A stretch of DNA of 64,000 nucleotides. It comes from Conus ventricosus. Lineage: Eukaryota > Mollusca > Gastropoda > Neogastropoda > Conidae. Position numbers and translations under genes: made by a program. The notes beneath the pieces are model-generated. The model saw only the letters and a list, made by a program, of their open reading frames with translations. It ran no database searches and had not been told where the DNA came from. This document shows positions 1 to 64,000 of the stretch, in pieces. How positions within the stretch are numbered: position 1 is the stretch's first letter; the number at the start of each line of letters is the position of its first letter. The DNA lies in NCBI GenBank assembly GCA_018398815.1, contig CM031615.1:52468272-52532271 (forward strand). Direction: 5' to 3'.

Positions 1-178
1 GTGTGTGTGTGAGTGTGTCCTTTACGTTATTAGCCTCATGATTATAACGACTACCGGATTTAAACAGGTCACTCAGCTAGGAATAGCACTTACTTGGAGC
101 TTTCGACAGACCTCCGTCTGTCTTCTTCAGCGGTGGTGTGGCTACTGGGTGAACTGGCATTCAGTGCACACGACCACG

Positions 179-313
<135 letters not shown>

Positions 314-699
314 GTGTGTGCTTGCGTGAGTGCGTGCGTTCATGCATGCGTGCGAGCGTGGGTGCATGCGTGTGTGGGGAGGGAGGGTCACCATTGGGGA
401 AATTATAAGAAATGTGAATTCTAGTCAAAGAAATCGTGTATTAAGTTGGCCACTTTTGTCGCCATCACGACTAGCCCTGAACATTGCAGAGAGCTGTGGC
501 GACCGACCCCAACCGGAGTTGCGACTTTACTCGGAAGTGGCCTCTCTGCAACGCAATGTGTTGTGCTCTTCTAGAAGGCAGAAATAATTACAGCTCAGTT
601 TTATTTTTGTTCCGAAATTCATCTTTGTTAGTTTGTGTGCTACAGCCACAGGACTTTTAATATCGCAAGTGTCCCAGGTCTGCCCTACCCCACAACCTG

Positions 700-2505
700 C
701 TAAGAGACAGGTACGTCAGAATGAGATTCCAGCCACTGTAAGAGTTTGGCTTCGCTGGACTTCCTCCGTTTTTCTGCCAACGTGTTGAAGGTATACATGA
801 AAGGATTTATTGCAGAGTTCAAGGGCAATATAAATGTAGCCAGTGCCACGTTCACCTCACCAGGAATGGGAGTACCAGTCAATGCCAACATGCCACACAG
901 TCCAATGGGAAACCAGCACAGGAAATCTGTCACCGCGACAGTGATCAGTCGCTGGGCTATGGTCATGTCCCGTGATATTTTAGTCGTGTTTGCCTTGAAA
1001 GAATTATTCTGAATCGTCCAGAAGATGAGTGCTTGGCCTGAAGAGATACATAAGAACAAAATGAAGTTAAGGACAATGAGTAGACTGAACGAGTATTGTT
1101 TTCCCTTGAAGTCTCCTTCGTCACCGGTAACGGAATACAGATACCTGTTTGACTATAAAACTCCCAGTGTGACAGCATGGGGAGTGAAGGCAGTAAGGCC
1201 AGAATCCAACCAACAGACCAAGTCAACGCACAAGCCACGGCTGCTGACTTTCTCGCAAACTGGAAAGTGCTGAATGGAAAATGAAGGACCAGAAAACGAT
1301 CCAGTGTGATCAGCCAGATGATCAAAGCCGAACTTCACTGGACAACAGACACAGAGAACCAGCCACTTTGCAGGCTATACTGTCTTTCCATGTGTCATCA
1401 AACTGGAGATATTGCCCACGGAACTGTTCATCAGCTACTCCAATGATAGCGATATAAACACCCATCAGAAAATCAGCCATTGTAAGGTTGAGGACAAATA
1501 CGCTGAATCCACTGAACAAAGTCATGCTTCTCCCAATTACACGTGTGCAGAAACAGAAGACATTGCCGCTGATTGATAGGCAAGTAGCTATCCAGAGAAA
1601 CCCCCGGTAGACCCATGATTGTAGTAAATCTTCACAAGATGACACTTCGTCTTTAGGAGCATGACAAGCGACGTCAACATTACTCGGGATAATTTTTGGG
1701 CAACACAGTTTATAGTTGTCTGATGAGACAACGCGCAAACGGTAAAGATCTGTGAACATGTCCTGCGGAAAAGTTACCACTGGGCTGCCATTCATATACA
1801 GTTCAGTTAACTGCGGTGTATACTTGAATGCACTGGGACTGATGGTATGAATTACAGTGAAAGTTAAATTCAGCTTCTGCGTTTTAACGAAGGGTGAAAA
1901 GACTCGAGAATCAAACACAGACAGCGCGGTGAATGACAAATCCACCAGGATTAGGTTACTGTGATAAACACCGGCGACAAATCAGTATAAAGGAGGTAAT
2001 AGGGTTACGAGAAAGTGACAATGTGTGTAAATTGTCCAGTTCAAAAAAAGCAGTGAGGTTCACTTTATTCAGCTTGTTCTTACGAAGGTCAAGAAATATG
2101 AGATTCGGCATTTTAATGGTTGGAAAATTCGTCAAGGAACACTCACTAAGAACAAGGTGAACCAGATAGGTAAGCTGGCTGACTCAGAAAGTGTCATTCC
2201 AGAACTGGTTCCATCCAAAGAACGAATATATGGGAACTGTGTCGTGGAGAAAGGCTGGAGACAAAGGAACGTGTGACCTTGACACTGACAGCCCACAGGG
2301 CAACTTGTGTCACACACAATTTCATCATCATACATTGGACAGTGAGGCCAGCCATCACACAGGTGGTCAGTGTGTAGACAGGTTGTGGATGCTCTACACC
2401 TGAAGAACCCTGAACACGTCATGTCCGTACAGCCATCTTCGTCCTTACGGTCAATACAGTCGTACATTCCATTGCATCGTGTGTAGACAGGCAGGCAGTC
2501 ATTGA
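700..2505 (-). CDS. LRR-containing GPCR with LDLa modules (GRL101 / relaxin-receptor-like), 3' part, frameshifted
   Basis: A cell-surface seven-transmembrane receptor of the leucine-rich-repeat family. Reading the minus strand from the gap: two LDL-receptor class A modules (CNGMYDCIDRKDEDGC and CDGWPHCPMYDDEIVC), an LRR N-terminal cap (CPVGCQCQGHTFLC), LRRs such as LIFLDLRKNKLNKV, a Cys hinge, then TM1 (GFLWIATCLSISGNVFCFC), TM2 (NLTMADFLMGVYIAIIGVAD), a DRF motif after TM3 (LITLDRFLVLHFPF), TM4 with WSVGW, TM6 with CWFPIG and TM7 with NPFMY. Stop at 700. At least four single-base frame changes are needed (near 2,170, 1,970, 1,328 and 1,078), so it is either a pseudogene or poor sequence; the same indel rate across the window favours sequence error. 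The 5' modules lie in or beyond the N gap. LDLa + LRR + 7TM is the GRL101/RXFP (type C LGR) arrangement; the ligand cannot be told. Confidence 0.85.
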
Positions 2506-3505
2506 NNNNNNNNNNNNNNNNNNNNNNNNNNNNNNNNNNNNNNNNNNNNNNNNNNNNNNNNNNNNNNNNNNNNNNNNNNNNNNNNNNNNNNNNNNNNNNN
2601 NNNNNNNNNNNNNNNNNNNNNNNNNNNNNNNNNNNNNNNNNNNNNNNNNNNNNNNNNNNNNNNNNNNNNNNNNNNNNNNNNNNNNNNNNNNNNNNNNNNN
2701 NNNNNNNNNNNNNNNNNNNNNNNNNNNNNNNNNNNNNNNNNNNNNNNNNNNNNNNNNNNNNNNNNNNNNNNNNNNNNNNNNNNNNNNNNNNNNNNNNNNN
2801 NNNNNNNNNNNNNNNNNNNNNNNNNNNNNNNNNNNNNNNNNNNNNNNNNNNNNNNNNNNNNNNNNNNNNNNNNNNNNNNNNNNNNNNNNNNNNNNNNNNN
2901 NNNNNNNNNNNNNNNNNNNNNNNNNNNNNNNNNNNNNNNNNNNNNNNNNNNNNNNNNNNNNNNNNNNNNNNNNNNNNNNNNNNNNNNNNNNNNNNNNNNN
3001 NNNNNNNNNNNNNNNNNNNNNNNNNNNNNNNNNNNNNNNNNNNNNNNNNNNNNNNNNNNNNNNNNNNNNNNNNNNNNNNNNNNNNNNNNNNNNNNNNNNN
3101 NNNNNNNNNNNNNNNNNNNNNNNNNNNNNNNNNNNNNNNNNNNNNNNNNNNNNNNNNNNNNNNNNNNNNNNNNNNNNNNNNNNNNNNNNNNNNNNNNNNN
3201 NNNNNNNNNNNNNNNNNNNNNNNNNNNNNNNNNNNNNNNNNNNNNNNNNNNNNNNNNNNNNNNNNNNNNNNNNNNNNNNNNNNNNNNNNNNNNNNNNNNN
3301 NNNNNNNNNNNNNNNNNNNNNNNNNNNNNNNNNNNNNNNNNNNNNNNNNNNNNNNNNNNNNNNNNNNNNNNNNNNNNNNNNNNNNNNNNNNNNNNNNNNN
3401 NNNNNNNNNNNNNNNNNNNNNNNNNNNNNNNNNNNNNNNNNNNNNNNNNNNNNNNNNNNNNNNNNNNNNNNNNNNNNNNNNNNNNNNNNNNNNNNNNNNN
3501 NNNNN
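2506..3505. other. Assembly gap of exactly 1,000 N
   Basis: Unknown bases of a round length, so the true size is probably unknown. It truncates the receptor gene on its left. Confidence 0.99.
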
Positions 3506-3590
3506 ACGTGGGTGAAATGTAAACGGCCAACGTGGGTGATATAGTGCCAACGGGGGTTAATGTAAACAGGCAAACGTAGTGAATTGGTAA
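3506..3590. repeat. Short minisatellite, cut by the gap
   Basis: About four imperfect units of roughly 20-24 bp built on ACGTGGGTGAAATGTAAACG, starting directly at the gap edge. The array probably continues into the gap and may have caused it. 3,591-3,837 holds no recognisable gene. Confidence 0.6.
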
Positions 3591-3837
3591 ACGCATCATG
3601 TTTCGAGGTATGGTATGCAGGCAGAGCGCGAAAACCCATGGATTCAAGGAAATGGGTGTGAGAGAGGGTGATGACAGGTTTGGGGATGAGGAAGCGGGAC
3701 GGACGTTCACAGATGCCCAGCGAAGAAAGGGATTTGAGTCACCCTGCTGTCTACTGCAGCATCTCGTGCACTGTCAAAATCATTCTGGAAAATTATTTTA
3801 AACGGCGTCCTTGGGGGAAAAAATCTAGAACTTGTAA

Positions 3838-4066
3838 AGAGAAAGTCAATATACGGTTCTAACCCACCCAACTTATTTTGCACGCAAACCCCCTTTTTCA
3901 CAACAAATTTCTTCCTTCTCCTTGTCGCTTTTGCCAAAAACTAGCACTTTTGTGAAAAACAAAATTAACATGCAAAAACCCCCAAAACGAAAGAATCGTT
4001 ACTTTAAAGTGGGGCTTGCGTGCACATAAAATGAGTGAGTTAGAACCCGTATATTGACATTCTCTC
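3838..4066. mobile_element. Foldback / MITE-like stem-loop left of element 1
   Basis: An imperfect inverted repeat with arms of about 55 bp: GAGAAAGTCAATATACGG then GTTCTAAC and GCACGCAAACCCC on the left, and the reverse complement on the right (GGGGCTTGCGTGC ... GTTAGAAC ... CGTATATTGACATTCTCTC). The spacer of about 120 bp has no coding frame. It lies 125 bp before the polymerase start of element 1. It may be an independent MITE, or a terminal structure of element 1, since it also opens with AGAGAA like the termini of elements 2 and 3. Confidence 0.6.
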
Positions 4067-4190
4067 TCAATGACATTGATTATTTAACAATTAACACACA
4101 CAGGACTGAATGACTGCTGCCAGCCCGGCGTTTGCTGATTTTTCACTTACATTTATTTTTCTAATTTACGTAAATATTGTGGCTTTAAAA

Positions 4191-7100
4191 ATGAATCCCA
4201 CAAGTAAATCCAAGGTTAGAAAACTATATACGTTGGAGGAAATATTTGCCAGCGACAAACAATTTAGCAATATGTTTAGCGAAGTAGACATGGACATTAC
4301 TAACCCCACAAATGTTCAAGAAAGCGTGACACATGCTATAAAAAATCCCAGAGTCTCTCCAAATTGACCCGCCAGTAAAAGTGCTGCTAGTCATTCAGAT
4401 TGATTATGTAACCCCCGACGGTAATAGTATACAAGTCTGGGTTTCAACTAAACAGAAAGAAGTTATTAGCTATCACGACTTTAATTCTGAATGGGCTGAT
4501 TACATGCTTACACAGTTAACCATGCGAGTGAGGAGGCTAAGCTAAGGGGGTCTGGTTGGTCTGAAGGAACAGTTCTTGAAATCAGTTTAAAACAAACAAA
4601 ATATTATCCCATAGCTGGCAATTCTTACCTTCCTCTCCCAGAGAGTTAGTTTTAAAACGAGCAGTCTTAAACATAAAAAATTCTGACAATATGTGTTTCA
4701 TGTGGTGTGTTTTAGCACATTTACATCACGTTGGAAACCATGCAGACAGAGTCTCCAATTATGAAGCATACGCCCATGAGCTGAACTTTAATAGCATAAC
4801 CTTCCCAGTAAACATAGAAAGTATAAAGTCAGTTTGAAGAACAAAACAAACCAATCACTGTAAACGTATATACATGGTCTGCAGTAGCCAATCTACAACC
4901 TCTAAGGATCTCTCCCAATGCCCCTACTTTAGGCGAATCGCTTAACAAACATGTAGACTTAATCCTGTTTACAGACGGCCCTAAGAGCCATTATGTATTA
5001 ATCAGAACAATAAGCAGGACTTATGGCCTATACATCAAAGGATAAATCTAAACAAGAGCGTTGTAGAAGGTGTCTAGTTAGAATCCCCACTATAGAAGCA
5101 GCTGCCAGCCATAAAAATCATTGTAAAAGTTTTGTAGACTGTAAAACTAAACTTCTTACACCCCACCAGGGTCTAAAGTTAGTTTTAAAAATTTACACAA
5201 AATGCAGATGAGCCCATACGTAGTTTATGCTGACTTTGAATCAATCGTGCCGCAGTATCAAGGCCCACAACAACTAGAACAACCAACAACAGCCTTATTA
5301 AACACTCATCAGATTTGTTCTTATGCCTTTGTTGTTGTTAGATCAGACGGCGCACACACACACACACAACCAGAGATTTACAGAGGCTCCAATGCAGCTA
5401 GTAAATTCTTAGAGCAGATGAAACAACTTCGTAATCAGTTCTCCAATCAACTGAATCTTTCAGACATTGTTATGACTCCTGAAGACCAAGAACGCTATAA
5501 ATCATCTACGCACTGTTGGATTTGCGGTCTAGAGCTAACAGCAGCAAACCCAACAGTAAGAGACCACGATCACATTACTGGCAAATTCAGAGGAGCAGCA
5601 CACAGCAAGTGCAATCTTCAGCTTAAGTTTGACCCTAAGACTTGGAAACTACCCATCTTCTTTCATAACTTACGAGGCTATGATTCTCATTTTATCATGC
5701 AAGCAGTGACTTCTGAATATAAGAGGGTTAGCTGCATTGCACAATCTTCAGAAAAGTATATGACTTTTACTCTTGACTGTTTATCCTTTTATGACTCTGC
5801 CCAACATCTGATGGGGAGTTTGGATAGATTAGCAGGATCTCTACATGATTGTCCAATAACTAAAGAATATTTTGACCCCTCTTTAGTGCGTACGTAAAGG
5901 CGTTTATCCTTATGAATACATGGACTCGTGGGAGAGGTTTGATGAACCAGCCCTACCACATAAGGAAGACTTTTACAGCCGTCTTACAGGCACAGACATA
6001 ACAGACTCTGACTATAAATACGCAAAGAAAGCCTGGAAAGAATTACACTGCCGAACAATGGGCGATTATCACGATAAATATTTATTGGCTGACGTGTGTT
6101 TATTGGCAGACGTCTTTCAGAATTACAGATCTACATGCATGAAACACTACGGCCTAGACTCATCACATTACATTTCTGCCCCAGGCCTTTCTTGGGACGC
6201 CTTCTTAAGTCTAAAAACATTGTGATTGACTTAATATCTGATCTGGCTACACTTCAGATGATTGAAGACGGCCTAAGGGGAGGCATTAGCATGGCCTCAC
6301 ATCCTTACTGCAAAGCCAACAATAAGTACTTAGATGACTATGACCCAACTAAACCATCCAACTATCTAATGTACTTAGACGCTAACAATCTGTATGGGTG
6401 GGCCATGAGCCAAACACTGCCATTAAGAAACTTTAGAATGATAAAAGGCCCTCATGAAGTTTATACTGTGTTAGATATGTTGTCAAAGCTTACACCTGAT
6501 AATCCAACAGGACTAATCTTAGAAGTAGACTTGCTGTACCCAGATCACTTGCACGACCTCCATAACGATTACCCCCTAGCAGCAGAAAGATTAAAGATGA
6601 CCCCACAGAACCGCCTAAACTTGTGCCTAATCTCCGTCACAAGACTAAGTATGTATGCCATTACAGACTCCTACAGTTTTACTTAAGACATGGACTAAAG
6701 CTAACAGCTGTTCACAGACTAATTGCTTTTGAATAAAAACCCTTTATGAGGCCATACATCATGAAGAATACTGACGTTAGGACTAAAGCTACTGACGCTT
6801 CAGAAAAAGACTTTTTTAAACTAATGAACAACAGTTGTTTTGGCAAAACCATGGAAACCCCACACAAGCGCAAAGATGTAAGATTAGTTTACAAACGAAC
6901 AAAGAGCAATTAAACTAGTCTCTAAACCTAACTACCTAGATTTTAGACAATTTAACAGCAGCCTGATTGGCATTATGATGAAGAAACAGAATGTGAAGTT
7001 GGACAAGCCAGTGTTTATTGGGTTTACTGTATTAGAGCTGTCAAAGCTGTTAATGCTAGAATTTCTGTATGACTACTTTAAACCGCTATACCCAGAATCT

Positions 7101-7608
7101 AGAGTCCTTTACACAGACACTGACTCTTTTATTCTAGACATCCCAACAGGAGACTTTTACAAAGACTTGGAAACAGAAGTAGCTAAAGGAGCCGATGGAT
7201 GGTACGACACATGCGACTATCCTAAAGACAGCCCTTTACATTCAACTGTATACAAGAAAGTAATTGGAAAGTTTAAAGACGAACTTAATGGGACAGTTAT
7301 ACAAGAATATGTTGGTCTACGGTCAAAGATGTATAGCGTTGCTAGTCAGACTTCTGTAATGAAGAAAGCTAAGGGCATAAGTAAAGAAGTTGTAAAAAAA
7401 TATATAACTCACGACAACTACAAGCAGGCTCTCTTTGAACACAAAATATTTCATCACACAAATGTTAATCTGCGCTCTACTCTTCATCAAGTAAACACAA
7501 CTGCTGTTAATAAGAAATCACTAGTCTCTAACAATAAAAAAGAGAACTTACGTCGATCCTGAGTTTTCATACGCTATAGGCCATTGGAGAACTGACTTAA
7601 AAGATTAA
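4191..7608 (+). CDS. Protein-primed type family B DNA polymerase (element 1), frameshifted
   Basis: The replicative polymerase of Polinton/adintovirus-like elements. Start chosen at 4,191 (MNPTSKSK). Visible in order: an N-terminal region (IDPPVKVLLVI near 4,368), a Cys/His cluster (CRRC ... HKNHC) at 5,050-5,130, exonuclease motif I (VVYADFESI, 5,220), an inserted EndoVII-like module (HCWICG ... RDHDHITGKFRGAAHSKCN, 5,510-5,620), exonuclease II (FHNLRGYDSHF, 5,660), exonuclease III (YHDKYLLADVCLLADVF, 6,070), polymerase motif A (LDANNLYGWAM, 6,376), motif B (KLMNNSCFGKTM, 6,820) and motif C (LYTDTDSFILDI, 7,108). It ends with a conserved Tyr-Ala-Ile-Gly-His-Trp stretch. All catalytic motifs are intact, but about ten frame changes or stops break it, so it is a pseudogene or badly sequenced. 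Confidence 0.88.
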
Positions 7609-7793
7609 CTTGACTTGCTCTAGAACATGGCTAAGTACAGTTAAGAACTTGACAAGTACTTAAGTTAAGTCCAAGTAAAGAACTTGGTCTAGAACTTAAC
7701 CAGTACTTTACTAAAGAACTTAACCAGTTCTTTACTTGTACTTACTTAAGAACTTAACCAGTTCTTATCTAGTTCTTATCTAGTTCTTAAAAA
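7609..7793. repeat. Tandem repeats between PolB and gene B of element 1
   Basis: Degenerate repeats of ACTTAA / GAACTTAACCAGT, about 11-21 bp each. The block directly follows the 3' end of gene B (minus strand), the same place as the blocks at 40,612 and 51,700 in elements 2 and 3. Sequence differs but composition and position are kept. Confidence 0.8.
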
Positions 7794-8226
7794 CTAATTC
7801 AGTGAAAATGGATCTACAACAGGTTGTGTCTTTTCTTCAGGGATTGGTACTTTTACTGTTTTTGTGGGTGGCTGTGACTTTGTTGCTAAGTATGGCGTTA
7901 TACATTTGTATGCCAAAAACAAATACATAATAATACATCTTATAGTTTGATTGTGATTGTGATGGTGGTGTTGATGGTGCTGGTGGCAATGTTGTATTAC
8001 AATCTAACAATTTTTGTTTTGCTGCTTGGTTTGCTTTTTGCGGTCTGTTCCATTCAGCTAGCTTGCGACCAGCCTCAACACGCCCAGGATTTTTAGACTT
8101 AGTAACATTACTTACTTGTGGGACACTCACTTGTGGGACAATCACTTGTGGGCTCCCCTGAGCATTCACTTGTGGGCACCCCTGAGCATTCGCTTGTGAA
8201 GTCGCAATCTTCTCCTGATCGCTCAT
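7794..8226 (-). CDS. Gene B: small basic/membrane protein (element 1)
   Basis: Counterpart of genes at 40,132-40,589 and 51,996-52,480. It opens with a Gln/Pro/Val repeat region, then KNPGRVEAGRKLAEWN, which is nearly identical in element 2 (KNPGRVAAGKKLAEWN), then a hydrophobic segment and a C-terminal Asp-Pro-Phe motif. One frameshift lies near 7,870; the long open frame otherwise ends early. Start ATG at 8,226 comes just after the stop of gene A, suggesting co-transcription. Function unknown; the basic conserved stretch could bind nucleic acid. Confidence 0.65.
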
Positions 8227-8227
8227 T

Positions 8228-8654
8228 TTATTTAATAAAATTAATATGATTAAAAGTAATTAATCCCATGATGAATGGACATAACAAGGTCCCAAATCTG
8301 TAATACATGTTACATGCAAGAGATTCTAGGGACTTGTTTAAAACTGGATCTTGTGATAAGTCATATTTTAAATCTTCTTCTGAATCAATCAGCGCCATCT
8401 TGCTTACTAATTTAGCATATAAACTAATCATTGTCTGCCCCACCTGTCTAACCATTTTTGACCCCAGCTGTGCTTCGTACCCAGCGTAATACTTCTCAAC
8501 GTCTGAAGTAGACAATTGTTGAATCTGTTCAATACTTAGTTCAGTGCCTAAATACTGTCTAGTTTTTTTTTCCACACGCAGCCAGAGAGGATAATCTTTC
8601 TTTATGAGAGAGGTCTGCTTGCTCCTCACACTTTAATAGCTCGTCACAATCCAT
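8228..8654 (-). CDS. Gene A: conserved element protein with internal frame change (element 1)
   Basis: About 140 residues, aligning along its length with 39,672-40,140: shared stretches include LSIEQIQQ, YEAQLGS, DPVLNKSLESL and YYRFGTL. The conserved N-terminal frame from ATG 8,654 (KERLSSLAACGK) runs to a stop just after an A-rich tract at 8,569-8,577, and the conserved body continues in the +1 frame. The same switch is present in element 2. Two C-terminal hydrophobic segments suggest membrane association. No family recognised. Confidence 0.65.
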
Positions 8655-8694
8655 TTTTAAAAGCAATAAAAATAATATAATACTTTTTAAAACC

Positions 8695-8922
8695 ATGAGT
8701 TTAACGCTGGTTAATTATGCTGTGACTATTGTTGGTATTATAGTTTATTCAACTCTTGCAAAATGTTTGCTAAGAATAAAACCGCCCAACATGGGAAAGA
8801 TAGAAGATTCACCAAAACTAGTTGCAACCTTATTTTTAGCCCTAGCAACAAAAGATTATCTGATTAAAAAGCACATAGACGGCCTTTCATATTATGATTA
8901 TTTTAATTATTTTTGTAGTTAG
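8695..8922 (+). CDS. Small membrane protein, first of a pair (element 1)
   Basis: 75 residues with a hydrophobic N-terminal helix (VTIVGIIVYSTLAKCLL), then KPPNMGKIED and LALATKDYLIKKHI. It is a paralogue of the next gene and of 39,405-39,634 in element 2 (shared pattern K-DLGK-ED----I-AT-K-FL). Divergent start opposite gene A, with an AT-rich gap between. Function unknown. Confidence 0.55.
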   Translation: MSLTLVNYAVTIVGIIVYSTLAKCLLRIKPPNMGKIEDSPKLVATLFLALATKDYLIKKHIDGLSYYDYFNYFCS

Positions 8923-8934
8923 CAAAAAAACAAT

Positions 8935-9160
8935 AGCACTGCAAAGATCATCAATAGTATTTACCACGCTGCTGTAATCGGTGGTCTTAGTATAGGGTAT
9001 AGCGTGTTAGCAAAAAACATGTTTAAAATGAAACCAGCTGACCTAGGAAGGTTAGACATTGAGGATGTTGTTAAGGTTATAGTTGTAATAACTGCGGGGA
9101 TTGCATCAAAAGTCTTTCTTTGTTGCACAGGGGATTATCCCAGAAAATATTAATGCATAG
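8935..9160 (+). CDS. Small membrane protein, second of a pair (element 1)
   Basis: Reads AAVIGGLSIGYSVLAKN, then KPADLGRLDIEDVVKVIVVI; a frameshift near 9,115 separates the last residues, which end in GIIPENINA before the stop at 9,160, matching GIIPDSINM in element 2. No clean start codon is visible upstream, so the start is approximate. Element 2 shows only one gene of this type, so element 1 has either duplicated it or element 2 has lost one. Confidence 0.5.
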
Positions 9161-9195
9161 GCAGATTAATTCATAAGAAAATAATTTATAAAAAG

Positions 9196-9599
9196 ATGTC
9201 TGGATTGGTTCTGATGGTGGGAGGAGCTATTGTTAATGCATTAGCCTTCTCTGGCAGCAATTACATGTTTCGTAAACTGCGGTCTGACGAAGAAAGAGAA
9301 CGACATAACAAGGCCATGGAAGATTTAGCCAAGGCAAGAGACGCTTATGAGAAAAGGAGGATTGCTGACTTAGACTTTATCAATAAAAAGTTAAGGAACA
9401 GGGACATGCAGAGCACACATTTACAGACGTTGATGAGGCAATGAATGAGTATTATTTAGTAACAGGAAAGAAGTTTCTAACATCATCACCGCCAGAACTG
9501 TCTGACTTTTATGAGCCATCTGAGGATCAGAAAATGGCAGAAATAGGCTTTATTATAGGTGCTATGGGAGCAATCTTTCTTCTCGCATATTCAATCTAA
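9196..9599 (+). CDS. Membrane/coiled-coil protein with AFSGSNY motif (element 1)
   Basis: About 134 residues after allowing for one frameshift at about 9,410. N-terminal hydrophobic MVGGAIVNALAFSGSNY, a charged helical middle (coiled coil likely), FLTSSPPELSDFYEPSEDQK, and a C-terminal membrane helix GFIIGAMGAIFLLAYSI. Homologous copies: 38,973-39,379 and 53,284-53,725. Two membrane segments around a charged helix would suit a virion or replication-membrane anchor, but this is inference. Confidence 0.65.
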
Positions 9600-9631
9600 A
9601 AAACAATACAATTTAAATACAGTCCCTTCTT

Positions 9632-9905
9632 ATGGACAAAATATATTATTCTCCTAGAGGGTACTGGAAAGGAAAGACTGCTTTTGATAAAATGAGTAAA
9701 GCTGCTAAGGTGTCTGAATCAGAAGCAAACGACTGGCTTTCAAAACAAGCAATTTGGCAAATATATCTGCCTGCCCCAAAAAGAATAATAAGGCCTAGAT
9801 TTGTTAAATCAACACCGAATGACACCCACCAGATGGACTTGTTGTATCTTCCACATGACAAAGTTAGAAGGAAAAAAGTTTAAGTGTGCTCTGACAGTTG
9901 TTGAC
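9632..9905 (+). pseudogene. RVE integrase, N-terminal fragment (element 1)
   Basis: Opens MDKIYYSPRGYWKGK, followed by a helical N-terminal domain and HQMDLLYLPHD, where Asp is the first catalytic residue of the DDE triad. Homology to the integrases at 38,017-38,966 and 53,731-54,745 stops at TVVDM (9,905), where the sequence jumps into the end of an opposite gene. The second Asp and the Glu are missing, so it cannot be active. Confidence 0.8.
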
Positions 9906-10398
9906 ATGGGTTAAATTCTAAACCAACCGTGTCATCCCCCACTAAGGACCTCTTTCTGCTCAGCACATACTCCCGATTATATTTAGTTATCTCAATCTGC
10001 TTTTTCTGTTGTGTTCCTGGGACAAGACTAACATGAAGGGGTCCTTTCTAAAATTGTGTTTCTTATCAAAGTATACATTGGGGCTTCGTAAGTCAAATTT
10101 TAAATCCCAGTCAATTTCAGGAATCAAGACCCAGTTATTGTCTTGTTTATAAAGCCTGTATTCGTGTTTGCCGTAATCAGTTGTTTCTAGATTTCTTATT
10201 TGTTCCAGTTTAGGATGTTGCTGCCGTTTTATATGTTCAATTTCTGTTCGTTTGTAAAACCCATCATCTGTGTATTCAAATCCATAAACATTTACTGGCA
10301 CTCCATTAGATCAAACTCAAATGTGTCTGCTAGGTCTTTTAGCTCTACTGCAACGCATTTAGGAGCTAGCTGTACTTTTGGTTCTGGCCCGCGAGACA
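9906..10398 (-). CDS. Accessory protein specific to element 1, frameshifted
   Basis: From ATG 10,398 (MSRGPEPKVQLAPK) through a frameshift near 10,296, then VNVYGFEYTDDGFYKR, DNNWVLIPEIDWDLKFDLRS and, after another frameshift near 10,015, KYNREYVLSRKRSLVGDD, ending where the truncated integrase begins. I do not recognise it and found no counterpart in elements 2 or 3. The junction with the integrase looks like a deletion scar that may have removed the end of both genes. Confidence 0.5.
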
Positions 10399-10440
10399 TT
10401 CTTTTTAATATAAAAATTATAATAAACAATCTACAATAAG

Positions 10441-13225
10441 CAAACGTATTGAACTGGGGGTCAGTCCGCAAGCATAGTTTAGCGTGCTTAGATTCAGTTC
10501 CCAGAACTGGAGGATTTCTTTTTATTTGGTTTTTATTCGCAAAGCTTCTTTCTATGTGAATTCGACTAAGAAGAGGAGGGAATTTAAATGCGCGGAAGTT
10601 TGAAGAGAAGAAAAGAGATGTAACTTGAACTTAAAGTCGAGGAAAAACCGTACATGTGGGAATGAAATAATGTGCGTTTCGGTTCTACACTGATACAGAT
10701 AGGTGGATGTGTTACAGCGGTATTGATGTGCTAAGACATAATATGTTGTAATTGGTAGTGGTCGCTGGTGTACAGAAATATTGTTTTCAGGTTTGATAAA
10801 GATTGGTTATTTCTGAGAGTATACATTGGGGCTTCGTAAGTCAAATTTTAAATCCCGTTGATTTAAAAGACGGTGCGTGCCAGGTACAGAGGGCAGACTG
10901 CATGCGCTGTGTCTGGCGTGTGTGTGGTTTATCGATTGGTGACGGGTGGTGGTACCTCGGATAGACACGTCTTGTAGAGGTTCACTTTTGGTGTTTGAGC
11001 TTGGAACTAAACCGGGTTGGATGGGCGGAAAGGAAAATTCGGGGTTATTACATTAATAAAAGAGTTGGGTTTTTTTTTCAATTATTATTAAAGATTTGCA
11101 GGTGAATTCATGATTATGTTAAATACAATAGCAGTATCAGTTAGATTACTTAGTACAGGTTATCACGATTGGAAAATAAAAGAGAAAAATAGCAGATGAT
11201 AATAATAAAAGGTGTTTAAGTATTAGGAATTGTGCCTCAGAAGCCTACATTTGGTGTATATATATGTATGTGGTTGTTTTAGTCGACGGTGGTGCGCCAG
11301 TATTCAAAGAAGTTTTCCGCAGCATTGTGCCTGTGGTGTCAGTAGGCAGTGTTAAGGACAATGTATAGCAGCGCTCGGAAATCCTTGTCGAGCTTATGTA
11401 ATTGGTGATTGTCCTAGCGCTTGATAATTTCTGATGATATTTGTAGGATTATGATTGTGCCTGCTAGGAAATTAGGATACCGGGTTCAATTCTATTAATT
11501 TGGTTTTACTTGAAATGTGTTTGATTCTATTAAGCATGTTACTAGGTAATGGATCCTGAATTGTGACCGGTACTGGTGGTCACTAACGGTCGGATTGTTC
11601 GTTGGAGTGAATATGATTTATGATCTTATTGAATCATTGTCTTGGAGACCCCGATGGGAAATGAAGTCGTGGGTATGTAACTCAGACAGTATAATCACTT
11701 TTATAAAAGAACGGTTATAATTATGTTCGTGGCCGTTGATGGAAGTGGAAGGTCAATGAAGTTGGTTTAAATGTGTAATGGAAAATTTCGGGTGAGAGAG
11801 AATTTTGATGTCAAGGTGGCTGGTTGTATAGGTCATGGTTTAAAATTCCAATCAGCTGTCGCACTTTAGGTTGTGACGTGTACATCTCAGGACCATATTT
11901 AGTGAGTCAACATGAAATGCTAAAAAAACATGTAAACACTCAGAACCGTTTACTTAAGTGAAGCAGCAAATAATTTTATAACTGTATTCTTCTGTGGTAG
12001 TAAGACATTTCCTTTTACACAGGTTTCCGGCGAGTTTCTGTACCTCCCCCTACACAGCAAATCCGTGAGGGTCGGCCTCTCGGGTTGGGGGGTCGTGTCA
12101 TCTCCACCTCCACTGTCATCCCTGCCCATTCCTCTGCCTGGAGTGAGGACACACCTGGAGCCGGCAGGGTGCGTTCCGGTCGGGACGCCGACTCCTTCCT
12201 TCCGCAGTCCGGGTGTGGCAGTTCCTCCGATTTCAGCTCTATCTTTTCTTCAGGGTGGGCAAGCATCTTAAGGGCTCACTGCGATCTACTATCTGCGTGT
12301 GATGTGCGAGTGTAGTTGGTGCCCGGTAAGAAGGGGACCGCGCTCTTCGATGCATCACGACTTTTTTTTCCTGCTGCTTCATCTCAAGCGCTTCAGTGCA
12401 GGTCTTGTGTTTTGGGCGGTACATTGGTGTGAGGGCCGTCGTGAAACAGAGACGGACGTTTACATGATTATATTGGGAAACACTGTGTTGCCGTTTTGTT
12501 GTTGTTTTTTTTTTGGAGGGGCAGTTTGTTTTTCTTGCGTGTGTCAAGTACCCGCCAGGGACTTTGAATGAAGTACTGAAAGTGCAACATTGGGTTTCGG
12601 GTCACTTGAACAATTTGTTTTGAATATTTTGGGGGTTGAGCTTGGGTGTACGGATAGTCTGACACCGGTACATAAAAAATTAGCATAAGGAATACAGCTG
12701 GGAAAAACATCGCGTGGGCATCTCAGGTTCTATGAAGTATCAACCTTGTTTGATATTTCAGCCTGGGTTACCAGGTGATGTAATAATTCACCCTTGTCCC
12801 TTCTGGTAGATGGCCTTCAGTGGGCTGAGGTGTTTGTGTGTGCCTCCTGAGGGAAGAGTCATTATATGTGAATGTGCAGCGTGCACAGGTATGGATAAGG
12901 GACCATGCGCTGAGGGTCGCGTATTGGTGTTAGTATAGTTGGATTCTTTTGGTTTTTTGTTTTTGTTTTTTGTTGTTGTTTGTTTTGTTTTTTCCGTGTG
13001 GGGAAAACTGCCTGTGTGTGTTGGATGTAGAGGTCTTGGTGTTTCATCTGCCATTCTGTTGGTGAGTGCGTGTGTGAATGCAAATAAAGCCTTCTGTTTG
13101 TGCACCATATTTTCCTTTGTCTGTGTCTTTGTTGTGTGGCGTTCGTACTCTCAGGTAAAAGGGGGAAGGGGTGGTTATAAAGGGGGATATATTCATATAT
13201 ATATATATATATCCCTGTCTACTGT
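10441..13225. other. No gene seen; 38-bp duplicated fragment inside
   Basis: AT-rich, then GT-rich non-coding sequence. The only notable item is 10,819-10,856, an exact 38-bp copy of 10,071-10,108 from the accessory gene of element 1. Short frames around 12,050-12,550 lack any family signal. An (AT)n run lies at 13,193-13,212. Confidence 0.7.
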
Positions 13226-13374
13226 CTTATACAGTGACAAGCATGATAAGGGGGGATAGGGTTGGTAGGTTTCTGTTTGTCGTATACCTCTCCTGAAGCC
13301 TGGAGAGGGTCAAGACAGTGATGTCTTGGCCCTGGCCCTTTAGTTGGACTCCATGGTGGGTGGGCAAGGGACAG

Positions 13375-14644
13375 ATGAAATTCCAACAAAAAGAAATGGT
13401 TTCTTCACCTAAAATTCCTCCCCCAAAAAAACGAAAAGTCAATTCCAACTCAAGAATGGTGTTGCAGGAGTCTAGTGTGGACTCGGATTCGGATACAGAA
13501 ACAAGAAAAAATGTCTGGATTTTGGTCCTCTTGGCTGATTGTGAAGAGTGCTGAGCAGGACAAACTAATTTCTGCGTTAAGCCCGTTGGCTATTCAAAAG
13601 GGCTTCCAAGGAATAGCAGGAGACCCACAGCCCGTAAAACGGCTAAGAAACAGTACTGTTCTCATCCAATGCAAGTATAAGAGACATTCAGAGCACCTGC
13701 TGAACGCTACAAAGCTGGTAGACAGAGAGATCTGGGTGACTCCCCATAAACAGCTGAATTCCTTTAAGGGAGTCATTCGATGCCCAGAACTCGGAGGCGT
13801 CTCGGAGACAGAGATCAAGGCACAACTAGCATCCCAAGGTGTGACAGATGTCCATAGGGTGACAGTTCGAAAAAGTACGGAAAGAGAGCCCACCAACGCC
13901 CTCTCTCTCTGTCGCAAGTCATCAACGTGGGTTACTTAAATGTGCGTGTCCAACTGTTTATCCCTTCTCCGATGCGATGTTTCAAGTGTCAGAAGTTCAG
14001 ACACATCAAAGACCGTTATTCTGCGGAAGAGGTGTGTGGTGTTTGCTGCAAGGCAACCCATGATGGGCCGTGTAAAGATCCGGTCGTTAAGCAAACTGCG
14101 ATGGCGACCTACCCTCCTCTTCACGCAACTGCCCAGTTTGGATTTAGGAATCAAATATCCAGAAGATAAAAACAGAAAAGAACATCTCCTTTTTCGAGGC
14201 ACGGAAGCAGGTCCTTGGTGGTCAGACGTCTCAAATTTCTTCAAACGCTTCGGCTGTGAAGAAAGTCTCAACTCGTTCAGTTTGTTGTCAAACAGATGTT
14301 TTCATTTTGTTTTTAAAAAACACGGCGAGAACAACATGCCAAGCCCCTGTGGAGGCAGGTCCACTACCTCCCAACCTAAAGTGGATGCCCCTGGTGGGGC
14401 AATAAATCCACCACCCCTCAGACTGCCCAGTAGTCTAATCCATCTGCTGCCGGGCAGAATAAAAAGTCACCCTCCCGCCTCGAACTTTTGTGAACAATGC
14501 CCGTACGGGCAAGGGAGCCAAACCGAATGTGGAGATGGTGGAGATGAAAACAAAACCTCCACCATCTCCAAAATCCAAGCCGTCTTCACCCGTTGGCAAG
14601 TCTGCCAGCAGGTCTGGAGAACAAAACAATTCAGTCCAACTTAA
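13375..14644 (+). pseudogene. LINE ORF1 (gag-like, CCHC knuckles), broken
   Basis: RNA-binding protein of the retrotransposon particle. It shows the same PPPKKRKV nuclear-signal-like stretch near its start, a middle domain (KLVDREIWVTPHKQLNS), and zinc-knuckle residues (CFKCQKFRHIKDRYSAEEVC ... HDGPC). The frame changes near 13,540, 13,930 and 14,090, and the second knuckle is disrupted. Starts MKFQQ as does the other copy (MKLNT). Confidence 0.8.
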
Positions 14645-14719
14645 AAACAGATAAGCTGCATTGGATGCAGACGACGACTCAGAGATGAACTGACTTCTCT
14701 CCTGTTTGTCCTTTGCACC

Positions 14720-17700
14720 ATGGACAGTAAATTCATTCATTGGCACATCTGTGGCTTAAACTCAAACTTTGAGGAGCTGCAGTTTTTGTTTCAAACACTA
14801 AAACCTGAGTTTGTAGCTCTTCAGGAAACGCAAATGCAAAGCCAGAAGACCTTCACTCTTTCTGGATTCAACATTCTTCCCAGACCTGCACAACCTTCCA
14901 CATTGGGACTAACGGGCAGTGTTGCCCTTCTTATACACAAAACTCTGCTGTTTAGTCCTGTCTCTCTGGCTACCCCTCTTCAGGCAGTAGCCACGAGCGC
15001 CACTCTCCATAAAACTGTTACAATGTGTTCATTATATCTGCTACCTTCTGTCCTGGTCTGTCGTCAGGACCTTGTCAGTCTGATTGGAGAACTTCCTCGA
15101 CTTTTCTGCTGTTGGGTGATTTCAGTGGACACAGTCCTCTTTGGGGTAGTGTGAATTCGTCATCCAGAGGTCTTTTCTGGAATAAGTCTTTTCAGAGTTT
15201 GATTTGTGTTGTCTGTACGATGAATCTCCAGCTTACCTCCACTATTCTTCAGGTTCACTTTCGTGTTTAGATTTGTCTATATGTGACCCCTCGCTGGTCT
15301 TGGACTATGAATGGTCTGTCCATGACAATCTGCATGGGAGTGACCATTTTCCTGTTCTATTAAAATCCATATTAACTGAAAACGCTACTGGTTCACAATA
15401 CCTTAATCATAAGAAGGCTAACTGGAATCTTTTTGCTGCAAACATTTCAAAGGAGTTCCAGGAAATCGACATTCTTCAAAGTCCAGACCCTGCAGAATCT
15501 CTAACCAATACTTTGATAAAGTCTGCCAAAACCTGTATTCCAATGTTTTCCGACAAACTCCAACTAATAAAACACCTTGGTTTAATTCCGACTGCAAACA
15601 AATCTTAAAATCTCCAATCTCCAATCTGCTGGCCTCCACCATTTAACAGAACTCATCATCTTTAAGTAAATCTGCAGCCTTTAAAAAAAAAAAAAAAAAA
15701 ATCCAGAGAATAATCGTCATATAATTTCACATCAGACAACTATACATCAGACAGCTATGAAGCCTACAATCTACCTTTTTCAATTGATGCACTGAAATCA
15801 GCTTTTCCAAACCTGCAACAATTCTGCCCCTGGTCTGGATGATATTCATTATTTGGTTTTGAAACATCTCCCAGGAAGCGGAAAGCCCTGATCATTCCAA
15901 TCCATAAGCCTGGAAAGGACCTTACCAACCCTTCAAACTATTGTCCAATAGCTCTGAACAGCTGCCTCTGTAAGCTAATGGAAAAGATGGTCAACTCGCG
16001 ACTGGTGTGGAAGCCGGAAACCGATGGCCTTTAAGCAAGTGAACAGTTCGGGTTCCGGAATTACCACTCGACAGTTGACCATTTAGTCCGTCTGGAAACC
16101 ACCATCCGCAACGCTTTCATCAATAAACAGCATGTGGTCGCTTTGATCTGGACAAAGCGTACGACACCATCAGGAAATCAGGAATCCATATAGATCTTCA
16201 TAGACTTGGTTTTCGTGGTCATCGGCCAACGTTTATTCAAAAACTTTGTAGCTGATCGGCAATTCCAGGTGCGTATTCGCACCACACTGTCTGACATCCA
16301 TGGGCAAGAGTTGGGTGTACCTCAAGGGAGCATTCTTTCTCCTGCTCTCTTCAGCACCAAAATTAATGACATTGTCAAATCGGTAAACCAAGGTTCTGAG
16401 TCCTCTCTGTTTGTTGATGACTTTGCACTGTACGTAGTTGGAACCTCTTACGCCAGCGTTCAGCGTCGACTTCAACTTTGTGTTAATAAGATTCAACAGT
16501 GGGCCGAGGAAAACCTTTTCAAGTACCAAAACTCAGTCAATCCATTTCCACAATTTTCGTCCGTTTTTTGCTGATCCTGAGATTCGTCTGGACAATTCCA
16601 CCATTCCAGCTGTAACAGAAGCCAAATGTCTGGGTGTTATTTTTTAAAATACAAAAAACTGAACTTTAAAGTCATATGCAATACTTAAAAACTGCATGTA
16701 AGAAAGCACTGAACATTCTGCGAGTTGTGCCACATACAGCTTTGGGTGCTGACAGGAAAACTCTCCTCTTTTTTATCGGGCGCTGATCCACTCCAAACTG
16801 GACTATTGGTGTGTAGCGTACGGCTCGACCAGACCATCCTAGCTTATAAGTCTAGACCCTATCCACCATCAAGGTCTTCGATTGTGTCTGGGTGCGTTCG
16901 TCACCACCCCTTTTTATAGCTTCTATGCTTAGGAAGGAGAACCATCCCTCTCAAATCGTCGACTGAAGCTTGCCTTGAACTACTGTCTGAGTCTCTCTTC
17001 TGAACCTCAAAACCCTGCATATGACCGTGTTTTTGACCCCAAGCTCCAAAAGAAATTCGATGACCATAGCAGTTCCATTCCACCCTTGGGGATTCTTGTT
17101 CTTCCCCATTGAACAAAACAGGCATAGACCTTGGAGTTAGTTTGTGTGATTTATCCCAATTTCCTGATGATCCTCCATAGACTTTCTTCACTTCAGAGAT
17201 CCGGTTTGATTTAGCCTCGTACCGGAAAGATTCCACAAGTTCCTTGGCATACAAATCCCTTTTTGCTGAACTGTGTTCCAAGTTTTCATCGTTCCAAAGA
17301 ATTTTCACTAACGGTTCCAAATCTGAGGAGGGAGTTGCCTCTGCTGTGTCTTGTGAAGTAGATCCCCCTCAGAGATGTACCAAACACATTCCAACCGACA
17401 GCGCCATCTACACTGCTCAGCTGACGGCCTTGGTCCTAGCTCTGAAAATGGTCTGTAAATCCAAACATAATGATTTCCTCATTTTGTCAGACTCCATTTC
17501 TGCTTTGGAGGCCATTGCCGGCCGTAATCTCAAGCACCCTCAGCTGCTGAAAGTTTTTGAACTGTACACCTCTCTAAAATCAAACGGATACAACATACTT
17601 TTTGCTTGGGTTCCCAGCCATGTGGGCATTCTAAGTAATGAGATGGTTGATCAGCTTGCCAAGAATGCCACAAAAGAAACGTTGAGCAGCTTGTCTTCCT

Positions 17701-18101
17701 CACACTGATCTGAAACCCAAAATGCAGGCCTATGTCAAAGACCTCTGGCAAGAGGAATGGACCTTGCAGACGGACAACAAACTATTTAAAATCCGTCCAA
17801 ACCTGAAAGAGTTTTTACCATGTTCCCGAGGCGGCTATAAAGAAGAAACAGTCTTGTGCTGTTTGCATACAGGCCACTCGTTTTACACCCATTCTTATCT
17901 TTTAAAAGGTGAAGAAGCTCCGTGGTGCATTATATGTCATGTACCACTCACAGTGAGACATATTCTTTTAAAATGTTGGGACTTGCACGACGTAAGACAT
18001 AAACACTTTACACAGACTCCATGAAAACATTGTTCAGAGATGTCCCACCTGACGTGATCTTTGAGTTTCTGGAGGAGATTAACATTTTTCATCTGATCTA
18101 A
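14720..18101 (+). pseudogene. LINE ORF2 (APE endonuclease, RT, RNase H), broken
   Basis: N-terminal endonuclease starts MDSKFIHWHICGLNS with LQETQ; HDNLHGSDHFPVLL marks its C-terminal catalytic His. The RT core has SLFVDDFALY (16,400), and RNase H follows with DGS-type (mutated to NGS), AQLTALVLALKM, LSDSISALEAI and WVPSHVGILSNEMVDQLAKN. Ends IFHLI at 18,101. More than eight frame changes; the first RNase H Asp is Asn here. Confidence 0.85.
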
Positions 18102-19369
18102 GATTTTACGAAAGACGATTTTAACGGAGTTGCTGGTACGTTTTTATAAGGTGTATTTTAAAGAGATGTGTGAAAGTTGTTTTTCTTTTGATGACTTGTG
18201 AGCTGATTTTAACAGCCCTGATGTGGCCCTTTGCGGTCCGCTGGGCTATAAGCAACTTTACCTTACCGTACCTCTTTCTGTTTTTTTTGTCTCTTTCTTT
18301 CTTTTGTTTTATTCATTTCTTTTTATCGTATTCATCCTGTTACCCAAAGTAAAGTTGTATGTATGGAAATTCCTGTAATGTGTTTCAGGCTCCCGATTGT
18401 TCAAGCATAACCTCATGCCTATCCCTGTTGCTATTATAACCGTCAAATCTGTAGCACAAGCACTCAGGTGTATAGTCCTGGGGAAGATTTCATGATGTGC
18501 AACTCCTGAAGATCTTCGACAATCCTAAGAAAAAAGAGGGGGGGGGGGGAATATATATATATATATATAAGCCTTCTGAACCAGACCTTATGGAAAGTTT
18601 AGTTATGAATCAGGAACTTGATGGAACAGGGAACAAAACTGCTTTTGGATCTATTTGTCTTGAATTTTGGAATTAAGAATCTTCGTCCAGAGGGTAGAAC
18701 AAATTCACATCTTTGCTCATTGCACCGACATGATGACCAACAGCGACATTCAATTAACTGTGAACACTGTTCTCTTTGATCTTACAAACATTCAAACATG
18801 GCTCGTACTAAAGCAGGGGAACGGTGAGCGTATGCTGAGCCCGTACTTAAAACATAACTGTATTAAAGACCGACTGGCTGTGCGAAGTGTGCAGATGGGA
18901 TATATTTCCGACCAGAGGAAGTATAACCTGGCCAAGGCTGGTTTCAACCTGGGGGTTTAAAGTAACACAAGTTGCTTTATTCTCTGCGTTCTAACTAGCC
19001 GGGGTAGAGTTTGGCCTGTTCCACTATGTTACCGTAAATGGCAGTCACTCTAGGAGAGGGGTGATGGTCCCAATACCGTATACTGTGGTTCATGTTTTTA
19101 AGAACGATCTTCAAATTGGTTGTGCAAACGTCCTCAACATGGCACCTGTCTCACATATGGCCAAACTTCCAAAACACAAAGTCTGATTTTGATCATTGAG
19201 AAACTCAAATTAAGTCGACTGAATTATTCAAAACACTGTAATTTGCCAGTTTATATCAACACACTATCCCGTGAAAACTGACTCACATTTTTCTTAGTAT
19301 GTAATCTCACACGAAACACAAAGCAGACGATCCTCTCATACCTCCCCTCCCCCTCTATGTCTCTGTACC

Positions 19370-19373
<4 letters not shown>

Positions 19374-19450
<77 letters not shown>
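19374..19450. repeat. (CA)n microsatellite
   Basis: Pure CA run directly abutting the 5' break of the LINE that follows. Confidence 0.97.
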
Positions 19451-23310
<3,860 letters not shown>

Positions 23311-25461
23311 AAACCAAGGTGTTGATAATAATCATGATGGTGATGCAGGTGATAGTTTAAACCATTCAAATAAGTCTGAGGCGATGCACAGGTTGCGCTG
23401 AACCATAAAGCACCTGTAAAGTTTTTCACACACAATTTTATCGTAATTCTTGCGTCTCCGCTCCAAAGTCTACGCCATGTAAGAGAGAGCGTGTCACAGT
23501 CAGAATGTTTGCTTACAGCTAGTTTAATTCAGATGTTCACGAAAACGTTAAACAAAGCGTTAGTGCCACTGAGCTGATACAATTATATTGAAAAACCCTT
23601 CTGAGACGACATTAGCGACAAAATTGTGCTGACTACTGGTGCAACACACACATAGACAACAACGACTGCATGACACTAGACTGAACGCTGTGCAGATAAA
23701 AGATGGGAGCAACAACTACAGCCACAACAACAACAACGACGATGACAACTATACTTTCACATTAGGAGGAACAGTTAGGGTATGTCACAGAAACAATGTT
23801 GCAACCATACTAGCTGTGACGCAGTATGAATCAGCTCGAGCGCGCCATAGATATTTCTGCAATTCTTTACTTTTGCTTGCAAGGCGCATTCATATTCTTG
23901 TCATTAATGACGAGGCGATTATGTGGACCTAATTTTCTTTCTTTTCTTCTTCTTTTCTTTCGTTCCGTGTCGTGTTGTTCCGAGTCTAGAACTTCAGACC
24001 TCTTATTACCATAGCGACTGTATAAGCTAGCCCGCTGCCAGACTGTTGTGATTATCGAAGAGAATCAGTAACTTATCATCTAGCTTTGTTTGGATATCGA
24101 TCCGTATGTTCGCAGCTATAAATACCAATCGTTAAACTTATGAAAAGAATTGAAATCTATCTTGTCGTAGCGACGTGACGTAATTGACGGTACCTAACTC
24201 AACATATTTCGTCATATGGAGAGCTATTACGTTATACCTGGTACAGTTGAGAGATTTGCGATCAGACATCAAGACCTATTTGTTGGTGCTGGTTATGTTT
24301 TCCTACTTTTTACCTATTATTCCTACTTTCAGTTTGTTCATTTGTAAAGGGAAAAAATATTTCTAAAAGAGTGGAAGGAATCATCTTCGTCTTCCTCGTA
24401 TCATCAGTTGAGCCGACTCTGGGGAGGAGTTTTCGTAGTCATCGTTGAGGGGGTTCGTGCTGGTCAGTCTGGCGTGACGCACCATGCTTCAGGGAAAGGA
24501 CGAAGGTGTTTGTGGTGTCCATGTATGTTTTGTATTTATTCTTGTCACGTCTTCACTTGGGTATGGTTGCGTATGAACACTGGATCAATATTCCAATTTC
24601 ATTCGTTGTTGAACATTTGTATTGCCATATCTTCTTAGGTTTGGTAATATGCTAGATAGGCGAATGTCCATATTCGTGTTGATTACATGTCTTCAGTTTC
24701 GAAGCTATATTATTATGTTGCCTTTTGGAGGGATCACTGACACTTGGACATTGTGCGTCGGATGAAGTTTCGGATCTGTCGAGTTTGGGGAACGTATTTT
24801 TATGAACTGTCATTTGCAAATTCTAAAGTATGTACTCCGACAGATACGGACAGTTGAGTAACTGTCTATTGACGCAAGGAAGAGTGCTCCAGTGATCACT
24901 CGGCGAAGTAAAGACTAGTAGACATTTTGTGCTCCCCATCCTAAGTTGCTGGGGAGACCGTTCTTCTTTTCGTCGTTACATCCATACTTCAGCCTTTTCT
25001 TTCGTCGTCTTCTCATCGCTCTCACCGTCCTCCAGCGCGTATCGACGTCCCCATCTCTTCGCGACGTTTTCCATCTGTTTGTGTCCGTATCTGTCTATTT
25101 ACCAATCTGTTCTAATTATCCCATATCTTTTGTTGTCATCCTCCTCCTTGCCTGCGCGTGTATATATGCCTATGTTTGTCTACTAATGGGTGTGTGCATT
25201 ATTTTGTTTTAAAGCGTAAACTAGTTGTTTTTTTTACCTTTGCAAAAACTAACGTGCTTGAGGTTGTGTTGGATAGATAATTTCGAGGGTTGACTTCCAG
25301 AACCAGTATCTCTCTTAAATATATGTATATGAGATACAGGGTTCTGGCAGTGAATCCTCGATTTCATCTCGTCTATCCACACTAACGCTTCAAACATCTA
25401 GCGACCCGCACATCAGTACGACAATCACTTTAAAATGCCACACTAGCAAACGCCAATAGAT

Positions 25462-25505
25462 GTGCGTGCGTGCGTGAATGCGTGCGTGAGTGCGTGCGTG
25501 CGTGC

Positions 25506-25582
<77 letters not shown>

Positions 25583-25606
25583 TGTGTGTGTTTGTGTGTG
25601 TATGTA

Positions 25607-25670
<64 letters not shown>
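25462..25670. repeat. (GT)n microsatellite
   Basis: GCGT units pass into a long GT run with a few TATG interruptions. Coding-looking frames here are repeat artefacts. Confidence 0.97.
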
Positions 25671-25775
25671 CACTCGAGGAAAGGTTGTGTCAAAGCAATT
25701 CCCGACCTTTCAAAATTCCAAGCGCACAATGATCAGCGTCATCTGCCCAAGCAGAACAGAGCAGGAGCATCAGTA

Positions 25776-26375
25776 GAACCTGAGAGTCACCAAACTCAGG
25801 AGCATCAGTAGAATCCGAGAGTCACCAAACCCAGGAGCATCACCAACTCAGGAGTATCAGTATAACCTGAGAGTCACCAAACTCCGGAGCATCACCGAAC
25901 TCCGGAGCATCAGCAGAACCCGAGAGTCACCAAACTAGGAGCATCAGTCCTTCTTCCAGTTATAGATCCGGGCCGTTTTGGCGTAATAGTATCAGTAGAA
26001 CCTGAGAGTCACCAAACACAGGAGCATCTCCAAACTCAGGAGCATCAGTAGATCCTGAGAGTCACCAAATTCAGGATCTTCAGTAGATCCTGAGAGTCAC
26101 CAAACTCAGGAGCATCAGTAGAATCTGAGAGTCACCAAACACAGGAGCATCAGTAGAACCTGAGAGTCACCAAACACAGGAGCATAAGTAGAACCTGAGA
26201 GTCACCAAACACAGGAGCATCAGTAGAACCTGAGAGTCACCAAACACAGGAGCATAAGTAGAACCTGAGAGTCACCAAACACAGGAGCATCACCAAACTC
26301 AGGAGCATCAGTAGATCCTGAGAGTCACCAAATTCAGGAGCTTCAGTAGATCCTGAGAGTCACCAAACTCAGGAG
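25776..26375. repeat. Minisatellite, left half (unit about 36 bp)
   Basis: Some fifteen units around CATCAGTAGAACCTGAGAG and TCACCAAACTCAGGAG, with one 50-bp interruption at 25,935-25,985. The array stops at 26,375 where the LINE 3' end begins and resumes at 48,170 on the other side of the LINE. Confidence 0.93.
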
Positions 26376-26565
26376 ATAAGATAAGATAAGATAATGTTTC
26401 TTTTAGCCCAGCCGACCGCAAAGGGCCACATCAGGGCTGTCACCACGTTAAAATCAACTCACCAGTCTTTAAAAAAAAAAAAAAAAAACTTTCACACATC
26501 TCTTTAAATGACATCGTCTAGAAACGCACCAGAAATTGCATTAAAAATCTTTCTTCCGTAAAATC
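26376..26565 (-). other. LINE 3' UTR with ATCTT-repeat tail
   Basis: Non-coding end of the LINE after the ORF2 stop at 26,566; includes an A/T homopolymer near 26,470-26,487 and the terminal pentanucleotide tail. Its match to 18,170-18,260 confirms the relation to the other copy. Confidence 0.85.
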
Positions 26566-26730
26566 TTAAATCAGATGAAAAATGTTAATCTCTCTCAAAA
26601 ACTCAAGGATCACATCAGGCGGGACATCCCTGAACAGGATCTTCATGGACTCCACTGTAAAATGTTTGTGTCTCACATCGTGCAAGTCCCAACACTCTAA
26701 AAGAACATGTTTCATTGTGAGTGGTGCATG
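26566..26730 (-). CDS. LINE ORF2, C-terminal part, separated by element 2
   Basis: Encodes the end of ORF2: APLTMKHVLLECWDLHDVRH and, at the stop, EINIFHLI, matching 17,940-18,101. It continues the frame broken at 42,553, giving direct evidence that 26,731-42,548 is an insertion. Confidence 0.9.
   Translation of the reverse strand, partial: HAPLTMKHVLLECWDLHDVRHKHFTVESMKILFRDVPPDVILEFLREINIFHLI
26726..26730. repeat. Target site duplication of element 2, left copy (GCATG)
   Basis: GCATG here and at 42,549-42,553. The shared context allows 5-7 bp depending on where the ends are drawn; with AG...CT termini it is 5 bp. Joined, the flanks give one unbroken LINE reading frame. Confidence 0.88.
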
Positions 26731-26821
26731 AGAGAACAGTAAAATGTATGTTCTAGCTTTTTACTGCCCTCAACCAGTTTCGGGCAGTAAAAAGCTAGAA
26801 ACATACATTTTACTGTTCTCT
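26731..26821. repeat. Terminal hairpin palindrome, left end of element 2
   Basis: 91 bp: an outer arm AGAGAACAGTAAAATGTATG then TTCTAGCTTTTTACTGCCC, the 12-base loop TCAACCAGTTTC, and an inner arm that is the reverse complement except for one extra T. A stem of about 39 bp would form on either strand. Confidence 0.95.
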
Positions 26822-26936
26822 GACAAGTAACACTTCAACAATGATAATCTATCACACATTTTTTCAATAAATAGCGATTTTTTACAAACAAACATACTGT
26901 GTAGGATTATCCGTTTTCAATACTAATTTACTAAAC
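26731..26936 (+). repeat. Left terminal inverted repeat of element 2 (206 bp)
   Basis: Matches 42,343-42,548 reversed, base for base as far as I can see, with no indels. The inner 55 bp encode the last codons of the ATPase. Confidence 0.93.
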
Positions 26937-27494
26937 TTTTCAGATTTTAGTTTTTGCTTAATCCTATGTTTTTCCTGATCATTTTCAATAACATCATTTT
27001 CGCGCAGACATTCTTCAAATGAGTCTCTGTCTTTCATGTGAAATAAAACTACAGTCTTTAACTGTTCTCTAAAGTCTTTTAAAACTGAGTTATATTTTTG
27101 ACATAAAATCCACACACTTATCCAGCATGTCTTCCACTAAAAGCTAGTTTTGATAAAGTGTTTCTCTTTTTAACTATGTCTCTTTCTGCCGAACAGTCAT
27201 CTATAATAAATAGTGTCTGCGTTCCTTCAAACAGTTTATAAAACTGTTCTAAAACACTCACTCAGTTTATTGCTGGGATCAACTAAATATATGTTATCAT
27301 CTGTCCATATAAACCTTCTATCATGATATGCTTTGTTCCATTTAAGTGTTGGACAGAAAATCACAATATGATCAAAATTATAGCGATAAACTGTTTGTAA
27401 TAAGTCTAGGACAAAATATTGTTTTTCCACAACCAGTCTGCCCACAAATCAATGAACAATGAGGAGTTTTTGTCATAAAGTTTAACTGCGCCAT
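26882..27494 (-). CDS. A32-like DNA packaging ATPase (element 2), frameshifted
   Basis: FtsK/HerA-superfamily ATPase that in related viruses drives genome packaging into capsids. Start ATG 27,494 (MAQLNFMTKTPHC). Walker A GQTGCGKT at 27,420-27,443; IVIFCPTLKWNKAYHD follows; Walker B LFIIDDCSAE at about 27,190-27,215; then SGRHAG, WILCQKYNSVLKDFREQ and RENDVIEND. About 204 residues, normal for the family. Three frame changes (near 27,410, 27,240 and 27,118) break it. Its last 18 codons lie inside the terminal repeat, so the right terminus carries a gene tail with no gene. Confidence 0.88.
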
Positions 27495-27510
27495 GGTTTT
27501 ATAACAGAAT

Positions 27511-29080
27511 TTAATCTAATCCAGTTATTATGTTTATCATACTCTCTGTTAAAACTTGTTCAGTATAATAAAACCCTATGAGGCCTAAATGTGTAAGATT
27601 AATCCAATTCAGTTCTGTAAGATTGTTTCTATTTAAGTCAACACTGATTTTGTTGCTTGTTGTTATGGTCTTAATATCCTCACCATTGTGAAGAACGACG
27701 ACAGTAACTTTAAGACGTTTAACGTCTAAGTTTTGCCAGCTAATATTAATTCCTTTTATAAGGACGTCACTAACGCCCACAACCCCATCCCTCTCCACAT
27801 TTTTAAAGACAAAAATTTCAAATATCATTGTGAACGTTCTCAAATTTTCCGGCGCGGAAAGGAACTGTATTTTGAGAACCCTTCCTTTAAAACCGTTTCT
27901 CTTCTGTGGAGGGATGTTTTGTTTTTTCCCCCATCACCCGTTATTTCCACCCTCTTTCGACATTTTTCCCGGGGCAAAAGACTTAATGAAAAGGGGCCCA
28001 AAAGTTGGGGCTCTTCTGAAAACTTTTTTGGGGGCTAAAAAATGTAAGGGGGTTTAAATAAAATTCAAATTTTTTTTCCCCATTTTAAAAAGGTTTCAAA
28101 GGGTCCCATTTGCGTCGGTTTTTTCGAATTTATTTCATTTTCATACGGGCCAGAAAGGGGGGGGCCCACTTTTGGGGCATTTTGGTTATTTTTAGGAAAC
28201 TTTTTTTTTGTCCCCAAACCTCTTTGGGGTTTATAATCCCATTTTTTATGTCCCTCAAACCAAAAAAAGCCCCAAACCCCCTTTCGGGTTAAAAGTCCCC
28301 AACATTGAAAAAGTCTTTTAATTTTAAATTTTTAAACCTCAAGGCCGCAAATTGTAACTCGGAGCCCTTTGGCCCATGCGACATTTTTTAGAAAAAAACT
28401 TATTTTTTTAAATTCCAAAACAATTTTGCGGGTTTTTTCAATTTCCAAATTTCCCCTGTTTTGTCTAAAAATTTTTTATATTAAATGATCCGACCCCACA
28501 AGCAATCGTTTAAACGGTAAATTAGGGAATTTTTATAATTTCCAAAATCCCCAATATGCAGCTTTCCCAGTTTAAGAGTTTTTAAAAAACAGTTGGGGGG
28601 CCCCTTTTTTTCAAAATAAGTTTTTCATCATCTTAGCTCATCCAAATAAAAATGAGTAATGAATGTTTTGTAAAAATGAGCGGATTTTCCCCCTTAAGTA
28701 GTTTTTTTTGGGTTGTAACTCAAAAACGGGGTCAGCGGCAAAGCCAAACATTTTAGCTAGCTCTTTATAAAAAATTATATCCTGCTTCTTTTTCCCGGGG
28801 TTTGAAGGTTAACTTTGGGTTTTTAGATTTGCTTTGGGTAATTTTTGGGGGGGAAGGGGCAAAGTTACCTTTGGCTTTTTTTTGGGTGAGAAAAACCCGT
28901 AAAACCATCGGGTTTTTTTAACGGGCAATTTTGGCCCCCTTTTTGGGTTAAAACTTTTTAGAAACCTTTAAATTATTTTTTTTGGAAATTCCCTTTTAAA
29001 TTAAACCATACAACTTTGTAAAAACTTTCAGAAGGGGCAACCTTTTGGGCTCCGAAATTTGGTTATCAAAAGCATGTTCT
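27511..29080 (-). CDS. Uncharacterised element protein upstream of ATPase (element 2)
   Basis: The last 110 residues (27,511-27,843) are clean: DVLIKGINISWQNLDVKR, VVVLHNGEDIKTI, then HLGLIGFYYTEQVLTESMIN. Upstream sequence is smeared but shows FYKELAKMFGFAADP near 28,700-28,770 on the same strand. It seems to be one minus-strand gene of about 500 codons ending 16 bp before the ATPase start. No function assigned; its place among capsid genes hints at a virion protein. The start is a guess. Confidence 0.45.
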
Positions 29081-29142
29081 AAAAACGAAGGAGGGGCCCG
29101 GAGTTGTTATTTTTACAAACTTTTTTTAAAACGAAATAAAAA

Positions 29143-30225
29143 TGAGTGCATTCAAATATACTGATGCAAAATTTTTGGGTTTGGGCCCCCTTTACAATCA
29201 AAAAAATTAAAAAATGACCCCCTTGTCTTTCTTTTACTCAGTCTGACCCCCTTTCAAGAAAAAGGTGATTTCCTCCTTTAAAACAGATATCTTAACCCCC
29301 CTTTTAAAAAAGACTACATCGCAAAAGTGGGGGTTTATCTTTCCGATGCAGTTTTTCAGAACCAGTTAAATTTTGCGGGTGTTTTGTGTAAACTGGGTGT
29401 GGAGTTTTCGTAGGGCTGATCTTTTAAATCACCCTAACCCTTTTGGGTGAGGGTCAGTGTATAGATTTCATTTTTTTAAAACCTTCAGACTATTTTGACA
29501 AACTTCAAGCCCCATTCCCAAAGGACAAAACGCTTAATCCATTCAGCCAAAAAGCATGAAGGTTTTAAAAAGGATCTGTAACAAATTCAATATTAAGGCC
29601 AAGACAGACTTTAAAACAAAATTTGGATTTTAAATTTTTTTTTTTTCCCCCCCATGGTCTGGGCACCCTTATTTTTGGGGCGTGCACAAAAAGTATAACA
29701 AGACGGGAAATTCCCCCTTACACATTTTTCTCTAAAGGAAAGGGGGGTTCCCCTGGGGCCATAGGGGGCAAGAGCATAAACATTTTTGGAAAAACCATTT
29801 ATTTTTGGGGACATTTTAAGGGGGCCAAAATTTAAAGCAGGAATAAAACAAAATTAAACAAATCGTTCGAAATTACGTTTGGTTTTTGGCTAGGTTCGCA
29901 AGCACAAACGGAATCGACCCAAAAATGACCCCTTCTACGGGCTTTGATCACAAAAACAGTACTTCCCCAAATTTGGGGAAAAACGCCATTAATTCTACGT
30001 TGTTTTCCCTTCAAGTTTTAAAAAAGATACCAAATGTTTTCCCAATACGCAAGATGAAAGTAGATTTTTGGCTTTTGGCCCACGGGTTTTACATCTGCCT
30101 TCTGACCTCAGGCTCCAAAATTAGGAACAAAAATTTAAAACTACAAAAATTTAAAAATTCCTCGTGGCGGGCAAGGGAACAAAAAAGGTCGGGAAAAAAA
30201 AAAATTAAATTCTGAGCCAGAAAAT
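29143..30225 (+). CDS. Putative virion protein, smeared copy (element 2)
   Basis: Plus-strand gene starting MSAFKYTDA at 29,143 and aligning from 29,330 to 30,225 with the clean copy at 63,163-64,000 (minus): for instance HGLGTLIFGAC at about 29,650. About 360 codons. Reading frames are destroyed by the poor sequence. Divergent from the preceding gene. Function unknown; a minor capsid role is possible. Confidence 0.55.
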
Positions 30226-30369
30226 TTTGCAAGCAGAAAAACAAAAAAGGTTACCCCCAAGAATAAGTCACCCAAATCCCCGGGGCCCCAAAACCCCAAA
30301 GCCCTTTGAAAAAGTCAAAAAAAAAAGACCATAAATAGGGAAAAGACAGCGCTTGTTCTTGGGTTAACG

Positions 30370-31165
30370 GGCCCCTAGGATTTTTTTGGGTCTTTTTTTT
30401 TACTAAATAAAAACCCGACTATTAAGAAAAATAATCCCCATAAGGGGCCGGGGCCCATAAACCAACTATTTTCTTCCCAGTAAAACAAAAGCCAGCTAAC
30501 AACCCCCCCCAAAAATAGGGAAAAAAGCGTCCATGGTTTTTCGGCAAATTTTTTTAAAACCCGAAAAGAGGATCAAGTTTTTTTTTAACCCATGTTTTAA
30601 AGGCGGCGATGGGGGTTTGATGGCGGGGAAAGGCACTGACCCGGGACCCCCCGCCGCCTTTTAAAAAGCCCCCCCAGCGTACTTTTTGCAAACCCTAAGG
30701 CATTATAAGGGTTGCTAATTTTACCCCTTGCTTTTTAAAACAGTGTTGGGTTACTTTCGCTAGTGTTGTGTCTTCATAAAAATTTTTGGATAGTTTCTTT
30801 ATTTAAATCACTTGAGTTCTTAATTGGTCTGGGTTTTGGTAACGCCGTTTTTGGGTCTTGCCGATCTTTCTTTTTCAAGATTTTTTAGTTTTTGGGGTTA
30901 TTCTTTTTTTAAACCCACCAGGGCCCTAAGTTGGCGTCATCAGCCTCAACGAGTTTTTTTTTTTCCCTTTTTTTTATATCCCTCATCAAATTTCCTTATT
31001 TTTTCCCTAAATTGCCTGTTAATTCGCCTTAATGTTTCTTAAGCACGATAAACGGCCCCCAAATTCTTGGGGGGGTTATCAAAGGGAAATTAATTTTTTT
31101 TGGGGAATGTTTTTTCCCGGAAAAAACGGGTTTTCTTTTGGGGGATTTTTTTCCCTGGGGGGTTT
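30370..31165 (-). CDS. Coiled-coil/transmembrane protein, smeared copy (element 2)
   Basis: Counterpart of 62,234-63,021. Identified by nucleotide similarity in several stretches (30,370-30,480 with the C-terminal membrane segment; 31,000-31,130 with the N-terminal part). No frame survives. No foldback insertion lies at its start, unlike element 3. Confidence 0.5.
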
Positions 31166-31169
31166 GGTT

Positions 31170-31650
31170 TAAAATTCTGGGGGTTCTAGGGGTTTGCTTT
31201 TGGGTATCTGTTGGGAGTTCGGGGAGGTTTTTTGGAATTTTTGCAACTGCCCCCCCATCAAATTTTTGGTTTAGAAAGGGCCAAGGCTTTTTTGGTCGCC
31301 AGGGGGAAAGTCTTTGCAAAGTGTATCAGGTTTTTTTAAAATTTTGAGGGGTTTCGTTCATTGTAGCTCAACACTTGGGCCCCTTGGTTTTTCTTACAAA
31401 AAAAAAAAAATCCCCCTTCAAATTAAAATTTTTTTAGGGTCTATTTTTTGGGGGGGGTTCAAGGTCTAAACTTTTGTAAAAGGGGCTCCAACCCTTTTTT
31501 CCCTGTTAATTCCGCGGGGCCACTGAGAGGCGATGTTTGCTGATCAAGGAGCCGTTTCCCCCCCAGGGCGTCCAGAATAAAAAACTTTAAAATCTTCTTC
31601 CCCCCAAAGGCCCCCAGGGGTTTCTTTAAAAAAAAAACTTTTTTTTTTTG
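31170..31650 (-). CDS. Acidic element protein, smeared copy (element 2)
   Basis: Counterpart of 60,397-60,852. The best stretch is 31,200-31,310, similar at nucleotide level to the region encoding LGISKPKLDRDAVAKLQ in element 3. Sequence quality prevents translation. Confidence 0.45.
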
Positions 31651-31663
31651 TTTTAAAAAAAAA

Positions 31664-32998
31664 TTTCCCAAACATATGGCCCCGATTCTTGCCCCGCATA
31701 GAAAGTTTTAAAAGAGCCCGGGGGCGTGAAGGGAAATAAAGGGAATTTTACTTTTCCCATTTTAACCCATCTACTTTTTGTTTCGGATCAAATTTTTACT
31801 GTAAAATTTTCCAGACCTGGGAAAGCAGAAAAGGGTGTTTTGTGCCAGGCTCTGCCCCGACTTACTTTTAAAATGAAACCAAATCAGCAACAGCCCCAAA
31901 AAAGGGACATTTTGGCCAGAATCTGGGGGGCCAAAATGGGTTAAAAAAAATTTCATAAAACTTGGGGGACAAAAAATATTTCTTTACAAAATTGCAGACA
32001 TTTTTTTTTAAACCTTTTTCTGATCTATGGCAAAAGGGGAACAAAAGGGGGGCTGATCTTGCGTTTAAAGGGAAAATCGAAAATGAAGAACACTAAACAT
32101 AAAATAGGCGCTGAAGAGGGTAAAGACGGCCAAAAAAGGGGTTTTTTTTGCCGGGAAGTTATGCGTAAGGAAATCGCTTTTTTAACCCCCAGATTTTGAG
32201 TTGTTTTAAAAACGCACCCCTTTCTTTCAAGGAGCCCCCAAAAGACAGATTTTTCATATGAATAACTTTTAATGACTACAAATATTTTATTATAAACTAC
32301 CAAAACCCCCGAAGCAAAGTACAGCATTTCTGACATCTCGTTAGAGTTTTTTTCACGTTAGCAACCCTAATTTAGCAAGGGTGTTTGAGCAACAATACAG
32401 TCAAAAATTTGGAAAAATATTTCGAAAGAGTGATTTTTTCACTAAATTCCTAAAAACAGGGCCCAAAACTATATGGGAATTTTTGTTTTAGTGCCCCGCA
32501 AGACGCTTAAAGGTATTTTATTGGGTGTGTTTAAAATGAAGAAAACCTTTTAAAAAACAAACCGGGAAAAATTTTTTTAATTCCCCAAAAAACGAAAGTG
32601 CAATTTACAATGGGGGGTATCCAACCAAATCTAAAGTAGCGGGCCCTTTTCCTTATTTGCATTTTTATTTAAATAAAAAACGTTTGGGGGGTGGGAGGTG
32701 TAGAAATCCCAAAAGTTGACCCCTTTTGTCTAAAAAATCTACCCCTTTTTACGGTTTTGAAATTTTATCATTTTTTTAAAAGCGAAATAAAGGGTTTTTT
32801 GGGTTGGGCCTAAGGGCAACGGAGGATAATCAGTTACTTTGGGAAATGGGGGGAACGTTAGAGACATATTAAACATTCCCAAATTTTAAGAAAAAAAAAG
32901 GGGCCCTTTAAAACCCCTTAAAAGGTATTTGGTTTTTTAAAATTTTTGTGCCAGTGAATATTCAAGATAACAGATTAAAAGATTTTCCAATACTAAAT
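31664..32998 (+). CDS. Putative major capsid protein, smeared copy (element 2)
   Basis: Counterpart of 59,093-60,358. The start region (TATGG...ATTCTTG...CCCGCATAGAAAG), the DQIFTVKF stretch at about 31,790 and the end (AATATTCAAGATAACAGATTAAAAG at 32,950) all match. Frames are lost. See the element 3 copy for the functional argument. Confidence 0.55.
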
Positions 32999-33021
32999 TA
33001 TTTTTTTTTTTAAAAAAAACA

Positions 33022-33742
33022 TGCCTTTAAGGTTTTTTCCAAAAAGGCCTACAGCGGGCCCGAGTCAACCCAAAAGAAGGGGGTAGGGAGAAAACCCCCA
33101 ACTAAAAACCCTTTAGATTAAAAAACATTACGCAAAAAGCAAAAAAAAAAAAAAACTAGAGCAAGACCTTTTAAAATACAGCAAAACCAAACGAAGGTAT
33201 TCGCTGCCCCTTTTAAAGCTGTTAAAATAGGGTTTAAAACGGGGATCGAATGTTTTGTGCTCTAACAGCAGGGGCAAGTGTTGGGGTTTTAGGGAAAAGG
33301 CGTAGGTGCGCCCCCAGCTTTACCCTTTGGGGGGGTGCGCTCCCTGGGGCCCGTGGTCAATTAGCTGTAAGTGCTGCGGGAAAAAAAAAAATAAACTCCA
33401 AAAACCACCGCTATGGTTTTAACTAATAACAGTAAACCCAGTCGTTCAAAATGACAAAAAGTAAAGCACCCAGTTACTCAAAAAATCACGGATGAAGAAT
33501 TTTGTCGTTTACAGGCCGATTTTGGGAAAATATAAAAGACAAAAGTTTTATCTTCAAAAAAGGAAGGGCCCAAATTTTTTTCAAAAAGCCAACCCGAGCA
33601 GATAAAAAAGGAATGTTTAAAAAAATAAAAAAGGGCATTAAAACTCTGTTTAAAAAGCTTTACATTTAAAAACAAACAAAGGGGGTTTTTACTTTTTTTT
33701 AGAGGGCCAAGCACAAAAAGACCGTTGATATTGATTTTGATT
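33022..33742 (+). CDS. Membrane/coiled-coil element protein, smeared copy (element 2)
   Basis: Counterpart of 58,364-59,069: similar from the start codon through the C-terminal stretch reading FCRLQADFGK at 33,500. The smeared sequence has extra A/T bases throughout. Confidence 0.55.
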
Positions 33743-33859
33743 TTAATTTTTTTTTTTAATTTTTAAAAAAAAAGTTTCAATTAGAAAAGACAACTTTAAA
33801 ATTTCTAAAAATTTTAAGGACCGGATTTAATTTTTTGAAGGGAAAGCTTAGGAAAAAGG

Positions 33860-36800
33860 GGTTTGCAAAAGCCTTTTAAAAGATATTTTAAACAGAAGTC
33901 ATTGAAACCAACAAACCCTACAGGCAAGTTTTTTGTACATGCAATTTCCAAGTTCCAGGAAACAACAATTGACCCGCCAGTTAAAGTAATGTTAGTGTTT
34001 TTTTTAAAAAGATATATAACAATAAATGAAGAAAATCTAGAAGTCCCGGGGGCTTAACTAAAAAACAGGTTATTTTTTCTCATAAGACTTAACACCTGGT
34101 TGGGCAGACCAACGGTTCACGTTGATGTTGGGCCCCCGAAGAAGCCAAAATAGAGGGTTGGGTTTGGGCCCGAGGGCGAAAAATCTTGAGATTTAATTTA
34201 AAAAAGGTAAAGGAAAGAGCCCGGGTTTTTTGGGAAGTCTTTTCTTTCCCCTGCCCCAGCATTTGTTTTTCCCCAAAAAAGAATTTCTAAATAAAATTCG
34301 GGCGCCCAAAAAATTTTTTTGTGGGGGGGTTTTTTCAAGGCTTTTAATTTTGGGCCCCCAAAAAAAGCCCGAGAAAGTATCAAAAAAATATTGAAAAACC
34401 CTTACAACAATGATCTTAACTTTTGTGGAAAACCCCCGGTTTGGGAACCAAATTTTTCAGTTTGAAAAAACAAAACAAACCCTAACGGGTTTTTTTTAAC
34501 ACATGGTCGAGGGAAAAAAAATTTTGGGGCCCTTTTTGAGTGTCTAAAAACAGGGCCCCAAAAATAGGGGGTCCAGCAAAAGCCAGGGTTATTACCTAAG
34601 GTTTTTTTCCCAGGGCTGCCACATTACACATTGATACGCACAATGAGTAGATTATTTGCCCCATAAAAAAATTGGTTTTCAAACAAGAATTCTGTAGAAA
34701 ATGTTTAACAAGAATTCCCTCCATTCCAAACCGCGCTTGAACAAAAATAAAAAAAATTTTTAAAAGTTCGGGAGACTGTAAAAACAGACTAATTACGCCC
34801 CCGCCCGGGTCTAAAATTTGTTTTTTAAAAACTGGGGGAAAGGCTTTCAAAAAAAGTCCCCCGGGGGGTGTTTTTCGCAGACTTCGAGTCGGGTTATTGT
34901 TTTCCCTTTTGAGGGACCAACCCCCCAGAAATTCCCCAAACTTTTTTAAAGGGGTAATCATCCGATTTGTTCCTTTTTCGGGGTTTTTTTAGGCCGGGGT
35001 GGGGCCCTTCAGAAAACCGAATTTATAGAGGACCAATGCTGCAGAAACCCTTCTTAAAGCGCATGCAGCAAAATTTTCGTAACGCCCTGTTCTAAAATCT
35101 AAACTTATCTGAAATTTTTAAAAGACGCCCGAAGCCAACAACAGGATGCCGCCACACTTTTTTGGTTTGTGGGGGTTTTTTTCTAAGTTTAAAAGCGAGG
35201 AAGCCAAACCAACCCGTAAAAGAAACCCGGGGCACAAGCGGAAAGTCAGAGGGGCAGCGCCAAAAGTAAAAGCAAACTTCAACTAAAGTTTGCCTAAACA
35301 TGGGGCGGGCCCCTCTTTTTTTCATAAATTGCGAGGTTACGAAACCCCATCTTTTTAATGAAAGGGAGTTTGACGACGCCTTCAGGGGAAAAATCCCTTG
35401 GGGACAGCCCCAGAAAATACATGGTTTCGCTTTTAAAAAACAGTCTTTCTACACTCTATGAAAAACATGATGGGATCATTAGAAATACCACTGGCTATGC
35501 CTTAAAGTCCTTTCCCAAAAAACGGAAAAAATATTTTGACCCAACCCCTTGTTAGAAAGGGCGTTTACCCTTATGAGTTCATGAACAGTTGGGGAAAAGG
35601 GTTTTGAAGAAGATACACCCTTCCCCCTAAAAGGGGCGTTTTTTTTCAGTCTCAGGGGGAAAGGACATTAGCGATTCTGATTACCAGCATGCTCAAGAAG
35701 CGTGGCAGAAGTTAGACTGTAAAACGATGGGAGACTATCATGATGCATACTTGATGGCTGATGTATGTTTGTTGGCGGACATTTTTGAAAATTACAGAAA
35801 GACCTGCATGAAACATTATAGCCTGGATCCCGCGCATTACATTTCTGCGCCCGGGATGAGTTGGGATGCTTTCTTAAAGTTTACTGGAGAAAAGATTGAT
35901 TTATTGTCGGATCTACCAATGATTCAGATGATTGAAAACGGATTGCGTGGAGGAATTAGTATGGCATCGCACCATTACTGTAAAGCAAACAACAAATACT
36001 TGGACGACTATGATCCAAGTAAAAGGTCTAACTATCTCATGTATTTAGATGCAAACAATCTGTATGGATGGGCAATGGCGCAATCACTTCCATTACGCAA
36101 CTTTAAAATGCACACAGGCGACATATTAAAACATTCAAAGAGCATTAAAGTGGTTGAGCAGTTTGAAGCCAGATCAACAGCATGGATACATTCTAGAAGT
36201 TGACTTAGAATATTCTCAGGAACTCCATGACCTGCATAATGACTATCCATTAGCAGCAGAAAGTCTAAGATAGCAAAAACAGAGCCTCCTAAACTTGTGC
36301 CTAATCTTCGGGACAAAAAAAAATTATGTCTGTCATTACAGACTTCTACAATTTTATTTAAGACATGGTTTTTGAAGTTGACAGCTGTTCATCGTGTAAT
36401 TGCTTTTGATCAAGAACAGTTCATGAAACCATACATCATGAAGAACACTGATCTCAGAACTAAATCCACAGATGCTTCAGAAAAAGACTTTTTCAAACTA
36501 ATGAACAACAGCTGTTTCGGAAAGACTATGGAAAATCCACATAAGCGTAAAGATGTCAGATTGGTCACCAGAGAGAACGAAGCAATTAAGCTGACTTCAA
36601 AACCAAATTATCAGGACTTTAGAAGATTTCATGATGGGCTTTTTGGCATAATGATGAAAAAAAAGAAAGTCAAATTGGACAAACCTGTATTTATTGGGTT
36701 TACTGTTTTAGAATTATCAAAGCTTTTGATGTTAGAATTTCTTTATGACTACTTTAAACCCTCGTATCCCGAGTCCAGAGTACTTTACACAGATACAGAT

Positions 36801-37270
36801 AGTTTTGTTATAGATATCCTACTGACGACATCTATAAAGACATGGAATAGAAGTGGCTAAAGGGCATGCGGGATGGTATGACACATCTGATTACCCTAAA
36901 GATTCGCCTTTGCATTCAACCGTTAACAAGAAGGTTTAGGAAAGATGAAGGACGAATTATCTGGAGGGTGATTAAGGAGTTTTATGGTTTAAGGTCGAAA
37001 ATGTACAGTATTTCTAGCCAGGAGAAAACCATTAAGAAAGCAAAGGGAATATCTCGCAGTGTTGTGCAGTCAAACATATCGCATGACAACTACAAAGAAG
37101 CATTGTTCAATAAACAGACTTTTCATCATGACAACGTAAAACTACGATCTAATTTACATGAGATCAACACAACTGTTGTAACAAAGAAGTCATTGGATAG
37201 AACAAAGACTAAACGAGTATTTGTTAATCCAGAGTTTTCATATGCGATTGGACACTGGAGAACAGCATAA
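33860..37270 (+). CDS. Family B DNA polymerase (element 2); 5' two thirds smeared, 3' third clean
   Basis: Same protein as at 4,191. The N-terminal part is recognisable at 33,930-33,995 (IDPPVKVMLVF); 34.2-35.6 kb is corrupted. From 35,690 on it is clean: exonuclease III (YHDAYLMADVCLLADIFENY), motif A (LDANNLYGWAM, 36,043), motif B (LMNNSCFGKTMENPHKR, 36,505), motif C (LYTDTDSFVIDI, 36,785), and the end SYAIGHWRTA. Frame changes near 36,140, 36,290, 36,830 and 36,950 remain. About 1,130 codons, like element 1. Confidence 0.88.
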
Positions 37271-37299
37271 TTATATTTCTTCTTCACTGAGGGCTTCAC

Positions 37300-37606
37300 T
37301 GAGGGGTTTATATTTTTCATCAACTTTTATTATAAGATCAATCATATCATTATCCAATTCAGCCAAATTGTTTTTTCATGTTTGCTTGATTTGTTCGAAT
37401 TTTTTTTATTATTTCAAGATATTCTTTTCCCCATATCTGATAATCAAAATTTGGGTTTTTGGGTTGTAGGTGATCTGGATGTTTTAGCATGTATTGGTGA
37501 ATCCTTGCAAATATTTCCCTAATAGTAGAACTCGTATCAAATGATTCCCGTATATTTTCAAGGTCTCTTCCTTTATCATTCTTGCTTCGTCCTGAGCCTC
37601 CATTTT
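37300..37606 (-). pseudogene. Small element protein, decayed tandem copy
   Basis: Copy of 37,700-37,987 with stops and frameshifts, starting MEAQDEARMIKEETL at 37,603. Both copies share the NILK and NLAELDNDMI stretches. It lies against the PolB stop. Confidence 0.6.
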
Positions 37607-37651
37607 AGACTTAAATATATTTATGTAAATTAAAAATTAATTAAGCAACTG

Positions 37652-37697
37652 GAGGTTTAAGACCAAAATGTACAGTATTTCGGGCCAGAAGAAAACT
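37652..37697 (+). pseudogene. 46-bp PolB fragment between the tandem copies
   Basis: GGTTTAAGACCAAAATGTACAGTATTTC resembles PolB 36,984-37,030 (the GLRSKMYS region). It marks the seam of a tandem duplication running from inside PolB through the small gene to the integrase stop. Confidence 0.75.
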
Positions 37698-37699
37698 TT

Positions 37700-37987
37700 T
37701 TCCTCAAGTTTCATTATAAGCTCAATCATATCATTATCCAATTCAGCCAAATTGCTTTTCATGTTTGCTTGATTTTGTTCGAATTTTTTTTATTATTTCA
37801 AGATATTCTTTTCCCATATCTGATAATCAAAATTTGGGATTTTGGGTTGTAGGTGGTCTGGATGGTTTAGCATGTGTTGATGAATCCTCATAAATGTTTC
37901 CTTAATAGTAGAACTCGTATCATATGATTCCTGTATTAATTCCAAGGTCTCTTCCTTTATCATTCTTGTTTCGTTCTGTGCTTCCAT
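37700..37987 (-). CDS. Small element protein between PolB and integrase (element 2)
   Basis: About 95 residues: MEAQNETRMIKEETLELIQE, then HQHMLNHPDHLQPKIPNFDY, a frameshift at 37,793, and NLAELDNDMIELIMKLEEK. Helical and charged, no known domain. A corrupted copy in element 3 starts at 54,767. It follows the integrase on the same strand by about 30 bp and may share its transcript. Confidence 0.55.
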
Positions 37988-38016
37988 TTTAGTCTCAAAT
38001 ATATTTTTGTAATTAA

Positions 38017-38966
38017 TTAAGCAACTGGAACTGTGTCTGGTGGGATTATCTGCAGTTCTTCCTCACAAAAGATCTTTGAGGAGCTGGTTGTTTTGTTGTG
38101 TCAGTTTCTCGTAAATAATACACGGGCGGATTCATCTTTACAATTCTTTTTATTTCATATGGATCACCACTCCAAACCGGATCGGTTGCCCTGATGCGAG
38201 TGTCCCCTTCTGCTTCCCCCGGTAAATAAGGTACCTTACTTTTAAACCAAACGGTAATAGTTTGCTGGTTGTACTGGAGTCTTCAGCAACATTTATTGTT
38301 TGTTTTTTGATTGCTTGTACTGGTTTTAGGCCTTTAAATTCTTCATTATTCATTGCGCGCAAAACTGAGGGCAGTCTTCTACCCATTCTGTGTTGCGAGA
38401 ATTGTCAATCAGCTCTCTGTGATACTGGTAGGAAAAAAGTCTTTCAGATAACTGTTTGTTAAAGTTTTCAACCAAAGCCTGTGATCTGTGAACTCCTGGA
38501 ATGCCTCTTTTAATAGTAACTCTATGTTTTAACAATAATTGATTCACTTGTCCTTTAAATTCTTTTCCATCATCGACTTGAATCATGCGAGGATAAGTTA
38601 GCTGGCCTCGTTGGTATATCAATTGTATGGCAACAGCAACAGCAGAAGCACTCTTTTGTGTTAACGGTTCGCATCTTTATATCTTGAAGCTATGTCAATG
38701 ACTGTGAGTGCGTACTTAAATCTTTTTCGTCTAATCGTATCATGGGGTAAATATAGAAGGTCCATTTGATGGGTGTCGTTCGGTATTGTGTTCCCAAAGT
38801 GTGGTCTCTGTATTCGTCTAGGCGCAGGTAAATAAATTTGCCAAATCGCTTGTTTTGATAACCATTTTTTTGCTGTTTCTTCACTAACTCCCCGCTGCTT
38901 GGCTTAGCTTTTAATTGCCGTGATTCCCTTCCAATATCCTTTTGGCGAATAATAGATTTTGTTCAT
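38017..38966 (-). CDS. Retrovirus-type (RVE) integrase (element 2), frameshifted
   Basis: Catalyses insertion of the element. Starts MNKIYYSPKGYWKG; HQMDLLYLPHD holds the first Asp; IQVDDGKEFKG the second Asp; QALVENFNKQLSERLF the Glu, so the DDE triad is intact. The C-terminal part has an SH3-like stretch (FGLKVRYLIYRGKQKG), DPVWSGDPYEIKRIVK and NPPVYYLRE, and ends PVA at 38,017. About 315 residues. No HHCC zinc finger is seen at the N-terminus. Frame changes lie near 38,900, 38,650, 38,370 and 38,190. Confidence 0.88.
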
Positions 38967-38972
38967 TTTTAT

Positions 38973-39379
38973 TCAGCCAATATAATGCGCAACAAAATAC
39001 ACAACGGTCATGCCAAAGACAATAAACACGATTTCTGCATCTTTTGTTTTTCTGATGGTTGATAAAAGTCACTGAATTTTGGTGGGGGCAATGTTTCGAT
39101 TGGTTTGCCTGTTACAAGATAATATTCTTTTATTGCTTGATCAACGTCTTTAAATGTGTAAAGCCGCATGTCCCTGTTTTTCAGTTTGTCGTTAATAAAA
39201 TCTAACTGCTCAATTCTCTGCTTTTCATAGTGATCCTGTGCAGCTGCTAGTTGCTCCATAGCTTTGTTATGTCTTTTTCTCTCACCGTCATCCCGCAGTT
39301 TACTAAATGCGTAATTACTTCCGCTAAAAGCAAGCGCATTCACTACTGCGCCGCCTAACATCATTACGAATGAAGCCAT
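38973..39379 (-). CDS. Membrane/coiled-coil protein with AFSGSNY motif (element 2)
   Basis: About 134 residues: MASFVMMLGGAVVNALAFSG, a charged helix rich in Lys, Glu and Gln, PPPKFSDFYQPSEKQK, and after a frameshift near 39,050 a membrane helix IVFIVFGMTVVYFVAHYIG. It ends 7 bp before the integrase start, so the two are probably co-transcribed. Clear homologue of 9,196-9,599. Confidence 0.68.
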
Positions 39380-39404
39380 TTTTATAAATGTATTTTTTTT
39401 TAAT

Positions 39405-39634
39405 TTACATATTGATACTGTCAGGAATTATTCCTTGCTTAACTAGAAAATCTTTCGTAGCGAACGAAGCTGTAATAACAGCAATCAGCTTTGCTGAGTC
39501 TTCAAAGTCTAGTTTGCCAAGATCTGCCAGTTTTATTTTTAACAGGCTTTTACCAAGCATTGTGTATCCTACACTTAGGCCCCCAATAACAGCAGAATGG
39601 TAACAAGGTTGGCGACAGTTTTTTCGGTGCTCAT
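39405..39634 (-). CDS. Small membrane protein (element 2)
   Basis: About 76 residues with one frameshift near 39,580: MSTEKTVANLV, then AVIGGLSVGYTMLGKS, KLADLGKLDFEDSAKLIAVI and GIIPDSINM. Homologous to the pair at 8,695-9,160. Its start lies 38 bp from that of gene A on the other strand, so the AT-rich 39,635-39,671 may be a two-way promoter. Confidence 0.6.
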
Positions 39635-39671
39635 TTTTAAAAAATAAAATAATTATAATTAATAAAAAAAC

Positions 39672-40140
39672 ATGAACAGCGATGATCTGCTAAACATTCC
39701 TTGTGAACTTGTGATTACAAATGAACAAGTTGATGACCAAGCTATTATGCCCAAAAAAGAAAGACTGTATTCTTTGGCAGCATGTGGAAAAAACAAAACA
39801 GTTCCTTGGAAATGAATTCAGCATAGAACAGATTCAACAGATGTCGCCACAAGACATTGTAAAGTATCATAACAGGTATGAAGCGCAACTGGGATCAAGA
39901 ATGGTAAAAAGTGTCGGGCAAACGGTTCTTAGTTTGTACACTAAACTAGTAAGTAATATTGCGCCTATTGATTCTGAACAAGATTTTATGTATGATTTAA
40001 CGCAGGATCCAGTTTTAACAAAGTCATTAGAGTCTCTAGGATGTGATCTGTATTACAGATTTGGAACATTATTATCGCCGCTAATCATGGGATTAATTAC
40101 TTTTAATCATATAGATTTTATTTCCCTTCAAAATGACCGA
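39672..40140 (+). CDS. Gene A: conserved element protein with internal frame change (element 2)
   Basis: From ATG 39,672 (MNSDDLLNIPCELVITNEQV) the conserved N-terminal frame runs to KERLYSLAACGKN at about 39,795; the rest (FLGNEFSIEQIQQMSP, YEAQLGSRMVKSVGQTVLSL, DPVLTKSLESLGCDLYYRFG) is in the +1 frame. The same switch at the same A-rich place occurs in element 1. C-terminal hydrophobic segments. Here the body runs in frame into gene B, whereas in element 1 a stop separates the two. Confidence 0.65.
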
Positions 40141-40589
40141 GCCAGAAAATCATCAGAATCAGAATCAGAAAACATGAATCAGGTGGAGAAAGTAACCAGC
40201 AAAAATCCTGGACGCGTTGCAGCAGGAAAAAAATTAGCAGAGTGGAACAAACAAAAAAAATTACAGTTACAATCACAGAATGAAAAAGTGCCAGAGCCGC
40301 AGCCAGTTGTTTCAATGCCGCTTTAAAAATGCCATAACAAGTTGATTCAAGGCCTACAACAACAGGGTTGCCTACACCGCCAAAGTCTTCATATTTTCTT
40401 AAAGCAATTGTCATTTTTGGCGGCATTGCTGTTGGGGGCGGTTATTACGGTTATAAAATATATAAACAAAGACAACAAAAACCAAAGCAGTCCAAACAAT
40501 CTCTGCCACTAAATACAGAATCCGAACACAAAAGCATGCTAAACCCGCCAACAACAAAAGTTCATTTTGATCCATTTCAGATGCAATAA
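40132..40589 (+). CDS. Gene B: basic/membrane protein ending FDPFQMQ (element 2)
   Basis: Starts MTEPENHQNQNQ; the conserved KNPGRVAAGKKLAEWN follows after a frame change, then a second frame change at about 40,330, TGLPTPPKSSYFLKAIVIFG (start of a membrane helix), GGGYYGYKIYKQRQQKPKQ and the end FDPFQMQ. About 150 residues. The glycine-rich helix and basic tail suggest a single-pass membrane protein. Function unknown. Confidence 0.65.
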
Positions 40590-40611
40590 CACTTTAAGAA
40601 CTTAATAAATA

Positions 40612-40900
40612 ATTATAAGTTAACTTGAATAAGAACTTAGTAGAACTTAAAGGATGACTTAGTTATGATCTTGGGATGACTTGAGTAAGAACTTAGAAGT
40701 GACTTGAGGATAACTTGAGTAGAACTTAGAAGTGACTTGAGGATAACTTGAGTAAGAACTTAGAAGTGACTTGAGTAAGAACTTAGTAGTGACTTAAGTA
40801 AGAACTTGAGGACGACTTGAGTAAGAACTTAGAGGTGACTTGAATAAGAACTTAAAGGTCACTTGATTAAACACTTGGTAAGACTTGATTAAGAACTTGC
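40612..40900. repeat. Tandem repeats after gene B, element 2
   Basis: About a dozen imperfect 21-23 bp units on GACTTGAGTAAGAACTTAGA. Same position as 7,609-7,793 and 51,700-51,975. No coding frame. 40,901-41,099 is GT/G-rich DNA without a gene. Confidence 0.9.
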
Positions 40901-41099
40901 GTGCGTGTGTGTTGGGGGTGTATGTGCATGCGTGGGGCATACATAAGGATGGGGGTGGGGTGGGCGCAATACTTATTTATGTTTGAATGGGAATTTAACT
41001 GTGATAAGAGAAGGCACAGTTAGGAGGCTTGCGTGGCAGGAGTAATTGAGTCACTTCCACTAGCCTGACTGCCTGAATAACCAAGTTTTGTTGGGCGCT

Positions 41100-41525
41100 T
41101 TCTGGCAGATGCACGTCTGTCCTAGTTACGAGCACCACTACATCCTGTTAGACTCATGCTGCTAAAAAAGGTCAGTTATAGTAACAGCCCTCTTGCTGCT
41201 AAAATAGGACGTTCACACATGAACGGCTATTTATAGTATCTGTCCTAGTTACGAACCACTACATCCTGTTAGACTCGTGCTGCTAAAAAAGGCCAGTTAT
41301 AGTAACAGCCCTCTTGGTGCTAAAATAGGACGTTCACACATGAACGGCTATTTATAGTAGCAGTCAGCACGGCTGATTTTACCGCGGCCCTACTGCTGCT
41401 AAAATAGGACGTTCACACATGAACGGCTATTTTATAGTAGCAGTCAGCACGGCTGATTTTACCGCGGCCCTACTGCTGCTAAAATAGGACGTTTCACACA
41501 TGAACGGCTATTTATAGCAAGGCTG
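41100..41525. repeat. Iterated stem-loop units near the right end of element 2
   Basis: Four copies of a 45-bp stem-loop, AAATAGGACGTTCA-CACA-TGAACGGCTATTT, within larger repeats (CTGTCCTAGTTACGA, GCTGCTAAAA, CAGTCAGCACGGCTGATTTT). The stem pairs over about 13 bp. A cluster of phased palindromes 0.9-1.4 kb from a terminus resembles a replication or packaging signal, but no direct evidence. Confidence 0.85.
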
Positions 41526-41649
41526 TCTTCACCACAGGTGAGCGCTTTCTGCAGTGCTACGTCCACAATAATTCACCAGTAACACAAGCCAGTTTCACAA
41601 AGAGTTTAACTCTCTTTTTTCATCCGGGCTTAGGACCAGCATTGGCGGA

Positions 41650-42043
41650 GTTAGTGTTTTATTGGCGGCTCTTGAGGTAGTAAATTTGTCACTGAACATT
41701 TGGAGCTTTTTGAATAAAACAGCGCCATTTTTTAGAATAGAATCATTTTCTTCAAAAGGCAAAAGCTTATCAAAGTTATCAACATCTCTTTCAATGTACC
41801 GGCTAAATCTCTGTCTTGAATCAACAAGCTTTCAAGGCGCTTGTGTAGTTTATCAATAGTAGGTTCTCGTTTTCTTTCTCCTCACCTTCCAAAAAAACAA
41901 TGCTTCTCTTTAGATTAGGAAAGTAAAGAACTGGGACGCCTGATTTTCTTTTGTTTAAATACTCCGCCATACAGCTGTAATAAAACACATGATCGCCAAA
42001 GCTGTTCTCTGTGAACAAACACATCCGTCTGCGTTAAATCCAT
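41650..42043 (-). CDS. Uncharacterised gene at the right end of element 2
   Basis: From ATG 42,043 (MDLTQTDVFVHREQ), a frameshift, then FGDHVFYYSCMAEYLNKRKS, GVPVLYFPNLKRSIVFLEGE, another frame change and LHKRLESLLIQDRDLAGTLK. Codon-like sequence across frames suggests a real gene of about 130 codons, damaged. No family recognised. 42,044-42,342 between it and the TIR holds no gene. Confidence 0.4.
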
Positions 42044-42342
42044 GGCTAAACTAAGAGGCGCTAGTTGGGGGTGTTGGTTCTACGGCATGTCCGGTCACGT
42101 GGTGCGTTCGAAAATGTTCTTTTCTGATTGCAACATTATGGTGCAAGTTAACCTGGCCAGGTGTGCGCCGCCAGCCCGCTTATAGTGGTTACAGTCAGCT
42201 AATTACAGTCAGCTAATTACGGGCCGTACCTGTCGGCGCCTGGCACCACCTGATACACCCTGCTACAATCTACAACCCCTGTAATTAGTCTGCTTTCACA
42301 GTGTCTCGGTCAAGCCATACATGATTTCTCCACTCTATGTTT

Positions 42343-42548
42343 GTTTAGTAAATTAGTATTGAAAACGGATAATCCTACACAGTATGTTTGTTTGTAAAAA
42401 ATCGTTATTTATTGAAAAAATGTGTGATAGATTATCATTGTTGAAGTGTTACTTGTCAGAGAACAGTAAAATGTATGTTTCTAGCTTTTTACTGCCCGAA
42501 ACTGGTTGAGGGCAGTAAAAAGCTAGAACATACATTTTACTGTTCTCT
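42343..42548 (-). repeat. Right terminal inverted repeat of element 2 (206 bp)
   Basis: Reverse complement of 26,731-26,936. Its inner end contains the last ATPase codons as an orphan copy, showing that the right terminus was copied from the left. Confidence 0.93.
42458..42548. repeat. Terminal hairpin palindrome, right end of element 2
   Basis: 91 bp, same as the left end when read from outside in, with the same loop orientation and the same one-base asymmetry between arms. Confidence 0.95.
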
Positions 42549-42553
42549 GCATG
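42549..42553. repeat. Target site duplication of element 2, right copy (GCATG)
   Basis: Pairs with 26,726-26,730. LINE sequence resumes here (TGACATGGAATACACCACGG). Confidence 0.88.
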
Positions 42554-45500
42554 ACATGGAATACACCACGGAGCTTCTTCACTCTTTAAAAGGTAAGAAT
42601 GGGTAAAATACGAATGGCCGGTGTGCAGCCGGCACAGAACCGTTTCCTCTTTACGACCTCCTGACATAGATGGGAGGAAGTCCTTAAGGTTTGGACGGAT
42701 CTGAAAGAGTTTGTTACTCGTCTGTGTGTTCCAATCCTCCTGCCAGAGGTCTCTCACATAATCGTTAATTTAGTTTCACATCTGAGCAGGGGATATAAAC
42801 GTTGGACAGTTTCTCTCTTGTGGCGTTCTTGGCTAAACGATCAACCATTTCGTTCCCGCCGATACCAACATGACCAGGAACCCAAGCAAGAGTAATGTTG
42901 TAACCGTCCGCCTTCAACTTGCTAAAAAGTTCAGAAAAAAGTAAAAGTTCTGGATGCTGAAGGTTGCGGCCAGCTATGGCCTCCAAAGCTGACAGCGAAT
43001 CCGACAGAACCAGAAAGTCCCTCTTCGAAGAATGCGAGATTATCTTCAAAGCCAAAACCAGAGCGGTAAGTTCAGCAAAATAGACAGAAGCATCGGAATG
43101 AATATGTTCCAACAGTATCTGAGAAGGAGCCCCAGGGCAGTAGGCTGCACAGGCCACTCCGTCTTCAGACTTGGAACCGTCAGTGAAAACTTTTTGACAG
43201 GATGGGAATTTGGAACAGAGGTCAACATACAATGCCTTGTACACCAGAGAGCTGGTAGACTCTTTGCGAAAAGCTGCGAGGTCGAAACAAATCTCTGGTG
43301 TGAAAAAGGTCCACGGAGGTTGATCCGGAAACTTGGAAAAATCGGACACAACTCCTAGGTCTAGACCTGCATTCCGCACGTGAGGCCGCATACGAACACC
43401 AAACGGCGGAATACATTTCGGGTTGTTTTCAAACTTACTTTGGAACGGAGGGTCAAAGACACAGTCATAGGCAGGATTCTGCGGTTCTGAGAACAGTCGG
43501 ATATAATAATTCAAAGACAGTTTCAGCCTGCGGTTGGACAGTGAAGGTTCACCCGCCTCTGCGTACAGGCTGTACACAGGGGTGGTGCGGAACGCTCCAA
43601 GACAGAGACGAAGCCCTTGATGGTGGATAGGGTCCAAGAGTTTGAGGTAAGACGATCTTGCGGAGCCGTAGACAGCACAACCGTAGTCCAGTTTAGAACG
43701 GACCAGGGCTCTGTAGAGGTGCAACAAAGTTTTCTTATCAGCGCCCCAGTCGGTGTGCGCTACGACCCGCAGAATATTCAGTGCTTTCTGGCAAGCAGTT
43801 TTGAGGTTTTTAATATGGCTGAGAAAGTTAAGTTTTTGGTCAAAAATGACTCCCAGAATTTGGCCTCTTTAACAGCTGGAATGGGAGATTTCCCTACTTG
43901 AAGTTCAGGATCTGGAAAAAAAACTGACGGAAATTATGAAAGTGAATACACTGCGTCTTTGTTGGAGAAAAGGTTAAACCGTTTTCATCTGCCCACCGAT
44001 GGATTTTATCTACGCAAAGCTGGAGCCTGCGCTGGACACTCGGGTACAGGCTTCCAGTTGCGTAGACAGCAAAATCATCCACAAACAATGAGCAGTCTGA
44101 ACCCTGCTGAACTGATTGAACAATGTTGTTGATTTTAATACTAAAGAGGGCAGGAGACAGTATGCTCCCCTGTGGAACACCCAACTCCTGCTCGTGGACA
44201 TCAGAGAGAGTGGTGCCAACCCGGACCTGAAACTGTCGTTCTGCCAAAAATTTTTGAATAAAAAGCGGAAGATGACCTCGAAAACCCAGATCGTGGAGAT
44301 CATGAAGTATCCCCGACTTCCAGGTGGTATCGTAGGCCTTCTCCAAGTCAAAGAAAATTGCCACTGCATGCTGTCTGTTCAAAAAAGCGTTCCGAAGTGT
44401 AGATTCCAGACGAATCAAATGGTCAACAGTAGTCCGATGTTTGCGGAAACCACACTGTTCTTTCGCCAAAAGGCCATCGGTTTCGAGTTTCCACATGAGC
44501 CTAGCATTGACCATTTTCTCCATCAATTTGCAGACACAGCTGGTCAAAGCTATGGGACGGTAGTTGGATGGATTAGAAAGATCTTTTCCAGGTTTGGGGA
44601 TGGGAATAATGAGGGCTTTCCGCCAAGAGGGTGGAAAGAAACCTGTAGTCCACACATGGTTGTATACCCGTAGCAGTATGTTCAGACCTTCTTGTGGAAG
44701 ATGTTTCAACAGTTGATAATGAATTTCATCCATACCTGGAGAGGAATCGCTGCAAGAACGTAAGGCAGATTTCAGCTCGTTTAACGTGAAAGGAAGATTG
44801 TAGTCTTCCATGTTGTCGGACGAAAAGTTGCAGGGTGATTTTTCTTTTAGGGCTTTGTTTTTGACAAAAGTGGCTGATTTGTTAGAAGGGGAGGAATTCT
44901 TTTCAATGGTTGAAGCAAGCAGATTAGCAACTGCTTTTTTGTCTGTTATTAAAGAGTCCGAAAACTTGAGATGGTTCACAGTGGGACAGGTGTTCTTCCT
45001 TTGATTTTCTTAATGATGTTCCACACTTTTTTCTTGGAAGTTTTCGATGTCAGCCTGGAGCAGAAACTTCTCCAGGACCGACGTTTACTGATTTTAAAAG
45101 TGTATCTCGATTTGGCACGGAGTTTCTGATGGGCTCGAGCGTTGGGACCCGAAGGTCGTTGGTATACCTGACGCTGAGCCCGTTTTCGAACTTTGGAAAT
45201 TTGATGGCAGTCTGAATCAAACCAGGGTGTTTTTGGCATTTGAAGTTTATCGGAAGACACTGGAATACAAGCTTTAGCACACTTGATTACAGTGTTAGTC
45301 AGTGATTCTGCTGGGTCCGGACTCTGAAGAAAATCAGCGTCCTGGAATGCCTTAGAAATAGTGGCTGCAAATAGATTCCAATTTGCTTTCTTATAATTTA
45401 AATGTTGAGAGACAGAGACGTGTTCAGTTATTACAGGTTGTAGAAGGACAGGGAAATGGTCACTTCCGTGCAGATCGTCATGGACAGACCACTCATAGTC

Positions 45501-46085
45501 CAGGACCAGCGAGGGGTCACAAACCGACAAATCTAAACACGAAAGTGAACCTGTGGAAGAGTGGAGGTAAGTTGCAGATCCGTCGTTCAGACAACACAAA
45601 TCTAAATCCGAAAGGACATCCTCAATTAGCAGACCTCTGGATGACGTACTGACACTACCCCAAAGAGGATTGTGACCGTTAAAGTCACCCAACAGCAAAA
45701 AAGGTCGAGGAAGTTCTCTTATCAGACTGACAAGGTCCTGACGACAAACCGGGACAGAAGGTGGGAGATAAAGGGAACAGATTGTCACAGTCTTGTGGAG
45801 AGTGACTCTCGCAGCTACAGCCTGAAGGGAGGTAGACAGAGCGACAGGACTATACAACAAAGTTTTGTGTAGGAGAAGGGCAACACCGCCCGACAGTCCC
45901 AACGTGGATGGTTGTGCAGGTTTTGAAAGAATATTAAAGCCAGAAAGAGTAAAGGTCTTCTGGCTTTGAATTTGAGTTTCCTGAAGAGCTACGACGGAAG
46001 GTTTTATAGATTGACACAGAAGCTGCAGCTCCTCGAAGTTGGAATTTAGTCCACGGATATTCCAATGGAATATTGTACTATCCAT
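42549..46085 (-). CDS. LINE ORF2: APE endonuclease, reverse transcriptase, RNase H (main part)
   Basis: Starts MDSTIFHWNIRGLNS (46,085). Endonuclease: LQETQ, LLGDFNGHNPLWGS, DDLHGSDHFPVLL. RT: SSPGMDEIHYQLLKHLP, NPSNYRPIALTSCVCKLMEK, FFDLEKAYDTTWKSGIL, GVPQGSILSPALFSIKIN and the catalytic SLFVDDFAVYA (Val in place of the usual Ala). RNase H: VFTDGSKSEDGVA, FAELTALVLALKI, LSDSLSALEAI, WVPGHVGIGGNEMVDRLAKN, with all catalytic residues present. Only frame changes near 44,985, 43,900, 43,760 and 42,770. It is cut at 42,549 by element 2 and continues at 26,730. Confidence 0.92.
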
Positions 46086-46166
46086 GGTGCAGAGGGTGAA
46101 AAGGAGAGAGATCAGGTCATCTCCTCCTCAACATCTGCGTCCAATGGAGTGAATTGTTGGTTAGTT

Positions 46167-47450
46167 TCACTGGACTGTTATGGTCTTCAGACTGCTGGCA
46201 GACTTGCCAACAGGTGAAGAAGGAGGTCTGGATTTGGGAGACGGTGGAGGCTTCTTCCTCATCTCCACCATCTCCACACTGGGTTGAACTCCCTTGCCCG
46301 CACGGGCACTGGACAGAGGAGTTCGAGGGGGAATTGCTGGTTTTTTAATCTGCCCAGCAGCAGATGTTGTAGACTGCTGGGCAGTCTGAGGGGTGGCTGA
46401 TGTTTTGCCTCCACCAGGGGCAGTCAATTTGGTTTGGAAGGTGGTGGACCTGCTTCCACCAGAGCTGACAGTTCTTCCTTGCAGTGTCTTCGAAAACGTA
46501 AAGTCATCAGTCTGACAGCAGACTGATCGAGTGGGAACTGTGGGAACTTTCTTTACAGCCGAAGCATAGGAAGAGGCTGTCGGCGTCTGACTGCCCACAA
46601 CCTGCTTGCGGGCCTCAAAAAAGGAAATTTTCTTTTCAGTTTTTATTCTTTGAATGGCGGATTCCTGAATCCAAAGAGGACAGTTTCGTGAAGAGGAGGG
46701 ATGGTCGCCACCGCAGTTAGCACAATGTGCCGGATCTTGACACGGCCCATCATGGGTTGCCTTGTAGCAAACACCACATACTTCTTGCCCTGAACAGCGG
46801 TCCCTGACATGGCCAAACTTCTGGCACCTGAAGCACCTCAACGGGGACGGCACATACAGCTGAACACGAACATTCAGTTAACCAACTTTGATGACCGGAG
46901 GCAGCACAGGGTTGCAGAAAATCAGAAAGAGGGTGTTGGTGGCCACTCTTTCTGCACCCTTCTTTACAGTCACCCTGCGCACCTCCGTCACACCCTGGGA
47001 TGCCAGCTCCGTTTTGATTTCTGCCTCTGAGACACCTGATAAATCCCGGCAGCGAATCACGCCTTTCGATGAATTTAACTGTTTGTGGGGAGTTACCCTG
47101 ATCTCCCTGTCCACTAGTTTAGTTGCCTTCAGCAGCTGTTCAGATTGTTTTTGTGATTTACATTGAATTAGAAACGAGCCGTTCCTCAACCTCTTGATGG
47201 ACCGAGGGTCACCTGCTAAAGCTTGAAAGCCCTTCTGTATGGCGAAAGGGCTCAGAGCTGAAAGGGGTCTTTCCTGCTCCGTCCCTTCCATCACGAGCCA
47301 GGAAGCCCAGAATCCTGTCCTCTGTCGTACCTCCGTATCCGAATCGCTATCTGAACCAAAATTCCCTGAAATAGGGGATGCAGCCTTCCTCTTCTTTTTT
47401 GGGGGGGGGAAGTTTTTAGAAAAAGCCATATTTATTGTATTAAGTTTCAT
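46167..47450 (-). CDS. LINE ORF1: gag-like RNA-binding protein, one internal stop
   Basis: Starts MKLNTINMAFSKN, with PPPKKKRK (nuclear-signal-like), an Asp/Ser tract, a middle domain (KLVDREIRVTPHKQLNSSKG) and zinc knuckles CFRCQKFGHVRDRCSGQEVC and CANCGGDHPSSSRNC. The frame is open throughout except a TAA at 46,878-46,880 where the other copy has TAC. Proline/serine-rich C-terminus. Ends 81 bp before the ORF2 start. Confidence 0.9.
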
Positions 47451-48169
47451 CTCCCCCTTACCCACCCACCTTGGAGTCCAACTAAGGGGCCAGGGCCAAG
47501 AAACCAATGTCTTGACCCCTTCCAGGCTTCGGGAGAGATATACGACAAACAGAAACTACCAACCCTATCCCCCTGATCATGCTCAACTCCCGGGGACAGA
47601 GAGCTGAGCACTGCAGGGGTTAACTTGGCCAGCAGGGGAACTGTCTGTCTTGACCCAGCCCCAAGAAGGGGAGCCGATTAGTACACCCGGGCCAAAGTGT
47701 ACTCCCTGTCTAGGAGAGGTCCGAGCCAAAGTGATGTGTTGAGAGCGCTGGCCCTCTCAATCACCAGGATCTCATTCCCCTCCGACACAGGTCGCACCGC
47801 ACGGCAAACGCGGCGGATCTTAAGGAGACCACAGAGAGAAAAGGAGTGTGGAAAAGAAGACTTGAAGGGGAGACGAAGATAGAAAAGGGCCAAATAAGAA
47901 AGGCAGAAAACAAGAAAAGGAGAAAGGCGGGTTACTTTTAGTCAGGATCCTCACCCTTAGCCTATCTGACATGGGAAGCCCTACCAGGGGCATCAACTCC
48001 TTACCACGTTACGCTTAGGCCAGACAGCATCTTGGCTTTTCGGACCTAGAAGCAGTTTGAAAAAAAAACCAGCCTATCTCCGAGTATTGATGCCCCCGCC
48101 AGCAAAGCCTAAGGGATCACTGGACCGCGCAAGCCCTCCGACCACGACAAGGTCGCAACCCCCGGAGGG
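47451..48169 (-). other. LINE 5' leader
   Basis: Non-coding head of the LINE, presumably with its internal promoter. Its inner 230 bp match the other copy from 13,226; the rest has no match there, so that copy is 5'-truncated or diverged. Confidence 0.75.
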
Positions 48170-48392
48170 CACCAAACTCAGGAGCATCAGTAGAACCTGA
48201 GAGTCACCAAACACAGGAGCATAAGTAGAACCTGAGAGTCACCAAACACAGGAGCATCAGTAGAATCTGAGAGTCACCAAACTCAGGAGTATCAGTATAA
48301 TCTGATAGTCACCAAACTCAGGAGTATCAGTATAATCTGATAGTCACCAAACATCAGGAGCATCAGTAGAACCTGAGAGTCACCAAACTACC
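48170..48392. repeat. Minisatellite, right half
   Basis: Same 36-bp units as 25,776-26,375 (CATCAGTAGAACCTGAGAG, TCACCAAACTCAGGAG). Together they were one array before the LINE landed. Confidence 0.93.
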
Positions 48393-49909
48393 TCAGTGAC
48401 CACACGCACGATGTCGGCTGTCTAAATCAGAGCCTGACACGTGATCTGCAGTTGGCGATCGCACTTTGCATCTGGTCATATGTTTAGAAGAATGCACGAT
48501 TGATAGCAATCACAAAACACGCAAACAAAGTGCCTGCTTTGTCAGCGCGACAAGTCACGTATCGGCCATGTGATACGTACACTCACACGAGCACGCATGC
48601 ACGCACGCACGTACGTACGCACGCACGTACGCACACACGCAGCACTCTAGTAGACAACTATAAATCACCAACAATTAAGTGAACATTGTTGGGAACTGGA
48701 GTGTAAATTATTTAAACATGGACGCTATGACATCTGATAAAAGAAGTAACCGAAAAACGAAAATGAATATTTGCTATTCTGGTTTTGAAGCATTAGCATT
48801 CTGTTAATCTTTATCTTGCTTAGAATAACATAAACAGAATAAAAAGAAGCTGTCAAAAAGTATGAGCAAAGTATGAATTGCAAACTTAGCATACACCTTA
48901 TACGTGAGTACAGTAGGAATAAGCCGGTCTTCTCACGTCATACACATGTCGTTCGTAATCATCCAAGTTAAAGTAACCATGCCAGCTGCTTAAATGCATT
49001 TGCTTGATTTTGTGGTCTAGCTTAGTAAATGAGAGTTGGCTCAATTAGCGATTGACGGGGCATCAGCAAGACAGAAAACAGGAGCAAATTCTACTTTGAC
49101 ATAGCATTACCGTGAACAGTTTATGCTGGCAAAAGTCTGAATGACACAAAAGAAAAGAACAAACGATTCTGATTTCCAAACCCTATTGCTTTGTGTCCCA
49201 TCCAACACCAGATAGTCATAACTAACTTTCCTTTACATGAGACTGTTACATAGTTCAACTATATTCCAAATACGCCGGTACAAGAAGATATGAATTCCAA
49301 CATGCAGAATGGAGCTGGAATTGTCCTGTTTCAGCTTTGTGTGGAAAACGCAGTTAGGCTACAAGTATGGCTTTTTAGTTTCAGAGAACAGGTTGAAAAA
49401 CTGTTCAAACTGAAGTTCTGTCGTCAGTTGGAAAGGATTGTTCCCGCACCTTGTATCCACGCAGTACGCACAAATCCAGATTTTTTTTATTTTTTTTAGC
49501 GGCGTAAAGCTCTTTCAAAATGGAGAAGCGTTTTCTCTTGTCAGCTTGCCCTTTTGTGTGTGTCACAACTAGGGTAGGAAGTTTAGTGCAATGGGTGTAA
49601 AGTTCAAAGCCGGATTAAAGAAAATGAAAAATGGCCATTAGAAATTTTACTTCTTTCTCTCCTGGAATGATGACTCATATTCCAGATGTATTTCGTGGTC
49701 AGCGAAGTCTTTTCAAAACTTATGGGAGTGGATACAGTGGGTTTTTCTGAATGAAATGAAACGTTTTTCCTCCGCCCCCAGATCTGCCTTATGAGATTAG
49801 AGCTTGAGGTGCTCCATATAGTCCAGTGCACGTGAGTAGAGTGTGAAGTGGCCAACAGAGAGACATGACAAAGGGCTCTGGTGTTCTACTTTCACTACGT
49901 TATTCATTT
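48393..49909. other. No gene seen
   Basis: Unique AT-rich sequence with a short ACGC/ACGT microsatellite at 48,590-48,645. No frame shows a recognisable protein. Confidence 0.6.
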
Positions 49910-50105
49910 TAACCTTGAGAGGAACGTCCAGATCCTCTTCGTGGGTGTCAGAGAGTGCAGCGTCTACACAAACTTGAAGCTACCGATCTGCGAAGATGTT
50001 TGAAAAAATTAGGGAGATGTCCCCAGATTGTGAATATCTGCGAGAATGTCAGATTACAAAGAGCAATCAAAGCTTACTCCCAGACGGTAGTTTCTGATCG
50101 GGCCT
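49910..50105 (-). mobile_element. Old I-group LINE fragment (RT region)
   Basis: Diverged copy of 44,176-44,340: CGTGG..TCAGAGAG, TGAAGCT..CGATCTGCGAAGAT, TTTGAAAAAATTAGGGAGATG match in order. Element 3 begins at its end, so this is probably its insertion target. Confidence 0.65.
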
Positions 50106-50192
50106 AGAGAACAGTATAATGCCGGTACTAGCTCAACCGCCCTCAACCAGTTTCGGGCGGTTGACCCTAGTACCGGCATTATACTGTTCTCT
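50106..50192. repeat. Terminal hairpin palindrome of element 3
   Basis: 87 bp. Arms AGAGAACAGTATAATGCCGG, then TACTAG and TCAACCGCCC; loop TCAACCAGTTTC, as in element 2. The two arms match each other apart from 2-3 bases beside CTAG. The distal 10 bp, the CTAG and the loop are shared with element 2; the rest of the stem is different. Confidence 0.95.
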
Positions 50193-50230
50193 GACAAGTA
50201 AGACTTCAATAACCAAAAAAATAACGATTA

Positions 50231-51153
50231 GAAAAAGAAACACCCGAAGGTGCTGGGGAGGACCCAGAGAAGCACTGTCTTCACCTGCCTTTAGAGCAGC
50301 CCTGTACCACCCTTGGAGGCCTGCGCTGTGTTGACGATGGGTACAGGCACGCGCAGGACACTCCATTAAGATATCAAGGGACATAACTGCTCCTGAACAG
50401 AGGTAAATCAGACTGCAGGATGCAACTCATAACAGCCTTAAAATAGCATCCCCCATGGGTGTACCAGCCCGTATTTCATGACTGCAGAGCCCACCGGCGA
50501 GAAACACCACCCTCCAGCTGCCGAGCACACCCCACAGACCCAACCACCCATGCCCACGGACAGATGAAGAGAGTGCCACTCCAGACACAGCCAAGCTTTC
50601 GCCATACGGTCTTATGTGCCCTCAAGAGAGAATCCAAAGTTGTAGTCTTTCCCACTGTCAACAGGACTTTCCCTGTGGTCAGTGGGTCTTTCCTCACCGT
50701 CACTGGACCTTTCTCCAGGGTCAGCCTAGTTAGCAAGAGAAAAAGAACACCCGAAGGTGCTGGAGGACCAGAGAGCACTGTCTTCACTGCCTTTAGATGC
50801 AGCCCTGTACCACCCTTGGAGGCCTGCGCTGTGTTGACGATGGTACAGCACGCGCAGGACATCCATTAAGATATCAAGGACATAACTGCTCTGAACAGAG
50901 TTAATCAGATGCAGATGCATATACAGCTTAAATAGCATCCCCATGGGTGTACACCGTATTTCATGACTGCAGAGCCCACGGCGAGAATCACACCCTCCAG
51001 CTGCCGAGCACACCCCAGACCAACACCCATGCCACGGACAGATGAGAGAGTGCACTCAGACACAGCAAGCTTCGCCATACGGTCTTATTGCCCTCAAGAG
51101 AGAATCCAAATTGTAGTCTTTCCATGTCAACAGGACTTCCACTATAACGATTA
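50231..51153. mobile_element. Insertion in the TIR of element 3: about 500-bp unit in two tandem copies
   Basis: Unit 50,231-50,736 repeats as 50,737-51,143 (3' end missing). ATAACGATTA flanks it (50,221-50,230 and 51,144-51,153), a likely 10-bp target duplication; removing it restores the TIR. The second copy looks like a homopolymer-compressed version of the first. No protein recognised; perhaps a SINE-like or non-autonomous element, doubled in nature or by the assembly. Confidence 0.65.
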
Positions 51154-51315
51154 TCTACAAACAAATACTGTGTAGGATTGTCTCTTTTCAATACTAATTT
51201 ACTAAACTTTTCAGATTTTAGTTTTTGTTAATCCTGCGTATTTCCTGATCATTTCATAACATCATTTTCACGCTACATTCATCAAATGCGTCTCTGTCTT
51301 TCATGTGAAATAAAT
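51154..51315 (-). pseudogene. Orphan ATPase 3' tail in the TIR of element 3
   Basis: Similar to 26,882-27,060 (end of the ATPase) with several single-base losses. As in element 2, the terminal repeat at the gene-B end carries a copy of the ATPase tail, here about three times longer, so the TIR of element 3 is at least about 287 bp. Confidence 0.8.
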
Positions 51316-51699
51316 GTCTGCGTCATTCTGTTTTACCGATGGGGTCTCTGACACTGGTAATTGAGAAAGGTAAATGACGGGTCACACCCTAATTGCTGGT
51401 GCCGACAGTAAGAGCTTGTAAAGGGAGAGATAAGGGCTTGCGGCGTGCACCTGACATAATGTTCATGTGCCAACGGTTATTTTATAGTAACAGTCAGCAA
51501 GGCTAGTTTCGCTGCATCATACGGCCTGCAAAGCGCAGCAGTAAACTAGGTTAAACGATCACATAGGATCGTTTGACCTGCAAAGCTCGGCGGCAAACTA
51601 GGCCAAACGACCCTATGTGATCACTTGGCCTAGTTGATTGAGGTGCGCGCGAGACACAACCTGTTCAGTCACAAAGCAAGTGGCCCCCAGTTCCACTTT
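51316..51699. repeat. Palindrome cluster near the terminus of element 3
   Basis: Contains AAACGATC-acatag-GATCGTTT (51,553-51,574), the flanking CTAGGCCAA/TTGGCCTAG pair (51,597-51,635), and an inverted second copy of the CCTATGTGATC sequence. A weak trace of the element 2 stem-loop (ATAGTAACAGTCAGCAAGGC) is at 51,485. Same place as the stem-loop array of element 2 but mostly different sequence. No gene. Confidence 0.75.
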
Positions 51700-51975
51700 G
51701 AGACACTTGACACCTTCACCCCAAGTCACCCCAAGTCCTTAATTAAGTCTTAATTAAGTTCTTAATCAAGTTACCCCAAGTTCTTAATTAAGTTTTTTAA
51801 TCAAGTCACCCCAAGTTCTTAATTAAGTTACTCTAAGTTTCTACTTAAGTCACCTCAAGTTCTTAATAAGTTCTTGATCAAGTCACCTCAAGTTCTTAAC
51901 TTAAGTTACCTCAAGATTGTAATTAAGTCATCCTCTAAGTACAACCAAGTTCTTATTCAAGTCAACTTATAATTA
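51700..51975. repeat. Tandem repeats next to gene B, element 3
   Basis: Imperfect units on CAAGTTCTTAATTAAGTCACC. Reverse-complement relative of the 40,612-40,900 array. Confidence 0.9.
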
Positions 51976-51995
51976 TTTATTAAGTTCTTAAAGTA

Positions 51996-52480
51996 TTATT
52001 GCATCTGAAATGGATCAAAATGATCTTTTGTTGTTGGCGGTTCTGGCATGCTTTTGTGTTCGGCTTCTGTATTTAGTGGTTGAGATTTTTTTGACTGCTT
52101 TGGTTTTTGCTGTCTTTGTTTATATATTTTATAACCGTAATAACCGCCCCCAGCAGCAATACCACCAAAAATGACAATTGCTTTAAGAAAATTCCATGAA
52201 GACTTTGGCGGTGTAGGCAACCCTGTTGTTGTTGTAGGTCTTGAATCAACTTGTTCTGGTGTTTTTATAGCTGGCGTTGAAACAACTGGCTGCGGCTCTA
52301 GCACTTTTTCATTATGAGTTTTATGTGCTTGTAATTTTGTTTGTTTGTTCCACTCTGCAAATTTTTTTTCCCGGCCGCAATCCCGCCCAGGTGGGGCGGT
52401 TTTTTTCGGGCCCCGCTTTCTCCACCTGTTTTCAATGTTTTTGATTTGTTTCTGCTGATTTTCTGGGGCCTCGGTCTTTT
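51996..52480 (-). CDS. Gene B: basic/membrane protein ending FDPFQMQ (element 3)
   Basis: The last 103 residues are clean: GLPTPPKSSWNFLKAIVIFG, the GGGYYGYKIYKQRQQKPKQ stretch and FDPFQMQ, almost identical to element 2. The N-terminal half runs into the smeared region past 52,350, where the KNPGRV stretch is barely recognisable. Confidence 0.7.
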
Positions 52481-52489
52481 TTTAAGGGA

Positions 52490-52950
52490 AACAAAACCTA
52501 TTTAAATTAAAAGAAATTTAAACCCCCACGATTACCCGGCGACAATAATTTTCCAAATCGTAATTTTAGATAAATTTGGGAGCTCAAAGGGACTTTGTTA
52601 AAAACTGGTTCCTGCTTTAAATCAAAATTTAAAGTCTTTTCAAAATTCAAAAATTGGCGAAAAATTTTTTAAATAGTTTAGTGTCCCAAACTAAGGCCCT
52701 TTTCCCCCGGGACACTTTTTACCATTCTTGACCCAGTTGCCCCTTCATCCCTGTTATTTACTTTAAAATTGTCTTGTGGAAACATCTGTTGAATCTGTTC
52801 TTGCTAAATTTCTTTTTTCCGAGGAATGTTTTTTTTTTCCGCTTTCCCGCCAAAGAATAGTTTTTTTTTTTTTTTGGCATAAACGTTTGGTCATCAATTT
52901 GGATCATTTGAAATTCATAAGTTCAAAAAGGTTTAGGCTCCCCCTGTAGC
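52490..52950 (-). CDS. Gene A, smeared copy (element 3)
   Basis: Similar at nucleotide level to 39,672-40,140 in reverse (for example ATCTGTTGAATCTGTTCTTGCTAA near 52,780). Frames are lost, so the frame-change site cannot be tested here. Confidence 0.55.
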
Positions 52951-52984
52951 TGTAGTAGATCATCCCCCTTTCATGTTTTATTTT

Positions 52985-53255
52985 TAAATAAAAATTTTTT
53001 ATTTTATTTTTTAAAAAAAGCCCCAAAAAAAAAACTGTTCCCAAACCTTGTTTTACCTTTTCTGTGTTTTTGGAGGCCCAAGGGGTTTTGGATACACAAG
53101 GCTTGGTAAAACCCTTTTTAAAAAATAAAAAGGGAAAGATCGGGGAAAGCTGGCTTTGAGGATTAAAGCAAAGCTAATTGCTGTTTTAACAGCTTCATTT
53201 GTACAAAAGATTTTCTGTTAAGCAAGGAATAATTCCTTACAGTATCAATAAAAAA
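52985..53255 (+). CDS. Small membrane protein, smeared copy (element 3)
   Basis: Counterpart of 39,405-39,634; the end (AAGCAAGGAATAATTCCT..CAGTATCAAT) at 53,220-53,250 is clear. Confidence 0.5.
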
Positions 53256-53283
53256 ATTTTAAAAAAAAACCCTTTTTAAAAAA

Positions 53284-53725
53284 TGGTTCATTCGAATGAG
53301 GGATGGGCGGCGCAGTAGGGGAATGCGCTTGCTTTTACCCGGAAAAGAAATTTACGCGTTTAGAAAAAACTGCGGGATGACGGTGAGAAAAAAAGACATA
53401 ACAAAGTATGGAGCAATTTGCCGCGCACAAGAACCCTTGAAAAGCAGAGAATTGGCAGTTAATTTTTTTAACGACAAACTAAAAAAAAAAAAACCAATTG
53501 GACTTGCAGCTTACACTTTTAAAAAGAGGGTTGACCCAAGCAAAAAAAGGGAATTTTTTATCTTGTAACAGGAAAAAAACCCAAATCGTGACTTTTGCCC
53601 CCCCAAAAATTTTTTTTTCAGTGACTTTTTAAACCATCAAAAAAAAACAAAAGTTTGCAAAAAAATCGGGTTTATCGTCTTTGGTATGCCCGTTGTGTAT
53701 TTTGTTGCGCTAATTTGGTTTTGAA
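53284..53725 (+). CDS. AFSGSNY membrane/coiled-coil protein, smeared copy (element 3)
   Basis: Counterpart of 38,973-39,379; FFNDKLK and AYTFKKRVD near 53,465-53,535 and a C-terminal ATCGTCTTTGGTATGCCCG stretch match. No continuous frame. Confidence 0.55.
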
Positions 53726-53730
53726 TAAAA

Positions 53731-54745
53731 ATGAACAAAATCTATTATTCCCCAAAAGGATTTTGGGAAAGGGGAAACCCACGGCAAAAAAAAAGCTAAC
53801 CCAAAGCAGCGGGGGGTAGTGAACAAACAGAAAAGGGAAGGGTTTAAATCAAAAACAAGCGTTTTGGGAAAATTTATTTACCTGTGCCTAGCAAATTTCG
53901 AGACCACACTTTGTAAAATAAAATACCGAACGACACCACCCAAATGGACCTTCTATATTTCCCCCAAATGATTTAAATTTGACGAAAAAAGTTTAAGTAC
54001 GCCTCACAGTCTTGACATAGCTTCTAGTAAAAAGATGCGGGAACCATTAAAACAAAAGAGTGCTTCGCTTTTTGCTGTTGCTATACAACTGATATCTAAA
54101 CGAGGCCCATTAACTTATCCTTGCATGATGAAGGGATGTTGGAAATAAATTTTTAAAGGGCCCAAAGTGAAATCAATTATTTTTTTAAAAACTTTGGTTT
54201 TTACCAAAAAAAGGGAGGCATTCCAGGAGTTCACAGTTCACAGGCTTTAGTTGAAAACTTTAAAAAACAGTTATCTAAAGGGATTTTTTTCCCTACCAGA
54301 AACCAGAGAGTGATTGACAATTCTCGCAAAAACCAGAATGGGTTAGAAGCTGCCCTCATTTTTGGGGCGCGCAAAAATTAATGAAAAATTTTAAAAGGGG
54401 TTTAAAACCCGGGTACAAGCAATAAAAAAAACAAAAAAAATTTAAATGTTGCTAAAGGGACTCAGTACAACCAGCAAACTATTACCTTTTGGTTTTAAAA
54501 AGAAAGGTCCCTTTTAAACCCCCGGGGGGAAGCAAAAGGGGGACACTCGCATCAGGGAAAACAGATCCAGTTTGGAGTTTTGGGATCCATATGAAAAAAA
54601 AAGAATTGAAAAAAATTGAATCTCCCCGTGTATTTTTTGGCGAGAAACTGACAAAAAAAAACAACCCCCTTTCAAAGTTTTTTTGGGAAAGGGAAAGAAC
54701 TGCAGATAATCCCGTCTTTCCCCGTTCCAGCTCCCCTTAAATTTA
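53731..54745 (+). CDS. RVE integrase, smeared copy (element 3)
   Basis: Starts MNKIYYSPKG. Matches to element 2 at QMDLLYF (53,935), the HRFGIPGVH-type region near 54,220 and QALVENFK (54,243). The catalytic first Asp and the Glu context can be seen; the middle is damaged by the poor consensus. A clean copy cannot be inferred. Confidence 0.65.
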
Positions 54746-54766
54746 AATTTTTTAAATTTACTTTAA

Positions 54767-55075
54767 ATGGAAGCTAGAAGGAAGCCCCAGAACGATAAAA
54801 AGAATAAAAAAATTAAAGGGAGAACTTGGAATGAAAAGGGAATTATTGATACAATTCTATTTTTTAAAATTAAAACTTTTGGAGGATTTTCGGCAAAAGG
54901 GGAAATGCATCCAGTCCCCTAAAAACCCCAAATTCCCAAATTTTGTTCATAGAAAAGGGGAAAAGAATATCTTAAAATTAATAAAAAAAGGCACCCAACA
55001 AACAGGGAAAATAAGCGAATGGTTAATGATATAAAAGGCTTAAAATTTAAAATTTTAAGGGAAAAAATTTAAAAG
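54767..55075 (+). CDS. Small element protein, smeared copy (element 3)
   Basis: Counterpart of 37,700-37,987, starting MEARRKPQNDKK. A single copy here, so the tandem duplication is private to element 2. Confidence 0.5.
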
Positions 55076-55084
55076 AAGGAATGT

Positions 55085-55596
55085 AATTTCCCCGTTCCCC
55101 AAAGTGTCCAATTCCCACATGAAAACTCTGGTTTAAAACAAAAAACCGTTTTGTTTTGGGGTGCTGCCCAAGGGGATTTTTTTTTTAAAAAACGGGTTGT
55201 GTGTTTTCCATGAAAGATTAGTTTCGTTTTTTTACTTTAGTCATGATAAAAAGTATGTTTATTGAAAAATGCTTCTTTGTAGTTGTCAGGGGATATGTTT
55301 GACTGCACAACATGCGGATATTCCCCTTTTTTTTTTTTTTTTTGGGGGGGGGAAAAAAATTTTTTTAAAAAAACCCCCCCCCCCCCAAAAAACCTTTTTT
55401 TCCCCCCCCTTTTTTTTTTTAAAAAAAAAAGGGTTTTTTTTGGGCCCCCCCCCCCTTTAATTTTATTCCATTTTTTTTTTTAAAGGGTTTTAAAAATTTT
55501 TTAAAAAAAAAAAAAATTTTTTTTTTGGAAAAAAATTTTTTTTTTTAAAAAAAATTTAAAAAAATTTTTTTAAAAAAAAAAAAAAATAAAAGGGCC

Positions 55597-55628
<32 letters not shown>

Positions 55629-56337
55629 CCCCAAAAAATTTTTGGGGTTTTTTTTTGGAAATTAAATTTTTTTCCTTTTTTTTCCCAATTTTAAATTTTG
55701 GGGTTTTTATTTTTGTTTCCCCTTTTTAAAATCTTTTTTTTTTTTTTTAAAAATTTTTTTTTTTTTTGGGGGGGGGGGGTTTTTTTCAAAAAGGAAAAAA
55801 CCCCCCCTTTTTTTTTTTTTTTTTTTAAAAAAATTTTTTTTACCCGGGTTTTTTTTTTGGGGTTTTGGGTTTTTTTTTGGGGGTTTTTTAAAATTTTTTT
55901 TTTTTTTTTTTATTTTTTTTAAAAAAAACCCCTTTTTTTTTTAGTTTTTTGGGTTTTTTAAAAATTTTTTTCCTTTTTAAAAATTTTTTTGGGGGAAAAT
56001 TTTTTTTTCGAATTGGGGCCCCCCCCCCAAAAAATTTTAAATTAAAATTTTTTTTTAATTTTTTGGTTTTTTTCTTGGGATTTTGGGGGGGCCCAAAAAA
56101 AAGGGGCCCCCCCCGGGGTTTTTTTTTTAAACATTGGCCCCGAAATTAAATTTTTTTTTCCCCCTTTTTTTTTTTTGGGGGGGAAAAGGGGGCCCCGGGG
56201 GGGTTTTTTTGGCTTTTTTTCCCCAAAAAACCAAAACAAAGGGGAAAAAAAAAATTTTTTTTTGTTTTTTTTTGGGGGGGGTTTGGGGGTTTTTCCCTTT
56301 GGGCCTTTTTTTTAAAACCAAAGGGGAAAAGGGGTTT

Positions 56338-56370
<33 letters not shown>

Positions 56371-56512
56371 AAAAAAAAAGGGGGGGAAAAAGGGGGGGGG
56401 GGGGGGGGGGAAAGGGGGGGAAAAGGGGGGGGGGGGGGAAAAGGGGGGGGGTTTTAAAGGGGGCCCGGGGGTTTTGGGGGGGGGGGGGGTTTGGGGGGGG
56501 GGTTTTTTGGGT

Positions 56513-56550
<38 letters not shown>

Positions 56551-56990
56551 TTTTTTTTAAAGGGGGGGGGGGGGGGGGGGGGCGGGGGGGGGGGGGGGGG
56601 GGGAAAAAGGGGGGGGGGGGGGGGGGGGGGGGGCCGGGGGGGGGGGGAAAAAAAAAAAAGGGGGGGGGGGGGGCCGGGGGGGGGGGGGAAAAAAAAGGGG
56701 GGGGGGAAAAGGGGGGGAAAGGGGGGGGGCCGGGGGGGGCGGGGGGGGAATTTTGGGGGGGGGGGGCCCCCCCCCCCCCCCCCCGGGGGGGGGGGGGTGG
56801 GGGGGGGGGGGGGTTTGGGGGGGGGGGGGGGGGGGGGGGGGGTGGGGGGGGGTTTTAAAAAAGGGGGGTTTTTGGGGGGGGGAGGTTTAAAACCCCTTTT
56901 TGGGGGGGGGGGGGGGGTTTGGGTGGGCCGGGGGGGGGGGTTCCGGGGGTTTTTCCCCGGGGGGGGGGGGGGGGCCTTAAACGGGGGGTT

Positions 56991-57026
<36 letters not shown>

Positions 57027-57112
57027 CCGGGGGGGGGGTTGGGGGGGGCCCGGGGGGGGGGTTGGGGGGGTTTGGGGGGGGGGGAAAAAAATTTTTTTTG
57101 GGGGGGGGGGGG

Positions 57113-57148
<36 letters not shown>

Positions 57149-57161
57149 GGGGAAAAAAAAA

Positions 57162-57197
<36 letters not shown>

Positions 57198-57572
57198 CGG
57201 GGGGAAAAAAGGGGGGGGAAAAAAAAAAAGGGGGGGGGAAAAGGGGGGGGGGGCCTTTTTGGGGGGGGGGGGGGGGGGGGGGGAAGGGGGCCCGGGGGGG
57301 GGGGGGCCCCGGGGGGGGGGGGGGGGGGGGTTTTTTTTTTTAAAACCGGGGGGGGCCCCCCCAAAAGGGGGGGGGCCCCCGGGGGGGGGGGGGGGGGGTT
57401 GGTTTTTGGGGGGGGGGTTTTTTTTTTGGGGGGGGGGGGGGGGGTTAAAAGGGGGGGGGGTTTTTGGGGGGGGGGTTTTTTGGGGGGGGGAAGGGGGGGG
57501 GGGGGAAAAGGGGGGGGGGGGTTTTTTTGGGGGGGGGGTTTTTTTTTTTTTTGGGGGGTTTTTTTTTTTTTT

Positions 57573-57646
<74 letters not shown>

Positions 57647-58250
57647 TTTTGGGGTTAAAAAAAAAAGGGTTTTTTTTTAAAAGGGGTTTTTTAAAAATTT
57701 TTTTTTGGGAATTTTTTTTCCCTTTTTTTTTCCCCGGGGGGGGAAAAAAAATTTTTTTTTTTAAGAAAATTTTTTTTTTTTAAAAAAAAAATTTTTAAAC
57801 GCAAAATTTTTTTTTGAGTTCCTTTTTTTTTTAAATTTTATTTTTTTTTTTTTTAAAAAAAAAATTTTTTGGGTTTTTTTTTTTTTTGGGTTTTTTTTTG
57901 AAAGGGGGGCCCTTTTCCCCCCCCCGGGGAAATTGGGCCAAAAAACAAATTTCCCCGGGGAAATTTTTTTTTAAAATTATTTTTTTAAAAAAAATTTTTT
58001 AAAAAAAAAAATTTTTTTTTTTTTTTTTTTGGGGTTTTTTTGGTTTTTTTTGGGTTTTAAAAAATTAAAAATTTTAAAAGGGGGTTTTTTTTTGGGGGTT
58101 TTTTTTTGGGGTTTTTTCCCCAAAAAAAAGGTTTTTTTTTAAAAAAAAAAAAAGGTTTTTGGAAAAGGGTTTTTTTCCCCCTTTTTTTTTTAACCCTTTT
58201 TTTAATTTTTAAATTTTTTTTTTTAAAAACTTTTCCCTTAAGCATTCCTT
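55085..58250 (-). CDS. Family B DNA polymerase position (element 3); only the 3' end readable
   Basis: 55,085-55,330 matches the end of PolB (reverse complement of the YAIGHWRT and SHDNYKEALF regions of element 2). From 55,331 to 58,250 the sequence is reduced to runs of T, A, G and C. The length left (about 2.9 kb) fits the rest of PolB, and the next gene begins on time at 58,364, so the block most likely stands for PolB with a failed consensus. Confidence 0.6.
55331..58250. other. Homopolymer block, consensus failure
   Basis: Almost only homopolymer runs, with a G-dominated centre 56,340-57,540. Not a plausible natural sequence. It starts and ends inside element 3 where the related element has ordinary PolB code. 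Confidence 0.85.
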
Positions 58251-58363
58251 CAAAAAAATTCGTCCGGTCCTTCATATATCTCAGCCATGTTGATTTTCTT
58301 TTTCTTTTCTAACTGAAAATATTAATTTAAATTAAAAACAATACAACGACTCCAAACGTCGTC

Positions 58364-59069
58364 TTAATCAGAATCAATATCAACGGTCTTTTTGTGCTTG
58401 GACTCATAAACTAAAGTATAAACGCCCTTTGATGTTGTTAATGTGAGCTGTTTAGAACAGAGTTTAATGTCTCGTTTACTTTTTTTAGACATTCCTTTTT
58501 TATCTGCTCGGTCGGGCTGTTGAGAAAAACTTGCCCTTGCCTTTTTTTGAAGATCAAACTTTTGTCTTTTATAGTCATCAAAATCGGCCTGTAAACGACT
58601 AAATTCTTCATCCGTGATGTTTGAGTCAACTAGTGCTTTATTTATTGTCAGTTTGAACGAACTAAGTTTAGCTGTTATTAGTTGAACCATAGCTGTGTGC
58701 TTTTGGAGTTTAGTTTTTAATTTTTTTGCTAGCAGCACTTACAGCTAATGAACACAGGCCAAGAGTTAAAGACAAACCGCCTAGAGGTAAAGCTGCGGGC
58801 GCACCTACACCTGTTGCTAAGAGGCCTACACTTGTTCCTGCTGATAGAGCACTTATAGTCGATGCTCCAGTATTAACATATGTAACAGCATTAAAAGCAG
58901 CAGAATACCTTCGTTGATTTGCTGTATTTTGAGAGGTCTTGCTCTAGTTTTTGTTGCATTTGTGTAATGTTGGTTAATCTAAAGGTTTTTAAATGTCAGG
59001 GGTTTCTACTATCCCTTCTTTTGGCGACTCTGGTGCTGTAGGCACATTTGGATAAACCTGAACAGACAT
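58364..59069 (-). CDS. Membrane/coiled-coil element protein (element 3)
   Basis: About 230 residues from ATG 59,069: MSVQVYPNVPTAPESPKEG, a coiled-coil piece (QMQQKLEQDLSKYSKS), a glycine/alanine-rich hydrophobic middle (GASTISALSAGTSVGLLATG), then a charged helical tail (NITDEEFSRLQADFDDYKRQ) ending in Asp-Ser-Asp. Frame changes near 58,993, 58,920 and 58,725. No enzyme motif. Hydrophobic middle with helical flanks could be a membrane-inserting virion protein (inference). Confidence 0.6.
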
Positions 59070-59092
59070 GCTTTTTTTAAATAAAAAATAAT

Positions 59093-60358
59093 TTAGTATT
59101 GTATATCTTTTAATCTGTTATCTTGAATATTCAGCTGCGCATCATATATTAAAAACAAATGTACATTAACTGGTTTATCGCCATCTTTTTTTATCAATTT
59201 GAATGTTTATTCCGTCTTTAACAGTTCTCCCACTTCCATGCAACTGATTATCCTCTGTTGACCTTAGGTCAATCCGTAAACCGTATTTTGTTGTTAAATA
59301 TCATCAAGCCTAACGCTGTGAAGGTGTAGATCTTAGACACAAGGTCTACTGTTGGACTTCTACACCTCCCACCCCCAAACAATTTTCTTATTTCGTCAAA
59401 ATGATGATAAGGTCTAAGCCCGCTAGCGTAGATTTGGTTAGGACTACCCTCAATCGAACATGTACTTTCGTTATTTTAGGATTAGTAAACTTTTCACTTC
59501 CTCTTTTGAATGGTTCTTCATCTTCACACAGCAATAAAATACCTTTAAGCGATCTTGCTGTGGCACTAAAACTAAAATTCCATATAGCGTCATTCTTGCT
59601 TCTGGGATATGTTGTATGATGAATCACTTCTTTCGTAATATATTGCTAATTTTGACTGATATTGTTGCTCAATCAGCCTTGCTAAATTAGGGTTGCTAAC
59701 AACGTCAAACTCTAACGAGATGTCAGAAATGCTGTACTTTGCTTCGGTGTCTGATGATCTGATAACACGTTTGTATTCATTAAAAGTTAGTTCATATGAC
59801 AATCTGTCTTTTAATGCTCCTTGAAAGTATGGCGCATGCGCTTTTAACAACTCAAAATCTAAGGGAATAGAAAAAGCGATTTCCATACGCAAAATTTACA
59901 GCTATATACTTTTTGCCGTCTTTAGCATCTTCAGCGCCTATTCTATGTTTTAGCGCTTCTTCATTTTCGATTCCTTGAAACGCAAAGTCAGCCCTTTCAT
60001 TCGTGGTTAGCCATAGATCAGAATAGGTTAAAAATATGTCTGCATTGTGTAAAGAAAATATTTCTTGCCCCTCAAGTTTTATAGAAATTTTCTTAACGAT
60101 TGCCCGTCCCAGATTCTGGATAACTGTCCTGTTTAGGTCTGTTGCTGATTCGAGTTCTATTTTGAAAGTAAGTCGCGCAGAGCCTGGCACAAATCACTTC
60201 ATCTGCTCCTAGGTCTGGAAATTTGACAGTAAGAATTTGATCTGCATCAATAGTAGATGGATTATTTGGAACAGTAATATTCCGTTTATTTCCCTTCACG
60301 CCTAAGGCTCTTTCAGTCTTCTATGCGGGTCAAGAATTGAACCATATGCTTGTGACAT
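59093..60358 (-). CDS. Putative major capsid protein (double jelly-roll type), frameshifted (element 3)
   Basis: About 420 residues from ATG 60,358 (MSQAYGSILDPHRR) to IQY at 59,093. Beta-rich segments alternate with loops: DADQILTVKFPDLGADEVIC, KISIKLEGQEIFSLHNADIF, RLSYELTFNEYKRVI, YSISDISLEFDVVSNPNLAR, WNFSFSATARSLKGILLLCE, HVHLFLIYDAQ-like end. Position beside PolB, ATPase and integrase genes, size and pattern suit the hexon-like capsid protein of Polintons/adintoviruses, although shorter than many. Frame changes near 60,310, 60,180, 59,890, 59,620 and 59,280. The assignment is by pattern, not by search. Confidence 0.55.
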
Positions 60359-60396
60359 TTTTTATAAAACAAAATAAAAAGTTAATTATTTAAAAC

Positions 60397-60851
60397 ATGG
60401 CAGGAATTGAAGGTGAAGAAGATTATGATGTTTTTGATCCTGGAGACGACATGAGTGAAATGACCCCTTTGACACAGCATCGCTCGGCGCTCTCATGGCA
60501 GAGTGAATTAACAGAACTTAAGGTTAGATCATTGTACCGAAGTTTAGGTCAAGAACCTCCCGAATTTATAGACCCTAATGATTTTGAAGTAGAAGATGAC
60601 CATTTGTATGTGAAAAACGATCAAGGACAAGCTGTTCAGCTTACAACTAAACCAGACCCATTAAAGTTTTTAGCCCTGAGTACAATTAGACAAAGACTCA
60701 GTGTAAGCGTACAAAATCGTCTTGGCATTTCCAAACCAAAATTAGATAGGGATGCAGTTGCTAAACTTCAAAACACACAACAGGAACTCCCAACAGCTAA
60801 CCAAATACAAAACTTTTCAAAATGGAGTGACTGAAGGCGGCGAACGAAGCA
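60397..60851 (+). CDS. Acidic element protein, interrupted near its end by a foldback insertion (element 3)
   Basis: MAGIEGEEDYDVFDPGDDMS, QSELTELKVRSLYRSLGQEP, VEDDHLYVKNDQGQAV, LSVSVQNRLGISKPKLDRDA. About 150 residues, acidic at the start and helical later. One frame change near 60,800; the other frame reads TFQNGVTEGGERSK up to the insertion at 60,852 and would continue for a few codons after 62,221, overlapping the next gene. Divergent from the capsid gene (38 bp between starts). No family recognised. Confidence 0.65.
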
Positions 60852-62221
60852 AGATTAGGAATAGAGTTTTAGAACTTACCGCCAATGACATTGACAAACA
60901 AAGCACAAGACAAGACACGATGCATTTCAACCACTTGGGTCTTCATCAGGCGAAAAAATAAATCACATTTAACATGTGGGACAGTACAAACTACGAAAAA
61001 CGAAAAAAGAATGAAAAATGACTCATCTCTTATTGTCCATGAAGGCGGAAATGACATGAGGCCAGGGGATTATGGGAGAGGAAACAGAGGGGGGGGGGGG
61101 GGGTTGCGTCAGGGGAGGTGTGTGTGTGTGATATGATAGGGTTGTGTGTCTAGTTTATTGGGATGGTGTGATATCTTTGTGATGGTTGTGGTAATGGTGG
61201 ATAGGAAAAAAAAAAGAATAAAAAAAAAGAAAAAAAAAAGAAAGGTGTGTGTGTGGGGGGGGGGGGGATTTAAGGGGAAGGATCAAAACAAAATTAAGAT
61301 TAGATAGATGGAGGGTTGCTGTAACTACTGTATGAAGTGAGTGAAGGGGATGTGGTGGTGGTGTATGTAAGTGTGTGTGTATGTGTGTGTGTATGTGTGT
61401 GTGTTGGTAGGGGATATTGCCAACTGATGTGGAAGAGGTGGGTATGTGTGTTTGGTTATTGTTGGATATTGATGCCTTGGGGGTGTAGTGTGCCCAGTTT
61501 GGAAATGAGATGGGATTCTTGAGTTGTGCGTTCATGATCGCACAACTCAAGAATCCCATCTCATTTCCAAACTGGGCACACTACACCCCCAAGGCATCAA
61601 TATCCAAGAATAACCAAACACACATACCCACCTCTTCCACATCAGTTGGCAATATCCCCTACCAACACACACACATACACACACACATACACACACACTT
61701 ACATACACCACCACCACATCCCCTTCACTCACTTCATACAGTAGTTACAGCAACCCTCCATCTATCTAATCTTAATTTTGTTTTGATCCTTCCCCTTAAA
61801 TCCCCCCACACACACACACACACACACCTTTCTTTTCTTTTTTTTTCTTTTTTTTTTTTCCTATCCACCATTACCACAACCATCACAAAGATATCACACC
61901 ATCCCAATAAACTAGACACACAACCCTATCATATCACACACACACACCTCCCCTGACGCAACCCCCCCCCCCCCCCCCCCCCCTCTGTTTCCTCTCCCAT
62001 AATCCCCCTGGCCTCATGTCATTTCCGCCTTCATGGACAATAAGAGATGAGTCATTTTTCATTCTTTTTTCGTTTTTCGTAGTTTGTACTGTCCCACATG
62101 TTAAATGTGATTTATTTTTTCGCCTGATGAAGACCCAAGTGGTTGAAATGCATCGTGTCTTGTCTTGTGCTTTGTTTGTCAATGTCATTGGCGGTAAGTT
62201 CTAAAACTCTATTCCTAATCT
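60852..62221. mobile_element. 1.37-kb foldback element: near-perfect inverted repeat with 8-bp centre
   Basis: Arms 60,852-61,530 and 61,539-62,221 are reverse complements except for homopolymer lengths; centre TTCATGAT. Termini AGATTAGGAATAGAG...CTCTATTCCTAATCT. The arms hold G runs, A runs and GT-rich tracts but no gene; the short mirrored frames are by-products. It splits a gene at a point where element 2 has no insertion. Only a 2-bp CA duplication is visible. Confidence 0.9.
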
Positions 62222-62233
62222 CAAATACAAAAC

Positions 62234-63021
62234 ATGGAACTTGAAGTTTTAAATCAATCAGCAGATGAAATAATAAATGAAATAGATGCAAAAACCATTT
62301 TTTCCGAAAAAACAGTACCAAAAACAATTGATGTTTCTTCATTGCCTATGAGAGAACTATCAGCCCTTAATCGTACTTTAAGAACCTTCAGAGGCGAATT
62401 AATAAACAATTTAGCAAAACTGAGTGAACTAGATGAGCATATAAAAAGAGAAAAAGAAAAACTCGTTGAGGCTGATGACGCCAACTTAGGGATGATATTA
62501 AAGAAAGAATAACCCAAAGACTAAATAATCTTGAACAACTGAGATCAGCAAGACTAGAAGCGTTGTCTACTAACCGAGAACAATTACGAACTCAAGTGAG
62601 CAGAATAAGAGAAACTATCCAAAGAATTTTATATGAAAACACAACGCTAGCAGAACGAATACGAACACTGTTTAGAGAGCAAGGAGTCACATTAGCAAGC
62701 GTTATAACAGCTTTAGGTTTTGCAATAAGTACACTGGTGATGGCTATTACAGGCGGCGGTGGTCAAAGCCTAGTGCCTCCACCGCCATCACCTCCATCGC
62801 CGCCTGATAAATCATGGGTAAAAAAACAGCTTGATCATCTTGCGGGTTCATTAAAAAAAATTAGCCAGTAAAGCCATGGACGCTTTACCGGGTATATTAG
62901 GGGTGTTGTTAGCTGGCTTTTGTCTACTGCAAGCAAAGTAGTTGGCTTTATGGCCGAGCACTTATGGACATTAGTTCTCTTAATAGTTGGGTTAATTTTT
63001 AGTAAGATAAAGACCAAGTAA
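62234..63021 (+). CDS. Coiled-coil/transmembrane protein with Pro-rich linker (element 3)
   Basis: About 260 residues: MELEVLNQSADEIINEIDAK, a long heptad-like helix (EQLRTQVSRIRETIQRILYE), a membrane segment (VTLASVITALGFAISTLVMA), a Gly run, PPPPSPPSPP, a Lys-rich helix and a second hydrophobic end (GFMAEHLWTLVLLIVGLIFS). Frame changes near 62,500, 62,870 and 62,905. Heptads, membrane helix, linker and hydrophobic tail suggest a virion membrane-penetration or scaffold protein; this is inference. The ATG lies just right of the foldback insertion, so its promoter may be displaced. Confidence 0.65.
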
Positions 63022-63162
63022 TCCTAGGCCAGTTAATCCAAAAACAAGTGCTGTCTTTTCATATTCATGGTCATTATTTTTTTTGACTTCGTGTTCTTCA
63101 ACGGCCTTCGGGCTTTGGCCACGGGATTGGATGGCTTATTCTTTGGGGGTCAACTTGTTTGT

Positions 63163-64000
63163 TTACTGCTGCAATATTACTGGCTCAGAATTTATTTCGC
63201 TTTTTCCGACTTTCTGTTCATTGCCTGCCACAAGGATTTCATTATTGTAGTTTATTATTGTTCCTATCTGGAGCCTGAGGTCAGAAGGCAGCATGTATAA
63301 ACCAGTACCAACAGCAAAGTCTACTTTCGATCTTGCGTATTGTAAAACATTTTGGTATCTTTTAATACTGAAGGTAAATCAACTGTAGAATTAATGGCGT
63401 CCTCTAAATTTGCTAAGTATTGTTTTTGTGCGTCAAAGCCAGTAGAAGGATCTGTTATGTTCGATCTCGTTTGTGCTTGCGAACCTAGCAAACACCAAAC
63501 GTAAGTACGAACAGAGTCGTTTATTCGTTCTATTCCTGCTTTAGTTAGGCCCTTAGAAGTGTCTAAGATAAATGTTGTCCATGCTGTTTTATGCTCTTGC
63601 TCTATGGACCCTAGGTGAACAGCTGTGCCTGAAGAGAAAGATGTGTAAGGAGGATTCCAGTCATAGTTATACTTTCTTTGCACGCCCCAAAAATAAGGGT
63701 GCCTAAGCCATGATTGCGGTCCAACTTTTGTCTAAAGTCTGTCTTAACATTAATATTGAATTCGTTACAGATCCTTTCAAAAGCCTTCATGTCTATTCTG
63801 TTGCTGAATGGATTAAACGGTTTGTCATTTGGTAATGGTGCTTGCAGTTCAGTCAAAATACGTCTAAAGGTGTAATAAAAATGAAATCTGTACACTGACC
63901 TCACCAAAGGATCAGGGTGATTTAAATGATCAGCATACGACACTCCACACCCAGTTGATGCACAAAACACAGCAAAGTTTAACTGGTTCTGATAAAACTG
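63163..64000 (-). CDS. Putative virion protein, 3' part (element 3), continues past the window
   Basis: FCASTGCGVSYADHLNHPDP, FHFYYTFRRILTELQAPLPN, ICNEFNINVKTDFRQKLDRN, LGTLIFGACKE, WNPPYTSFSSGTAVHLGSIE, LTKAGIERINDSVRTYVWCL, and after a frameshift near 63,335 DFAVGTGLYMLPSDLRLQIG. The full length in element 2 is about 360 codons. Frame changes near 63,680 and 63,335. No enzyme motif seen. Conserved in both elements; I suspect a minor capsid or capsid-associated protein. 63,022-63,162 between it and the previous gene is a convergent 3' region. Confidence 0.6.

Follow-up and report, generated by a model that had tools for sequence, protein, structure and literature searches.

Parvoviruses, which use Rep, end their linear genomes in imperfect terminal palindromes with an internal asymmetry and alternate the orientation of these hairpins. 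Polintons (Mavericks) carry a PolB gene, an rve-type integrase, terminal inverted repeats (TIRs) and 5′-AG...CT-3′ ends on a scale of 15 kb, and usually make a 6-bp target duplication; the protein priming assumed below is taken from this family. In Streptomyces a telomere-associated protein binds the hairpins of a protein-primed linear end, and the terminal hairpins of parvoviruses have been compared with these telomeres (passages of PMC4513846). Poxvirus telomeres are mismatched hairpin termini in which structure counts over sequence, and flip and flop forms both occur there (passages of PMC8956199). Bidnaviruses combine a Polinton-derived PolB with terminal inverted repeats, but these repeats form no parvovirus-type hairpins (passages of PMC4061559). 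For vertebrate Mavericks, the consulted text of PMC8097293 mentions no terminal hairpin and lacks the word hairpin. No description of terminal hairpins of Polintons was found in the titles, abstracts and passages searched, which included passages of PMC6431247, PMC4061559, PMC8097293, PMC12747079, PMC12220804, PMC8268682, PMC4455052 and PMC2836005 but neither subscription journals nor the first papers on Polintons.

Here we describe Polintons of the cone snail Conus ventricosus, found in a stretch of 64,000 nucleotides (the window), in which the outermost 86–97 bp of each end form a hairpin. The likeness to parvoviruses lies in the imperfect, internally asymmetric palindrome at the end of a linear genome; here, however, the polymerase is PolB and the orientation is nearly fixed (96 of 98 copies), and the latter also separates these ends from the poxvirus telomeres. 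PolB and integrase, size, TIRs and the AG...CT ends are those of Polintons; the 5-bp target duplication differs from the usual 6 bp, and the covarying terminal hairpin has no counterpart in the passages covered on vertebrate Mavericks. By analogy, the nearest working model is the Streptomyces telomere, with its linear ends, its palindromes folding in a single-stranded overhang and its protein-primed end patching (PMC4513846, in the passages covered). A terminal palindrome conserved by pairing is what a structured telomere of this type leads one to expect, and such a palindrome was found. Streptomyces ends, however, are bacterial, have several palindromes and use Tpg and Tap, while the element described here is eukaryotic and terminates in one palindrome.

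Table 1. Features of the window that bear on the Polinton ends (strand given as + or −; a point where no strand applies)
Feature	Coordinates	Strand	Remarks
Left terminal hairpin, first Polinton	26731..26821	+	loop as in the other two
Right terminal hairpin, first Polinton	42458..42548	−	identical to left hairpin (edit distance 0)
Left TIR including hairpin	26731..26936	+	26727-26936 matches 42553-42343 at 99%
Right TIR including hairpin	42343..42548	−	42553-42343 matches 26727-26936 at 99%
Target site duplication GCATG, left	26726..26730	.	directly outside left hairpin
Target site duplication GCATG, right	42549..42553	.	directly outside right hairpin
PolB pieces, broken, three open stretches	35631..37267	+	Pfam, PHROGs, homologues
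Integrase core piece	38353..38676	−	Pfam rve E 0.0063, below cut-off
Non-LTR retrotransposon hosting first Polinton, 5′ part	42550..47583	−	RVT_1 E 6.3e-36, RNase_H E 2.1e-12
Same retrotransposon, 3′ part	26387..26730	−	matches 17937-18265 at 81%
Unoccupied insertion site in related retrotransposon copy	17937..17941	+	flank matches overlap exactly 5 bp
Second Polinton terminal hairpin, left end	50106..50192	+	hairpin also at 78 further loci
Start of second Polinton inner TIR	50193..50232	+	inner motif as in other copies; broken by repeat insertion
Two tandem copies of ~0.45-kb repeat inside TIR	50230..51138	.	50230-50669 matches 50738-51138 at 90%
Second Polinton TIR region, continued	51144..51314	+	89% identical to 26871-27047
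Second Polinton interior pieces	51828..64000	.	runs beyond window; other end outside

The hairpin of the second Polinton consists of an outer stem of 26 perfect base pairs (50106–50131 with 50167–50192), a 1×2 internal loop (50132 opposite 50165–50166), an inner stem of 10 bp (50133–50142 with 50155–50164) and a loop of 12 nt (50143–50154). Folded as single-stranded DNA it reaches −40.7 kcal/mol, against a mean of −8.2 in 200 dinucleotide-preserving shuffles, none of which did as well (z −14.6). Compared with 42458–42548, the stem differs and the opposite arm carries the matching changes, as the sequence-only reading of the window had reported; its observation that the loop points the same way in each of the three hairpins, with the element interior as reference, was equally borne out.

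That reading had counted three separate elements. Two of the three are the inverted ends of one insertion: their hairpins are identical, face each other across 15.8 kb and lie within TIRs of 206 bp, with GCATG outside each. The sequence 42550–47583 matches 13240–17941, a related retrotransposon copy in the same window, in pieces. The flanking sequences make up the halves of a single retrotransposon, and their matches overlap by 5 bp at the unoccupied copy; the hairpins at 26731–26821 and 42458–42548 therefore terminate, on either side, a single 15.8-kb Polinton/Maverick inside a non-LTR retrotransposon. Three independent hairpin elements are thus ruled out. A hairpin belonging to the retrotransposon was rejected as well, the flanks being interrupted retrotransposon halves and the hairpin going with the Polinton TIR elsewhere. 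As the first two hairpins are identical and not independent, the window alone gives a single independent comparison of stems. Immediately outside the host retrotransposon, a single type of 35-bp tandem repeat occurs on either side (25762–26384 and 48170–48390), and on this basis the nest of Polinton and retrotransposon may sit within a satellite array.

Three pieces of the second Polinton, 51828–54989, 58366–60394 and 62363–64000, match 37785–40755, 31625–33742 and 29349–31056 of the first, inverted, at 77–79%. The two repeat copies that break its TIR differ mainly by single-base indels. Its region from about 52000 to 58000 is rich in homopolymers and probably poorly corrected, so that open frames there are unreliable, and 60852–62221 is a near-perfect palindrome of 1.37 kb (97%), possibly an assembly artefact of a fold-back read. 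A third, fragmentary Polinton occupies 5151–10630; its PolB fragment at 5151–5894 matches DNA_pol_B_2 (E 0.0014), its PolB also has an Endonuclease_7 match (E 1e-5), and no terminal hairpin was found near it. At 703–1981 open stretches resemble, as judged by eye, a molluscan leucine-rich-repeat G-protein-coupled receptor.

From the likeness of its genes (PolB and rve integrase), together with its size and TIRs, we assign the element to the Polintons/Mavericks. Within the PolB region, 36243–36857 matches Pfam DNA_pol_B_2 below the Pfam cut-off (E 1.2e-4), and 35631–37267 matches a PHROGs DNA polymerase (E 2.4e-6) and has 1635 homologues. Among the top 12 homologues four are named, and all four come from another neogastropod, Nucella lapillus, with 85–88% identity over 46–64% of the query. 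The integrase homologue P0122, which is 54% identical over 84%, carries PF00665. In the other two Polinton regions, ten open stretches were compared with Pfam and yielded no matches to capsid, packaging ATPase or protease genes. The target duplication is 5 bp, against the 6 bp expected for a Polinton/Maverick; we take this as a variant and not as exclusion from the family, following the range of 5–6 bp given for Polinton-like viruses in passages of PMC12220804. PolB alone as query found no viral contigs. The single viral-contig relative, recognised by alignment (L129), has no hairpin in the part examined, where the contig end need not be the element end.

The genome (3.52 Gb) was searched by hairpin sequence, by inner TIR sequence and by PolB. 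Two hairpins served as bait for the first set, the best 40 each of 1148 and 516 first-look candidates being scored; 78 of these 80 loci were read, and the hairpin was present in all 78. Because a hairpin bait could favour hairpins, the TIR sequence inside the hairpin was used as a second bait (30 loci of 40 scored, from 779 candidates), and here the hairpin stood directly outside the TIR at 29 of 30 loci, the other one (L082) retaining its 3′ part only. The third set consisted of 20 stretches lying 5.1–6.6 kb downstream of PolB, hand-picked from 150 scored hits. Two read N; in seven of the 18 readable ones an AGAGAAC...GTTCTCT end lies beside TIR sequence, and five of these ends (L111, L114, L117, L126 and L128) have 21–26 perfect outer base pairs in new stems, while the other two (L113 and L120) pair poorly. 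Apart from L109, the stretches left over show no clear TIR and are uninformative. Four PolB loci without TIR were read 1.5 kb further; no end was found in three and one reads N. First-look candidates across the genome numbered 42,277 for PolB and 28,311 for the integrase, 150 being scored for each, and the Polinton with this hairpin end is very abundant in the genome. Loci closely related to the query are over-represented in the scored sets.

One contig holds 14 inverted end pairs. In 12 of them the hairpins are immediately flanked by a 5-bp target duplication, which in one case sits in a GT repeat and is little informative; the pairs L019/L038 and L031/L020 show none. End pairs other than the first Polinton lie 14.8–51 kb apart. 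The palindrome is the exact outer terminus of the element, abutting host DNA to the base, with the TIR continuing inward. Hairpins at the two ends of one element are 0–3 edits apart, where the median distance for all pairs is 21, and so all four arms move together.

For the comparison of arms we merged 97 copies, namely 76 from the hairpin bait (without L030, which is treated separately, and L006, which duplicates L005) and 21 added by the TIR bait. A gapped comparison was skewed by the inner asymmetry, which it forced into gaps (5.7 differences within against 4.1 between copies of the shorter type), and was replaced by scoring the ungapped outer 20 bp in 91 of the 97, six being left out for indels in the outer arm. 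The arms of one copy differ on average at 0.30 positions and arms of different copies at 3.89. No mismatch was found in 68 of the 91 copies, one in 20, two in 2 and three in 1. The 29 distinct stems comprise 580 cells, of which 563 are paired; 2000 shuffles gave a mean of 449 and a maximum of 471. Two to four Watson–Crick types occur at 12 of the 20 outer pairs, which takes at least 21 two-sided changes, and eight pairs need a transversion. On a FastTree phylogeny of 34 distinct stems, 37 two-sided changes fall at helix pairs, compared with a mean of 2.2 and a maximum of 6 for 19 shifted pairings. Nine of the 13 column pairs with the strongest corrected mutual information are helix pairs, and in normalised form the facing segments reach 0.91, 0.92 and 0.82 where all others reach 0.47–0.67. 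Facing segments are thus far more closely linked than neighbouring ones, and linkage follows pairing, not neighbourhood. The earlier claim that pairing rather than sequence is conserved therefore carries over from one comparison of stems, judged by the divergence within and between copies that it had itself proposed to compare, to a large sample of copies from the same genome, in whose sequences the covariation holds.

The tree also suggests when the arms are coupled. On internal branches 24 changes are two-sided and 4 one-sided, and on terminal branches 13 and 14 (Fisher p 0.004, without L113 and L120). Ten of the outer stems are found in several elements, eight of them perfect and two with the same C·A mismatch; the remaining 14 mismatch cells over distinct stems all lie in stems found once. 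Two-sided change on internal branches, together with mismatches in single-occurrence stems, points to a coupling that is at work while the element multiplies and ceases once it has inserted. The counter-evidence that had been named against conserved pairing, unpaired substitution at neutral rates, thus appears, the shared C·A mismatch apart, only where the age of an insertion explains it.

Palindromes can be homogenised by cruciform extrusion and mismatch repair, and the arms could have been evened out passively in this way in the chromosome, with no function. We regard this as most improbable, however, because mismatches stand unrepaired in the outer 20 bp of 23 of 91 inserted copies (at least 13 of the 23 include the shared one, the others being private), and because new stems are common to both ends of an element and to several insertions, which places the coupling before insertion. 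Pairing might instead be selected in a transcript, where the hairpin would act as terminator, in export or as a small-RNA trigger. The fold is stable on either strand and would allow this; yet among the 27 unpaired cells G·T accounts for 6, A·C for 14 (13 of them one shared mismatch) and other types for 7, so that there is no strong G·T excess, although G·T is the commonest private class. The outer edge of the hairpin, moreover, coincides with the DNA terminus and none of the open frames seen includes it, and the window matched no Rfam family at gathering score. A role in RNA is accordingly very unlikely in our view.

Two copies depart from the rule. Complementarity between the arms is poor in L113 (7 mismatches in 20) and in L120 (6 in 20); the fold of L120 reaches −10.1 kcal/mol, which 14 of 200 shuffles at least equalled. 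They form a subfamily that keeps AGAGAAC...GTTCTCT around middle stems of poor complementarity, the 3′ arm being common to both and the 5′ arm different. L109 looks like a degraded relative of these two, its arms poorly matched by eye. Adding L113 and L120 to the tree gave 35–37 two-sided changes under three settings, with shifted pairings giving up to 8; one-sided changes on internal branches then number 9–16 beside 22–24 two-sided ones.

Nearly all stems keep the first 7 bp, AGAGAAC, unchanged at the tips of both arms, and the loop is nearly invariant. The invariant tips are what one would see if the inner arm were a second, inverted recognition end for the integrase, kept for integration only. 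Such a duplicated site leaves the pairing of the variable stem, positions 8 to 37, unrequired, and we give this explanation little probability.

Orientation relative to the TIR could be compared in 98 copies: 96 agree, one (L030) is flipped and one (L005, which has no recognisable TIR) is unclear. The absence of flip and flop claimed earlier thus describes the great majority and fails for L030. In this only clear flip (G000:C29, hairpin at locus position 1501–1590) the hairpin is 98.9% identical in inverted orientation, while the adjoining TIR is 91–93% identical to its relatives, which marks L030 as a true inversion and shows that inversion can happen. In L105 the apical loop is now self-complementary (TGAAACCAGTTTC), as though one half were a copy of its partner.

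These copies bear on a rolling-hairpin or covalently closed hairpin telomere with concatemer resolution, like that of parvoviruses or poxviruses, in which one arm serves as template for its partner and the loop flips and flops. Copying of this kind would explain two-sided changes at once, transversions included (8 of the 12 variable pairs; at least 21 changes), and L030 as a true flip and the L105 loop would fit it. It should, however, give both forms, and one orientation holds in 96 of 98 copies; PolB and the integrase fit protein-primed Polintons instead, and general scans of the stretches matched no Rep/NS1 or resolvase. We consider such a telomere unlikely.

Our preferred reading, which we think probable by a modest measure, is that the hairpin is the structured DNA terminus of a presumably protein-primed Polinton, kept complementary during replication and decaying after insertion. 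In the linear replicating form, strand displacement by the element's own PolB would leave the terminal strand single-stranded, and this strand would fold back into the hairpin. AGAGAAC and the loop may be where a terminal protein, PolB or the integrase makes contact, the stem needing only to be double-stranded. A base change would be passed to the opposite arm before the next insertion, either by selection or by arm-to-arm copying with mismatch repair in the folded form. Once inserted, the hairpin would be ordinary chromosomal DNA and would decay without regard to pairing. The usual copying route would keep the orientation of the loop, and so would not be a routine terminal-hairpin transfer.

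As for the sequence-only proposal of a hairpin end with one arm copied from the other, the palindrome is indeed the literal terminus of a linear mobile element, and selection and copying are both possible sources of the matching arms. The transversions and the self-complementary loop of L105 lean towards arm copying. The fixed asymmetries of the stem lean towards selection: the 1×2 internal loop, the unequal TT/AAA and the shared C·A mismatch all persist, whereas free and complete arm copying should erase them, which favours selection on structure or copying in short patches. A bolder version, which we put forward tentatively and hold to be doubtful, is that this animal Polinton lineage has true hairpin telomeres whose four arms are kept identical, within each replicating lineage, by arm-to-arm copying; it would then stand midway between Polintons with protein priming and DNA viruses ending in hairpins.

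The replication of Polintons has so far been inferred from their genes. A base-exact terminus, present in very many copies and with dozens of natural stem variants, offers a direct handle on the function of the end, the variants naming the fixed bases (the first 7 bp and the loop), the bases for which only pairing counts, and the flipped form that is seldom seen. Through the Polinton ends of other snails, a link between protein-primed elements and viruses with hairpin ends can be put to the test.
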